The notes beneath the pieces are model-generated. The model was not told where the DNA came from, did no database searches, and saw only the letters and a list, made by a program, of their open reading frames with translations. Position numbers and translations under genes: made by a program. Below are positions 1 to 49,938 of a stretch of 49,938 nt of DNA, piece by piece. Source of the DNA: an uncultured Acidobacteriota bacterium (GTDB lineage: Bacteria > Acidobacteriota > Terriglobia > Terriglobales > Acidobacteriaceae); contig CAILAC010000006.1 of NCBI GenBank assembly GCA_903832055.1, positions 1 through 49,938 of the forward strand. The letters run 5' to 3'. Every line of letters begins with the position of its first letter. Position 1 is the first letter of the stretch.

Positions 1-75
1 CCTCACTCCAGCCTGAAAGCGCTCACGCCCGATCAGGTATACTTCAACCGCCTGCCAGAAGCCGTGGCAGCCTAA
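1..75 (+). CDS. IS3-like transposase, C-terminal 24 codons (partial)
   Basis: Frame 1 is open from the window edge to a TAA at 73-75. It encodes a tail reading PHSSL..LTPDQVYF..LPE, which is the typical C-terminal end of the DDE integrase-core transposases of IS3-type elements (the pattern 'RPHSSL..-TPxEVYF'). Only the extreme C-terminus is present, so the catalytic DDE residues and the family subgroup cannot be checked. An IS-end-like sequence follows to about 139. The rest of the element lies outside the window. The identification rests on a short but characteristic motif; the exact family is uncertain. Confidence 0.6.
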   Translation, partial: PHSSLKALTPDQVYFNRLPEAVAA

Positions 76-139
76 ACAGAGAACAAGAACTTCCACCTAA
101 GAAACAGCAAAAACTGTCCGAACAACCGGGACCACCTCA
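1..139 (+). mobile_element. Right end of an insertion sequence (IS3-like) inserted in a receptor gene
   Basis: After the transposase stop at 75 there are about 64 non-coding bases ending in CTGTCCGAAC then AACCGGGACCACCTCA (positions 114-139). Read from the outside this end begins TGAGGTGGTCCCGG, and the 5'-TG terminus is typical of IS3-family inverted repeats. Homology to the receptor paralogue at 35673-39206 begins immediately beyond 139: T-F-N-V-K-D-M here against T-Y-A-G-K-D-V there. The boundary between IS and receptor gene is therefore fixed to within a few bases. The left inverted repeat and the target duplication lie outside the window. Confidence 0.6.
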
Positions 140-1883
140 GACCTTCAACGTGAAGGACATGGTCAGCAAGGTGCACAAGAGCCACAGCCTGAAGTTTGGT
201 GGTCAGGTAACCCGACTGGCGTATCTGGACGCGCCGACGTGGGATGCAGAGCCCTCCTACAACTTCAACAACATGTGGGACTTCCTGAACGATGCCCCGC
301 AGTTGGAGAGCATTACCGCCGATCCGCGCACTGGCCAGCCTTCTGAATTCCGCAAGGATGACCGCCAGAACGTCTTCGCACTCTTCGTTCAAGATGACTG
401 GAAAGTGCGTCCGAACCTGACCGTCAACGCCGGCCTCCGCTGGGAGTACTTCGGCGGCATGACCGAGAAGAAGGGCAACGAGCCGAACGTACGCCTCGGG
501 CAGGGCTCTTCCATCCTTACCGACCTGTACATCAAGCTGGGTGGTTCGCAGGTGAACCCTCCCAAGTTCAACTTCGGTCCGCAGATTGGCTTTGCGTGGA
601 GTCCTGTGAAGTACCAGAACCGTCTCGTGGTTCGCGGCGGCGCTGGTATCGGCTTCAGCGGGCTTGAGCAGGCCATCACCACGAACACCCGTAACAATCC
701 GCCGTACCTGGCCAACGGTTCAAGCCTGGTCGGCGATCAGATTCTGTATGGCGCCGCCAGCAATATCTACCAGGCTGGTGGATTGCCGGCCAACCCGAAC
801 ATGATCACCAGCTTCAATGCAGCCAACCTGCCCACCAACGGCATCCCCACGGGAATCACCGGTTTGCCGGCGAACCTGCCGACTGCCTACGTCTACCGGT
901 ACTCGCTGGAAGGGCAGTATGACCTTGGCCACCAGTGGGTTGCCACGGTCGGGTACCAGGGAAGCAAGGGGCGGCACCTGCCGCTGCAAAACAACCTGAA
1001 CAACGAACTGGCACCGGCAATTCTTGCTGGACAAATCGCCTTCAACCCAATCGTCAACTACATTGACTGGTACGAGGGAACGGGTCACTCGAACTTCAAT
1101 TCGATTCTCCTCGAAGTTCGTCACCAGTTTGCTCACACGTTTGAAGCGGACGCCCAATATCGCCTGGCGAAGTCCACCGATGACGGCTCCGGCCCCTACA
1201 CCACAACCGATTACCAGTTCCTGCCCGGCTACAACCACGGACCGTCTGACTTTGACTCCCGTCAGATGTTCAAGGTGTTTGGCGTGTGGTCACCTGTAAT
1301 CTTCCACGGCGAACAGGGCTGGTTGGAAAAGGCAGTTGGCGGCTGGACGCTCAGCCCCATCTTCAACCTCCACTCTGGCTTCCCGTTCAACCCCACCTAC
1401 GGCGGAATCGGCTGCAACGCCTTCTACCAGAACAGCGGAAACTGCAACATGCGTCCGGCTGCTTACACGGGTGGAGCGGGCAGCAAACAGAGCACGGATT
1501 CCTTCAAGACCGCTGCCGGCCACTTCCCTAAGGGTGGCACCGCGTACTTCACGCCTCCTGCGGTTGTGAATGGCCAGGCATGGACCACCGACGTTGCACC
1601 CACTCCCAGCGCGCTTCCGCAGACCCCGGGAATTGACCGCAACGCATTTGTTGGTCCTCGCTACTCTGACCTTGATCTGGCCATGACCAAGGCTTTCGGC
1701 CTTCCCACCATGAAGGTGCTTGGGGAGAACGCCCGCCTCGAAATCCGCGCCAATGCCTTTAACCTCTTCAACAAGCTGAACCTGACCAACGTCGATACCG
1801 GCATCACTGATTCGACTTTTGGCCGGGCCAACAACGTACTCGGATCCCGAACGGTAGAAGTGGAAGCTCACTTCAAGTTCTAA
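140..1883 (+). pseudogene. Oar-like TonB-dependent receptor, 3' half only (5' part removed by IS insertion)
   Basis: The product is the C-terminal beta-barrel portion of an outer-membrane TonB-dependent/Oar-like receptor. It aligns closely with the second half (from about residue 573 of 1177) of the intact paralogue at 35673-39206: shared stretches include YNFNNMWD.LNDAP, GLR.EYFG.M.EK, RNNPPYLA and the terminal aromatic residue (HFKF) used for barrel insertion. The plug and N-terminal carboxypeptidase-regulatory domain are missing because IS sequence begins immediately upstream. The frame stays open back into the IS end; the first usable starts are GTG at 150 or ATG at 159, neither with a clear ribosome-binding site nor a signal peptide. 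The remaining product could not be exported, so it is most likely a dead fragment. If the upstream half survives beyond the IS, the gene is a simple disruption. Confidence 0.8.
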
Positions 1884-1953
1884 TCCGGGGTCAACCTCAA
1901 CCTGCCCGGGGGCATCCCTCCGGGCAGCTCAACCGATGCCTTCCTGACCGTCG

Positions 1954-1998
1954 GCGATGCGCCCTTCGCACGGGCTGCATCGCCGGCGGATTTTCTAT
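1954..1998 (+). terminator. Probable rho-independent terminator after the receptor fragment
   Basis: GCGATGCGCCC (1954-1964) pairs with GGGC-T-GCATCGC (1972-1983), with one bulged T, and TTTTCT follows at 1991-1996. A second GC-rich hairpin (about 1902-1912 with 1916-1927) lies just before it, immediately after the receptor stop. Confidence 0.6.
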
Positions 1999-2047
1999 TA
2001 GAGTGGAAGCGGGCGCAAGCAGTCACAGCCCGGCGCCGAAAGGAACG

Positions 2048-3226
2048 ATGCGAGTCTCCCAGCCGAATCGAATGCGATGGAGAGTGGGGATTGCTGTGGT
2101 GGCGATTGCGCTGCTGCCGCCCGCATCCCGGGTTGCACCGGCACAGGTCGCAAGGGGCGCGGCGCACTCGGGGCAAAGTTCCTCTGGCAATTTTCAGTCT
2201 CTGGCGGCAAGGGCTGCGGCGGCCCGCGACGCGGACAAACTCGACGAAGCGGTGAGCCTTTTTCGCAAGGCTCTCGCGCTGCGTCCCAACTGGGTTGAGG
2301 GCTGGTGGTCGGTGGGCACCCTTGAATACGATCGCAATCAATACGCCGCCGCCGCGCAGGCCCTGCAGCGCATGTTGCCGCTCGCGCCCAAAGATGGAAC
2401 GGCCCGCGTAATGCTGGGGCTTTGCGAGTTCGAGTTGGGCCAGGACAAAGCCGCCCTCGTGCACCTGCAGCAAGGCCGCAGCATGGGCGTCGCCAACGAC
2501 CCGCAGTTGCAGCAGGTTGCCATCTTTCACGAGGGTGTCTTGCTGTTGCGCGCCGGGCAATACAAGCAGGCCCAGACAACTTTCAACGCAGTATGCAAGA
2601 CCGATACCGCAGACGATGAGGTACTGGATGGGCTCGGGCGTGCCGTGCTGCGACGCGCTCCCGGAACCCAGGAGGATGCGCAGACCAAGTGGCTGGTGCG
2701 GCGCGTGGGCAAAGCCGCGTGCTTGAATGCGGAAAAGAAATATGAGGATGCCGGACGTCTCTATGAGGACATCCTCACGGAGTTTCCCAATTTTGCCAAC
2801 CTGCACTACGCTTACGGAGTGATGCTGGTCAGTGCGAACCAACTGCCTGCCGCCGTGGAGCAATTCAAACTGCAGATTGCCCAGGATGAAGCGAATGTCG
2901 CGGCCCGTCTCGAAATAGCAGCGAACCTCTACAAAGTGGATTCTGCCGCGGCTTTGCCCTACGCGCAGCAGGCCGTAGCCCTGAGTCCGCAACTCCCGTT
3001 CGCACACTACCTTCTGGGTCTTCTGCTGCTCGACACAGACGATTTCGCAAAGGCGATTCCGGAGCTGGAAATTGCCGCGCAGACCTTTCCGAAAGAGAAG
3101 AAGGTTTTTTTCGCGCTGGGCTCTGCGTACTCACGCGCTGGGCGGCGGCAGGATGCGGCAAACGCACGCGCAGTCTTTGAGCGTTTGAATGTTGAGACAC
3201 CTGCGGAGACAACGCCGGCATACTAA
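2048..3226 (+). CDS. Secreted/periplasmic tetratricopeptide-repeat protein
   Basis: This is a TPR protein of 392 residues. The ATG at 2048 is preferred over the upstream GTG at 2003 because GAAAGGA sits 3-4 bases before it and it begins directly with a Sec signal peptide (MRVSQ...VGIAVVAIALLPPASRVAPAQ). The mature part is a series of 34-residue helical repeats, visible as A..LDEAVSLFRKALALRPNW, QYAAAAQALQRMLPLAPKD, KYEDAGRLYEDILTEFPNF and DFAKAIPELEIAAQTFPKE. Such repeats make protein-protein contacts; no catalytic domain is present. It ends only 20 bases from the convergent CRTAC1 gene, with no terminator between them. TPR and CRTAC1 genes lie side by side elsewhere in this window too, which suggests a functional link (inference). 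Its partner is unknown. Confidence 0.85.
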   Translation: MRVSQPNRMRWRVGIAVVAIALLPPASRVAPAQVARGAAHSGQSSSGNFQSLAARAAAARDADKLDEAVSLFRKALALRPNWVEGWWSVGTLEYDRNQYAAAAQALQRMLPLAPKDGTARVMLGLCEFELGQDKAALVHLQQGRSMGVANDPQLQQVAIFHEGVLLLRAGQYKQAQTTFNAVCKTDTADDEVLDGLGRAVLRRAPGTQEDAQTKWLVRRVGKAACLNAEKKYEDAGRLYEDILTEFPNFANLHYAYGVMLVSANQLPAAVEQFKLQIAQDEANVAARLEIAANLYKVDSAAALPYAQQAVALSPQLPFAHYLLGLLLLDTDDFAKAIPELEIAAQTFPKEKKVFFALGSAYSRAGRRQDAANARAVFERLNVETPAETTPAY

Positions 3227-3246
3227 AGCCTGCATTGATTGCGCGA

Positions 3247-5001
3247 CTACTTCGCCGGCTCTTCGATGGAGAGGATGCGGTCGACTTCCTGATTCGCAAG
3301 GACCTGCCGAATGCCGCTGGGCCAGCGGATTTCAATCTCCCGGATGCGATTGTTTTTGCCCAGGCCAAAGTGCACGCGAGGGTCGCTTGACGAAGCGTAG
3401 CCGACGGCGGTGGTGACTTCATTCCACTGCACTGAGCCATCTTCGGCTGTGATTTTGATCTGCGCGCCGATCGCCATGCGGTTGCTTCTGGTGCCGCTCA
3501 GCTTCAGCAGAATCCAGTGATTGCCCGTCTCGGACACATTGTGGAACAACTCGGCGGGGCCATTGAGAACGGATACCACCATGTCGATGCGGCCGGTGTT
3601 GAAGATGTCTCCGAAGGCCACCCCGCGATGCGCGGCCTCGCGCTGAAAATCAGCTCCAGCCTGTGCGCTCACATCCTGAAATCTACCCTGCCCAACGTTT
3701 TGAAAGATGGTGTTCGGCTCGCCATAGCGCCGCGCAGGATTTGCTTCGGCGATGTTGTCCATGACATTTGCGCGGGCGACAAAAAGATCTTTCCAGCCAT
3801 CGTTATCCAAGTCCGCAAAACCGTTGCCCCAGCCGGACATGTCGGTGGTCTTTCCGAGTCCATCCGCCACCGTCATATCGACGAATTCGCCTTTGCCAGA
3901 GTTGATGTTCAGCGGAAATCCTTCACGCTCCACCGCCGTATACCAGATGTCGGGCAGGCCATCATTGTTGACATCGCGGAAGTCCGCTCCCATGCTGGAA
4001 AGCGCCGCGCCGTCAGCGGAATATGCCACGCCCGCCGCCACGCCGACCTCTTCAAACTTTTTGCCGCGCACATTGTGGAGGAGAAAGTTCGGCGTTGTGT
4101 CGTTGGCAACAAAGGCATCCATGAAACCATCCCCGTCATAGTCGGCAAAGGTGACGCTCATGCCCTTCCCGTAGAGGTGGGCGATGCCGGTTTCTTCCGA
4201 GACGTCGGTGAATGTTCCATCGCCGTTGTTGCGATAGAGCGTGTTGTGCAGCGGGGCGTAGAGGCGGGGATGGCAGAAGCCGCGCACACCGTCTTTCAGA
4301 TAACAGACAGGGTCCTTGTTGACTTCCCACTTGCAGTAGTTGACGACGAAGAGGTCTAGCTTGCCGTCGTTGTTGTAGTCGAACCATCCGGCGCCGACGG
4401 ACCACATTTTCTTACCATCGAGGGTGGCGCCCTGCAGTCCGGCTTTTGCGGTGACGTCAGCGAAAGTGCCGTCGCCGTTGTTGTGGAAGAGTTGATTGCC
4501 GCCGACGTTCGCGAGGAAAATGTCTGGCCGGCCATCGTTGTCGTAGTCGCCTACGGCAACACCGCTGCCGTAGCCCGCGCCTGCAACGCCGGCCTTCTCC
4601 GTAACATCGGTAAATGTTCCATCGTGATTGTTGTGGAAGAGGCGATTCCAGTAGACAGGTGAATCTTTGATAAGTGACGGAAGGGCTGCGCCACCGACAA
4701 GGTAGATATCCAGATAGCCGTCGCCGTCGTAGTCCAGCAGTGCAACGCCAGCGACCATGGTTTGCGGTTGATTCTTGTTTTCGGTGCTGGCGGTCGCGGT
4801 GACATATCGCAGACCGGCCTTTGCTGCTATCTCCTCAAAGCGGATGGCGCTTTGCGGCGCAGTGCTTTGCGGAGCCACCGAAGCCGACTGCTGCGCATGG
4901 GCGTGCCCCGTCAGCGACAAAAGCACAGCCACAATCGTCGGCCAGTGCCGGTTGCGCTTGCGAGCCCCACATTTGCGAGGAGTGAACACAGCTGTATCCA
5001 C
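3247..5001 (-). CDS. Secreted CRTAC1-type FG-GAP / ASPIC-UnbV repeat protein
   Basis: A 584-residue exported beta-propeller protein. The N-terminus has a basic stretch and a signal peptide ending ..SLTGHAHA. At least six Ca-binding-like blade motifs follow: LLDYDGDGYLDIYLV, VGDYDNDGRPDIFLA, WFDYNNDGKLDLFVV, FADYDGDGFMDAFVA, FRDVNNDGLPDIWY and FADLDNDGWKDLFVA. The C-terminus is an ASPIC/UnbV domain (NHWILLKL.G..SNR..IGA......VHFGLG......I.I.WPSG). The molecular role of this family in bacteria is not established; extracellular adhesion or matrix binding is only a guess. The GTG start at 5001 touches the TAG stop of the LacI gene (5004-5002), so translation is probably coupled to it. Confidence 0.85.
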   Translation of the reverse strand: MDTAVFTPRKCGARKRNRHWPTIVAVLLSLTGHAHAQQSASVAPQSTAPQSAIRFEEIAAKAGLRYVTATASTENKNQPQTMVAGVALLDYDGDGYLDIYLVGGAALPSLIKDSPVYWNRLFHNNHDGTFTDVTEKAGVAGAGYGSGVAVGDYDNDGRPDIFLANVGGNQLFHNNGDGTFADVTAKAGLQGATLDGKKMWSVGAGWFDYNNDGKLDLFVVNYCKWEVNKDPVCYLKDGVRGFCHPRLYAPLHNTLYRNNGDGTFTDVSEETGIAHLYGKGMSVTFADYDGDGFMDAFVANDTTPNFLLHNVRGKKFEEVGVAAGVAYSADGAALSSMGADFRDVNNDGLPDIWYTAVEREGFPLNINSGKGEFVDMTVADGLGKTTDMSGWGNGFADLDNDGWKDLFVARANVMDNIAEANPARRYGEPNTIFQNVGQGRFQDVSAQAGADFQREAAHRGVAFGDIFNTGRIDMVVSVLNGPAELFHNVSETGNHWILLKLSGTRSNRMAIGAQIKITAEDGSVQWNEVTTAVGYASSSDPRVHFGLGKNNRIREIEIRWPSGIRQVLANQEVDRILSIEEPAK

Positions 5002-6096
5002 CTAATCCATAGCAACCGGCGGCGCGGAGTTGGCCTCGCCGGCAGGGTGTGCAGAGGTACCGGTAGCCGTTTTTGCAACATGGCCCGTGGACTTGCGCAC
5101 AATCAGTCTGGGATGAACCGTAATCGCCCCGGGATGCGGGTGTGGGAGCTCATCGCGAATCAGCGACAGCAGCGTTGTGGCGGCCACCTGGCCCATATTG
5201 CGCAATGGCTGATGGATGGTGGTGAGCGCCGGAGAATTTGTGGATGCGGCCAGCACGTCGTCAAAGCCCATCACCGAAATGTCTTTGGGCACGCGCAGCC
5301 CGGCCTCCCGCAATGCCAGAATTGCGCCAATTGCCGTCATGTCATTGAAGGCGAAGATTGCCGAGAAGGGACGGTTGCGCTTCAGCAACTCCTGGGTAAT
5401 TTCCATGCCCGGCTCGGGCCCCGGATCGGGCCGCTGCAATTGCACCACAAGCGAAGGATCAACGTGCATGTCCAGCGCCTGCGCCATATCCACAATTGCC
5501 TGCCATCGGGGGTTCGTGTCCGAACTGAAACTCTGACCTTTGATGAACGCAATCTGCCTGTGCCCCAGCGACTTCAGATGCCACAGGGCCAGGTGTGCCG
5601 CCGTGTCGTGGTGCAGCTCAATGTTGATGACGCCTTCGCGCCGCTGATGTCCAGAGACTGACACGACAGGAACCGGCAGCTCCGCCTCAATGTGCGAGTC
5701 GACGGCGATGATGCCCTCCACCGATCGGGCCAGCATCATGTGCGGATAGCCCTCAAGCAGATCGTTGCGATGCCGATGGCTCACGACAAAGTAGAAAAAG
5801 CCATCCTTGAGCAGCTCATCCTCGATGCCGCTCAAGACCGCTGTCGAGTAGCCCTCGCTGATTTCCGGAACAATCACGCCAATCGTGTAGCTTCGCTTCT
5901 GCCTCAAGCTGCGAGCGACGGAGTTTGCCTGGTAACCGTGCAGCGCCGCAGCATGCAGAACGCGTTGCTGGGTCTCTTCAGCAATGCGGTGCGCAGCCCC
6001 CTCGCCATTGACAATGCGGGATACCGTGGACTGTGAAAGTTGCAGCAGTGCCGCCAGCTCTTTCAGCGTGATTTGTGTGCGTATCTTTTTCAGCAC
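5002..6096 (-). CDS. LacI-family transcriptional regulator
   Basis: A 364-residue repressor with the LacI layout. The N-terminal helix-turn-helix is at about residues 9-30 (TLKELAALLQLSQSTVSRIVNG), followed by the hinge region and a periplasmic-binding-protein-like effector domain (IGVIVPEI.., SVEGIIAVDS, FAFNDMTAIGAILALREAGLRVPKDISVMGFDD, LTTIHQP). Start is GTG at 6096 with AGGA close upstream. It lies 199 bases after the GH144 gene on the same strand and directly before a CRTAC1 gene. Context suggests that it responds to a sugar released by the adjacent glycosidases and controls them. Two CG-centred palindromes in the GH39/GH3 divergent region are good operator candidates. The effector is unknown. 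Confidence 0.93.
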   Translation of the reverse strand: MLKKIRTQITLKELAALLQLSQSTVSRIVNGEGAAHRIAEETQQRVLHAAALHGYQANSVARSLRQKRSYTIGVIVPEISEGYSTAVLSGIEDELLKDGFFYFVVSHRHRNDLLEGYPHMMLARSVEGIIAVDSHIEAELPVPVVSVSGHQRREGVINIELHHDTAAHLALWHLKSLGHRQIAFIKGQSFSSDTNPRWQAIVDMAQALDMHVDPSLVVQLQRPDPGPEPGMEITQELLKRNRPFSAIFAFNDMTAIGAILALREAGLRVPKDISVMGFDDVLAASTNSPALTTIHQPLRNMGQVAATTLLSLIRDELPHPHPGAITVHPRLIVRKSTGHVAKTATGTSAHPAGEANSAPPVAMD

Positions 6097-6295
6097 GTTC
6101 CTGCGTCCGGCGGACTCGCGGGGCGGAAAGTCGCCTCTGTCCGGGTTGGGTGCGGGCTTCGTCCCCTGGGGGATGAGGACAAGCCGGGTTCAATGCATCG
6201 GTCCCGTGAACGGTGGGGGAATATCCTGGCAGCCGATTACTTCTAGCGGCATTATCCTCTTCGCGGCCAGCACACGTCCACGTCAGTTTCAACCC

Positions 6296-7618
6296 TCAGG
6301 CCTTGCTGGTAAATCCAGCCTTGGCCATGGCCTGGCTGCACTCCTGGTTGCGCATAAATGTTTCCCACACGAACGAGGAGCGCAGGTTCTCCGCCATGAG
6401 CACGGAGATGCCCTGGTCAATGCCCAGCACATCGGGGTCGTACCAGTTTGCAGCCGGGTGGAAGCAGTCCACAAAGCCGTATCGCCCCCACGCCTGCTTG
6501 CCCCATTTCGCTTGCATCGCCTTGAGGACAGAGATGCACTCAACGGGAAGAAACGCCAGCGACCCCGCAGCCGCGGAAGGCACAACACTGCCGTCCAGCG
6601 GACCCTGCGCCGGAGGACCACCCCATGCAGTGTAGCCGCCCTGGTAGTCGGACGCGGTGATGCCCCAGAACTCCTCGTTGTACCAATTCGGGTAGGAGAG
6701 GCAGAAGGCCTTGTGCGCCCTGGTTGCCGTCACCGAGTTGGTGAAGTAGTTCGCATAGGCGTCCCGCTTGTTGCGGAAGTCGTACCAGGCATGCGAATAC
6801 TGGTGCGTGAAGAGCGGGTCGTTGCCGCTGATGAAGTCATAGCCCTTGTAATGAATCACCGGGCGCTCAAAGTGGCTCCAGAACTCCGGGGCAACCGGAT
6901 GAGTAGGCGAACCAATTGCGAGAAGGTAAATCATCATGAGCTCGCAATACTTGTCCCAGCGGGAATCCAGAAAGCCTTTATCGGGATGCCAGCCCATTGA
7001 AAAGGTCTTGCCCCCGTTCAGCATCCACGGCCAATCCACACGCTGGTAAATCTGCTGGGCCAGGCTGTGGATTCGCGGGTCGTCAAAGTAGGCGCGAGCC
7101 GTCAGCACACCGCAAAGCAGCAGCGCGGTATCGATGGACGACAACTCAACCCCATCCACGCGCTTGCCGGTTTCAATATCGCTGAAGTGGTAGAAGAAGC
7201 CATGGACTTCCGGGAATTGGTTCAGGTGCCAGTCCAGTGTTGTGCGTACGCGCTCCACCACCTGCGCGTGCGGCAGGTAGCCGCGGTGATCTGCGATGCA
7301 AAGGGCCGTCAGGCCAAACCCCGTGGCCGCGATGCTGGCCATTCGGCGGGGATCGCGAGCGCCTGCCAAATCGTTCCGCGCGCGATCGAGAACCTGGCCG
7401 GTGAGCGGGCTGGCCTGCTCCCAGAAGAAGAGGCATCCCTGCCGCTCCAGGTCGTCGAGGAATGCCTGATCGCCCTGGCTCAGCGGGATTTTGGTGGTCT
7501 CAAGGCCAAACGCGCACCCTTCCAGGCCCAGCGCGCACCCGGCGGTTGCACCCAGGGCCAGCAGCATCTCTCGCCGGTTCAGTTGGGGCAGGGCATTTGA
7601 ACTCTTCGAACGTATCAT
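6296..7618 (-). CDS. Glycoamylase-like (GH144-type) secreted beta-glucanase
   Basis: The 440-residue protein belongs to the 'glycoamylase' (COG5368/PF10091) family. Family motifs visible are FFYHFSDIETGKR..GVELSSIDTALLL, WDKY.ELMMIYLLAIGSPTHPV, PLFTHQYSHAWYDFRN, NSVTATRAHKAFC and WGITASDYQGGYTAWGGPP..GPLDGSVVPSAAAGSL. Characterised members of GH144 are endo-beta-1,2-glucanases; that this one has the same substrate is inferred from family only. The N-terminus has a twin-arginine signal (NRREMLLALGATAGCAL..) with a possible lipobox at the first or second Cys, so it is likely exported and perhaps lipid-anchored. It overlaps the upstream GH39 gene by ATGA (7615-7618), which indicates co-translation. 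Confidence 0.85.
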   Translation of the reverse strand: MIRSKSSNALPQLNRREMLLALGATAGCALGLEGCAFGLETTKIPLSQGDQAFLDDLERQGCLFFWEQASPLTGQVLDRARNDLAGARDPRRMASIAATGFGLTALCIADHRGYLPHAQVVERVRTTLDWHLNQFPEVHGFFYHFSDIETGKRVDGVELSSIDTALLLCGVLTARAYFDDPRIHSLAQQIYQRVDWPWMLNGGKTFSMGWHPDKGFLDSRWDKYCELMMIYLLAIGSPTHPVAPEFWSHFERPVIHYKGYDFISGNDPLFTHQYSHAWYDFRNKRDAYANYFTNSVTATRAHKAFCLSYPNWYNEEFWGITASDYQGGYTAWGGPPAQGPLDGSVVPSAAAGSLAFLPVECISVLKAMQAKWGKQAWGRYGFVDCFHPAANWYDPDVLGIDQGISVLMAENLRSSFVWETFMRNQECSQAMAKAGFTSKA

Positions 7619-9135
7619 CGGACTTTCACCTCCACGACCGCCAGTCCATTCACCGGCAGGGTCAGTTCCAACCTTCCCCCATCCAACCGCCGCTCTTCGG
7701 GCACCGGCAGGGCGGAAGCGCGATTCATGGCATCGACCTGCGCGGGGGTAGGGTAGCGGGGGCTCCCCTGGGCGCGGTAGGTGGGCATGGGGTTGCCGTG
7801 CGTCTCATCCACGCGCTGTATTTTCACCCGCGCGCCGGCCGGCACACCGTGAAAGACAAGGGTAACCGTCTGCGGCCCGGCCCCGTCCACCTTGTCCATA
7901 TCCACCAGATTCCAGGCGGCCACCACGAGCGTGCCGTCCTTGCGGCGGGTCACCAGCAGGTTCTCCGCCGGATTGGCCAGGCGCTCGTCGCCGAGGGTAT
8001 GCAGCAGCGCAAAGTCGTAATAGCTGGGCTTTCGGATGCGTCCGAGCGCTATCAGGCCAAACGTGCCGCTGAAGGGAGTCGGCGCCACACCGTTCTCCTC
8101 AAAGACATCGTCGAATGTCCACCAGGACATCTGCGTAACCGCCCCGTCGCACTGGGTGATGTCGCGCGCGAGGGCCGGGCCGACATACCAGTTGTCTCGT
8201 GCATTCAGCCGGTCGTAGCTGGGGACGTTCCACTCCGTCCACATCAGCGGCAAACCGGGCAGCGGGGAGGCGCCAATCTCCCCGTGGACCTTGCGAATCG
8301 CCCGGCAAACACGATCCCGCATGGGGATGTCCTCGTGTGTCCCGAAGTAGTCTTCCACGGAGTCATCGGCGTAGCCATGGGTGGAAACAAAATCTACGGG
8401 TACATGCTGTTTCGCCGCGTGATCCAGAAACTCGGGAATCCAGTGCGCGGCCGCGGTGGACGGCCCGCCAACGCGCAGCCGCGGGTTCACAGCTTTCAGA
8501 TCCCGCGCGGTATGGTCGTAGAGCTCAAAATACGTTGCCTGTTTGGGCTCACCCGCCCAGAAGTCGATGTTCGGCTCGTTCCAGACTTCGAAGTACCACT
8601 GCGCTACCTCGTCGATGCCGTAGCGGGCAACCAGGTGCTCGCCGAATGCCTGCATGAGCTTGTCCCAGCGCGCGTAGTCCTTTGGGGGGGCAACGTTCTG
8701 CTTGTACCAGAACGGGTGAATCGCTTCCCGCGCAGCAAGTTTGCGGGGCATGAAGCTGATTTCGACAAAGGGCCGTACTCCCTGCGCCAGCAGCCCATCG
8801 TAAATCTGGTCGACGTAGGAGAAGTTGAACTCCGGCGTTCCCTGCTCGTCTTCGTCGTAGACCCCCACTTCGTCGTGCAGGATTGCGTGGAAGCGAACGT
8901 AGCGGGTCCCGATCGCATCGTGAACGTCCTTCAGATCTTTGCGATAGTTTTCGCGCAAAGCGAGAACGGCGCGGCCAGAGCCGAAGACCTGCTCCCAGAA
9001 GTGGGGCAGCGGCGTAGCCGGGGATGCGGCATCTATCGAGAGCGCAGGGGTAGCCACTTGCTGGCTCCATGCCGGCAGATTTCCCGCAGCCAAGCTCAGG
9101 GAAAATCCAAAAGCGGCGGATCGCAACAGATTCAT
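7615..9135 (-). CDS. GH39-type glycosidase (beta-xylosidase family), secreted
   Basis: A 506-residue retaining glycosidase of clan GH-A. A signal peptide is present (MNLLRSAAFGFSLSLAAGNLPAWS). The acid/base glutamate is E187 in FEVWNEPNIDFW and the nucleophile is E301 in LMWTEWNVP. Other GH39 signatures are RYVRFHAILHD, FNFSYVDQIYDGLLAQGVRPFVEISFMP and the C-terminal beta-sandwich (about 415-506). Known GH39 members are mostly beta-xylosidases and alpha-L-iduronidases; xylosidase-like action is more likely in this setting. GGAG lies 7-8 bases before the ATG. The stop overlaps the GH144 start, so the order is GH39-GH144, then LacI-CRTAC1 after a 199-base gap. Confidence 0.88.
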   Translation of the reverse strand: MNLLRSAAFGFSLSLAAGNLPAWSQQVATPALSIDAASPATPLPHFWEQVFGSGRAVLALRENYRKDLKDVHDAIGTRYVRFHAILHDEVGVYDEDEQGTPEFNFSYVDQIYDGLLAQGVRPFVEISFMPRKLAAREAIHPFWYKQNVAPPKDYARWDKLMQAFGEHLVARYGIDEVAQWYFEVWNEPNIDFWAGEPKQATYFELYDHTARDLKAVNPRLRVGGPSTAAAHWIPEFLDHAAKQHVPVDFVSTHGYADDSVEDYFGTHEDIPMRDRVCRAIRKVHGEIGASPLPGLPLMWTEWNVPSYDRLNARDNWYVGPALARDITQCDGAVTQMSWWTFDDVFEENGVAPTPFSGTFGLIALGRIRKPSYYDFALLHTLGDERLANPAENLLVTRRKDGTLVVAAWNLVDMDKVDGAGPQTVTLVFHGVPAGARVKIQRVDETHGNPMPTYRAQGSPRYPTPAQVDAMNRASALPVPEERRLDGGRLELTLPVNGLAVVEVKVR

Positions 9136-9275
9136 GGAAGCAGCTCCAGGGTTTCATTCCGGCGGTTCCGGTTATGGGAAGGTTATCGCGCGCCCTTGCA
9201 GGAGGTCTGCAAATGGGGCATTGCAAACGGTGCCATGGGCGGAAACCTGCCACGGCAAACGGGCTTTGCCGAGGA

Positions 9276-9295
9276 TTGCACAATCGATTGCGCAA
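9276..9295. promoter_or_regulatory. Candidate LacI-family operator 1 in the GH39/GH3 divergent region
   Basis: TTGCACAATCGATTGCGCAA is a 20-base palindrome with one mismatched pair and a central CpG, the shape typical of LacI-family operators. It lies 141 bases before the GH39 start and 230 bases before the GH3 start. A shorter inverted repeat, GGCAAA-N5-TTTGCC, sits just left of it at 9254-9270. Confidence 0.55.
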
Positions 9296-9417
9296 GGCAA
9301 TTGAACCACGCTCCAACTTACCCTGTCAACCGCGCCTTTCGACTGGTCTCAGCGTCAATTCCAGCCGGGCCAGGATGTCCGCCGGCCCCCCGGTTGTCTC
9401 GCCTGGGCAACTTCCAT

Positions 9418-9445
9418 TTGACGTGGCTCAAGCGCGGGTGATACA
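9418..9445 (+). promoter_or_regulatory. Possible promoter for the GH3 gene
   Basis: TTGACG (9418-9423), a 16-base spacer and GATACA (9440-9445) resemble a sigma-70 promoter; the -10 element is weak (3 of 6). A start point near 9452 would place operator 2 directly over the transcription start. Confidence 0.35.
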
Positions 9446-9455
9446 AGAAACCTTC

Positions 9456-9475
9456 CAGCGCAAACGATTGCGCAA
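9456..9475. promoter_or_regulatory. Candidate LacI-family operator 2
   Basis: CAGCGCAAACGATTGCGCAA has the same right half (GATTGCGCAA) as operator 1 and a matching inner left half (GCGCAA.C). The two CpG centres are 180 bases apart, about 17 helical turns. It lies 50 bases before the GH3 start codon. The remainder of 9136-9524 shows no gene. Confidence 0.55.
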
Positions 9476-9524
9476 GCGCGCCAGAAAGCCTGACGCCTCT
9501 CATTTCACTCCAGGGAGAACGCAC

Positions 9525-11993
9525 ATGCCATCCATAAACCACTCGCGGAGTCAGGTACTCGGCCTTGCTGCCGAGTCCATTGCCAACCCCTGGAACTGTC
9601 ATCTTCTGCGTATCGCGGCGTTCGTCGGGTTTTCCTGGGCGGCGGTCGTCCTTTTGCCCTTGACCTCCGCGGCCCAAACCACCCCGCAACGGCAGTCCAC
9701 CCCGCCGGCAAACTCGCAGCTCGCTGATCCCAAACTCAACGCGCGTGTCGAAGAACTTCTCCGCAAGATGACCCTCGACGAGAAGATTGGGCAACTGGTG
9801 CAGTACAACGACCCCGGCGACGGCCCCGGCGCGGATGGCGCTGCCGTGGAACAGCCCCAGGGGATTGCAGCCAAAAATCCTGAGACCACTTCCCCGGTCA
9901 ACTCCAAGAAGCTGGCTGCGGAAGGCCGTCTCGGCTCCATGCTCAATACCGTGGGCAAAGACCGCACCAACATGTTTCAGCACCTCGCGGTAGAGAAGAG
10001 CCGCCTCCACATCCCCCTCCTGTTTGGCGCGGATGTGATCCACGGCTACCGGACGATTTATCCCGTGCCGCTGGGCCTGGCCGCCAGCTTTGATCCGGAG
10101 CTGGTTGCGCAACTGGCGCACATCTCCGCAAACGAGGCCACCACGGCCGGCGTCCGCTGGTTTTACTCGCCGATGGTTGACATCAGCCGCGACCCCCGCT
10201 GGGGACGCACCGTTGAAGGTGCCGGAGAAGACCCGTACCTCGGCGCGGCAATGGCTCGCGCTTACATCCGCGGTTACCAGGGCAACAGCCTCGCTGAGCC
10301 CGGCAATGTGGCTGCGTCGGTAAAGCATTTTGCCGCCTACGGAGCAGCCGAGGCCGGCCGCGAATACAACACAACCGATATGTCTGAGGTTTCGCTGCGG
10401 CAGGTCTATCTGCAGCCCTACGAGGCAGCCGTCAAGCAGGGCGCCGCCACCATGATGAGCGCCTTCAACTCGCTCAATGGCCTTCCCGCCACTGCCAATC
10501 CCTTTCTGCTCGACAAGGTTCTGCGCAAGGAATGGGGCTTCAACGGCTTCGTGGTCAGCGACTACACAGCCGTGATGGAGCTGACCAACCACGGCATCGC
10601 CCTGGACGCCGCGACCGCCACGCGCAAGGCACTCACCGCCGGCGTTGAGGTAGACATGATGTCGCACTTCTACGACACCCAGCTGCCGGCTCTCATCCGA
10701 TCCGGTCAGGTGCCAATGGCCGTCGTCGATGAGGCGGTGCGGCGGGTTCTGCGGGTGAAGTTTGCCACAGGACTCTTCGAGCACCCCTACGCCGATGCTC
10801 CCGAAGTCACTTCTGCCGTGCCGGAGCACCGCCCGCTGGTCCGAAAGGGCGCCGAAGAATCGCTGGTGCTGCTCAAGAATGAGCCACATGTTGCTGGAAA
10901 TGCCTTGCTGCCCGTGGGCCTGGACCACAAACAGATTGCCTTGATTGGCCCCCTGGCTGACAACGGTGCCGAGATGATTGGCGCCTGGGGCGGAGCGGGC
11001 CAGGACAAGGACATCATCACCCTGCGCAACGCTTTGGAGGAACGCCTGAAACAGGCCGCCGGCTCTCTGCTTTACGCGAAGGGAACGGAGATTGAGAGCG
11101 ACTCCACGGCCGGCTTTGCCGAAGCGGTCAAGACCGCACAATCCGCAGATCTGGTTGTGATGGCCCTGGGCGAATCCAACTCCATGAGCGGAGAAGCGGG
11201 CTCGCGCGCCTACCTGGACCTGCCCGGCAACCAGGAGCAACTGCTTGAGGCGGTGGTGGGGACGGGCAAGCCCGTCGTTCTGGTTGTTTTCTCTGGCCGG
11301 CCGCTTGTGCTCACCTGGGCCGCCTCCCACGTATCCGCAATTCTTGAGGCCTGGTTCCCGGGCACTGAGGCGGGCAACGCCATCGCCAACGTTCTTGCGG
11401 GCGAGGTGGTGCCCACGGGCAAGCTGCCCATGAGTTTCCCCCGGGCCCTCGGCCAGGAGCCGCTCTACTATAACCAGTTCCCCACCGGCCGCCCGGCTAC
11501 CGGCATTGACCTCTCCAAGCCGCCCGGAGACAACTCCCGCTTCGTATCCCGCTACATAGACGTGCCCAACACTGCGCTCTTCCCCTTCGGCTTTGGGTTG
11601 AGCTACACCACCTTCGCCTACCAGAACGTCGCCGTTTCCCAGCCCAGAATTCCGCTCGCCCAGGCGTTGGCGCACCACAACCAGCCCCTGCTGGAAGCGA
11701 CGGCCACGGTAACCAACACCGGCAACCGCCCCGGCACTGAAGTCGTGCAATGCTACGTGCGGAATCTTGGCGCCAGCCTGGAACAGCCGGTCCGAGCCCT
11801 CAAGGGCTTTACCCGCATCACCCTGGCCCCCGGGGAATCACGCAAGGTCACTTTCCCGCTGGGCTTTGAAGAGCTGTCCTTCTACACCCAGCAGGGCACG
11901 CCCACCGTGGAGCCAACGCACTACACGGTATGGATAGGCGGCAGTTCGCTGGCCGATCAGCAAGCGAATTTCGAGGTCGTTGCAGCAAAATAG
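9525..11993 (+). CDS. GH3 beta-glucosidase (BglX-like), exported
   Basis: An 822-residue GH3 enzyme that removes terminal beta-linked glucose from oligosaccharides. Start ATG 9525 has AGGGAG 8 bases upstream; the longer open frame before it overlaps the promoter region and has no support. An export signal with a long N-region ends ..VVLLPLTSAAQ. Domains in order are the TIM barrel (RKMTLDEKIGQLVQYN, LFGADVIHGYRTIYPVPLGLAASFD, DPRWGRTVEGAGEDP, VKHFAAYGAAEAGREYN), nucleophile D346 in FVVSDYTA, the alpha/beta sandwich with acid/base region MSGEAGSR, and a C-terminal fibronectin-III-like domain (FPFGFGLSYTTF). It is divergent from GH39 and probably under the same LacI-type control. Confidence 0.9.
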   Translation: MPSINHSRSQVLGLAAESIANPWNCHLLRIAAFVGFSWAAVVLLPLTSAAQTTPQRQSTPPANSQLADPKLNARVEELLRKMTLDEKIGQLVQYNDPGDGPGADGAAVEQPQGIAAKNPETTSPVNSKKLAAEGRLGSMLNTVGKDRTNMFQHLAVEKSRLHIPLLFGADVIHGYRTIYPVPLGLAASFDPELVAQLAHISANEATTAGVRWFYSPMVDISRDPRWGRTVEGAGEDPYLGAAMARAYIRGYQGNSLAEPGNVAASVKHFAAYGAAEAGREYNTTDMSEVSLRQVYLQPYEAAVKQGAATMMSAFNSLNGLPATANPFLLDKVLRKEWGFNGFVVSDYTAVMELTNHGIALDAATATRKALTAGVEVDMMSHFYDTQLPALIRSGQVPMAVVDEAVRRVLRVKFATGLFEHPYADAPEVTSAVPEHRPLVRKGAEESLVLLKNEPHVAGNALLPVGLDHKQIALIGPLADNGAEMIGAWGGAGQDKDIITLRNALEERLKQAAGSLLYAKGTEIESDSTAGFAEAVKTAQSADLVVMALGESNSMSGEAGSRAYLDLPGNQEQLLEAVVGTGKPVVLVVFSGRPLVLTWAASHVSAILEAWFPGTEAGNAIANVLAGEVVPTGKLPMSFPRALGQEPLYYNQFPTGRPATGIDLSKPPGDNSRFVSRYIDVPNTALFPFGFGLSYTTFAYQNVAVSQPRIPLAQALAHHNQPLLEATATVTNTGNRPGTEVVQCYVRNLGASLEQPVRALKGFTRITLAPGESRKVTFPLGFEELSFYTQQGTPTVEPTHYTVWIGGSSLADQQANFEVVAAK

Positions 11994-12040
11994 TCCCCCG
12001 TTGGCTGCGCACACCCCGTCTCGCTGAAGCCGGATAACCC

Positions 12041-12081
12041 CCTGACCCGGGCCGACCTGATTTCAGGCTGCCCGGGTCAGG
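12041..12081. terminator. Strong inverted repeat after the first GH3 gene
   Basis: CCTGACCCGGGC (12041-12052) pairs perfectly with GCCCGGGTCAGG (12070-12081); the loop itself contains CCTGA-TT-TCAGG. No T-tract follows on either strand, so termination is uncertain. The rest of 11994-12364 holds no gene. Confidence 0.4.
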
Positions 12082-12227
12082 CTGCGTCCTGGCGGTGCCC
12101 GGTTGCCACGCCCCGGCGCGGAATGGGACACGATTGGGGCAACCGGAGAGCCACAATTCCCTCCCGCCGGAGAGCACCAGAAACTAGCTCTTGCAGAACC
12201 TTGGCTGGTGCTGGTATGTTTTCTGAC

Positions 12228-12239
12228 TAAATCGGTTTA
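12228..12239. promoter_or_regulatory. Possible LacI-type operator before the second GH3 gene
   Basis: TAAATCGGTTTA is a CG-centred palindrome with one mismatched pair, similar in layout to the TAAACCGGTTTA sites of some LacI-family regulators. It differs from the TTGCGCAA.CG type at 9276 and 9456, so a different regulator may read it. It lies 126 bases before the gene. Confidence 0.3.
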
Positions 12240-12364
12240 TCAATAGTTCCGGCGCGAATTGCACGGGACTGGCTCAATGGTTTTGGTTCCTTCGCCGCAA
12301 GCTGCGGTTCGCACAGGAAGCCGGCAACATCGTCCCCGCTTTAACCCCCACTTTGGAGATTCCC

Positions 12365-15040
12365 ATGAGAATTCGCATGACGCATATCGCGTGCCTCGTT
12401 GCGTGTACCGGAGCTCTTCTGGCCGGCATTTTGCCCCATGCAGTCTTTGCCCAGGATGCCGCCCAGCCCGCCTACCTGAATCCCAAGCTGCCGGCCACGC
12501 AACGCGCCGCCGACCTGGTTCACCGCATGACTCTCGCCGAAAAGGCGCTGGAGATGCAGAACAACTCGGCGGCGATTCCACGGCTGAACATTCCCGCCTA
12601 TCAGTGGTGGAGCGAGGCGCTGCACGGGGTGATCAACGAGGGCGTCACCGAGTACCCCGAACCGATCGGCCTGGCCGCCACCTTTGACGCGCCGGGGATT
12701 CACACGATGGCGGCGCAGATTGGCATTGAGGGGCGCATCAAGAACGTGCAGAACCTCCGCGAAGGCCATACGGGAATCATGGGGGGCCTCGATTTCTGGT
12801 CGCCAAACCTGAATATCTTCCGCGATCCGAGGTGGGGCCGCGGCCAGGAAACCTACGGCGAAGATCCCTTCCTGACCGGGCGCATGGGCGTGGCCTATGT
12901 CACCGGCCTGCAAGGCGACGACCCCAACTACTACCTGGCCATCGCCACTCCCAAGCACTACGCGGTACACAGCGGCCCTGAGCCCACGCGCCACTTTGCC
13001 GATGTTGACGTGAGCCTGCACGACGAGCTGGACACCTACACCCCGGCCTTCCGCGCCGCTGTGGTCGAGGGCAAGGCAGGCTCTGTGATGTGCGCCTACA
13101 ATGCGATTAACGGCCAGCCCGCCTGCGCCAACGAATTCCTGCTGCAGACCCTGCTGCGCGGCAAATGGGGCTTTCAGGGTTATGTGGTTTCAGACTGCGA
13201 CGCCGTGAAGGATGTTGCCGCCAACCACCGCTATCGCCCGACCCAGGCACAGGGCGCGGCCATCTCTGTTCTGCGCGGTATGGACAACGAGTGCGTCACC
13301 TTCACGGATCGCTACGGCGACCCGGTGGAGAAGGTGTACGTCGATGCTGTTCAGCAGGGGTATCTGCCAGAGAGCGTGCTTGATACCTCGCTCATCCGGC
13401 TCTTTACCGCCCGCATCAAGCTCGGGATGTTCGACCCGCCGGAGATGGTTCCCTACGCGAAGATTGACGAGAAGGAACTGGACAGCGCGCCTCACCGTGC
13501 AGAAGCTCGCCGGCTGGCGAACGAGTCCATGGTGCTGCTGAAGAATGACGGCCTGCTGCCACTGAAAGCCGGCATCAAGAAGATCACCGTTGTCGGGCCC
13601 CTTGCTGACCAGACCCGCCCGCTGATTGGCAACTATGCCGGCCAGCCGACGCACATTGTCTCTGTGATGGAGGGCCTGAAAGCGGAATTCCCAGGGGCAG
13701 CGATTACGTTTGTTCCGGGCACACAGTTTTTGCGTACCGATGGCGCAGCGGTGCCGGATGCCCTGCTGACCACGCCCGACGGCAAGCCAGGCTTGAAGGC
13801 CGAGTACAACGAAGGCATGCGCCGCGGACCGGGATCGGCGGCCAACACAACGCCTTTGGTCAGCCGCACGGAAGCGAATGTGGGCCTGGATGACAAGAGC
13901 GTTCCGGCGGAGGTTGCATCGCAGAAGGCTTTCGGTGTGCGCTGGACGGGGTCGCTTACGCCCACTGAGACGGGTGACTATCTGCTGGGAGTTCGTGTGC
14001 AGGGATTTGGACGGCTGACCGCGGACGGCAAGCAGGTAGCCATGGCCTTTGGTGGCGGATCGGAAGCGGCATCGGGTGTCGGCCGGGTTCATCTTGAGAA
14101 GGGCCGCAAGGTCGCGCTGGAGGTCTCCTACGGCAGCAACAACGGCAAGCACCAGGCCGAGCTCATCTGGTCGAAGGTTGAGAACGAAGTTTCTCCCAAA
14201 GCGATTGCCGCGGCAAAAGACGCGGATGTGGTGATTGCCGTGGTGGGCATCACCAGCCAGTTGGAAGGCGAGGAAATGCCGGTCACCGAACCGGGCTTCC
14301 TCGGCGGCGACCGCACCAGCATCGATCTTCCCCAGCCGGAAGAGAATCTGGTGGAGGCTGTTGCAGCTACCGGCAAACCGCTCGCCGTGGTGCTGATGAA
14401 CGGCAGCGCGCTGGCGGTGAACTGGATTAACGACCACGCCAACGCTGTGCTCGAAGCGTGGTATCCGGGCGAGGAGGGCGGCGCAGCAGTGGCCGAAACC
14501 CTGAGCGGGAAAAACAACCCATCCGGCCGTCTGCCGGTGACCTTCTACAAGGGCGTTGACCAGCTTCCGAACTTTGAGGATTACGGCCTGGCCAACCGCA
14601 CCTACCGCTACTTCACAGGCAAGCCGCTGTATGGGTTTGGCTACGGGCTCAGCTATACCAAATTCGACTACAGCGGACTCACTTTGCCCCTGCAGCCGAC
14701 GGCGGCGGGTCAGGACGTGAGCGCTGAGGTCACCGTTGCCAACAAGGGAGCCGTCGCCGGCGACGAAGTGGTTCAGCTCTACCTCAAGTTCCCCGCGGTG
14801 AAAGGCGCGCCGCAAATCGCGCTGCGCGGCTTCCTGCGGGTTCATCTCGATGCAGGCACCAGCCAGACGGTCCATTTCAATCTGAAGCCGCGCGACCTGA
14901 GCATGGTGACCGAGGACGGCAACCCCATCGTTGCTGGGGGGGAATACTCCATCAGCATCGGCGGTGGTCAGCCCGATACCGGTGCGCCAGTGGCATCCGG
15001 CCACTTCCGCATCGACGGGCAGATTGCCTTGACCGAGTAG
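12365..15040 (+). CDS. GH3 enzyme with PA14 insertion (beta-xylosidase/beta-glucosidase type), secreted
   Basis: An 891-residue exported GH3 enzyme. The ATG at 12365 is chosen over the in-frame TTG at 12353 because GGAG precedes it by 6 bases and it opens a clean signal peptide (MRIRMTHIACLVACTGALLAGILPHAVFAQ). The sequence has the hallmarks of the xylosidase-like GH3 clade: YQWWSEALHGV, SPNLNIFRDPRWGRGQETYGEDP and TPKHYAVHSGPEPTRH. The nucleophile is D277 in VVSDCDA. A PA14 domain interrupts the alpha/beta sandwich at about residues 470-620 (KAFGVRWTGSLTPTETGDYLLGV), followed by a C-terminal fibronectin-III-like domain (YGFGYGLSYTKFDY). PA14 insertions in GH3 enzymes shape substrate specificity. 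Substrate is not decided by the sequence; xylo- or gluco-oligosaccharides are likely. Confidence 0.88.
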   Translation: MRIRMTHIACLVACTGALLAGILPHAVFAQDAAQPAYLNPKLPATQRAADLVHRMTLAEKALEMQNNSAAIPRLNIPAYQWWSEALHGVINEGVTEYPEPIGLAATFDAPGIHTMAAQIGIEGRIKNVQNLREGHTGIMGGLDFWSPNLNIFRDPRWGRGQETYGEDPFLTGRMGVAYVTGLQGDDPNYYLAIATPKHYAVHSGPEPTRHFADVDVSLHDELDTYTPAFRAAVVEGKAGSVMCAYNAINGQPACANEFLLQTLLRGKWGFQGYVVSDCDAVKDVAANHRYRPTQAQGAAISVLRGMDNECVTFTDRYGDPVEKVYVDAVQQGYLPESVLDTSLIRLFTARIKLGMFDPPEMVPYAKIDEKELDSAPHRAEARRLANESMVLLKNDGLLPLKAGIKKITVVGPLADQTRPLIGNYAGQPTHIVSVMEGLKAEFPGAAITFVPGTQFLRTDGAAVPDALLTTPDGKPGLKAEYNEGMRRGPGSAANTTPLVSRTEANVGLDDKSVPAEVASQKAFGVRWTGSLTPTETGDYLLGVRVQGFGRLTADGKQVAMAFGGGSEAASGVGRVHLEKGRKVALEVSYGSNNGKHQAELIWSKVENEVSPKAIAAAKDADVVIAVVGITSQLEGEEMPVTEPGFLGGDRTSIDLPQPEENLVEAVAATGKPLAVVLMNGSALAVNWINDHANAVLEAWYPGEEGGAAVAETLSGKNNPSGRLPVTFYKGVDQLPNFEDYGLANRTYRYFTGKPLYGFGYGLSYTKFDYSGLTLPLQPTAAGQDVSAEVTVANKGAVAGDEVVQLYLKFPAVKGAPQIALRGFLRVHLDAGTSQTVHFNLKPRDLSMVTEDGNPIVAGGEYSISIGGGQPDTGAPVASGHFRIDGQIALTE

Positions 15041-15084
15041 GCCGGCGCGCCGCTCGAAACACAAGGCATTACAGCAAATATCCG

Positions 15085-15110
15085 GGCAGAGACTGGCAAC
15101 AGTCTCTGCC
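15085..15110. other. Perfect inverted repeat between the GH3 and GH9 genes
   Basis: GGCAGAGACT (15085-15094), loop GGCAAC, AGTCTCTGCC (15101-15110). There is no T-tract, so it is not a standard terminator. It could be an intercistronic hairpin that stabilises or partly terminates a GH3-GH9 transcript. Confidence 0.4.
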
Positions 15111-15189
15111 GCACATCCAAGCAAAAACCGGGATTCAACGCGGGCACTGCGAGATCCCGTCCAGCTCCGCCCATGAGGTTCAAAGCACC

Positions 15190-17895
15190 ATGTTTCCTCG
15201 TACTTTTGTAAAGTCCATCGGTTCCGCCGCCATTTTGCTGCAGCTGCTCTTCTGGCTCCCGGCTTGCCTCGCCCAGGTTCAAATGCAGGTGACTGACAAG
15301 AACTACCTCAACACCCAGGGCTTCAGCGTCTTTCTCTACGACAGCACCTACCACCCCGTCTTTGTAGACCAGAAGAACACGGCCATGGAGATGATCCTGC
15401 ATGGCCAGCGCATTGCCACCAACGGAGACGTGCGCCTGATGCCGACGCCCGAGCAGTGGGATTTGGTCGCCACGCTCAAAGGGCGTCACGCCGACAAGGA
15501 GAACAGCCGGCTTTCCGCCGACCTGGCCTTCCCGACCTTCGGCTTGAGCTACACGCTTGAGGTGGCGGCAGAGCCCGGCGGTGTGCGGGTAAGCATCAAC
15601 CTCGACAAGCCGCTGCCTGAGAAGCTGGCCGGACGCGCAGGCTTCAACCTGGAGTTCCTGCCCTCCATCTATATGGGCAAAACCTACCTGGTCGACGGAA
15701 GCCGCGCCGGCATCTTTCCGCGAACTCCGAACGATGCGATGGTAAAAGTGCTGCCGTTGGCCGACGAGCCGAAAAAGGCCTACTACCTGGAGGACTGGGA
15801 CAAGGCCAAGGGTTACACTGAGCCGCTACCCTTCGCGCAGGGCAAAAGCATTACGCTCGGCGTCGACGACTCGCTGGCCCGCATCAACGTGAAATCCGAC
15901 ACCGCAGACCTGATGCTGTTTGACGGTCGCGACCGCGCGCAGAATGGCTGGTTCGTTCTACGCTCGCTCATTCCTGCCGGCAAAACCACCGGGGCGATTG
16001 TGTGGCACATCCGGCCTGATGTGATTCCAAACTGGACCCGCCCGCCGATGATTGCGCACAGCCAGGTGGGATATGCGCCCGATTTCGCCAAACAGGCTGT
16101 CATCGAGCTCGACCCCAAGTACGATGCGCCCAAAACGGCAAAGGTGTTGCGCCTCGCCGAAGATGGCTCCTACAAGTCGGTCTTTGAAGGGCCTATCACG
16201 CCTTCCACGCCCTGGCTTCGCTATACCTATTCCAAATTTGACTTCACATCGGTGAAGGAGCCCGGGCTTTACGTCATCGAGTACGCCGGCCAGCGCACAG
16301 CTCCCTTCCCGATTGCAAAGGACGCATACTCCAACATCTGGCAGGACAGCCTTGACCATCACCTTGCCGCGCAGATGGACCACGTCTCAGTCCGCGAGGG
16401 CTATCGCCTTTGGCATGGCGCATCGCATCTCGATGACGGCCAAATGGCACCCGTGGTGGGCGAACAATTTGACGGCTGGAACCAGGCGACCGCGACGGAC
16501 GGCAAGTGGAAGGGCGGCGACCACATTCCCGGGATGAACGTTGGGGGCTGGTTTGATGCCGGCGACTTTGACCTGGAAGAGCCGGCCCAGCTCAGCGTCA
16601 TTCAGAACCTGGCGCTGGCTTACCGCGAATTCCATCTCAACTACGACGAGCTCACGGTCGACGAAGCGACCCGCCAGGTGGAGATGCACCGGCCCGACGG
16701 CGTTCCGGATACCGTGGAGCAGGTGAAGCACGGCGCGCTGCTGATTCTGGCGCAGTTCCACAACATCGGCCACGCTATCCGCGGCACCCACGAGCCTGAC
16801 CTGCGGCAGTACACCCACCTGGGAGATGCAGCATCCAAGACCGACGGACGGATCTTCGACCCCAAGCTGGGCCCGAACGAAGTGAAGGGTGACTATTCCG
16901 GCAGGCCCGACGATCGCTGGATCTTCACATCCAATAACCCCTTCTTCCAGTGGAACGCCATTGCCGCACTCGCTGCCTCGGCCGACACGCTGAAAGGCTG
17001 GGATGACGCGCTCGCCAAGGACTGCCTGGATACCGCGATGAAGGCCTGGAGCGACGAAAAAGCGCATGCAACCGTACCGGCAGGACGAGCCTTTGGCGCA
17101 GACGCTCCGGACGGGGCTGAGGAAGGTGGCGTGCTGGCTGCCTCTCAGGGCACAGTCGCCGGCGGACAGCACCCGAAGAAGGCCCCGGGCACAACTGCTG
17201 CCGCGGTCACCCCTCCGCCCGCTCCGCCTGCGTTCGACCGTGCCGCATTTGAGGCCACGATGGACTGGCCTGCGGCCCTTGAGCTCACCATTGCCACCCA
17301 CGGCGCGGAACCCTACAAATCGCGCCTCCGGGAGATCTTCCCCCGCGTCATCACTCCGCAGCAGATGGGCTTCATCGGCTGGACCGCGGTACGGGCACTG
17401 CCCTACCTGGACGCAAGCGCGAAAGACCAACTGCACGATGCCGTCAAAGCCTACATGGTCGGCGTCGACAAGGAGCTGAGCGAGACTCCCTTCGGCGTGC
17501 CGCCCAGCCTTGGAACCTGGGGCGGTTCCGGTTCCGTGGTGGACATGGCCATCCGCATGTACTTCCTGCACCGCGCATTCCCTGACCTGGTTGGCCCGGA
17601 GTACACGCTTCGCGCCGTCAACTACATCCTCGGCACTCACCCGGTCTCCAGCACCTCGTATGTCGCCGGCGTCGGCACCGTATCCAAAACCAAAACCTAC
17701 AGCAACAATCGTGGTGACAACGCCTACATTCCGGGCGCAGTCATTCCCGGATACATCGTTATCAAACCCGATTTTCCTGAGCTGATCGACGACTTCGGAT
17801 TCCTTTGGTTTGAAGATGAAGCGGTGGTGGCGGGGTCGGCAAGCTGGATTGTCGCCGGCAACGCGGCAGACGCTCTGGTGAAGGAAGCAAAGTAG
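15190..17895 (+). CDS. GH9 glycoside hydrolase (endoglucanase-type) with N-terminal domains
   Basis: A 901-residue exported enzyme with an inverting GH9 fold. The signal peptide ends near ..LPACLAQ. Residues 30-280 form an N-terminal beta-rich region not recognised here. A CelD_N/Ig-like domain follows (about 285-375; SQVGYAP.FAKQAVIE....PGLYVIEY). The (alpha/alpha)6 catalytic domain starts near 395. GGWFDAGDF carries the expected catalytic base pair D456/D459, and late motifs include NYILGTHPVSSTSYVAGVG and the acidic WFEDEAVV, where the proton donor is expected. A Gly/Ala/Pro-rich linker (about 645-687) interrupts the catalytic domain. Family members cut beta-1,4-glucans such as cellulose, glucomannan or xyloglucan, or trim oligosaccharides. 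It lies downstream of the GH3 gene and may be co-transcribed with it. Confidence 0.85.
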   Translation: MFPRTFVKSIGSAAILLQLLFWLPACLAQVQMQVTDKNYLNTQGFSVFLYDSTYHPVFVDQKNTAMEMILHGQRIATNGDVRLMPTPEQWDLVATLKGRHADKENSRLSADLAFPTFGLSYTLEVAAEPGGVRVSINLDKPLPEKLAGRAGFNLEFLPSIYMGKTYLVDGSRAGIFPRTPNDAMVKVLPLADEPKKAYYLEDWDKAKGYTEPLPFAQGKSITLGVDDSLARINVKSDTADLMLFDGRDRAQNGWFVLRSLIPAGKTTGAIVWHIRPDVIPNWTRPPMIAHSQVGYAPDFAKQAVIELDPKYDAPKTAKVLRLAEDGSYKSVFEGPITPSTPWLRYTYSKFDFTSVKEPGLYVIEYAGQRTAPFPIAKDAYSNIWQDSLDHHLAAQMDHVSVREGYRLWHGASHLDDGQMAPVVGEQFDGWNQATATDGKWKGGDHIPGMNVGGWFDAGDFDLEEPAQLSVIQNLALAYREFHLNYDELTVDEATRQVEMHRPDGVPDTVEQVKHGALLILAQFHNIGHAIRGTHEPDLRQYTHLGDAASKTDGRIFDPKLGPNEVKGDYSGRPDDRWIFTSNNPFFQWNAIAALAASADTLKGWDDALAKDCLDTAMKAWSDEKAHATVPAGRAFGADAPDGAEEGGVLAASQGTVAGGQHPKKAPGTTAAAVTPPPAPPAFDRAAFEATMDWPAALELTIATHGAEPYKSRLREIFPRVITPQQMGFIGWTAVRALPYLDASAKDQLHDAVKAYMVGVDKELSETPFGVPPSLGTWGGSGSVVDMAIRMYFLHRAFPDLVGPEYTLRAVNYILGTHPVSSTSYVAGVGTVSKTKTYSNNRGDNAYIPGAVIPGYIVIKPDFPELIDDFGFLWFEDEAVVAGSASWIVAGNAADALVKEAK

Positions 17896-17910
17896 ATCCG
17901 CAAACGCAAG

Positions 17911-17949
17911 CGCCCGGCAGCTGCCATAGCTGCCGGGCGTTCGCTTTTC
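17911..17949 (+). terminator. Terminator after the GH9 gene
   Basis: CGCCCGGCAGCT (17911-17922), loop GCCAT, AGCTGCCGGGCG (17928-17939) is a perfect 12-base stem followed by TTCGCTTTT. It separates the GH9 gene from the convergent GH27 gene and may act on both. Confidence 0.8.
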
Positions 17950-17995
17950 AAAGAGCTCTTCCGGAAGCAACTGCCTCCGCTCGGTTCATCTTCCG

Positions 17996-19495
17996 CTATT
18001 TTGCAGAGATCCGCAGCAGCAACGTTCCGTGGGCCGGAATCGTCGCGGAATACGCACCGTTCTGCAAGGCCACATTCTGGTGCGCCCAAAGATCACGCAC
18101 CTGCTTCGCACTCCCCTGGATTGGCAGATCCTTGATCTCTACCTTTCCGACTGCGGGCGCTGCGCCGAGATTCACAATGCCAATCGCAACTCCGCCGTCG
18201 GCCAGCGGCTTCACCCACCGCTCAAGCTGGCCCTCTTTCACGGGAACAGCTTGCTTGCCCAGCGCATCCTGGTCCACGGCAATCACTTCGTTGTTCAGCA
18301 GGATGGACTTCGTCTCCGCAGTCATGGTCCGCACGTCGTTGCCGGCCAGCAGGGGTGCCGCCGTCAGCGCCCACAGGGTCATGTGCGTCCGGTACTCGTC
18401 GGCGGTCATGTGGCCGTTGCCGACCTCCAGCATGTCGGGGTCATTCCATCGTCCCGGCCCGGCCCATGGTGCCGTGGGAGCCTGCACGTGAATGTTGCTC
18501 ATCATGCTCTCCCACTCATCGCGGATGTCATCGGTGGTACGCCAGAGATTCGCACCCACCGCAGGGCCCCACGTCTCAACCTTTTGCAGCCCATACTCGC
18601 ACAGGCTGTAGACAATCGGGCGTCCCGTGGCAAGCAGTGCATCGCCCATCTTCTGATACACGGCATGAATCGCTTCGTCCTTGTAGACGTAGCCGGCGCT
18701 GCACCAGTCATACTTCAGAAAGTCAAAGCCCCAGGCAGCAAACATCTTCGCATCCTGCTCCTCGTATCCATAGCTTGCAGGATACCCACCGCATGTCCGC
18801 GGTCCAGGCGAAGAGTAAATGCCGATTTTCAAACCTTTCGAGTGCACGTAATCGGCCAGCGCCTTCATGTCGGGGAACTTCGAGTTTGTGTGCAGAACAC
18901 CCTTCTCATCGCGCACGCCTTCCCATGTGTCGTCAATGTTCAAGTAAACGTACCCGGCGTCCCGCAGCCCGCTGGTCACCATTGCGTCGGCCATCTCGCG
19001 CACTGTCTTGTCGTCAATTTTGTCGGCAAAGAGATTCCACGAGTTCCACCCCATCGGCGGCGTCTTTGCCTGGCCAATGCTGGCAACCGGATGCAACGCA
19101 GGCGGAGGGATTTGCGCTGGAATCACAATCTCATCCTGCACGCTCGCTTTGTGCCCGACATGGGTCCCGCCCCAGAATGTGATGCGCAATTCCCCGTTCG
19201 CCACATCCCCCACCAGAAACGGCTTGGGCTCCTCCACATCCGTGCGAAAGAGTTCAAAATGCGACTCATGAATCGTGCCCTTCACACCATTCGCCCAGCC
19301 AAGAGCAATGACCTGCCCGGTGATTTCCGCACCCTTCTGATGCAGGTCCAGAATCGTCCGCTGCTGCTCTCCGTTATGAAGCTTGTCGCCAGGGAAAACC
19401 CACTTCCCCGCCAGTTCCTGGCACGCTGCCACTCCCCACGAAAGACCCACGACGACAATCGCAACAATCCATCCTCTGAAATGAATACGGCTCAT
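17996..19495 (-). CDS. GH27 alpha-galactosidase, probable lipoprotein
   Basis: A 499-residue retaining alpha-galactosidase, which would remove alpha-galactosyl side chains from galactomannan, xyloglucan or raffinose-type sugars. Catalytic signatures are PPMGWNSWNLFADKIDD, YLNIDDTWEG, KIGIYSSPGPRTCGG, nucleophile D263 in FLKYDWCSAG and the acid/base region RWNDPDML. A C-terminal beta domain follows from about residue 415. The N-terminus has a signal with lipobox-like VAAC, so the enzyme is probably membrane-anchored. Residues 30-130 form an additional beta-rich N-terminal domain not usual for GH27. Start: ATG 19495, with AGAGG 8 bases before it; an in-frame GTG abuts at 19498. It follows the TPR gene by 33 bases and is probably co-transcribed with it. 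Confidence 0.92.
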   Translation of the reverse strand: MSRIHFRGWIVAIVVVGLSWGVAACQELAGKWVFPGDKLHNGEQQRTILDLHQKGAEITGQVIALGWANGVKGTIHESHFELFRTDVEEPKPFLVGDVANGELRITFWGGTHVGHKASVQDEIVIPAQIPPPALHPVASIGQAKTPPMGWNSWNLFADKIDDKTVREMADAMVTSGLRDAGYVYLNIDDTWEGVRDEKGVLHTNSKFPDMKALADYVHSKGLKIGIYSSPGPRTCGGYPASYGYEEQDAKMFAAWGFDFLKYDWCSAGYVYKDEAIHAVYQKMGDALLATGRPIVYSLCEYGLQKVETWGPAVGANLWRTTDDIRDEWESMMSNIHVQAPTAPWAGPGRWNDPDMLEVGNGHMTADEYRTHMTLWALTAAPLLAGNDVRTMTAETKSILLNNEVIAVDQDALGKQAVPVKEGQLERWVKPLADGGVAIGIVNLGAAPAVGKVEIKDLPIQGSAKQVRDLWAHQNVALQNGAYSATIPAHGTLLLRISAK

Positions 19496-19528
19496 CACTA
19501 CCTCTGATTTCCATGACCATGCGGCCAG

Positions 19529-21151
19529 TTAGGGTCTCTTGTCGGAGACGTTGCGTTCAATCTGAATCACACGCATCATGTCGCGTGCCGCAGCTTCTTT
19601 CTTTGCCTTGATTTCGTCAAATCGCGCAGACTGCGCTTCCCGGCGTGCGTCGCCGGTGCGCGCGTACAACTGCAGCAATCCAAAATTCGCTGCGTAGTTG
19701 TCCGCATCAAGATCCAACGCCTGCTTCAGTTCCTTCTCTGCATCCGCAAACTCGCGGCGGGTGACGTAAATCTGACCGAGTTCCGCCAACACATCCGGCT
19801 CATTCGCATCCAATGCCACCGACTGCTTCAACTCCTCGATTGCATCTTCCGCATGCCCCTGTTGCCTGGCAATCCGGCCCAGATAAAAGTGCGCCTCTGC
19901 CGCAGTGCGCTCGCCATTTTTCGCCTTCGTCAGCCACACCAGGGCATTCTCATAGTCTTTCGCGCGGAAATACGTCGCACCCAAAGCCAGTTCGCCGGCA
20001 GACTCATTTGGGCGAAGCTCATGGAACTTCTGCAGCCACGGCAATGCTTCCGATGGATCGCGCGAGAAGCTGATGACCGTACCCAAATTGAAGTTGTAAT
20101 CCGGATTCCGCGGATCAAGTTCCACCGCTTCCGCCAGCGCCTTGCGCGCCTCACCATACAGGCCCTTCTCCGCGCAAATCATTCCAAACTCATAGGGGAA
20201 ACGCGCATCCCCGGGAGCAATATCCCGCGCATGCGCCAAGTATCCCAGCGCTCCATCTTTGTCCCCTGCCGCCAGAGCCACACGGGTCAAATCAATCAGC
20301 GTCCCGGCATCTTTTCCGCCGCCTGCGGTAAAGCTCTGCTCCAGCGTCTGCCGTGCCGCTGGCAACTTCGCATTCGCCTCTTCCGCCAGGCCCAGCATGC
20401 GCAGCCCGCCTGCGCTCAACTGGTGGTGCGAGGCAGCTGCGGTATACAACTCCTCAATCAGCTGCGTACGTCGCGCAGCACGCAGTGGCCCCGCGCACTC
20501 TTCCGCATCCGCCTCACTGAAATCGTTCTTTGCGGCAAGCTCCTTCACGACCGTTGCCGCTGCCTGCTCTGTGCCGCCGGCAGCTGTTGCAGCACACTGC
20601 AAGGCCAATACCGGTGTACTCTCTCTGGCAGGGGCGCTCAGGCGCGCAATCTCTGCCAGCACCAACATCGGTTTGTTCTCCCAGGCGAGAAGCGTCGCCA
20701 GTTGGTAACGCGCTTCATCATCTCCCGGAGTGGCCGCCAGAATCTTCCCGCAAAGCTCCCGCGCCTCACGCCGAATCGCCGCATCCTTTTCAGCGGTGTC
20801 CATATCCAGCCGAATCAGATTCTCAACCGTCCCCAGCGAGCGCGGATTCCATCGCAGCGACTCCTGAAACCATCGCCGCGCTTCCGCAGGCTTTCCACTC
20901 TGCGCGGCAATCACACCTTCAAGATTCAGCAATTCCGCGTCATGCGGAAGTCTCTTCATTGCGGCCTGCAACAACTCGTTGGCGCGCTGGAGTTCGCCTG
21001 CCTGCAACGCCTGCTGGATCTGCGCAACGCCCTGGACGCTGTGCCCCTCAAGCTGCGCGGGAACCGGCCGCACGCACACGCCCAGCAGCGCGAGAAAGAG
21101 CGCAGATCTTGCCTTGAATCCGAATTGCTGAAAACGTAGACTGGGTACCAT
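19529..21151 (-). CDS. Periplasmic TPR protein (divergent pair, member 1)
   Basis: About 540 residues from ATG 21151, beginning with a signal peptide (MVPSL...ALFLALLGVCVRPVPAQ). The body is a long array of tetratricopeptide repeats, e.g. GDKDGALGYLAHARDIAPGDARFPYEFG, LYGEARKALAEAVELDPRNPDYNFNLG, HAEDAIEELKQSVALDANEPDVLAELG and EFADAEKELKQALDLDADNYAANFG. There is no enzymatic domain. AGGAGG lies 14 bases before ATG 21151, an unusually long gap; an in-frame ATG at 21190 with GAGAGGG about 11 bases before it is an alternative that would extend the N-terminus by 13 residues and overlap the divergent gene further. It is followed closely by the GH27 gene on the same strand. Confidence 0.82.
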   Translation of the reverse strand: MVPSLRFQQFGFKARSALFLALLGVCVRPVPAQLEGHSVQGVAQIQQALQAGELQRANELLQAAMKRLPHDAELLNLEGVIAAQSGKPAEARRWFQESLRWNPRSLGTVENLIRLDMDTAEKDAAIRREARELCGKILAATPGDDEARYQLATLLAWENKPMLVLAEIARLSAPARESTPVLALQCAATAAGGTEQAAATVVKELAAKNDFSEADAEECAGPLRAARRTQLIEELYTAAASHHQLSAGGLRMLGLAEEANAKLPAARQTLEQSFTAGGGKDAGTLIDLTRVALAAGDKDGALGYLAHARDIAPGDARFPYEFGMICAEKGLYGEARKALAEAVELDPRNPDYNFNLGTVISFSRDPSEALPWLQKFHELRPNESAGELALGATYFRAKDYENALVWLTKAKNGERTAAEAHFYLGRIARQQGHAEDAIEELKQSVALDANEPDVLAELGQIYVTRREFADAEKELKQALDLDADNYAANFGLLQLYARTGDARREAQSARFDEIKAKKEAAARDMMRVIQIERNVSDKRP

Positions 21152-22136
21152 GCGGTATCTAAGTTCCTCCTGGATTGCCCCCAGCGCCATTCTGCTGTTG
21201 GCCCTCTCCCCAATTGCCGGTGCGGAAGTACAACTGCCCTCCGCCGACCCGGCGCCGACGATTAACGATACTGCTTCGCTCGTCCTCGATGCCACCTCTC
21301 GCCAGTCCTTGCAGCAGGCACTGGCGGCCCATGATTATCGCAAGGCTGAGGAGCTCTTGTTACATCAGTTGAACTCCCTTCCAAAGTCTTCGATGGATGC
21401 ATCCCAATCCCTGCGTCTGCTGGGCACGGTTTATTTTCTGGATCACGACTTTGTGCAGGCGGCTGTTGCGTGGAAGAAGGCCGAAGCTATCGCCCCACTC
21501 CCTGAGGAGATTCAGTTTTCGCTCGCGATGGCCTACATTCAACTGGGGCATAAAGACTGGGCACACGAGCTGCTTGCCAAGCTTCAGAAACTCCAGCCAA
21601 AATCTGCTCTCTATCCCTACTGGCTTGGCCGTCTTGCTTACGACAACCATCTCTATCCTGAAGCGACCGAACTGCTTCGCACAACTGTCGCTCTTGACGC
21701 CAGCATGTCGCGTGCCTGGGACAATCTTGGGCTGTGCCTCTACTACCAGAACCAGAACGAAGACGCCATCGCAAGCTTCCATCGCGCCATCGATCTTGAC
21801 TCTCACGCCGCACATCCATCTCCCTGGCCGTATCTGAATCTCGCGATTGTGGAGCAATTTCTCAATCGCGATTCCGACGCTGAAACACACCTGCGCAAAA
21901 GCATTTCGCTCGATGAGAAATTCCCTCAGGCGCACTTTCAACTGGGCCTTGTGCTCGAGAACCAGAGCAAGCTGGAAGATGCGATGAAGGAGTTTACTTC
22001 AGCCGCTTCGCTTGATGCCGCCTGGGCTGATCCGCACATGGCAATGGCGCGTCTCGCACACAAACTGGGTCACGAAGACGAGGCAAAGCAGCAGGTGCTT
22101 CTCTACCGCAAGCTTCATTCCGCCAGTCAGCCATAG
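21150..22136 (+). CDS. Periplasmic TPR protein (divergent pair, member 2)
   Basis: A 328-residue exported TPR protein. The signal peptide reads MRYLSSSWIAPSAILLLALSPIAGA. Repeats include HDYRKAEELLLHQLNSLPKS, HDFVQAAVAWKKAEAIAPLPEEIQFSLAMAY, ASMSRAWDNLGLCLYYQNQNEDAIASFHRAIDLDS and KLEDAMKEFTSAASLDAAWADPHMAMARLAHKLG. An in-frame TGA at 21129-21131 fixes the start at 21150 (or a CTG just before), so its ATG overlaps the ATG of the minus-strand TPR gene in the tetramer CATG. No strong ribosome-binding site is visible. The function is presumably scaffolding; the partner is unknown. Confidence 0.82.
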   Translation: MRYLSSSWIAPSAILLLALSPIAGAEVQLPSADPAPTINDTASLVLDATSRQSLQQALAAHDYRKAEELLLHQLNSLPKSSMDASQSLRLLGTVYFLDHDFVQAAVAWKKAEAIAPLPEEIQFSLAMAYIQLGHKDWAHELLAKLQKLQPKSALYPYWLGRLAYDNHLYPEATELLRTTVALDASMSRAWDNLGLCLYYQNQNEDAIASFHRAIDLDSHAAHPSPWPYLNLAIVEQFLNRDSDAETHLRKSISLDEKFPQAHFQLGLVLENQSKLEDAMKEFTSAASLDAAWADPHMAMARLAHKLGHEDEAKQQVLLYRKLHSASQP

Positions 22137-22192
22137 TGCGGTTCGCCACTCCCCCTTGCTGAGAACAGGTTTGCCGCAGTAACCCCAAATCC

Positions 22193-22238
22193 CTCGGAAA
22201 AGTGCACCATCCGGCCCTGGGTGAGCAGCCGGATGGTG
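22193..22238 (-). terminator. Terminator after the Oar-like receptor
   Basis: CACCATCCGGC (22205-22215) pairs with GCCGGATGGTG (22228-22238). On the minus strand the hairpin is followed by CACTTTTCC, so it fits the receptor gene ending at 22267. The convergent TPR gene may use the same hairpin. Confidence 0.65.
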
Positions 22239-22266
22239 GGAGAGAATTACCGCAGGAGGTACATTC

Positions 22267-25200
22267 TTAAAACTCGAGGCGTCCAGAGAACTGGATGGTA
22301 CGCGGCGAGCTTACGCTGCCAGTCCAGGTTCCGAAGTTCGAGTTGGAAATATCGGTGTGGAACGCAACATTCGGGCCTCCGAAGTTGCCTCCCTGCGAAC
22401 CGATCAGGTAGTGGTTGTTGAATGCGTTGAAGAAGTTCATCGCGAACTTGAACTTGGCAAATTCCCGAACGCTGAAGTCCTTGGCCAGGGAAATATCCAC
22501 GTTCTTGTACGACGGGCCGTAGATGCCGGTCACCGCTTTGCCAAAGCCCGTGTAGCCAAACTGGCTGAAGGCTGCGGCGCTCTCAAGTGCCGAAGCATTC
22601 AAGTACGGCGACGCGCTCTTGGGGTTGTAGCCATTGCGGCCGTGGATTTGTACAATTCCGCCCGGATTGATTCCCGGAACGCAGCCTTCACGCAGATTCG
22701 GCGCCTTGTTCGACGTGTCGCAGTTCGACGAGTAGAACGAGAACGGGGTGCCGTAGTCGTAGTGCAGCAACGGGGTAACCTGCCAGCCACCGACAATTGC
22801 ATTTCCCAGTCCGCTCTCATTGAGGAACTGCTTGCCCTTGCCAAAGGGCAGCTCGTACACGACAGAAAGCTGGACGGTAACCGGTACGTTGTCTGCGGCG
22901 ATTGACCATGAGCGAGGACCAAGGTTGAACGGCGAGAACTGCCCGTTGTTGCCCTGGTTGCCAGCGCCTGCGGTATTGGTCGACTGCACGGTGTCCGATG
23001 CATCTGTATACATCTTCTGCACCGTCAATGCTCCCAGCACATACAAGCCCTTCGACATACGACGCTCAAGCTTCGTCTGGAACGAGTTGTAGATGGATTT
23101 GCCATGCTGTTCGTTCTGCCCCTGAAGCATGGAGCAGTACATCGGGTACGGAACCAGCGCCTGTCCAACGGTTGCGCAGCTTCCCAGGTCAGAGACAAAG
23201 TTGTCGTAGGGAACGGAAATTCCATCGAGAACTGTCTGTCCCGCTCCGAACTGGTCGCCAAGATGATCGCCCAGTGACTGCACCTTCGGATCATTCGGGT
23301 TGAGGATATTCAGCGGGCTCTTGTCCGACGGAAGGTGCGTTCCCTTCGTGCCGACATACGATGCCGCGATGAAGAAGTTGGCGGGCAACTGACGCTCCAC
23401 TGTCAGGCTCCACATTTGCGAATACGGACGGCGATTGCCATCCAGCGGACGATACTTGATGCTGTGGGATCCGTTGTCAAACGACGAGCTGATCGTCGAT
23501 GCCGTCGAACCCGTCTGTTCGGCCGAGATGCCACTCTGCAGGTAGATCGCAGGAGTCTTGAAATCTCCAGCATTCGCCTGCGTCAGCGTGACAGTCTTGT
23601 TGAAGCCATCCTGCGACATGCCGCCATCCCATCCGGGATAGAAGGCCTGACCGAAGTAGATGCCGTAACCGGCGCGAACCACAGTCTTGTCGTTCAGCGT
23701 GTAGGCAAAGCCCACGCGCGGAGCGATGTTGAGTTTCTGCGCGATTTCAGGATAGGAACCACCATAGCTGGCCGCTCCCCACTTGGTTCCCGCATAAGCC
23801 AGGCGACCCTTGAGGTTCGAGTTCGAAGTTGAGTTGTACGCACCGGGGTTGGTTCCGCTCGGATCGAAGAAGGTCAGGTTGTCGAGCTTCTCCTTGAACG
23901 GGGTGATGTAATCCCAGCGGACCGACAGATTCGCCGTCAGCTTTGGGGTCACGTGCCATTCGTCTCCAATGTGCGCAGCATATCCGTATTGACGAGGATA
24001 TTCAGCGGTCACGTTGTAGTAGGTGGTCGAGGCAGTCGAAACCGCACCCAGGAAGAACGAGGCCATGTCATCGCCCGGGCAGCCGCTCGGGCAGACAGTT
24101 GCGTCAGCGCCGGTGGTGCTGGGCGCAAACGAGAACGTGCCGCCACGGTTGTTGCCTTCGTGGATGCTCGTACCGGCCTTCTTCCATTCAAATCCGGCCT
24201 TCATCGTGTGCCGTCCACGTACCAGCGTGAAGACATCGTTCATGCCATAGGTGCCGCGCGTCGTTACGTCGTGCGCCGAGCTGGCCGGCGACGAGGTTCC
24301 CAACTGCGTGTAGTTCGAGAAGGCCATCGTCGGCATGTCTTCCGTGCTCGCCACGCCCGATACCTTCGGAAGCGACGAGTGTCCATCAAGCTGGTAATAG
24401 CCTTCATTCCGGTTCAGGTAACCGAAGCTGAAGTGGTTGGTCATGTTGTTGTTGATCGTGTGCTCCCAGTTGAAGCGCTGAATCGGCGCGTTCTCAGGGT
24501 TTGCAGGACCGGCATTGGACAACGCCACCGGCAGATCCGAAGCGGCATTGATGCCGGCATACTGCCACCAGTAGGTGTAGTACAAATGGTCTCTCTGGCC
24601 GATGTTGAAGTCGGCGCGTGCAAAGTACACATTCTCAGAGCTGGTCAGCGAACCCTGGCCAGAGTGGGGAATGACGTAGTTGCCCGTTGAATTGGAGTTC
24701 GTCGGTGTGGGCAGAGCTGCCATCCAGGCCTTCGCTGTCGAATCCTCATAGGCAGGATTGATGACATTCATCGACCCGCCATAGGCAATCGGCTGGCCCG
24801 CATCTTCTCCATACTTCACAGGGTCGTTCGGGTAGTACAACTGAGTCGGCCATTCGCTGAAGTTGCCGGTGCGCGCCGCAGTGGATGCAATCGAATCAAC
24901 CGCTGCAACGGATCCGCCGTGATTCTGGAAACCTTCCCAGTTGAAGTAGAAGTACCCCTTCACGAAGGACTTGTCGCCGTGCATGCCGGGCAGATAAATG
25001 GGACCGCCAATGTTCGCGCCAAAGTCATTTTCCTTGTCAGCTGACTTCTTGGCTCCATACTGGGCCGAGTTGAAAAAGTCATTGCGAAGGTACTCGTATC
25101 CGGCACCATGGAAACGCTCGGTGCCGCTCTTGGTTTGGATAATCAGCTGTCCTGAAGTGGTGTTGCCATACTGCGCATCATAGTTCGCGGTCAGCACGTG

Positions 25201-25893
25201 GACTTCGCTCGTGATGTCAGGAGACATGCCAAAGTCGGTCTGGAGCGCAACCATGCCAGACTGGTTCATGTAGCCCTCTGACGTGGTCACACCGTCAACA
25301 ATCGCTTCGTCACCGGTGACGATGCCACCGTTGATACGCGCGTTGAAGGCGTTGTTGCCGCCGGCTGCGGTTACGCCCGGCATCATGGTTGCAACGGCAA
25401 CCGACGAACGCGGCGCACCGGAAACGACGAGCGGGAAGTCCTGAAGGGTCTCAGGGCTCACACCACCTTCCAGCGTGGCCGATTCGTAGTTGATCAGGGA
25501 GGTATCCCCAATCACCGTCACGGTTTCGTCCGCTTTGCCAAGCTGCAGCTTGACGTCGAGATGGCCGGCCTGGTTCACCAGGAGTTCAATGCCCTTCTCG
25601 GTGGTCGCCTTGAAGTTGGTGGCATTGGCTTGAAGTTGGTACTTGCCCGGCGTCAGATTCCGGAAGCTGTATCCTCCGGTCGCTTCCGAGACGAAATTCG
25701 ACTGGAAGCCTGTTGCCTCGTTGGTCAGTGTCAGCTTGGCGCCAGGAATGGCCGCACCGCTGGGATCTGTTACCGTGCCGCTGAGTGAGGCATTGACGTC
25801 CTGCCCGAAGCTCTTGGGTGTCACGGTAAGCAGAAACAGACCAAACAGCACAAGCAGCAGGCAGCGGGTCAAACAAGTTGCCTTGTGTGCCAT
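22267..25893 (-). CDS. Oar-like TonB-dependent outer-membrane receptor
   Basis: A 1208-residue receptor. Order: signal peptide (..LFGLFLLTVTPKSFGQ), carboxypeptidase-regulatory-like beta-sandwich (about 35-115; ASLSGTVTDPSGAAIPGAKLTLTNEATG), plug domain (about 120-260; GVSPETLQDFPLVVSGAPRS, NNAFNARINGG), then a long beta-barrel ending in the aromatic-terminated strand SGRLEF. Such acidobacterial receptors are taken to import glycans or other large ligands, with energy from TonB/ExbBD (not in this window). AGGAGGAG is ideally placed 7 bases before the ATG. No SusD-like partner is adjacent. The 835-base upstream region should hold its promoter. The ligand cannot be told from the sequence. Confidence 0.88.
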   Translation of the reverse strand: MAHKATCLTRCLLLVLFGLFLLTVTPKSFGQDVNASLSGTVTDPSGAAIPGAKLTLTNEATGFQSNFVSEATGGYSFRNLTPGKYQLQANATNFKATTEKGIELLVNQAGHLDVKLQLGKADETVTVIGDTSLINYESATLEGGVSPETLQDFPLVVSGAPRSSVAVATMMPGVTAAGGNNAFNARINGGIVTGDEAIVDGVTTSEGYMNQSGMVALQTDFGMSPDITSEVHVLTANYDAQYGNTTSGQLIIQTKSGTERFHGAGYEYLRNDFFNSAQYGAKKSADKENDFGANIGGPIYLPGMHGDKSFVKGYFYFNWEGFQNHGGSVAAVDSIASTAARTGNFSEWPTQLYYPNDPVKYGEDAGQPIAYGGSMNVINPAYEDSTAKAWMAALPTPTNSNSTGNYVIPHSGQGSLTSSENVYFARADFNIGQRDHLYYTYWWQYAGINAASDLPVALSNAGPANPENAPIQRFNWEHTINNNMTNHFSFGYLNRNEGYYQLDGHSSLPKVSGVASTEDMPTMAFSNYTQLGTSSPASSAHDVTTRGTYGMNDVFTLVRGRHTMKAGFEWKKAGTSIHEGNNRGGTFSFAPSTTGADATVCPSGCPGDDMASFFLGAVSTASTTYYNVTAEYPRQYGYAAHIGDEWHVTPKLTANLSVRWDYITPFKEKLDNLTFFDPSGTNPGAYNSTSNSNLKGRLAYAGTKWGAASYGGSYPEIAQKLNIAPRVGFAYTLNDKTVVRAGYGIYFGQAFYPGWDGGMSQDGFNKTVTLTQANAGDFKTPAIYLQSGISAEQTGSTASTISSSFDNGSHSIKYRPLDGNRRPYSQMWSLTVERQLPANFFIAASYVGTKGTHLPSDKSPLNILNPNDPKVQSLGDHLGDQFGAGQTVLDGISVPYDNFVSDLGSCATVGQALVPYPMYCSMLQGQNEQHGKSIYNSFQTKLERRMSKGLYVLGALTVQKMYTDASDTVQSTNTAGAGNQGNNGQFSPFNLGPRSWSIAADNVPVTVQLSVVYELPFGKGKQFLNESGLGNAIVGGWQVTPLLHYDYGTPFSFYSSNCDTSNKAPNLREGCVPGINPGGIVQIHGRNGYNPKSASPYLNASALESAAAFSQFGYTGFGKAVTGIYGPSYKNVDISLAKDFSVREFAKFKFAMNFFNAFNNHYLIGSQGGNFGGPNVAFHTDISNSNFGTWTGSVSSPRTIQFSGRLEF

Positions 25894-26728
25894 GGGTGTC
25901 TCCTCCTATTTTTGGGTACTCACGTTTGGGTTCGCGCCTCGATGGGCGGTAACCACTGCCAAGTGCCTCCGGAGGCGACGCCGGAAACCCGTCCCTGACC
26001 TGCCGCTCGCTCGTTGGAAATCGAAGCGTGGCTATCGCTGGCCATCGGAAAAAATGCAAGACACGCAACTGGCAGTTGACCTTCTTCTGGCAGGAAGGAC
26101 GCCACTTCATTTGGTGCCTGCTTCTCGCTTCTCCCGACATTGACTACTGCGGGTGGATCAGCAGCCGTCTTCGGGTCGGCTGTGACTGTTTACGTTTACA
26201 AATTCCGCTCCGACAAATCCCGGCTTTCTTCACCGGGTATCCGCGCGGCAGATTGACCTCCAGCCCAGCTTTCTCTTTGGCACTGTTGCACTTTGCCCCA
26301 ACCCGAAAATAGGGATCTCGCGCAACCTGCTTGTCCAGGCCACGGACTACTACGAGGTGTTTCTGCGTAAACACGCAAGTGAGAAACAGTGACACCCTGT
26401 TAGTCGCACCCCAGCGCCTCCTCCTAACGTCCCGTAAGTCACTCATATTCATCCACTTGACATCCGCGTGCCCGGGGCGGAACCGGCTCCCCGATGTCCC
26501 CCGTTTGGCGGCACAATTCCCCTGTTAGTCCAAGGCATCTCTTGGAGTATAATTCCTCCTGTGGCAACAAGAGCCCTCCGCCCGGACGGGGAACTTCCGC
26601 TTCCTGGCCTCCCGAGCGATGGCTGTAAACCTTGCCGGTCCGGCTTGGGAGATGCGACCACTGAGCTTCAAAAGTTTTGCGTTGTAAAAGCGCGACCACC
26701 CCTTGACTGCCAAAAGAGCTGACACTGG
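25894..26728. other. Long intergenic region between receptor and membrane regulator-like gene
   Basis: No convincing gene is seen in these 835 bases; short open frames on both strands have no ribosome-binding site or recognisable product. It contains a perfect palindrome GCCTCCGGAGGC (25965-25976), a tandem repeat GTTTACGTTTAC (26188-26199) and a plus-strand TATAAT (26548-26553). It probably carries divergent promoters with long leaders. Confidence 0.6.
26525..26553 (+). promoter_or_regulatory. Possible promoter of the winged-helix-like membrane protein gene
   Basis: A consensus -10 hexamer TATAAT (26548-26553) lies 17 bases after TTAGTC (26525-26530), a poor -35 match. It would give a leader of about 165 bases before the ATG at 26729. 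Confidence 0.35.
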
Positions 26729-28096
26729 ATGAGCAAAGAAACAAGACAACTCGATGAGCCCTCCAGCGTGCGCCAAAATTTCCCCACGCAGCTGTCCGAG
26801 GACGCTCCGGGGCAGGACGACATCCTGCGCGAGCTGAAACTGATTCTTGCCAGCGAGGCCTTTCGCCCCAGCCACCGCAGCCAGGAGTTCCTCTCCTTCG
26901 TCGTCAACTATCGTCTCGATGGCGCCGCCGAGCCGCTGAAGGAACGCGCCATCGGCTTCAAGATATTCCACCGCTCCGCCGACTACGACACCGGCGCCGA
27001 CTCTGTAGTTCGCGTGCTGGCCGGTGAAGTCCGCCGCCGCCTCCAGCTCTACTATCAGGCTCCCCCGGCGGCATCCCACATCCGCATCGACCTGCCGGTC
27101 GGCTCCTATACCCCGGTTTTTTCAGCTCTCAAGGCCGCTGCCCTCCCACCACAAGGCCCCGTGGCCATTCCCATTCCCGAGGTTCATCCCGGGAACTCGA
27201 TTGTGGAGCCGTCGCCAACCGGGTCCCAGGCACTTCCGAAGCCTTCCGGCCGTCGCCCCAGCCGACGCATCCTCTGGCTCACCGCGGCCCTGGTCCTGTT
27301 GATCGCGTCCGGGGGCACGGCCTGGACCCTCTTCGGAAAGCGCTCCGACCTTGATCGCTTCTGGGCTCCGTTGTTGGCTCCCGGCCGCCCTGTGGTCATC
27401 TACCTCCCCAAATTGCTCGCCTTCCGCGGAACCGATGCACTGTACAAACGCACCGAGAAGACCCCTGGCGAGTTCGGTGCCGCATTTGACCGCCTGAACC
27501 GCGCCCCGAACCTGGCCCCAGGCGACACCATCCGGTTCGGGGAGATCTTCGTTGACAATGACCGCGGTCCCGGTGTCGGCGACATCAAGGCCTCCATCCA
27601 TCTCTCCCGCTACCTCGAGTCACGGCACATCGACAGCGACGTACGCATCGGCAATGAGTTCACCTTCGAGGACCTGCGCACATCCCCCTCGGTACTCATC
27701 GGGGCCTTCAGCAATCGTTGGACCCTGGAGACCACCCGGGGCCTCCACTACTCCTTTGAAGACGTCGGCAGCCATACCGAGATTCGCGAAAACGGCGGAA
27801 AAGGACAAAAGTGGATTGCTGAGTGGGATAGCGCCGGCGGCACTGCGGCAGACTTCGGCCTGGTAACCCGCATCCTGAACCCCAAGACCGGTCAGTTCAC
27901 CGTCATTGTCGCCGGCCTCGGCTCGAACGGCTCCGATGCGGCCTCTGAAATCGTCACCAATCCCGATCTCTTTGCCAAAGCAGTGGCCGGCATGCCCAGC
28001 GACTGGAGCAAGAAGAATATCCAGATTGTCGTGAAAGCCTCGGTCACCGATTCCATCGATGGCCCGCCATTGGTCGTCGGAACATACATCTGGTAG
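26729..28096 (+). CDS. Single-pass membrane protein with acidobacterial winged-helix-like N-domain
   Basis: 455 residues, no known enzymatic domain. Residues 30-131 match a domain seen at the N-terminus of many acidobacterial proteins: FRPSHRSQEFLSFVV, LKERAIGFKIFHR..DYDTGADSVVRV.AGEVRRRLQLYY and RIDLPVGSYTPVF. It resembles a winged-helix DNA-binding fold, in the manner of CadC/ToxR-type regulators. A proline-rich linker (135-175) leads to one transmembrane helix (about 180-203; ILWLTAALVLLIASGGTAW). The C-terminal 250 residues are presumably extracytoplasmic and unrecognised. The layout suggests a one-component transmembrane regulator (inference). It is followed by a CRTAC1-type gene 55 bases downstream, so a shared transcript is likely. 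DNA binding remains to be shown. Confidence 0.7.
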   Translation: MSKETRQLDEPSSVRQNFPTQLSEDAPGQDDILRELKLILASEAFRPSHRSQEFLSFVVNYRLDGAAEPLKERAIGFKIFHRSADYDTGADSVVRVLAGEVRRRLQLYYQAPPAASHIRIDLPVGSYTPVFSALKAAALPPQGPVAIPIPEVHPGNSIVEPSPTGSQALPKPSGRRPSRRILWLTAALVLLIASGGTAWTLFGKRSDLDRFWAPLLAPGRPVVIYLPKLLAFRGTDALYKRTEKTPGEFGAAFDRLNRAPNLAPGDTIRFGEIFVDNDRGPGVGDIKASIHLSRYLESRHIDSDVRIGNEFTFEDLRTSPSVLIGAFSNRWTLETTRGLHYSFEDVGSHTEIRENGGKGQKWIAEWDSAGGTAADFGLVTRILNPKTGQFTVIVAGLGSNGSDAASEIVTNPDLFAKAVAGMPSDWSKKNIQIVVKASVTDSIDGPPLVVGTYIW

Positions 28097-28151
28097 CATC
28101 CGCATGGATGGGCGGAGATTCTCCGTCGGAAGATCCACCTGGATATCGGCA

Positions 28152-29858
28152 ATGCTGATCGGACGCAGACCATTTCTCAGCAACCTCGCCCGCGCCGCCG
28201 GAGCTCTGATGCTACCGCGCGCAGCCCTGTCTGCCCCTGCCACCCTTCCTGCGCCACAAACCGCCGGCTGGTTCACCGACGTTGCCCCCCGCTCGAACCT
28301 CTCCTACCGGACGCTGAACGACTTCACCGGCCGCAAGTACTTTCCGCAGCCCATGTGTGGCGGCATTGCCGCGCTGGATTACGACAGCGACGGCTGGATG
28401 GACCTCTTCTTCACCAACGGCGCAAAGCTGCCCGAACTCGCAAAATCCTCTCCGCAGTTCTACAACTGCCTGCTCCGCAACAACCGCGACGGCACATTCA
28501 CCGACGTCACCGCTAAAGCGGGGCTCGATGGCCGGGACCTGGGCTACTGCTTTGGTGTGGCCGCAGCCGATTACGACAACGATGGCTTCCCCGATCTGTT
28601 CATTGCCAACGCGGGCCGCAACGCGCTGTATCACAACAACGGCGATGGAACCTTCACCGAGGTGACGCTCGGCTCTGGCCTGGAACACAAGCCGGAGAAC
28701 CTCCTGTCAGTGGGTGCCGCATGGTTTGACTACAACAACGACGGCCTGCTCGACCTGATTGTCACCAACTACACTTACTGGTCTCCGCAAGCGGACAAGC
28801 AGTGCCGCATGGATGCCGAGCGCGAAGAGTACTGCTCGCCGACCGTCTACAAAAGTGTCGAGTCGAGGCTCTACAAAAACCTCGGCAACGGGAAATTCGA
28901 AGACGTCACCGAGCAGAGCGGGCTCGCCAAACTTCACGGGAAAGGGATGGGCCTCTCGATCGCCGACTTCACCGGCTCAGGCCGCATGGATATCTTTGTC
29001 GCCAACGACACCGAGCCGAATTTCCTCTTCGTCAATCAGGGCGATGGCACCTTCAAGGAGGCCGGCATCGAACTGGGCGTCGCCTACAACTCGCAGGGAG
29101 AAACCGTCAGCGGCATGGGTTGCGATGCGCGCGACTTTGACAATGACGGATGGGTGGACATTGTCTACAACGACCTCGCTGGACAGGTTTTCGGGCTCTT
29201 GCGCAACGAGGGCGGCAGCTCGTTTGCCGACATCACGTGGTCCAGCAAAATGGGTGCGCTCTCGCGTTCTTCCTCTGGCTGGAGCATCGGCTTTATCGAC
29301 TACAACAACGACGGCTGGAAAGACATCTACTCCGCCAACGGCGATGTCGACGACCTCATCGCCAACGCCCGCCAGCACGACACCATGTTCCAGAATCTCG
29401 ACGGCAAAACTCTGCGCGACGCCACCCCGGAGATGGGTTCTGATTTCAACGTCAAGGGTTTTCAGCGCGGCTCAGCATTTGTTGATTTCAACAACGACGG
29501 ATTCATGGACATCGTCGTCACTTCGCTCGGCGAGCACCCGCGCATCCTGAGGAACAACGCGGTTGTCCACAACCACTGGCTGCTCGTTGATTTGCGTGGA
29601 CACAAGAGCAATCGCGATGGCATCGGCGCGCGGCTCAAGCTCGTCACAGCCTCAGGTCGCACGCTCTACAACCACGCCAATCCCAGCGTCGGCTTCATGT
29701 CGTGTTCTGATCGCCGCATTCACTTCGGCCTGGGCGACGAGCAGAAAATCACCTCGCTGGAAATTCACTGGCCCTCGGGAATTGTGCAAACCATTCCCCA
29801 CCCCGCCGCCGACCAGATACTCAAAGTCGAGGAGCCTCAACCGCCCGCGAAGCCCTAA
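28152..29858 (+). CDS. CRTAC1-type FG-GAP / ASPIC-UnbV protein with Tat signal
   Basis: About 568 residues from ATG 28152. This start is chosen over upstream ATGs (28059, 28104) because it gives a twin-arginine signal peptide (GRRPFLSNLARAAGALMLPRAALSAPA). Blade motifs include LDYDSDGWMDLFFTNG, AADYDNDGFPDLFIANAG, WFDYNNDGLLDLIVTNY, IADFTGSGRMDIFVANDTEPNFL, ARDFDNDGWVDIVY, FIDYNNDGWKDIYSANGD and FVDFNNDGFMDIVVT, then the ASPIC/UnbV C-terminus (NHWLLVDLRGHKSNRDGIGARLKL..., HFGLGDEQKITSLEIHWPSG). Tat export would imply folding, possibly with bound metal, in the cytoplasm; its two CRTAC1 relatives in the window have Sec-type signals. The stop codon overlaps that of the next, convergent gene. Confidence 0.82.
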   Translation: MLIGRRPFLSNLARAAGALMLPRAALSAPATLPAPQTAGWFTDVAPRSNLSYRTLNDFTGRKYFPQPMCGGIAALDYDSDGWMDLFFTNGAKLPELAKSSPQFYNCLLRNNRDGTFTDVTAKAGLDGRDLGYCFGVAAADYDNDGFPDLFIANAGRNALYHNNGDGTFTEVTLGSGLEHKPENLLSVGAAWFDYNNDGLLDLIVTNYTYWSPQADKQCRMDAEREEYCSPTVYKSVESRLYKNLGNGKFEDVTEQSGLAKLHGKGMGLSIADFTGSGRMDIFVANDTEPNFLFVNQGDGTFKEAGIELGVAYNSQGETVSGMGCDARDFDNDGWVDIVYNDLAGQVFGLLRNEGGSSFADITWSSKMGALSRSSSGWSIGFIDYNNDGWKDIYSANGDVDDLIANARQHDTMFQNLDGKTLRDATPEMGSDFNVKGFQRGSAFVDFNNDGFMDIVVTSLGEHPRILRNNAVVHNHWLLVDLRGHKSNRDGIGARLKLVTASGRTLYNHANPSVGFMSCSDRRIHFGLGDEQKITSLEIHWPSGIVQTIPHPAADQILKVEEPQPPAKP

Positions 29859-31624
29859 GGTTTCGCCGCCGGCTGTTCCGCGCTCTCCACCACGCGCAGC
29901 ACCTGGTCTGGCTTCACATCCGTCAGCACCTGGTGCACACCGGTGGGCCACCACAAATCAATCCGCTCCACCTTCGCCGCTGGGCCGAGCCCAAAGTGCA
30001 CACGCTTGTCGCTCGATGAGTTGTAGCCCACGGCCGTCGTAGCCGCATTCCACTGCGGCCCCTCGGCCGTCGTCACCTTCACGCGGGTTCCCAAACCATC
30101 GCGGTTATCCCGCACACCAACCAGTTGCAGCTCCAGCCAGTGATTCGCATTGTGCGTGGTGTTCTGCAATATCCGCAGCGGCTCGCCAATCACATTCACC
30201 GCGACATCGACGCGCCCATCGTTCAGCAAATCTCCAAACGCGGCCCCGCGATGCATCTTCGCCGCAGTTACATCGCTGCCTGCGCCCGCGGTCACATTGG
30301 CAAAGTGAAACTTGCCCAGATTCCGCAGCACCAGATTGGGCTGCAGCGCCGGCCGATGCAGCACCTCCAGCTCGTTATCCAGAATTGCTCCACCCGTAAA
30401 AAACAAATCCTTCAACCCATCATTGTCCAGGTCGTACGCGCCCGCACTCCATGCCGTCATCCGCTTGCTCGCTGCCGTCACGCCGCTCGTATCCGTTACG
30501 TCTTCAAACTCGCCGCCGGCATTGCGATAGATCGGAAAGGTATCTCCAAACATCGCCGCATGCACCACATCCGGTAGACCGTCATTATCCAGGTCACGGA
30601 ACTCAGCTCCCATGCCCGCAACCATGCTGCCATTCGCGGTGTAGGCCACCCCCGCCTCAAGCGCTGCTTCCTTGAAAGTGCCATCTCCGTTGTTGTGCAG
30701 CAGGAAGTTCTGGAATGTATCGTTCGACAGAAATACATCCGTGAATCCGTCGTTGTCGTAGTCGGCAAAGGCCACACCCATTCCCTTCCCGATGAAGCGC
30801 GCAACATGCGACTGGTCGGAAACATCCGTAAACGTCCCGTCCCCGTTGTTGCGATACAGAATGTTCTGCGTTCCCTTGAAGTTCCCCGGTGCGCAATAGG
30901 TTCGCGCCTCGGCAACCGAGCAAAGCTTGTCCGTCGGCACGGTGTAATCGAGATAGTTCACCACCAGCAAATCCAGCTTGCCGTCATTGTTGTAGTCGAA
31001 CCAGCCTGCCGCAACCGCCCACGGCTTCGCCCCATTTGCAAACCTGCCCGCGATCTTCGCCTTCTCCGTGACATCGGTAAACGTGCCGTCGCCGTTATTG
31101 TGGAGCAGTTGATTCCGGTTGAATCCCGCCACATACAGGTCCTCAAATCCATCGTTGTCAAAGTCGCCTACGGCCACTCCCATCGAGTAGCCAGTTCCTT
31201 TCACCCCCGCCTGCTCCGTCACATCGGTAAAGGTGCCGTCGCCATTGTTGCGGTACAACCGGTTCCAGTACTCCGGCCCACTCTTTTCGAGCGAAGGAAT
31301 CGCCGCGCCATTCGTCGCAAAGATATCCAGCAGCCCATCGTTGTTGTAGTCCAGCAGGGCAACTCCGCCCAGCATGGTCTCAATTGAATACCGCTGCGGG
31401 CTGCGGTCATTCTTCAGCACAAACCCGACTTGCGCCGTCCCAGCAATATCCCGGAACTGGATTGGCCCGCCCTCGCCCATCGCCACAGCAGCCGGAACTG
31501 CCGGTGCCGGCACAACCGCCTTCTGCTGCCCGCGGGCCAGCCGTGCCCCGCCCGCCAGCAATGCTAATGCGGCTGCCAGGGCGCTCACGCACCGCTGAAG
31601 TCTCCGCCGGAACCGGGGCTGCAA
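29855..31624 (-). CDS. CRTAC1-type FG-GAP / ASPIC-UnbV protein, secreted
   Basis: About 590 residues. The start is uncertain: TTG 31624 has GAGG 8 bases before it and opens directly into a signal peptide (LQPRFRRRLQRCVSALAAALALLAGGARLARGQ); GTG 31630 or 31633 are alternatives, and the open frame extends to 31738. Repeats include LLDYNNDGLLDIFATNG, VGDFDNDGFEDLYVAGFNRNQLLHNNGDGTF, WFDYNNDGKLDLLVVNYLDY, FADYDNDGFTDVFLSNDTFQNFLLHN, FRDLDNDGLPDVVHA and AYDLDNDGLKDLFFTGGA. The ASPIC/UnbV domain is at the C-terminus (NHWLELQLVGVRDNRDGLGTRVKV, VHFGLGPAAKVERIDLWWPTG). It is closer in layout to the protein at 3247-5001 than to its convergent neighbour. It lies downstream of the alpha/beta hydrolase gene, with a terminator between. 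Confidence 0.82.
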   Translation of the reverse strand: MQPRFRRRLQRCVSALAAALALLAGGARLARGQQKAVVPAPAVPAAVAMGEGGPIQFRDIAGTAQVGFVLKNDRSPQRYSIETMLGGVALLDYNNDGLLDIFATNGAAIPSLEKSGPEYWNRLYRNNGDGTFTDVTEQAGVKGTGYSMGVAVGDFDNDGFEDLYVAGFNRNQLLHNNGDGTFTDVTEKAKIAGRFANGAKPWAVAAGWFDYNNDGKLDLLVVNYLDYTVPTDKLCSVAEARTYCAPGNFKGTQNILYRNNGDGTFTDVSDQSHVARFIGKGMGVAFADYDNDGFTDVFLSNDTFQNFLLHNNGDGTFKEAALEAGVAYTANGSMVAGMGAEFRDLDNDGLPDVVHAAMFGDTFPIYRNAGGEFEDVTDTSGVTAASKRMTAWSAGAYDLDNDGLKDLFFTGGAILDNELEVLHRPALQPNLVLRNLGKFHFANVTAGAGSDVTAAKMHRGAAFGDLLNDGRVDVAVNVIGEPLRILQNTTHNANHWLELQLVGVRDNRDGLGTRVKVTTAEGPQWNAATTAVGYNSSSDKRVHFGLGPAAKVERIDLWWPTGVHQVLTDVKPDQVLRVVESAEQPAAKP

Positions 31625-31687
31625 AATCACCACCTCAGTATAGCCACCACCCGAGTGCGCTCTCACTCTTCTCCTGGCCCTCACTCC

Positions 31688-31724
31688 CCAAAACAAAGGC
31701 GGCCACGCATGAATCATGGCCGCC
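31688..31724 (-). terminator. Terminator after the alpha/beta hydrolase gene
   Basis: GGCGGCCA (31698-31705) pairs with TGGCCGCC (31717-31724); on the minus strand TTTGTTTTGG follows. It lies between the hydrolase stop (31793) and the start of the CRTAC1 gene. Confidence 0.65.
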
Positions 31725-31792
31725 GTGCGCTTTTCCACCTCTGCCCAAAAATGGAGACTTCAGTCCCGCCCTTCATCCTTGGGCTGAATCCC

Positions 31793-33130
31793 CTACTGGA
31801 TTGCCGCCGAGCAGTGCATCTCCAACCCCAGCGCCCACCGCCGCTGGAATCCCTTCCAGTAGTCAGCGCCCTCGCTGAACTTTGCCCCCACTGACGCTCC
31901 CTGTGGAAGGGGCCATTTGCCGTCGTTGGACCTTTCAGGAGCAACATGGAGATACGCTCGCTTGCTCTCATCGCCCTTCAGCGTCAGGTCAAGAAATGCA
32001 GTGATGAAGTGCTGGTTGATCGCGGTGATGCGATCCTTGCGCCACGCCGGCTCCTCAAAGAATTCGCGCGTGACAAAGCTTGACAGCGCCTCAGCCGGCG
32101 CGGGGTTTCCGCCCACGTTGTGCCGGGCATTCTCGTAGACGAGCATGCATCGGTCAGAGTGTACTGCCTTGTCGAACGCAGGCTTGATGCCATTGGCATA
32201 GTCCGAAACATCGTCCTGGTCGCCGGCAATCACCAGCATCGGTATGTGTATCCCAGCCAACCCGGCCGCATCCCACGCGCTGTACGGCGGTTGCGAGCCC
32301 CAGGGCGAAATTGCGACCACTGCCTGCACCTCTTTTCGCAGCCGCGCCTGATACTTCGGGCTTCCCGCTTCCCAATCCGCAAAATACCCTCCGGGCACAA
32401 ATCCGTGCCCCATCGAAGTCGCGCTGTATCCCGCGCCGGCACTTGCAAGCGCACCGTATCCACCCATGGAGTAGCCCACAATCGCCACATGTTTGCTGTC
32501 CACAAGCCCGTTCAAGAAATGGCCCGCGTGCCCAGCCAGCTCCTCCAGCGCGTCCACGGTAAACAGTTGATCATTCGCGCGATTCAGCAATGTGCTTTGA
32601 AACGCCTTCTCCGCACCAAAAACGGAATCGGTATGGTCAATCGCCGCAACCACGTAGCCTTTGGAAGCAAGGTTCTCTGAGAGATAGGTCAGGAAGTAAC
32701 GCGAACCCGGATAGCCGTGCGACACCACCACCAGCGGAAACTGGCTTCCCTTCACCGGCGGCGCATCCCGCAGTGCCTTTCCGGGCACTTCCACGGTCTT
32801 CGGAGCGCTCTCAAATCCCTTGCCCCCGCTCGGGAAACCCATCACATACAGAGTGCGTTCCTGCGCACCGGCAGGAATCGTTGCCGGGTACCACACCTCA
32901 ATCTTCAGCGGCCGGTCATAGAGCGGCGCCTTGCCGGTGCTCTTGTCGAAGTTCAGAATATCGACCTGGTTCGGGTTCTTGATTTCCAACGTGCGCACGC
33001 CTACAGAGTAGGCCCCGCGCTGAGCCAATTCAGGAGCATCCGCTGAGGGCACGCTGAAGAAACTCTCGGTCTGCGCACCCGCCGCGCCCCCCACAACCAA
33101 AAACATCACAGCCAGCAAAGAAATTCGCAC
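31793..33130 (-). CDS. Secreted alpha/beta hydrolase (PAF-acetylhydrolase/dienelactone-hydrolase-like)
   Basis: 445 residues from GTG 33130, which has GGAAGGGG upstream and opens a signal peptide (VRISLLAVMFLVVGGAAGAQ). The longer open frame to 33538 would overlap the neighbouring gene and has no support. The core is an alpha/beta hydrolase: LVVVSHGYPGSRYF (oxyanion region), GYVVAAIDHTDS, nucleophile elbow GYSMGG, acid loop VIAGDQDD and His in ENARHNVGG. This layout matches PAF-acetylhydrolase-type lipases and dienelactone hydrolases, which cleave esters. Deacetylation of hemicellulose or an antibiotic-ester role are both possible; the substrate is not set by sequence. It is 307 bases downstream of the toroid-protein gene on the same strand. 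Confidence 0.82.
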   Translation of the reverse strand: MRISLLAVMFLVVGGAAGAQTESFFSVPSADAPELAQRGAYSVGVRTLEIKNPNQVDILNFDKSTGKAPLYDRPLKIEVWYPATIPAGAQERTLYVMGFPSGGKGFESAPKTVEVPGKALRDAPPVKGSQFPLVVVSHGYPGSRYFLTYLSENLASKGYVVAAIDHTDSVFGAEKAFQSTLLNRANDQLFTVDALEELAGHAGHFLNGLVDSKHVAIVGYSMGGYGALASAGAGYSATSMGHGFVPGGYFADWEAGSPKYQARLRKEVQAVVAISPWGSQPPYSAWDAAGLAGIHIPMLVIAGDQDDVSDYANGIKPAFDKAVHSDRCMLVYENARHNVGGNPAPAEALSSFVTREFFEEPAWRKDRITAINQHFITAFLDLTLKGDESKRAYLHVAPERSNDGKWPLPQGASVGAKFSEGADYWKGFQRRWALGLEMHCSAAIQ

Positions 33131-33437
33131 TTCGGTAAGGCCCCTTCCCTGGAGAAAACTCCACCCGTAACTCCAACAGACCAGCGTCTGGTTCACGCTG
33201 GCAAGCCGGTCTCTTTGTAACAGATTGACGGCTGTTGTGGCTCGACTGTTGTTGACTCCATCGCACATGGCCTTCTGGCGGGCGCGGAAAGCACCGCACA
33301 ACGGCAGAGCGGGGCTCAAGCACGTCGCCAGGCGTCCCCCGGTTCGTAGTCGCTCCGGCCCGGCAGAGTGTATGCAGTTTCGTTCTCTGCCTGCAACACC
33401 AGGAGCTGCGGCAGCGCCCCACTCAAGCTTCCCGCGG
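33131..33437. other. Intergenic region upstream of the hydrolase gene
   Basis: No gene is seen. It contains a short perfect inverted repeat, CCAGCGT-N7-ACGCTGG (33181-33201), within what would be the hydrolase leader. No clear terminator for the toroid gene was found. Confidence 0.5.
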
Positions 33438-35495
33438 CTACTCGATGCGCCAGGCAAAGTTATCAAACAGCAGTCCGTCACCGTGCTGGAAATCAAAGGA
33501 CACGACCGAGCTTCGGTCCACCCATCCTGTGCGCACATGTTTCAGCTCGCCGGCCTTCACCGTGTAGCTCACCTCGCGCAGCTCCGGGCATCGCAAGGTC
33601 ACCGTTGCATCATCTTTGCCATTGTTGTACACGTCAAAGCCGTCCAGCACTCGCGGCGAATCAAAGCGGAAATGCGCATGCTCCGCCTTGCCATCGGCCA
33701 GCGCAAGATTGAATGTTCCAAAGGCTCCCGCCGGCACATGAATCTGCCATTCGCCAGGTGCCCAATCCATCGCTCCCGAGGGATATTGCCCCGCCAGAAT
33801 CGTGCCCGCCGCCTGATGCGGATCATCAAAGGTCACAATCTGCGAGGGCGCAGCTCCGCCCGCTCCCTGCACATCCAAATCCCGTTCGCCATCATGCCGT
33901 ATCCGCAGGACATGCGTCTTTTCATCAAACGTATAGCCGGGCGCATCCAGATCCTTGCGCTCTGCCAGCGCCTTGCCGCCGGCCGTCACAAACTCCGGTT
34001 TGAAGTCCACCCGCAGCACTTCCTCCGCATTCGCATCAAAGGTGGAATACGTCACCGCAGACTGCATGTACTTCACCTTGGTCACAACCGACGTACTGCC
34101 CAGGATGTGCGATGCATCCTCCGGCGCCCACTCCGGTACCGCGTAAAACGAATCCATCATTCGCCTCGGCCCATCCGCGAATTCGTCGGTAAACCACCAT
34201 TGGCCCGCAAACGGACTGTGCGCACCTCCGGGCAATCCCTGAAAATAGGTGACCCAGTTGAACGAGCGATACGCGGCATCGCGATAAGCAACGTCGCCCG
34301 TCTTCGCGTAGTAGAGCGCTTCCACTGCCGCCAACCGCGCCGTGTGGTCGTCGCAGCACTGGTTGGGCTCGTTGCAGCAGAAGTTCACTCCGTTCCCCTG
34401 CTCGTTCGTGATTGTCGCACCGTGGACAATGTACTTCGCCCACTTCGGCGTCGTCTTTACCCACTCAATCACACCGCGTGCATGCTCTTTCCAATCCGGG
34501 TCCTTGTCAGGGTGCAGCAGCACGTACCGCGCAAACTCCAGCGGAATCACCTGGTTCATATTGCCCATGGAAGGCACAGTGTCTTCGAAGTACCCCACCC
34601 ACACATTCTTCGCCAGGGGATACTTCTTGAACCACTCCCAAACTGCCGATCGCACCCGCCCGTATTCGGTTACATTGCCCTGACCCAGCCGCATCAACTC
34701 GTCAAAAAGCATGATTGGTTCCACGACGTTGGCGGAGTACGGCCCCATCGCCCCACCCGGCGCCTTGCCATCCCGGGCATACAGCCGCACCGGCCATGGC
34801 GAGTGCGCTTCATCCCCCGGCGTCCAGTTCTTCACCAGGGCATCCGCACACCGAATTGCGGCCCGCAGATACTTCGTATTCCCGGTCAGCTCATACAGTC
34901 GCAAATAGCCGAATCCGTCCTCGCCCACGACATGCGGCTCCACGTAGTCTTCGCCCAGGTTGCTCCAGCCGCTGTAGCGCTCCGCGCCCGGATTCGCTGA
35001 GGCATAGGGAACCTGTGACCAGGCGTACCCTTCCGGCGTCAATCCATGGTTCAGTTCGTAGTCCACAAACGACTGCAGAAACTCAATCGTCCGCGCATCG
35101 CCGTTGTACGCATACAGCCGCTCCAGGAATCCCACCATCATCGCCCGCAGATAGCCGGTTGAATTGGCCCAGTGCGGATCAGGCATCATCTCAAACGTCG
35201 TGCGGTCGAAATCGAAGCAGCAGTAGTAGTAGTGCAGACGCTGGCGGTTGTACTGGTCCCACAGAATCGTCCACTGGCTCTCGAAATATCCCTCGTAGGA
35301 ATAGCCAGTGCTCGTCGCCATCGGCCACGGCAACAGCTTTCCTCCAGCATCCAGTTGCACCGGCCGTCCGGCAATGGACTGCGCATCAATCGTCGTCACC
35401 GGTTTGAATGGGGGCTGCTGTGCCTGTGCCAGTGCCGTTGTTGCCGCTGCTGCCAGTAGAACTGCCGCCAGTAAGCCATTCCAGATACGTGCCAT
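33438..35495 (-). CDS. Secreted alpha/alpha-toroid (six-hairpin-glycosidase-like) protein, unknown specificity
   Basis: 685 residues from ATG 35495 with a signal peptide (MARIWNGLLAAVLLAAAATTALAQ). The middle part (about 60-480) has the helical-hairpin texture of six-hairpin glycosidases: STGYLRAMMVGFLERLYAYNGDARTIEFLQSFVDYELNHG, DGFGYLRLYELTGNTKYLRAAIRCADALVKN and RLAAVEALYYAKTGDVAYRDAAYRSFNWVTYF. The last 200 residues form a beta-sandwich that may bind carbohydrate. Vicinal cysteine pairs are unusual: C92-C93 (YYYCCFDF), C373-C374 and C380-C381 (FCCNEPNQCCDDH). They could bind a metal or form disulfides. I do not recognise a characterised family. The nearby receptor and hydrolase suggest a glycan target (inference). 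Confidence 0.7.
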   Translation of the reverse strand: MARIWNGLLAAVLLAAAATTALAQAQQPPFKPVTTIDAQSIAGRPVQLDAGGKLLPWPMATSTGYSYEGYFESQWTILWDQYNRQRLHYYYCCFDFDRTTFEMMPDPHWANSTGYLRAMMVGFLERLYAYNGDARTIEFLQSFVDYELNHGLTPEGYAWSQVPYASANPGAERYSGWSNLGEDYVEPHVVGEDGFGYLRLYELTGNTKYLRAAIRCADALVKNWTPGDEAHSPWPVRLYARDGKAPGGAMGPYSANVVEPIMLFDELMRLGQGNVTEYGRVRSAVWEWFKKYPLAKNVWVGYFEDTVPSMGNMNQVIPLEFARYVLLHPDKDPDWKEHARGVIEWVKTTPKWAKYIVHGATITNEQGNGVNFCCNEPNQCCDDHTARLAAVEALYYAKTGDVAYRDAAYRSFNWVTYFQGLPGGAHSPFAGQWWFTDEFADGPRRMMDSFYAVPEWAPEDASHILGSTSVVTKVKYMQSAVTYSTFDANAEEVLRVDFKPEFVTAGGKALAERKDLDAPGYTFDEKTHVLRIRHDGERDLDVQGAGGAAPSQIVTFDDPHQAAGTILAGQYPSGAMDWAPGEWQIHVPAGAFGTFNLALADGKAEHAHFRFDSPRVLDGFDVYNNGKDDATVTLRCPELREVSYTVKAGELKHVRTGWVDRSSVVSFDFQHGDGLLFDNFAWRIE

Positions 35496-35613
35496 TGCTA
35501 TGCCCGCCTCAACTCTTTGCTGGATTTCCGGAGTCCCGGAATCGTTGGTAATCCTAACCCGCCACAGCATCAACCGGCCACACTGTTGCGCGTGTGTGCG
35601 CCGAAAGCCCTGC

Positions 35614-35655
35614 ACATGAAAATCAGTCCCCGCCTGACTTGCAGCAAGCGGGGAC
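35614..35655 (-). terminator. Terminator after the second Oar-like receptor
   Basis: GTCCCCGC (35626-35633) pairs with GCGGGGAC (35648-35655). On the minus strand the hairpin is followed by TGATTTTCATG. It lies 17 bases after the receptor stop. Confidence 0.7.
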
Positions 35656-35672
35656 CAAGGTCACAACATGAC

Positions 35673-38600
35673 TCAGAAGCTGAATCTTGCCTGCAGGTCA
35701 ATCGTGCGCGATCCCAAGGCACCCTGCGCAAGGCCAAAGTGCGGGTCCTGCGTGTTGTTGTCGATGTTTGTCAGGTTCACGTTGTTGAACAGATTGAACA
35801 TGTTGGCGTGGATGTCGACGCTGCCGTGGCCGCCAAGCACCTTCATCTCCGGCAGGCCAAACGACTTGCCGATGGTGGCATCCACGTCAAAGTAATGTGG
35901 TCCCCTGAAGCTGTTGCGGCCAATTGCGGGTGCGCACGGAATCGGCCCAGGCTGGGCCACGCCATTCACAATATCTGCCATCGTCGGGCCCGCCGTATAG
36001 CAGCTCTCATCCACGGGGAAGAGCGTCAGCCCGTCGCTTGCCTGTGTCTTGAAATTCCCGGGCTTGAATCCGCCAGTGTAGTGGAAGGGACGCAGCGGCG
36101 AACCGCCGCCGTAGTTGCTCCCGCTTCCCTGGTAGACAGCATCGCCGCCGGTGTTCCCGTCAACCACGGTGAACGGGAAGCCCGAGTGCGCATTCAGAAT
36201 ACCGCTCAACGTCCAGGCACCCAGCAGCTTCTTCGCCAGCCCATGATGGCTGGCAAAGAAGGTTGGCGTCCACACTCCGTACAGCTTCTCCGCCGTCTTC
36301 ACGTCAAAGTCTGACGGGCCGCGGTTCAGTTTCATCGGAAAGTACTCATAGGCGCCGCTGGCTGATCCGCAACTGCAGGTGCCTCCCTGCGCCGGGGCAT
36401 AGTTGTTGGAGCCATCATCGAGGCCCTTCGCCAAACGAATGTCGCCTTCCAGTTCAAACTGCTGTCCGAACCGGTGACGGATACCCGCGAGCCCGCCGTT
36501 GAAGCCGCTGCTGCCCTCGTCGTCGTACATGTTCATCGACTGCACGGAAGGATTAAACGCATCCATCCCGTTGCCCTGTGCCGAGAACTTCGCATAGTCG
36601 TACAGCGTGTAGTTGAACAGGCGCGTCTGGTGGCGCGTCTGGGTTCCCTGGTAGCCCAGGGTGGCCACCCACTGGTGACCCAAATCGTATTCCACATCCA
36701 GCGAATACCGCAGCGCGCGTGTCGTGGGCAGCTTTGCCTGGTAGGCCTGCAACGGCGTCAGAGCAAAGTTCTGCCCAGGGACCGGCAGGTTCGTCGTCGG
36801 ATCAAACGGGGCCGTCGCCGCCGGGTTCGCGGCATACCCGTAGAACGAATGCGAATTCCCAGGGAAGGTGCTTGGCCCGTAGAGAATCTGGTTGCCAATC
36901 AGCGTCAGGTTGCCTGCCAGGTACGGAGGATTGTTGCGCCCGTCCAGCGTGTTCGCCTCCTGCATGCCGGTGTAGCCCAGGCCAATGCCGCCACGCAGCA
37001 CCAGCCGCTGTTTGCCAAATCCGGGCAGCCAGTTGAATCCGAACTGGGGACCGAAATCCGCCTTGTCGGCCTGGAAGAGGTTGCCGCCCTTGCGCACATG
37101 AACTCCAGTAATCTCGCTGGTTCCCTGCCCCAGCTCAACCACCGCGAGGTGACCGTACTTCTCGCTCATCGGCCCAAAATACTCATACCGCAGGCCCAGC
37201 GACAGGGTCAGGTTCGGCTTCACCTTGTAGCTGTCCTGCGCAAAGAAGCCATAGAGCGTCTCGCGCGTATCCCGCCGGAAGTCTGTCGGCACACCCGTCT
37301 GCGCGCTGAAGGTTGCCGACTCCGACACCGGCGCATCATTCAGCATGTCCCACATGTTGTTGAAGTTGTAGGTTGGCCGCGCGCTCCACGGCGAAGCATC
37401 CAGGAAGAGCAAGCGGCTCACTTCGCCGCCGAGCTTCAGCGTATGCGTCTTGTACACCTTGGTCAGCACATCTTTGCCGGCATAGGTACTCTGGTTAAAC
37501 TCCGCCGGCGATCCGACGCCAAAGTTGTTCGGGCTGCCAATCGATCCAATCGAGTTCACACCCTGCAGGTTGCCAAGCTGAATGATCGGCAAGCCAAACG
37601 GTGCATTCGGATTCGAGTTCATCGAGTTCCATATCCACCCGCCGTTGTTCGCACGGAACTCATTCTGCATCGATCCAGAGAACGTGTGGTCCCACAGCAT
37701 CGTCAACGATCGATTCTGGAACTCTGAGACAAAGGCGTTCATCGGCCTGGCTGCGCCGTTGTAGGAGTTGTTCCTGTTCGGCACGTAATAGCCCACCACC
37801 GCCAGCAAATCCTTCTGCGAGAGGTTGTAGTCGAGGCGGCCGTTGAACTGCTGCTCATTGGTCGGGCTTGTGTAGTTCTGGTTCAGATACACGAGGTCAG
37901 CCACTCCGTCCAGACCTCCGCCAACACCCGGCGTGCCATTGCCCTCGAATCCGGGGTCGCTCGTTCCCAGCGCTGTCGTGAGCGGGCCGCCAATGTCCAG
38001 GCCGCCCGGATAGGTCTTGCAGTTTTCACCTTCCGTCAGTCCAATATCGGCGCAGGTGTGCTGATCTGGAATCGCCACTCCGTTAATCGGTGCCGCTCCG
38101 TTGTAGCTCATGAACAGCTTTGCAGCGCTGTTGGCGGGCGCCAGCGCGCGATAGTCCGGCGTCTCCCACCAGCCCTGCGCATTGGCCGCTCCATTGGTCT
38201 TGATGGTCTCGTACGAGAAAAAGCCAAAGAGCTTGTTATGGACAATCGGCGCTCCGACCGATCCACCGAAATCATTCAGCTTCGTGTTGTTGCGCATCGG
38301 GGAGTTGCCCACACCGTCGTACTTCTGGTAGGCATTGAGTCCCGGCCGCGCGGCGCGCCAAAAGAACGAGCCATGATAGCTGTTGGTGCCATTCTGTGAG
38401 GTAACCTTCACCTGTCCGCCGCTGTACCTTCCATCTTCGGCGTCGTAGTTGTTCGTCACCACATTCACTTCTTTCACTGAGTCCATATTCGGCGTGATAA
38501 TCGCGGTTCCTGCCCATGCCACGCTGGTGACGCCGATGCCGTCAATCTGGTAGTTGTTCACTTCGCGGCGTCCGCCGCCGATAGAAACCTGTGGGCTGTT

Positions 38601-39206
38601 CTCGATGGCAAAAATGCCGGTCGCCGGCCCTGCGCCGCCCGGCCCGTTGTTGCCCGGCAGATTGCTCACACCACCGCCGGCCGACTGCGCTCCATCGCCA
38701 AACGCACCCGGAGCGAGCTGCAGAATCTGGTAGACGTCACGCCCAGGCGCAGGCATGTTCTGCACCTCCATGGTGGAGATGGTTGTTCCCAACTGAGCGT
38801 TTTCTGTATCCAGCACCGGTGCGACATCGGCGCTTACCGTCACCGTCTCAGAGGCCGTGCCCACCTCCAGCACAACATTCACGGCATTCTCCTGCTCGCC
38901 CAGCACTTCCACATTGGCAAGGACCTTCTTCTTGAAGCCTTCCTTCTCCACCGCAAGCTGATAGTGGCTCGGCGGCAGGCCACCGATGCGGTATGCGCCC
39001 GTCTCGCCGGAAACCGCCGTCTGCACGCGGTTTGTCTCCAGGTCAGTCAGGGTGACGGCAGCGCCGGGAATCGCCTTGTTCTGCGGGTCCACAATCGTGC
39101 CCTGTACTGAGGCGCGGTACTGGGCAAACGCCCCCGGTGCCGAGAGAAGAATCGCCGCTGCAGCCAGAAATGCCGTGCAGATGACATTGGTCCATCGAAT
39201 TCTCAT
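35673..39206 (-). CDS. Oar-like TonB-dependent outer-membrane receptor (paralogue of the interrupted one)
   Basis: 1177 residues from ATG 39206, preferred over the frame opening at 39254 because AGGG is about 7 bases before it and it begins a signal peptide (MRIRWTNVICTAFLAAAAILLSAPGAFAQ). A carboxypeptidase-regulatory domain follows (ASVQGTIVDPQNKAIPGAAVTLTDLETN), then the plug (STMEVQNMPAPGRDVYQILQLAPG, NYQIDGIGVTS) and a beta-barrel ending in LQARFSF. From about residue 573 it aligns with the receptor fragment at 140-1883, which shows how much of that gene is missing. It lies 58 bases after the DeoR gene on the same strand and may share its transcript or regulation. The ligand is unknown. 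Confidence 0.88.
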   Translation of the reverse strand: MRIRWTNVICTAFLAAAAILLSAPGAFAQYRASVQGTIVDPQNKAIPGAAVTLTDLETNRVQTAVSGETGAYRIGGLPPSHYQLAVEKEGFKKKVLANVEVLGEQENAVNVVLEVGTASETVTVSADVAPVLDTENAQLGTTISTMEVQNMPAPGRDVYQILQLAPGAFGDGAQSAGGGVSNLPGNNGPGGAGPATGIFAIENSPQVSIGGGRREVNNYQIDGIGVTSVAWAGTAIITPNMDSVKEVNVVTNNYDAEDGRYSGGQVKVTSQNGTNSYHGSFFWRAARPGLNAYQKYDGVGNSPMRNNTKLNDFGGSVGAPIVHNKLFGFFSYETIKTNGAANAQGWWETPDYRALAPANSAAKLFMSYNGAAPINGVAIPDQHTCADIGLTEGENCKTYPGGLDIGGPLTTALGTSDPGFEGNGTPGVGGGLDGVADLVYLNQNYTSPTNEQQFNGRLDYNLSQKDLLAVVGYYVPNRNNSYNGAARPMNAFVSEFQNRSLTMLWDHTFSGSMQNEFRANNGGWIWNSMNSNPNAPFGLPIIQLGNLQGVNSIGSIGSPNNFGVGSPAEFNQSTYAGKDVLTKVYKTHTLKLGGEVSRLLFLDASPWSARPTYNFNNMWDMLNDAPVSESATFSAQTGVPTDFRRDTRETLYGFFAQDSYKVKPNLTLSLGLRYEYFGPMSEKYGHLAVVELGQGTSEITGVHVRKGGNLFQADKADFGPQFGFNWLPGFGKQRLVLRGGIGLGYTGMQEANTLDGRNNPPYLAGNLTLIGNQILYGPSTFPGNSHSFYGYAANPAATAPFDPTTNLPVPGQNFALTPLQAYQAKLPTTRALRYSLDVEYDLGHQWVATLGYQGTQTRHQTRLFNYTLYDYAKFSAQGNGMDAFNPSVQSMNMYDDEGSSGFNGGLAGIRHRFGQQFELEGDIRLAKGLDDGSNNYAPAQGGTCSCGSASGAYEYFPMKLNRGPSDFDVKTAEKLYGVWTPTFFASHHGLAKKLLGAWTLSGILNAHSGFPFTVVDGNTGGDAVYQGSGSNYGGGSPLRPFHYTGGFKPGNFKTQASDGLTLFPVDESCYTAGPTMADIVNGVAQPGPIPCAPAIGRNSFRGPHYFDVDATIGKSFGLPEMKVLGGHGSVDIHANMFNLFNNVNLTNIDNNTQDPHFGLAQGALGSRTIDLQARFSF

Positions 39207-39264
39207 GCGTAATCCCTGCCTCCACTGAATCTTGTGCTGATTTCTTTCCGTCACTGCCAGCCCG

Positions 39265-40044
39265 CTATGAGGCCACCAGCACCGTGGTCAACTGCTGCAG
39301 CCTCAGCAGGTCTTCGCGCGCGACCCCGCTGTCTGTGATGATCATGTCGCACTTCTCCACCGCACACAGCCGATACACCGCCTCGGTGCCAACCTTGGTG
39401 CTGTCCAGCACGAGGATCCGTTCGCGGCCGGCCTTGAGAAATGCCCGCGGCATCTCCGCGTCAAAATTCATCACACCCTTGCTGAAGGAAAGCGCCGCAG
39501 CGCCAAAGAAGACCTTGTCCGCGTAAAGACCCGACAGATACTCGGTCACCGCGCCGCCAGAGAGGTCATGCCCCGTCCGGCGGTACTCGCCGCCAGTAAG
39601 GCGGACATGGACGCTCGGGGCACCGGCCAACTCCTCCAGCGCCGCCAGGGATGTTGTCACCACGGTCACATCCCGCTTCAATGCCAGGTTCCTCGCCACA
39701 TAGCGGGTGGTGGTGCCACTGTCCAGAACGACCGTCTCGCCATCCTTCACCAGCCTTGCGGCCTCGCGGCCAATCGCTTCCTTGGCATGGGCCATCTTCG
39801 CTGCGCGCTCCAGAAAGCTCTTTTCCATGGAGCCAGTAGGGGCAACCATCGCTCCGCCGGGCGTGCGAATCACCAGGCCCGACTCTGCCAGGCGCCCCAG
39901 CACCCGCCGAATTGTCATTTCAGACACGCCATGCGCAATCGCCATTTCAGCAATCGTCGCCGTGCCACGCTCCTTGACATACAGCAGAATCTGGCTCTGC
40001 CGGTCTTCAGGACTTCGAGATGGGGTTTCGTTAGTCTTTAACAT
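39265..40044 (-). CDS. DeoR-family transcriptional regulator
   Basis: 259 residues from ATG 40044, the usual length for DeoR regulators of sugar metabolism. The N-terminal helix-turn-helix is DRQSQILLYVKERGTATIAEMAIAHGVSEMTIRRVLGRLAESGLVIRTPGGA. The C-terminal DeoRC effector domain (GETVVLDSGTTTRYVARNL, VRLTGGEYRRTGHDLSGGAVTEYL, KVFFGAAALSFSKGVMNFDAEMPRAFL, MIITDSGVA) normally binds a phosphorylated sugar. The longer frame to 40221 lacks support. There is no ribosome-binding site; a 19-base palindrome lies just upstream of the start codon. It is divergent from the SDR-DegT-kinase-EamA operon and likely controls it, itself and perhaps the receptor downstream. Confidence 0.92.
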   Translation of the reverse strand: MLKTNETPSRSPEDRQSQILLYVKERGTATIAEMAIAHGVSEMTIRRVLGRLAESGLVIRTPGGAMVAPTGSMEKSFLERAAKMAHAKEAIGREAARLVKDGETVVLDSGTTTRYVARNLALKRDVTVVTTSLAALEELAGAPSVHVRLTGGEYRRTGHDLSGGAVTEYLSGLYADKVFFGAAALSFSKGVMNFDAEMPRAFLKAGRERILVLDSTKVGTEAVYRLCAVEKCDMIITDSGVAREDLLRLQQLTTVLVAS

Positions 40045-40047
40045 TTC

Positions 40048-40066
40048 GTTGTGATTTAATAACAAC
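40048..40066. promoter_or_regulatory. Candidate DeoR operator (palindrome at the deoR-type gene start)
   Basis: GTTGTGATTTAATAACAAC is a 19-base dyad: GTTGT.ATT.AAT.ACAAC, mismatched only at one symmetric pair and the centre. It ends 4 bases from the regulator's start codon, so a bound protein would block its own expression. Confidence 0.5.
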
Positions 40067-40396
40067 ACCACAGAAACGCAAGAGATGTCAAGAATTTTTC
40101 TCCCCGCCCCATTCCGCCTCCCACCCCAAGAGATAACGCTTGAAATGGCCCGATATTGCCCATACACCTGCAAGCTTTTCAGCAGGCCCTCCAACCCGAC
40201 CAGCCTTTGCCGCTGCCCCAAAAGAGAATTTGACAGCTCCCACCATCTATGATTCTGTTAGTAATGCACATCATCGATGTTTAGTTTTGCCATCATTGGC
40301 AACCGACTGCACCCGCAATTCCAGACGATTTCCGTCTGCCGCGGTCACCGCCCGCGGGCGGATTGCAACTCTCTTTCCTGCTTCGTGAGGTGGCAA
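40067..40396. promoter_or_regulatory. Divergent promoter region of the DeoR gene and the aminotransferase operon
   Basis: No gene is seen. On the plus strand there is a perfect -35-like TTGACA at 40230-40235, with TATGAT 12 bases later and TTCTGT at 17 bases, so the -10 is unclear. On the minus strand TTGACA occurs at about 40087-40092 (complement TGTCAA). A TATTAA lies within the palindrome at the regulator start. Confidence 0.4.
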
Positions 40397-41314
40397 ATGA
40401 CAGCCCATGGAATTGCCAAGCCAGTACTCCTCATCCTTGGCGCTCGCGGCTTTTTGGGCAGATTTGCCGCGGCGGCCGCCGAGAGTTCGTTCCGCGTCAT
40501 CCGAGCTGACCGTGATATCAGCGACCCCGCCACAGATATCCGCATCGACATCACAGACCCAGCCAGCGTCTCTGCGGGCTTTCTCAGCGTGATGCCGAGC
40601 GCCGTGCTGCTGCTGGCCGCCATCTCGGATATTGACCGCTGCGAACGTGACCCTGCCGTGGCGCAAAGGGTGAACCTGGAAGGCGCGGTACATGTTGCGA
40701 ATGCCTGCGCAACCCATGGGGCGCGGCTGCTGTTCACCTCTACCGGCGCAGTCTTTGACGGTACTCAGCCCGAGTACCGCGAGGCCGACCCGCCCACGCC
40801 GCTGAGCGTCTACGGCTGCACCAAAGCCGATGCAGAAGCCGCCATTTGCTCCGCGCTTCCGGCTGGAATCGTGGTTCGTGTCTCGCTCGTGCTCGGCCGC
40901 TCAGGCCAGGCGGGCACCAACTCGCTCGTGGATGGACTCATCCGCCGATGGCAAGCTCAGGATGTCGTCTCCGCTTCCACCACGGAAGCGCGCAACCCAA
41001 TCGACGCCCCCACCCTTGCCGCCTGGTTCGTGGAGCTGCTGCAGAACCGCGATGCCTCCGGCATCTTCCACGCCGGCTCGACCGGCATGATGACCCGCCT
41101 CGAAATTGCTCAGGCGCTCGCGCAGGGTCTTGGATTCCCCGAATCCCTGGTGCGCGCTGAAACCACCCCACCCCCCGGAAGAGCCCCCCGCGGCGCTCGC
41201 CAGTTCCTGATTCCGGAGCGAATCGCACAGTTTTGCCGGACCCCCGCACCCACCTGCGACGAAGTCCTGAAAAGGAGTTTGAATGAACCTGCCCAAGGCA
41301 ATCCACGAGCTTGA
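40397..41314 (+). CDS. RmlD-like NAD(P)-dependent sugar reductase/epimerase (extended SDR)
   Basis: 305 residues from ATG 40397 with GAGGTGG upstream. It has an extended short-chain-dehydrogenase fold: nucleotide-binding GARGFLG near the N-terminus, DI.DPASV, LLLAAISDIDRCERDPAVAQRVNLEGA, STGAVFDGTQPEYREADPPTPLSVYGCTKADAE (catalytic YxxxK, with Ser/Thr before it), VVRVSLVLG and a short C-terminal substrate lobe. This pattern is that of dTDP-4-dehydrorhamnose reductase (RmlD)-type enzymes, but the neighbours are not a rhamnose pathway. Its role as reductase or oxidase in a small sugar pathway with the following genes is an inference. Its end overlaps the aminotransferase start by 32 bases. Confidence 0.85.
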   Translation: MTAHGIAKPVLLILGARGFLGRFAAAAAESSFRVIRADRDISDPATDIRIDITDPASVSAGFLSVMPSAVLLLAAISDIDRCERDPAVAQRVNLEGAVHVANACATHGARLLFTSTGAVFDGTQPEYREADPPTPLSVYGCTKADAEAAICSALPAGIVVRVSLVLGRSGQAGTNSLVDGLIRRWQAQDVVSASTTEARNPIDAPTLAAWFVELLQNRDASGIFHAGSTGMMTRLEIAQALAQGLGFPESLVRAETTPPPGRAPRGARQFLIPERIAQFCRTPAPTCDEVLKRSLNEPAQGNPRA

Positions 41315-42491
41315 ATTCGGCCACGGGTCAATTTACGGCGACGAAGAACGGAAAGCTGTTCTGGAGGTGCTCGATGCCTCGGCACCCTCCTGCGGTCCAA
41401 AGGTCAAGGCCTTTGAAGATACCTTTGCCGCTTACTGCGGCGCGGAGTTTGGGCTTGCCGTGACCTCTGCCACCACCGGGCTGGAACTGGCCATGATTGC
41501 CGCCAACGTCGGGCCCGGTGACGAAGTGATCACCACCCCCATCAGTTGGATCTCCACCGCCAACGTCATCTCTGCCCGCGGAGCCAAGGCGGTTTTTGCC
41601 GACGTCGAAGCGGGCACACTCAATCTCGACCCCGCTTCAGTTGAGCGCCGCATCACGCCACGTACCCGCGCCATCCTCCCAGTCCATCTCTACGGCCAGT
41701 GCTGCGACATGGACGCCCTGCGCACGATTGCCGACCGGCACAACCTTGTGCTGGTGGAAGACGCCGCCCACGCCGCCGGCGCATCCTGGAATGGCCGCAA
41801 GGCCGGAATCCTCGGCGACATCGCCGTCTTCAGCTTCCACCAGCAGAAGAACATGGTCACCCTCGGCGAAGGCGGCATGGTCACCACCTCCAACCGCACC
41901 TTCTATGAGCGCATGCTCTCTTACCGCTCCCTGTGCTGCCGCACCTACGACCCCAAGGGGAAATATCTACCCATCGATGAGTCCGTTCATCCCATGGGCA
42001 AGCGTTACTGGCATCTTGAGTTTGACGGTATCGGCTTCAACTTCCGCATGACCGACGTGCAGGCCGCCGTTGGCCTGGTGCAGCTTGGCCGCCTGGATGG
42101 GATGAACCAGCGCCGCCGCGAAATTGCCCGGCGCTACGCCGCAGGTCTCAGCGGCATCGCCGGCATCCAGCTTCTCGCCGAGTTGCCCCAGGCCTACCAC
42201 GTCTTTCACATCTTCGGCATTCTCATCACCGCAGGGTTCCCCCTCAGCAAGGAAGACTTCATGTGGCAGATGTATACCGGCCACCGAATCAAGGTCTGGT
42301 CCCACTACATGCCCATCCACCTCACTGAGGTTTACCGCTCGCTCGGCCACGCTCCCGGCGAGTGCCCCGTCGCCGAAAGCCTCTTCGACCAGTACGTCAG
42401 CATCCCCATCCATCCCCGCATGACTGACGAAGCCGTGGACTACGTGATTGACAGCATCCGGGAATTGGCCGGCAGCGGAAAGGCGCAATGA
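41283..42491 (+). CDS. DegT/DnrJ/EryC1/StrS-family PLP-dependent sugar aminotransferase
   Basis: 402 residues; AAGGAG lies 6 bases before the ATG, inside the end of the upstream gene. Family features: G....E...VLEVLDAS....GPKV..FE..FA.Y.G, TSATTGLELAM.A..VGPGDEVITTPISWISTANVI (phosphate/PLP pocket), PVHLYGQCCDMDAL, VEDAAHAAGA (PLP-ring Asp), and Schiff-base lysine K189 in FSFHQQKNMVTLGEGGM. GFNFRMTDVQAAVGLVQLGRL is also typical. These enzymes transfer an amino group, usually from glutamate, to a keto-sugar or cyclitol. The SDR upstream could make the keto substrate. It overlaps the kinase gene by ATGA (42488-42491). Confidence 0.92.
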   Translation: MNLPKAIHELEFGHGSIYGDEERKAVLEVLDASAPSCGPKVKAFEDTFAAYCGAEFGLAVTSATTGLELAMIAANVGPGDEVITTPISWISTANVISARGAKAVFADVEAGTLNLDPASVERRITPRTRAILPVHLYGQCCDMDALRTIADRHNLVLVEDAAHAAGASWNGRKAGILGDIAVFSFHQQKNMVTLGEGGMVTTSNRTFYERMLSYRSLCCRTYDPKGKYLPIDESVHPMGKRYWHLEFDGIGFNFRMTDVQAAVGLVQLGRLDGMNQRRREIARRYAAGLSGIAGIQLLAELPQAYHVFHIFGILITAGFPLSKEDFMWQMYTGHRIKVWSHYMPIHLTEVYRSLGHAPGECPVAESLFDQYVSIPIHPRMTDEAVDYVIDSIRELAGSGKAQ

Positions 42492-43894
42492 ACGATTTCC
42501 TGCAGACAGTCGCAACCCTCCGCGAACCCGGCAACCTCCTCGCAGGCTCCAATCCCGTCTTTGTTGCCCGCGCCCCGGGCCGCCTCGACGTGATGGGCGG
42601 CAACGTCGACTACACGGGCGGCCTCGTGCTGGAAGCCACCATCCGCGAAGCCACCTGGGCTGCCGCACAACTGCGCACGGATGACCGCATCCTCCTCGTC
42701 AATCCGCAAATGGAGACAAGCGGCTGGCAATCTCGCGTCGAGGTCTCCCTCGACCAGGTCGCCACTGTCCAAGGCACCAAATCGCTCGTCAATTGCGACC
42801 CTGCAGTTCGTTGGACCGCCTATGTCCTTGGTGTCTTCCACCTGCTCGTCACCCGCTGGCCCTCGCTCGCCAACCGGGGCATCACCCTTTATCTTGACTC
42901 CCAGGTTCCGCTGAACAAGGGTGTCAGCTCGTCGGCTGCCGTGGAAGTGGCCACCATGAAGGCCGCCGCCGCTGCCTACGGAATCCCGCTCCTGGGCATC
43001 GAGCTCGCGGAAGCCTGCCAGTGGGTGGAGAACGTAATCGCCGACTCTGCCTGCGGCATCATGGACCAGGCCACCAGCGTGCTCGGCACGGAAGGCCACA
43101 TGCTGCCGCTTCTCTGCCAGCCGTGCAAGTTGCATCCCCTGGTCAAGCTACCCGCAGGCCTCGCCCTGTGGGGCATCGACTCCGGCGTGAAGCACGCCGT
43201 CAGCGGCATGGAATACGAGGCAGCCCGCGCGGCCGCCTTCATCGGCTACCGCATGATCTGCGACTGGGAGGGGCTGCCCGTCCAATTCGACCCATCCGGC
43301 GGCATTCCGCGCTACACCGATTCGCGCTGGAACGGCTACCTTTCGATGGTCCCGGTCTCCGTCTTTCGCTCGCTTTACGAACCCCGGCTCCCGGAGCTCC
43401 TCACCGGCCCGGAAGTCCTCGCCTCGGGAGCGCCGCACTACGACCCCTTCACCCAGATTCGGCCCCAGGCCCGCTACCACGTCCGCGCCTGCACCAAATA
43501 CGCCATCGAGGAACAGAACCGCATCGAGCTCTTTGTGGAGCTGCTTGGCAACCTTGGCCCGGAGCCCAGCGACAGCGCGTGCCGGCTTCTCGGCGACCTC
43601 ATGCTCCAGTCCCACTGGTCCTACTCCGAATGCGGCCTTGGCAGCGCAGCCACTGACCGGATCATCGAGCTGGTCCGCCAGCAGATGGGCCCCGGTCGCC
43701 TCTACGGCGCAAAGATCACCGGAGGCGGCGCCGGCGGGACCGTTGTCGTCCTTGGCGATGCCAGCGCCGAGCCGTGCTTCCGCAGTGTCGTGGAAGAGTA
43801 CGGCGACGAGACCGGCTCCGCACCTTATGTCTTTACCGGCAGCTCCATTGGGGCTGACGCCTTCGGCATCCGGGTACTCGGGGGTCGCTCATGA
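42488..43894 (+). CDS. GHMP sugar kinase, L-arabinokinase-like
   Basis: 468 residues. GHMP-kinase motifs: N-terminal VARAPGRLDVMGGNVDYTGGLVL, ATP loop VPLNKGVSSSAAVEVATM, and C-terminal GAKITGGGAGGTVVVL. The first motif, together with CQWVENVIADSACGIMDQATS, LCQPCKLHPLVKLP and WGIDSGVKHAVSGMEYEAAR, matches the kinase half of plant L-arabinokinase (ARA1) better than ordinary galactokinase, as far as I can recall those sequences. It would phosphorylate a sugar at C1. The natural substrate could be L-arabinose, galactose or an amino sugar made by the preceding enzymes. It is translationally coupled on both sides by ATGA overlaps. Confidence 0.85.
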   Translation: MNDFLQTVATLREPGNLLAGSNPVFVARAPGRLDVMGGNVDYTGGLVLEATIREATWAAAQLRTDDRILLVNPQMETSGWQSRVEVSLDQVATVQGTKSLVNCDPAVRWTAYVLGVFHLLVTRWPSLANRGITLYLDSQVPLNKGVSSSAAVEVATMKAAAAAYGIPLLGIELAEACQWVENVIADSACGIMDQATSVLGTEGHMLPLLCQPCKLHPLVKLPAGLALWGIDSGVKHAVSGMEYEAARAAAFIGYRMICDWEGLPVQFDPSGGIPRYTDSRWNGYLSMVPVSVFRSLYEPRLPELLTGPEVLASGAPHYDPFTQIRPQARYHVRACTKYAIEEQNRIELFVELLGNLGPEPSDSACRLLGDLMLQSHWSYSECGLGSAATDRIIELVRQQMGPGRLYGAKITGGGAGGTVVVLGDASAEPCFRSVVEEYGDETGSAPYVFTGSSIGADAFGIRVLGGRS

Positions 43895-44832
43895 GCGAAA
43901 CCCTGCCGGCCCACAGCTCACGCCGCAGCACACTGTGGTACTTCTTCCTGCTCGCCCTGGCCTCGCTCATGTGGTCTGGCCAGGGAACCGCCGTCAAGCT
44001 CCTTGACCCCTTCCTCGGCCCCATTGCCATCACCTTCCTTCCCTTCTACCTGACCACGCTGCTCGCCATTCCGGTGCTGGTGCGCATGCGCCGCGGGCAA
44101 GCCGACCGTCAGCCCATCAGTCGGCGCGACTGGATTCGCTTCGCCATCGCAGGCATAGGCGGTCAGGTCCTGGCCCAGCTCGGGATGACCTGGGGCGTCA
44201 GCGTCTCGCTCGCTTCCAACGGCGCAATCCTGAATCTGCTCATCCCCGTCATCAGCGCTGTGCTCGCCTCCTTCATGCTGGCCGAACGCATCTCCGCGCT
44301 GCGCGTCGCCTCGCTTCTCATCGGCCTCGTCGGAGTCGGGCTCATGTCGCTCGGCGACCTGCATCAGGCCTCGTTCTTCCAGTCCCGCTTCTTCATCGGC
44401 AACCTGCTCATCCTCGGCGGCACGGTCGGGTCCAGCTTCTACAACGTCTACTGCAAGGGCCTGATGCAGCGCTTCAGCGAGCTGGAAATCCTGATCTACA
44501 GCTACTTCACCGCCTCCATCGCGAGCATCCCCCTGCTCCTCTGGGCTGAGCCAGTTCCCTGGCACAACTTCCTGCGCTTCGACTGGAAAGCCTGGGCCGC
44601 CTTCGCCTTCCTCGCACTCTTCATGTACGGCGCGTCCATGCTGCTGTTCTTCGCTGCCCTGGTCCACCTCGACGTCACCACCGCCTCAGTCAGCCTGTAT
44701 CTGGTGCCGGTCTTCGGCGTCATCCTCGCCATCACCGTCCTGGGAGAAAAGCTGAACCTCCCGGAGATCATCGGCGCGGCTATCGTCCTCATCGCCACCC
44801 TGCTCATCGTCCGCTACGACAACCCTTCCTGA
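43891..44832 (+). CDS. EamA/DMT-family transporter
   Basis: 313 residues, very hydrophobic, with about ten predicted transmembrane helices in two EamA halves (roughly 15-150 and 165-310). The first starts STLWYFFLLALASLMWSGQGTAVKLL and ends SAVLASFMLAERISALRVASLLIGLVGVGLM; the second ends ASVSLYLVPVFGVILAITVLGEKLNLPEIIGAAIVLIATLLIVR. Drug/metabolite family members are mostly exporters of small polar metabolites, less often importers. As the last gene of the coupled operon (ATGA overlap with the kinase) it probably moves the pathway's substrate or product. It ends 10 bases before the convergent dabA. Confidence 0.9.
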   Translation: MSETLPAHSSRRSTLWYFFLLALASLMWSGQGTAVKLLDPFLGPIAITFLPFYLTTLLAIPVLVRMRRGQADRQPISRRDWIRFAIAGIGGQVLAQLGMTWGVSVSLASNGAILNLLIPVISAVLASFMLAERISALRVASLLIGLVGVGLMSLGDLHQASFFQSRFFIGNLLILGGTVGSSFYNVYCKGLMQRFSELEILIYSYFTASIASIPLLLWAEPVPWHNFLRFDWKAWAAFAFLALFMYGASMLLFFAALVHLDVTTASVSLYLVPVFGVILAITVLGEKLNLPEIIGAAIVLIATLLIVRYDNPS

Positions 44833-44842
44833 CCCCAGACTG

Positions 44843-47359
44843 TCAGGCGGCAGCTTCGGCGGGAAAGCCTGCGAAGTCCGCCGGAGTCCAACTGCTGCGG
44901 TGGTAGCGATGGATTTCCGACTGCCCGGGTTCAATCTGAAAGAGGTGCAGCCAGCCGTTCTCCACCAGGTTGCGAACCATGGCGTGCTTCTGCACAATGC
45001 CATCGATTGCGCTGCGATCCGCTTCAAGGAAGACACTGAGGCGGAGCGGGGTGTGGCGCAGGCTGGTGCCGTCGTGGAGCGACTGCAGGGGCAGTCCAAT
45101 CCGCAGGTCGCCGCCGTTGCCTTCAAAGACGCCGATGTGGCCACCGACGACATTGTGGAGCACCTTGTTTCCGCTGCCGTAGAGGCGGTTGTCGACGGTG
45201 GAAGCGTAGTACTGCATGTTGATCCAGTTGGTGACCAGCATGGGTGCGGTCATGATGGATTCGAGGACCCGGGCCGTGGGGTCCAGGGTCGCATCATACT
45301 CGTGCAGAAAGACACGCCCGGCCAGGTTGAGTCCCTGGCTGCGCCGGCGGGGAGCGACGAGGAAGGCTGCGTTGTTGACCAGCCCCCACTCCGGCCGGAC
45401 CTGGGACCAGTCCTGGGTGCGCCGTTCAAAAGCTGCCAGGAGCTGGTCTTTGTCGAGACCGGCCGCTGCGGGGATGCCGAGGGCGGCGGCACGCTCTGTG
45501 CGGGCGAGGTGGCCAGCCTGCCGCAGCCACAGCTTCAACCGAGCCACGTCGGCATCGTGCGAGGCGGGGGCGAGGTCGGTGTCGAAGAGGGTGACAACGT
45601 CGGTAGTGGTGTTGTGCAGGCCAGCCAGGACATGAGTGGTGGCGGGCAGATGGATGCCGCGGGTTGCGAGCCCTGCGCGGATGGCGGGGTCGTTCAGCAG
45701 ACTGGCGAGCAGGCGGGCGTTGACCTCGCCGGTTTGGCCGCCGCAGGCGCCGCAATCGAGGCCGGCGGCGTGGGGGTTGTTGAGGCTGGCGCTGCCATGG
45801 CCGACGAGCAGCAAAAGGCGGGCAAAGTTCTGCTTGAGGCTCATGCCGGCGAGGATGGAAGCAAGCTGGTCGCAGAGCCGCCCGGTGGCCGCAGCGTCCT
45901 GGGCTGACGGGGGTGCCAGGCAGGGCCGCAGCTTTTCGGGATTGCCCAGAGCTGCCTGGGTGGGCTCGGATGCGGGCTTGCCTACTGTGTTGCGGACGAG
46001 ATCGGCGGCAAAGAAGATGCCACAGGACTCGACAAAGGTGAAGGTGGAACTGGCCGAGGAGCGGAAGTCCTTCCAGATGGAGCGCAGGGCGAGCTTCCAA
46101 CGGCGAGTGCCTTTGAGCTCCTCGTCGGCCGCAGTCAGGCCACAGCTTTCCGTGGCATGCATGGCCGGTGCAAGAAGACCCGGCAACTGGGGTCGAGATG
46201 CATTGGCGCCAAGCGGAGTATAGGCGATCGGCAGGCCGAAAAAGCCGGCAAAGCCCAGGGTCTGCGCCTGGTTTGTGGTGGCCTCCAGCGCGCGGCGGAA
46301 GACCTCCGAGCGGACATCGATGCAAAAGGCTGCCTGCACCGCAACTGTTCCGGCGTCGCTGTTGGCCGCGGGCAACTGCCCGGCTTCGACCGTGGAGAGT
46401 GCGGAGATCAGCCGCTTCTGGCAGGCCAGTTCCAACGCATCCTGGAAGAGCCAGTCGCGCCGGGAATTCTCCTCATAGGCGGCCAAGTCGCGGGGCAGGC
46501 TGCGCCAGGCTTCGGTCCACTGCGGCGGAGCGGTAGAGCGGAGAAGGTGCACGAAGGCGAAGGTCTCCCAGGCGGCACGGATGGCGAGCAACTGCACGAT
46601 GTGGTCGTCGTCCTGTTGGGAGAGCCGGGCCTGCCAGCGCTGATACGCGCACCAACTGGCCCAGCCGTTGATGCTCATCAGCAGCGCGGTCAGGTAGGAA
46701 GACCAGTGCTGTTGCGGGACGGGCAGGGTGGCGTGTGCGAGGTCCAGCATCGCCATGGGATCGGTGGGCAGCGTGCGCGCAAAACTCCGCAGCATCCCCA
46801 GGCCCATGAGCAAGCGAGGGGAGCGATCTTTTTGCGCGTGCCGCAGCCAGCTCTGGTAGAGGTTTGCCTCGGGCCGGGGCTGCCAGGTGGCCTGGGCGTG
46901 GTCAAAGTAGGCGGCGCAGTGCTGGCTGAGGTTGTGCGTGACGAAGTCGCAGATGCTCATGCCATGCACCAGGTCCCGCCGGGCATCCGCCAGCTCGGTC
47001 ATACGCGGAATGCGGGGGCAGGAGGGACTCTGCTGCTCGAGTTCCGCCAGAAGCGACTCCACGGTGGCGGAAGCGCCGGCCGCGTGGATGGCGGCAGCCA
47101 GATCTTCCCGCTGAAATGCGCCGGCCTGCCACTGCCGGCGGAAGTATGCGCGGGGCATGCGCATGGGCGAGCCACTGCGGGATTCCAACTGTACTGCTGC
47201 GGTCTGGATGGGTAGTGCAGCAAGATTCCAGTAGGGATTGACGGCGATGAACTGGTCCAGCGGCCAGGTGGGCGCGATAGCCTGGCAGGCAGCGGTTACA
47301 GCGTCTTCCAGAGCGATATTCCGGGGGATGGCCGGGGATTCGGAGAGGCTGATGTTCAT
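44843..47359 (-). CDS. dabA: DabA, inorganic carbon uptake protein (DUF2309)
   Basis: 838 residues. DabA is the carbonic-anhydrase-like peripheral subunit of the DAB complex, which couples CO2 hydration to ion flow and accumulates bicarbonate. The zinc site is intact: C346 and D348 in FCIDVRSEVFRR, H521 in LLVGHGSAS and C536 in LDCGACGGQTGEVNARLLA. Their spacing (2, 173, 15) is close to that of the characterised Halothiobacillus protein. ATG 47359 is chosen because GGAG lies 7 bases before it and it overlaps the dabB stop by ATGA; the longer frame to 47437 runs inside dabB. The large soluble size fits the family. It is expected at the inner face of the cytoplasmic membrane with DabB. Confidence 0.92.
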   Translation of the reverse strand: MNISLSESPAIPRNIALEDAVTAACQAIAPTWPLDQFIAVNPYWNLAALPIQTAAVQLESRSGSPMRMPRAYFRRQWQAGAFQREDLAAAIHAAGASATVESLLAELEQQSPSCPRIPRMTELADARRDLVHGMSICDFVTHNLSQHCAAYFDHAQATWQPRPEANLYQSWLRHAQKDRSPRLLMGLGMLRSFARTLPTDPMAMLDLAHATLPVPQQHWSSYLTALLMSINGWASWCAYQRWQARLSQQDDDHIVQLLAIRAAWETFAFVHLLRSTAPPQWTEAWRSLPRDLAAYEENSRRDWLFQDALELACQKRLISALSTVEAGQLPAANSDAGTVAVQAAFCIDVRSEVFRRALEATTNQAQTLGFAGFFGLPIAYTPLGANASRPQLPGLLAPAMHATESCGLTAADEELKGTRRWKLALRSIWKDFRSSASSTFTFVESCGIFFAADLVRNTVGKPASEPTQAALGNPEKLRPCLAPPSAQDAAATGRLCDQLASILAGMSLKQNFARLLLLVGHGSASLNNPHAAGLDCGACGGQTGEVNARLLASLLNDPAIRAGLATRGIHLPATTHVLAGLHNTTTDVVTLFDTDLAPASHDADVARLKLWLRQAGHLARTERAAALGIPAAAGLDKDQLLAAFERRTQDWSQVRPEWGLVNNAAFLVAPRRRSQGLNLAGRVFLHEYDATLDPTARVLESIMTAPMLVTNWINMQYYASTVDNRLYGSGNKVLHNVVGGHIGVFEGNGGDLRIGLPLQSLHDGTSLRHTPLRLSVFLEADRSAIDGIVQKHAMVRNLVENGWLHLFQIEPGQSEIHRYHRSSWTPADFAGFPAEAAA

Positions 47360-48999
47360 CGCGTAACTCCCATGGGTTCCAGGGCTTGTGCGGCATCCCG
47401 GCGGAGCGGGCAGGCGCCGGTTTGGCGGGCGGGCCACAGGCTGAAGGTGGCGCGCGTAAAGAGCTCGTCCAGGTAGAGCCCGGCGTAGAACCAGGGATAG
47501 GCGGCGGAGACGAAGCGCCCCCGGGGCCGGGCGCGGACGACGGTTTGGACGGCATAGAGAGCGAAGAAGGCGGCAACCGCGAAGACCAGTGCCAGCCGGT
47601 CCTGCCAGGCGGGGGCCAGTGCCGGGGCGTTCGGCAGCAGCCCGTGGAAGAGCCGCTCAGCCCCGAAGTAGAGGCTGACTACCAGCAGGGCGATTGCCGG
47701 CAGAGTGAACCAGGCGCGGGGCGACCCCACCGCAGCCGTGGAGGCGAGCAGGCCGGCGACCGCGAGACCACTGACGCCGAGGCAGAAGAGCGAAGTGCCC
47801 CGCCAGGGAGCGCTCTGCTGCCAGAGGATGGCACCGAGGCCGGCAATCAGGAGTCCACAGCAGGCACTGAGAGCGGCTGCGCCAGTGCCCGTGCGGGGAC
47901 GGGTGGGCGTCATTGCCTTCAGTCGGGCCAGGTTGACGGTACCGCCGGAGCCGAGGAAGGCGTGTGCCTTGTAGAGCGAGTGACCGAGCAGGTGGAGCAG
48001 GGCGAGGTCGTAGCGCCCAAGCCCGCACTCGAGGAGCATGAAGCCCATCTGTGCGCAGGTGGACCAGGCCAGATGCACCTTGATGCTGATGCGGGTGGTC
48101 ATGACAAGCGAGCTGATGACGGCGGTGAGCGTGCCGGAGATTACCAGGAGGAGCCGTGCCCCGGGGGCCATGGCGAAGACCGGCGCAAGACGGATGAGCA
48201 TGAAGCCGCCGAGGTTGACGACCCCGGCGTGCAGCAGGGCCGAGACCGGCGTGGGGGCTTCCATCACCTGGATAAGCCAGCCGTGGAGCGGGAGCTGCGC
48301 GCACTTGATTATGGCGCTGAGCGAGAGCATGACCGCAGCGGCTGTGAGCCATGCCGGGGGAAAGGGGAGGCCGGCGATGCGGGCCAGCACCTGGTCCATC
48401 TCAAAGCTGCCGGTATGTGTTCCCAGGAGAAGGATCCCGAGGAACAGGGTGAGATCGCCGAGGCGGCTGGCGAGGAATTTCTTGTGCGCGGCGATGACCG
48501 CGGGCTGTCGCTCCGGGTAAAGGGTGAGCAGCCCGTGCAGGGAGAGGCTGGTAAGCACCCATGCGGCCAGAAAGACAAGCAGGTTGTTGGTGACCACCAG
48601 CAGGCAAACGGCGGCCAGGGTGTACATAAGCTTGCGCAGGAACCGGGGCTCTCGGGGGTCGCCCGCCATGTAGCGGCAGGAGTAGTGGACGATGACCCAG
48701 CCGAGAAAGGTAACCAGTTGAAGCATGAGTGCCTCCGCGACATCGCTGCGAAAGCTGAGGACAATCGGACCCCACGCGCCCATGGCAACAATGGAGGCGG
48801 GCCGGGTTGCAGCGCTGATGAGGGCCCGGATGAGGCCAGCGGTGGCCAGCAGCGTGGCGCAGGTGCCGGCCAGCAGCGCGATTGGCCAGGCGCCGCGAGC
48901 GAGGCGGGCCGCGACCAGGCCGGCTGCGAAAAACAGCGCCGCCGGAGCGCACAGCAACGCAAGCGCCAGCGCAGCCCAGAGTTGTGGAAAGAGAGCCAT
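47356..48999 (-). CDS. dabB: DabB, NuoL-like membrane subunit of the DAB carbon-uptake system
   Basis: 547 residues, with many transmembrane helices. It belongs to the proton-antiporter-type (NuoL/MrpA-like) membrane proteins: HYSCRYMAGDPREPRFL, HKKFLASRLGDLTLFLGILLLG, IIKCAQLPLHGWLIQVMEAPTPVSALLHAGVVNLGGFMLIRLAP and KVHLAWSTCAQMGFMLLECGLGRYDLALLHLLGHSLYKAHAFLGSGG. This gives the cation pathway that drives DabA. ATG 48999 has AAAGGA 8 bases before it; the open frame to 49269 overlaps the LysR gene and is spurious. The stop overlaps dabA by ATGA, so the subunits are translationally coupled, as in known dab operons. Confidence 0.9.
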   Translation of the reverse strand: MALFPQLWAALALALLCAPAALFFAAGLVAARLARGAWPIALLAGTCATLLATAGLIRALISAATRPASIVAMGAWGPIVLSFRSDVAEALMLQLVTFLGWVIVHYSCRYMAGDPREPRFLRKLMYTLAAVCLLVVTNNLLVFLAAWVLTSLSLHGLLTLYPERQPAVIAAHKKFLASRLGDLTLFLGILLLGTHTGSFEMDQVLARIAGLPFPPAWLTAAAVMLSLSAIIKCAQLPLHGWLIQVMEAPTPVSALLHAGVVNLGGFMLIRLAPVFAMAPGARLLLVISGTLTAVISSLVMTTRISIKVHLAWSTCAQMGFMLLECGLGRYDLALLHLLGHSLYKAHAFLGSGGTVNLARLKAMTPTRPRTGTGAAALSACCGLLIAGLGAILWQQSAPWRGTSLFCLGVSGLAVAGLLASTAAVGSPRAWFTLPAIALLVVSLYFGAERLFHGLLPNAPALAPAWQDRLALVFAVAAFFALYAVQTVVRARPRGRFVSAAYPWFYAGLYLDELFTRATFSLWPARQTGACPLRRDAAQALEPMGVTR

Positions 49000-49095
49000 G
49001 ATTCGTTCCTTTCTCCTTCCACTTTCGGGCATGCTGACACTTCTGTAAAATGCATATATTGGAAGATATCGTTCTATAAAAAGGATTGAATCCCG
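49000..49095. promoter_or_regulatory. Divergent promoter region between dabB and the LysR gene
   Basis: A 96-base gap, with an AT-rich core at about 49041-49080 containing TGCATATATT and GATATC and a TATAAA close to the LysR start. It should hold both promoters and the LysR-type binding site; no single site could be fixed. Confidence 0.5.
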
Positions 49096-49938
49096 ATGCG
49101 GCTGAACTATCACCATCTGCACTACTTCTGGGCGGTTGCGAAAGACGGAAACCTGACCCGTACGGCCAACCAATTGAATGTCTCGCAGTCTGCGCTCTCG
49201 GCCCAGATCAAGACGCTGGAGGATGACCTGGGGCAGCCGTTGTTTTTGCGCGAGGGGCGAAGGCTGCAACTGACGGAGGCGGGACGGCTCGCCATGTCGT
49301 ATGCGGATACGATTTTCACCACGGGCAATGAGCTGTTTGCGCTGATGACGGATGGAGCCTTCCGCACGCGGCAGACGGTGCGAATTGGTGCGGTGGCCAC
49401 GTTGTCACGCAATTTCCAGGAGAATTTTGTGCGGCCGCTGCTGGAGTTGCAGGATATTGAGCTGGTGCTGCAAGCGGGAACGCTGAGCGACCTGCTGACG
49501 CGGCTGAGCCTGCACAGCATTGACCTGGTGCTGTCGAACCGCCGGGTGCATCGGGATGCGCAGAACCCCTGGCAGTCGCACCGGATTGCGCGCCAGCCTG
49601 TCAGCCTGGTGGGCAGGCCTCGGCGCAATCGCGAGCCGTTTGTCTTTCCCCGTGACCTGAGCGGATATGCCTTGCTGCTGCCGGGAATGGAAAGCGAGGT
49701 GCGCGCAGGTTTTGACTTGCTGTGTGAGCAGCATCGCGTGACCTATCGCACGCTGGCCGAGGTGGATGACATGGCGATGTTGCGCCTGCTGGCACGCGAC
49801 AGCGATGCCCTGGCACTGGTGCCGACCGTGGTGGTGCAGGACGAGCTGCGCAGTGGCGCGCTGGTGGAGTACTGCGTGGTTCCCCAGTTGTTTGAAGACT
49901 TCTACGCCATCACCGTCAAACGGCACTTCCAGTCGCCG
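49096..49938 (+). CDS. LysR-family transcriptional regulator (NhaR-like), 3' end outside window
   Basis: 281 codons are present, open to the window edge, so the C-terminus is cut by the window only. The N-terminal winged helix-turn-helix is MRLNYHHLHYFWAVAKDGNLTRTANQLNVSQSALSAQIKTLEDDLGQPLFLREGRRLQLTEAG, followed by the substrate-binding domain (TVRIGAVATLSRNFQENFVRPLLEL, LSLHSIDLVLSNR, DMAMLRLLARDSDALALVPTVVVQDELRSGALVEY). LNYHHLHYFWAVA is typical of the NhaR-type subgroup. It is divergent from dabB-dabA and likely regulates them, possibly in response to inorganic carbon or cation state (inference). AAGGATT precedes the ATG by about 11 bases. Confidence 0.92.
   Translation, partial: MRLNYHHLHYFWAVAKDGNLTRTANQLNVSQSALSAQIKTLEDDLGQPLFLREGRRLQLTEAGRLAMSYADTIFTTGNELFALMTDGAFRTRQTVRIGAVATLSRNFQENFVRPLLELQDIELVLQAGTLSDLLTRLSLHSIDLVLSNRRVHRDAQNPWQSHRIARQPVSLVGRPRRNREPFVFPRDLSGYALLLPGMESEVRAGFDLLCEQHRVTYRTLAEVDDMAMLRLLARDSDALALVPTVVVQDELRSGALVEYCVVPQLFEDFYAITVKRHFQSP

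Follow-up and report, generated by a model that had tools for sequence, protein, structure and literature searches.

Five genes were recovered at positions 39265-44832 of the window, by which we mean the whole analysed stretch of 49,938 nucleotides (Table 1). As the gene for a DeoR-family repressor is divergent, the plus-strand unit consists of the genes for an RmlD-like short-chain dehydrogenase/reductase (SDR), a DegT-type aminotransferase, a GHMP kinase and an EamA transporter. These four overlap head to tail by 32, 4 and 4 bases, in agreement with the initial annotation, which had also stated that no glycosyltransferase is present; profile matches show none among the five genes. The minus-strand run extends past DeoR to a TonB-dependent receptor and a secreted protein (c6), both of which lie outside the locus as first delimited. 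Glycoside hydrolase genes are found 14-27 kb away in the same window and were counted in favour of the uptake reading discussed below.

Table 1. Features of the DeoR-kinase locus and the adjoining minus-strand genes (positions in the window).
Feature	Position	Strand	Remarks
Secreted alpha/alpha-barrel protein (c6), hydrolase-like	33438..35495	-	signal-peptide-like start, judged by eye
TonB-dependent receptor	35673..39254	-	downstream of DeoR by 10 bp; identified by its sequence and by the L006 receptor match
DeoR-family repressor	39265..40044	-	ORF listed from 40221; PF00455 138.1 bits, PF08220 46.4
Candidate DeoR operator TTGTGATTTAATAACAA	40049..40065		palindrome, 17 bases, beside DeoR
RmlD-like short-chain dehydrogenase/reductase	40397..41314	+	ORF from 40277; PF04321 162.2 bits
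DegT/DnrJ/EryC1/StrS PLP aminotransferase	41283..42491	+	PF01041 389.5 bits
GHMP kinase, galactokinase-like, separate clade	42488..43894	+	PF00288, PF10509; motif MGGNVDYTGG
EamA (DMT superfamily) membrane transporter	43891..44832	+	PF00892 131.9 bits, TPT 42 bits

Two start codons were reassigned. The DeoR gene likely starts with the ATG at 40042-40044 rather than at the listed position 40221, and the SDR gene likely starts with the ATG at 40397 rather than at 40277, because the Rossmann motif begins just after it and GAGGTGG lies upstream.

The candidate operator

The best NCBIfam model for the repressor is AgaR, with 155.8 bits, which is below the cut-off of 260. The 17-base palindrome beside its gene is likely to serve as its operator. 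The underlying motif was spotted by eye in the window and only afterwards scored elsewhere, with one stretch per locus. TTGT-N9-ACAA, with at most one mismatch, was found near DeoR in 10 of the 14 other loci of types A and B (defined below), compared to a mean of 1.6 in shuffled sequences, none of 1000 shuffles reaching 10. The four loci where it is absent are L006, L009, L036 and L043. At L044 the site falls within the start of the receptor ORF as called; the count is 9 of 13 when this locus is removed, and 7 of 11 when the near kin L039 and L041 are dropped along with it. The sequence TTGTKAWTWNNNNACAA has a single match in the 4.57-Mb genome, which is at the candidate operator. A promoter and terminator scan performed no better than on shuffles, and a search for repeats in the divergent region returned short imperfect ones only.

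The kinase family and its three types of loci

The kinase passes the PF00288 gathering score (59.2 bits vs 22.3), and its best relative in the PDB is AbGHMP (9ulx, E 1.3e-114). For the galactokinase model TIGR00131 it reaches only 125.3 of the 226.65 bits required, while a second kinase in the same genome, with 352.7 bits, represents the canonical GalK. A GalK above the cut-off occurs elsewhere in 22 of the 24 genomes that carry the kinase and, in several of them, GalT adjoins this GalK. In a quick tree, nine canonical GalK sequences are placed on a separate side from the kinase (SH-aLRT 100). Where GalK has IGEHTDY, the window kinase has MGGNVDY, and the positions equivalent to the GalK EH pair, which contacts the C6 hydroxyl, are G-N or G-I. 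Judged from its sequence, the window kinase is thus not the galactokinase of the cell and belongs to a separate clade, in line with the initial assignment. That assignment was to be doubted if the kinase grouped with galactokinases next to a complete Leloir pathway; such a grouping was not found, while Leloir-type genes do adjoin the kinases of the sister clade. Kinases of this family were detected in 18 of the 396 genomes sampled from the phylum Acidobacteriota and also in bins whose titles name Verrucomicrobia/Limisphaerales, Planctomycetia or Hydrogenedentes, again in clades apart from GalK.

Neighbouring genes in relatives were typed by comparison with seed proteins, and some of them were annotated. 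Three types of loci could be distinguished. Type A, to which the window belongs, has the order SDR-DegT-kinase-EamA; most examples come from Acidobacteriota, one from a Planctomycetia bin and two from bins whose titles name no phylum. A search of other genomes for the four-gene order bore out the view that the genes form one unit: they are not separated in most relatives, SDR, DegT and kinase being contiguous in 13 of the 19 distinct type A loci. In L006 and L009, DeoR, receptor, SDR, DegT, kinase, EamA and barrel protein are all arranged in one run. In L010, a GT2-like glycosyltransferase ORF, recognised by eye, is found behind EamA, which was counted against the uptake reading. Type B has DeoR, kinase, receptor and a secreted GDPD in 8/8 loci, and SDR and DegT in none of them, which points to uptake plus kinase as the core of the system. 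In type C, to which AbGHMP belongs, the kinase is accompanied by a divergent GalT and often by an IMPase-like protein, GalE, GalM and a sugar ABC importer, parts of which were found in 7 of 12 loci. Among type A loci, 4 of 19 have the IMPase-like gene; among type C loci, 7 of 12 do.

By its protein families, the type C gene set is Leloir-like: the GalT and GalE proteins tested pass curated cut-offs, as does one of two GalM proteins. Eight of ten type C genomes contain more than one GalT-family match. The kinase-adjacent GalT is the sole one found in G157 and G421. G228 has both a canonical GalK and a GalT at a distance of about 8 kb from the kinase, all on one strand, so that galactose may be the substrate for part of the type C genes. 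L-arabinose isomerase (AraA) was found in 4 of 8 type B genomes and in none of the type A (6) or type C (10) genomes tried, a distribution that is suggestive at most.

The SDR has GAxGFxG and YGxxK motifs that are invariant across eight sequences, but it scores below the cut-off of the rmlD equivalog TIGR01214 (143.5 vs 224.05 bits). The aminotransferase belongs to the DegT family according to its PF01041 match (389.5 bits) and its PLP lysine K189, which, within FSFHQQKN, is invariant in ten sequences including that of the window. Its best NCBIfam model, PseC (TIGR03588), gives 315.3 of the 423.5 bits needed. A DegT orthologue was detected in 5 of 150 sampled genomes of the bacterium's family, and all five are among the 13 with the kinase (Fisher 2e-6). 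SDR and DegT are missing from four of the 19 type A loci, and in one further locus the pair has diverged, so that the amine step is optional.

Of the type A loci, 16 of 19 contain EamA, and of the type B loci, 6 of 8. The NCBIfam models that fit it best describe amino acid and amine transporters, one of them an exporter, all far below cut-off; we propose it to be an inner-membrane importer, although its direction cannot be read from the sequence. The window receptor matches that of L006, a PF25183/PF13620 protein, at 25% and is not orthologous to the receptor common to L006, L009 and L012; not being the type A receptor, it may belong to another system. For the barrel protein c6, neither Pfam at 0.001 nor NCBIfam at 0.01 returned a match. 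It does not reach the gathering score of GH127 (PF07944), its L009 relative giving only E 0.11. A Foldseek search with its predicted model, which is of modest confidence (pLDDT 65.6), listed a xanthanase first (query TM 0.20), GH127 with about 1e-6 but a query TM of 0.26-0.32 (0.26-0.29 for HypBA1), cellobiose 2-epimerases with 2e-5, and also GH76. This protein might free a sugar from its conjugate. It shares one plus-strand run with the kinase in L006 and L009; its occurrence in 10 genomes without the kinase was counted against the uptake reading.

The initial annotation had also noted that a nucleotidyltransferase is lacking. This holds for 39265-44832 and, with respect to GalT, for the genome, which is 98.8% complete and has no TIGR00209 match at 0.001; it does not extend to the sister clade, which adjoins GalT and at times GalE or GalM. 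The IMPase-like protein (c8) was not found in the window's genome at 1e-20, and the window locus has neither a GDPD nor an IMPase-like gene. PF01704 (UDP-sugar pyrophosphorylase), considered as the missing partner, gave no match in 24 genomes, where the control was equally silent, which makes this result uninformative. That neither GalT nor the IMPase-like partner was found in the window's genome was counted against the uptake reading, as it bears on the fate of a sugar 1-phosphate.

A proposed uptake and processing scheme

Gene content, linkage, clades and the operator-like site are direct observations; the catalytic and transport steps, the positions C1 and C4, the direction and the identity of the sugar are what we infer from here on. 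Tentatively, with a probability of about 0.43, we read the locus as a self-regulated system for uptake and processing of an uncommon sugar conjugate, with phosphorylation at C1 and an exchange between amine and hydroxyl. The imported sugar would be unusual and perhaps amino-bearing. The conjugate would enter the periplasm through a TonB receptor, its sugar would be released there by the secreted barrel protein (or, in type B, by the secreted GDPD), and EamA would move the freed sugar inward. The kinase would put a phosphate on the anomeric carbon. DegT and the RmlD-like reductase would jointly exchange an amino and a hydroxyl group. C4 is the probable position and deamination the probable direction, from amine via ketone to alcohol; with the amine replaced, the product would be able to join ordinary sugar metabolism. 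DeoR, bound to the palindrome, would repress both divergent units until a phosphosugar appears.

Among the alternatives, we first consider salvage: an amino sugar from the environment or from recycling would be phosphorylated and become a nucleotide sugar destined for the bacterium's own envelope, rather than being burned. C1 kinases of the GHMP fold feed nucleotide-sugar salvage, as plant ARA1 does, NDP-sugars are substrates of DegT and RmlD relatives, and L010 has its GT2-like ORF nearby. However, as the locus has no nucleotidyltransferase and no GalT was found in the genome, we regard this as unlikely, although envelope genes may occur among the partly annotated neighbours in relatives.

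In biosynthesis and export of a small amino sugar, as suggested by the initial annotation, the SDR would be the oxidising, DegT the aminating and the kinase the activating enzyme, with EamA as the exporter. DegT and SDR could act in the aminating direction. Every enzyme class has a part in the synthesis of amino sugars, the best scores of DegT are with the biosynthetic PseC and perosamine/ArnB enzymes, and many EamA proteins are exporters. Nevertheless, the type B core persists without SDR and DegT, and the five genes include neither a nucleotidyltransferase nor a glycosyltransferase. As kinase and EamA are accompanied in relatives by TonB receptors, secreted GDPD or barrel proteins and, in several type C loci, by sugar ABC importers, import fits better, and export is unlikely.

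Catabolism of an opine-like sugar phosphodiester, with genes laid out as the acc genes of the Ti plasmid (DeoR, importer, GDPD, IMPase-like phosphatase) plus a kinase, seems quite unlikely. AccR is described as a DeoR-family protein, AccF as a phosphodiesterase and AccG as a phosphatase (PMC4526662). A pTi record has DeoR, ABC, GDPD and IMPase genes in a row; the type B GDPD adjoins receptor and DeoR, and IMPase-like genes occur in types A and C. Yet the GDPD matches that of pTi at 37%, no better than other listed GDPDs, the L009 IMPase-like protein was unmatched in the plasmid collection (E 0.17-0.26 to the pTi protein), and the window locus has neither gene. An opine-like identity was rejected, the resemblance being one of layout only.

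An ordinary galactose locus with a divergent galactokinase, which would agree with GalT, GalE and GalM in type C and with the arrangements in G157, G421 and G228, is very unlikely given the canonical GalK elsewhere, in several genomes beside GalT, the separate clade, the replaced EH pair and the lack of GalT in the window's genome.

Relation to known systems

In a broader and rather doubtful view, arabinokinase-type C1 kinases could support a second bacterial Leloir-like route, with divergent GalT, GalE and IMPase-like proteins, while type A would in addition deaminate 4-amino-4-deoxy sugars. Type C might then, for example, convert L-arabinose to D-xylose at the UDP level, and type A would be a catabolic pathway for sugars such as 4-amino-4-deoxy-L-arabinose, the amine being stripped by aminotransferase and reductase. 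Once the sugar of the kinase family is known, a function could be assigned to a whole set of loci, and the multiple GalT-family matches of type C genomes would be explained. This may also shed light on the breakdown of sugars whose amine is at a position other than C2. Our literature search found no publication on the AbGHMP structure, no GHMP kinase linked with sugar 1-phosphates in Acidobacteria or with arabinose 1-phosphate and no Leloir-like arabinose pathway; judged from the listings, it returned no relevant work on bacterial L-arabinokinase, arabinokinase operons or combinations of GHMP kinase, aminotransferase, EamA and TonB-dependent components.

The agrocinopine acc system has a DeoR-family repressor, a phosphodiesterase and a phosphatase near an importer, a set that is matched only by types A, B and C combined. 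Its importer is of the ABC type, whereas types A and B have a TonB receptor and EamA, with an added kinase; the pTi IMPase is not detectably related to the IMPase-like protein described here, which is lacking from the window locus. The C4 aminotransferases PseC, ArnB and perosamine synthase share fold and PLP lysine with the window DegT and are its best-scoring relatives, but it misses all NCBIfam equivalog cut-offs and is linked to a kinase and a transporter. With GalK, the window kinase shares fold and catalytic motifs, and GalT, GalE and GalM adjoin type C kinases as in the Leloir pathway; it differs by its low TIGR00131 score, the replaced C6-contact residues, its separate clade and the presence of GalK elsewhere. 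The closest solved relative is AbGHMP (PDB 9ulx/9uly), also a GHMP kinase, which groups with the type C kinases, at 65% to L069 and on average 44% to type A. Its motif is MGGIADYSG, compared to MGGNVDYTGG in the window clade, which has N at the position where type C kinases have I. We take the motif of plant ARA1 to resemble that of the type C kinases, including AbGHMP, and thus that of the sister clade.

Layout, candidate operator and surroundings of the locus

ORF calls and family searches agree with the initial annotation that the four forward-strand genes (SDR, DegT aminotransferase, GHMP kinase and EamA transporter) overlap by 32, 4 and 4 bases. Together with the genes on the opposite strand they appear to be arranged as a divergent pair of units, 33438-40044 and 40397-44832.

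Features of the locus and its surroundings in the window
Feature	Position	Strand	Remark
DeoR repressor	40042-40044 (likely start ATG)	-	From ORF calls
SDR	40397 (likely start ATG)	+	GAGGTGG directly upstream
TonB-dependent receptor	35673-39254	-	10 bases after DeoR
c6, putatively secreted protein, predicted alpha/alpha-barrel	33438-35495	-	685 residues, after receptor; signal-peptide-like N-terminus by eye
Palindrome TTGTGATTTAATAACAA	40049-40065		Candidate DeoR operator
FG-GAP repeat protein	3247-5001		Assigned by eye
FG-GAP repeat protein	28059-29858		Assigned by eye
FG-GAP repeat protein	29855-31738		FG-GAP + UnbV/ASPIC (Pfam)
Glycoside hydrolase gene run	6296-19498		Putative glucoamylase, GH39, GH3, GH3, GH9, alpha-galactosidase
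DabA-type and Proton_antipo_M/N genes	44843-49269		Overlapping; convergent with the sugar locus

The pattern TTGTKAWTWNNNNACAA has a single match in the 4.57-Mb genome, the window site; it was built to fit this site, and the informative part is the absence of other matches. Near DeoR, exact TTGT-N9-ACAA occurs in 5 of 14 other loci, and in 10 when one mismatch is allowed. In 1000 shuffles the mean counts were 0.05 and 1.6, and neither observed count was attained. The counts were unchanged on redrawn stretches, and after removal of loci L044, L041 and L039 they are 4/11 and 7/11, neither being reached in 1000 shuffles. Near the DeoR genes of L006, L009, L036 and L043, the motif was not found with up to one mismatch. 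As operator, this palindrome is the strongest candidate, and it points to a regulator acting locally.

Between 28 and 45 kb, DNA identity to genome G102 is mostly 99-100% (97-99% within the receptor gene). It falls to 92-94% across the 3 kb after EamA and is about 93% just before 28 kb; a second near-identical block spans 7-15 kb. The segment 28001-44832 looks as if it were shared with G102 by recent recombination between species. The three FG-GAP repeat proteins are similar to each other. The DabA-type inorganic carbon transporter subunit (852.8 bits) and its Proton_antipo_M/N neighbour form a probable DabAB-like pair in this acidobacterium.

Architectures among relatives

Relatives were drawn from 16 loci in named genome bins, from 150 family genomes (kinase in 13, E up to 1e-40) and from 396 phylum genomes (kinase in 18, E up to 1e-60). 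Searching with seed proteins (tblastn) gave an architecture table of 19 distinct type A loci (SDR-DegT-kinase-EamA, two rows repeating other rows' contigs being left out), 8 type B and 12 type C loci, in which neighbour genes are annotated in part.

The gene order is found in other genomes, where the initial annotation had proposed to look for it: SDR, DegT and kinase are contiguous in 13 of 19 type A loci. These include L034 (genome G122), whose kinase gene (7020-8423) has a single internal TGA that may be an assembly error or mark a decayed copy. One further contig begins at DegT, L018 has a diverged SDR/DegT pair downstream of EamA, and the pair is absent from four loci (L010, L013, L020, L036). 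Sixteen of the 19 loci contain EamA (several genes away in L014 and L016), nine contain c6, which a separate search also found in G102, and four contain the IMPase-like protein c8. A GT2-like ORF was noted by eye downstream of EamA in L010. Type A kinases are 57-66% identical, the G102 copy being near-identical. The window receptor is 25% identical to the one common to L006, L009 and L012 (60-63% among those three).

In type B (kinases 47-50% identical), DeoR, kinase, receptor and GDPD occur in all eight loci, EamA and a GNAT gene in six each, and SDR or DegT in none. The GDPD ORF has a signal-peptide-like start, by eye, in seven of eight, the eighth (L044) being over-extended.

A DegT orthologue (E up to 1e-110) was found in 5 of the 150 family genomes, all with a type A kinase; G028, the sixth type A genome, is without one. 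This places DegT in 5 of 13 genomes with any kinase (Fisher 2e-6, ignoring shared ancestry). The c6 protein occurs in 15 family genomes, namely five of six with type A and ten without the kinase (Fisher 3e-5 against type A and 0.004 against any kinase, again ignoring ancestry). Of the 396 phylum genomes, 14 contain the IMPase-like protein (E up to 1e-40), including ten of the 18 that have the kinase (Fisher 2e-12, likewise ignoring ancestry); kinase and IMPase-like protein are on different contigs in G370 and G421.

The kinase and the type C loci

The window kinase scores below GalK cut-offs in profile searches. Its closest solved relative is AbGHMP (9ulx/9uly, E 1.3e-114), a name for which a literature search returned no paper. 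Foldseek matches of its model (pLDDT 82.8) include GalNAc kinase and galactokinases. A grouping with true galactokinases, considered in the initial annotation, was not recovered: in a quick-method tree GalK rows (support 100), type A (98) and type B (98) each occupy one side. Type C requires two changes, L072 being placed away from the others. A second tree supports type A at 91 and puts AbGHMP with type C, beside L069. Outside the locus, a TIGR00131 match above cut-off is present in 22 of 24 kinase-bearing genomes (352.7 bits in the window genome), none being found at a second site in G073 (68% complete) or G516. Judged by sequence, the window kinase is distinct from GalK.

Most type A and B kinases carry MGGNVDYTGG (some with V to D), AbGHMP and most type C kinases MGGIADYSG, and GalK IGEHTDY. 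In human GALK1 the E and H of the latter motif contact the C6 hydroxyl, and thus the sugar of the kinase clade probably has no C6 group or a different one.

Type C kinases are 32-43% identical. The 12 loci contain GalT (9), the IMPase-like gene (7), GalE (4), GalM (5) and sugar ABC parts (7, one of merely 33% similarity); the distant L071 and L072 have none of these. The L066 GalT and L062 GalE, the sole ones tested, scored above equivalog cut-offs, while the L066 GalM passed one model and missed the other; GH28 and GH2 genes are close by in L066. In L061-L070, divergent GalT and IMPase-like protein accompany AbGHMP-type kinases.

In a genome-wide search, all ten type C genomes showed the divergent GalT (287-325 bits) on the same contig as the kinase, and eight showed an additional GalT-family match (443-497 bits in G377, G437, G296, G370 and G325; lower in G228, G481 and G516). 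G157 and G421 showed no GalT besides the divergent one, and in G228 the kinase shares its strand with a canonical GalK and a GalT, both about 8 kb away, so that type C need not be a purely separate second pathway. C1 kinase, GalT, GalE and phosphatase could together run a Leloir-like cycle on a sugar other than galactose, for which arabinose is a first guess because the type C kinase motif resembles that of plant L-arabinokinase ARA1. The type A and C genomes searched showed no AraA, which many bacteria lack, and the window genome showed neither GalT nor the IMPase-like protein.

Possible function and the nearest described system

The PLP lysine of DegT, K189, is invariant in ten sequences, and the SDR Rossmann and YGxxK motifs are kept in eight. 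The best NCBIfam score of DegT is PseC, below cut-off (315.3 versus 423.5), as is the SDR against RmlD (143.5 versus 224.05 bits). With the thresholds applied, neither Pfam nor NCBIfam gave a family for c6. Its structure model (pLDDT 65.6) has a xanthanase as top Foldseek match (5.6e-8, query TM 0.20), followed by GH127 enzymes (about 1e-6, 0.26-0.29) and cellobiose 2-epimerases (from 2e-5); only the predicted alpha/alpha-barrel fold is reasonably safe. GalK, Leloir, PseC, RmlD and GH127 were rejected as names for the locus because each failed a test.

Receptor, secreted hydrolase-like protein, kinase, repressor and mostly EamA are kept when SDR and DegT are missing, and this core therefore looks like an uptake set. 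EamA would import the sugar, since in types A and B it occupies the place of the ABC importer of several type C loci. DegT and RmlD-type enzymes often act at sugar C4. Here, DegT and SDR may jointly swap amine and hydroxyl, and the deaminating direction would be the simpler reading because the locus appears to serve uptake.

The locus would function like a sugar-utilisation locus. The GDPD of the agrocinopine (acc) set is no closer than other listed GDPDs, and relatedness of its phosphatase is undetectable; by layout, the acc set (PMC4526662) is the nearest described system found.
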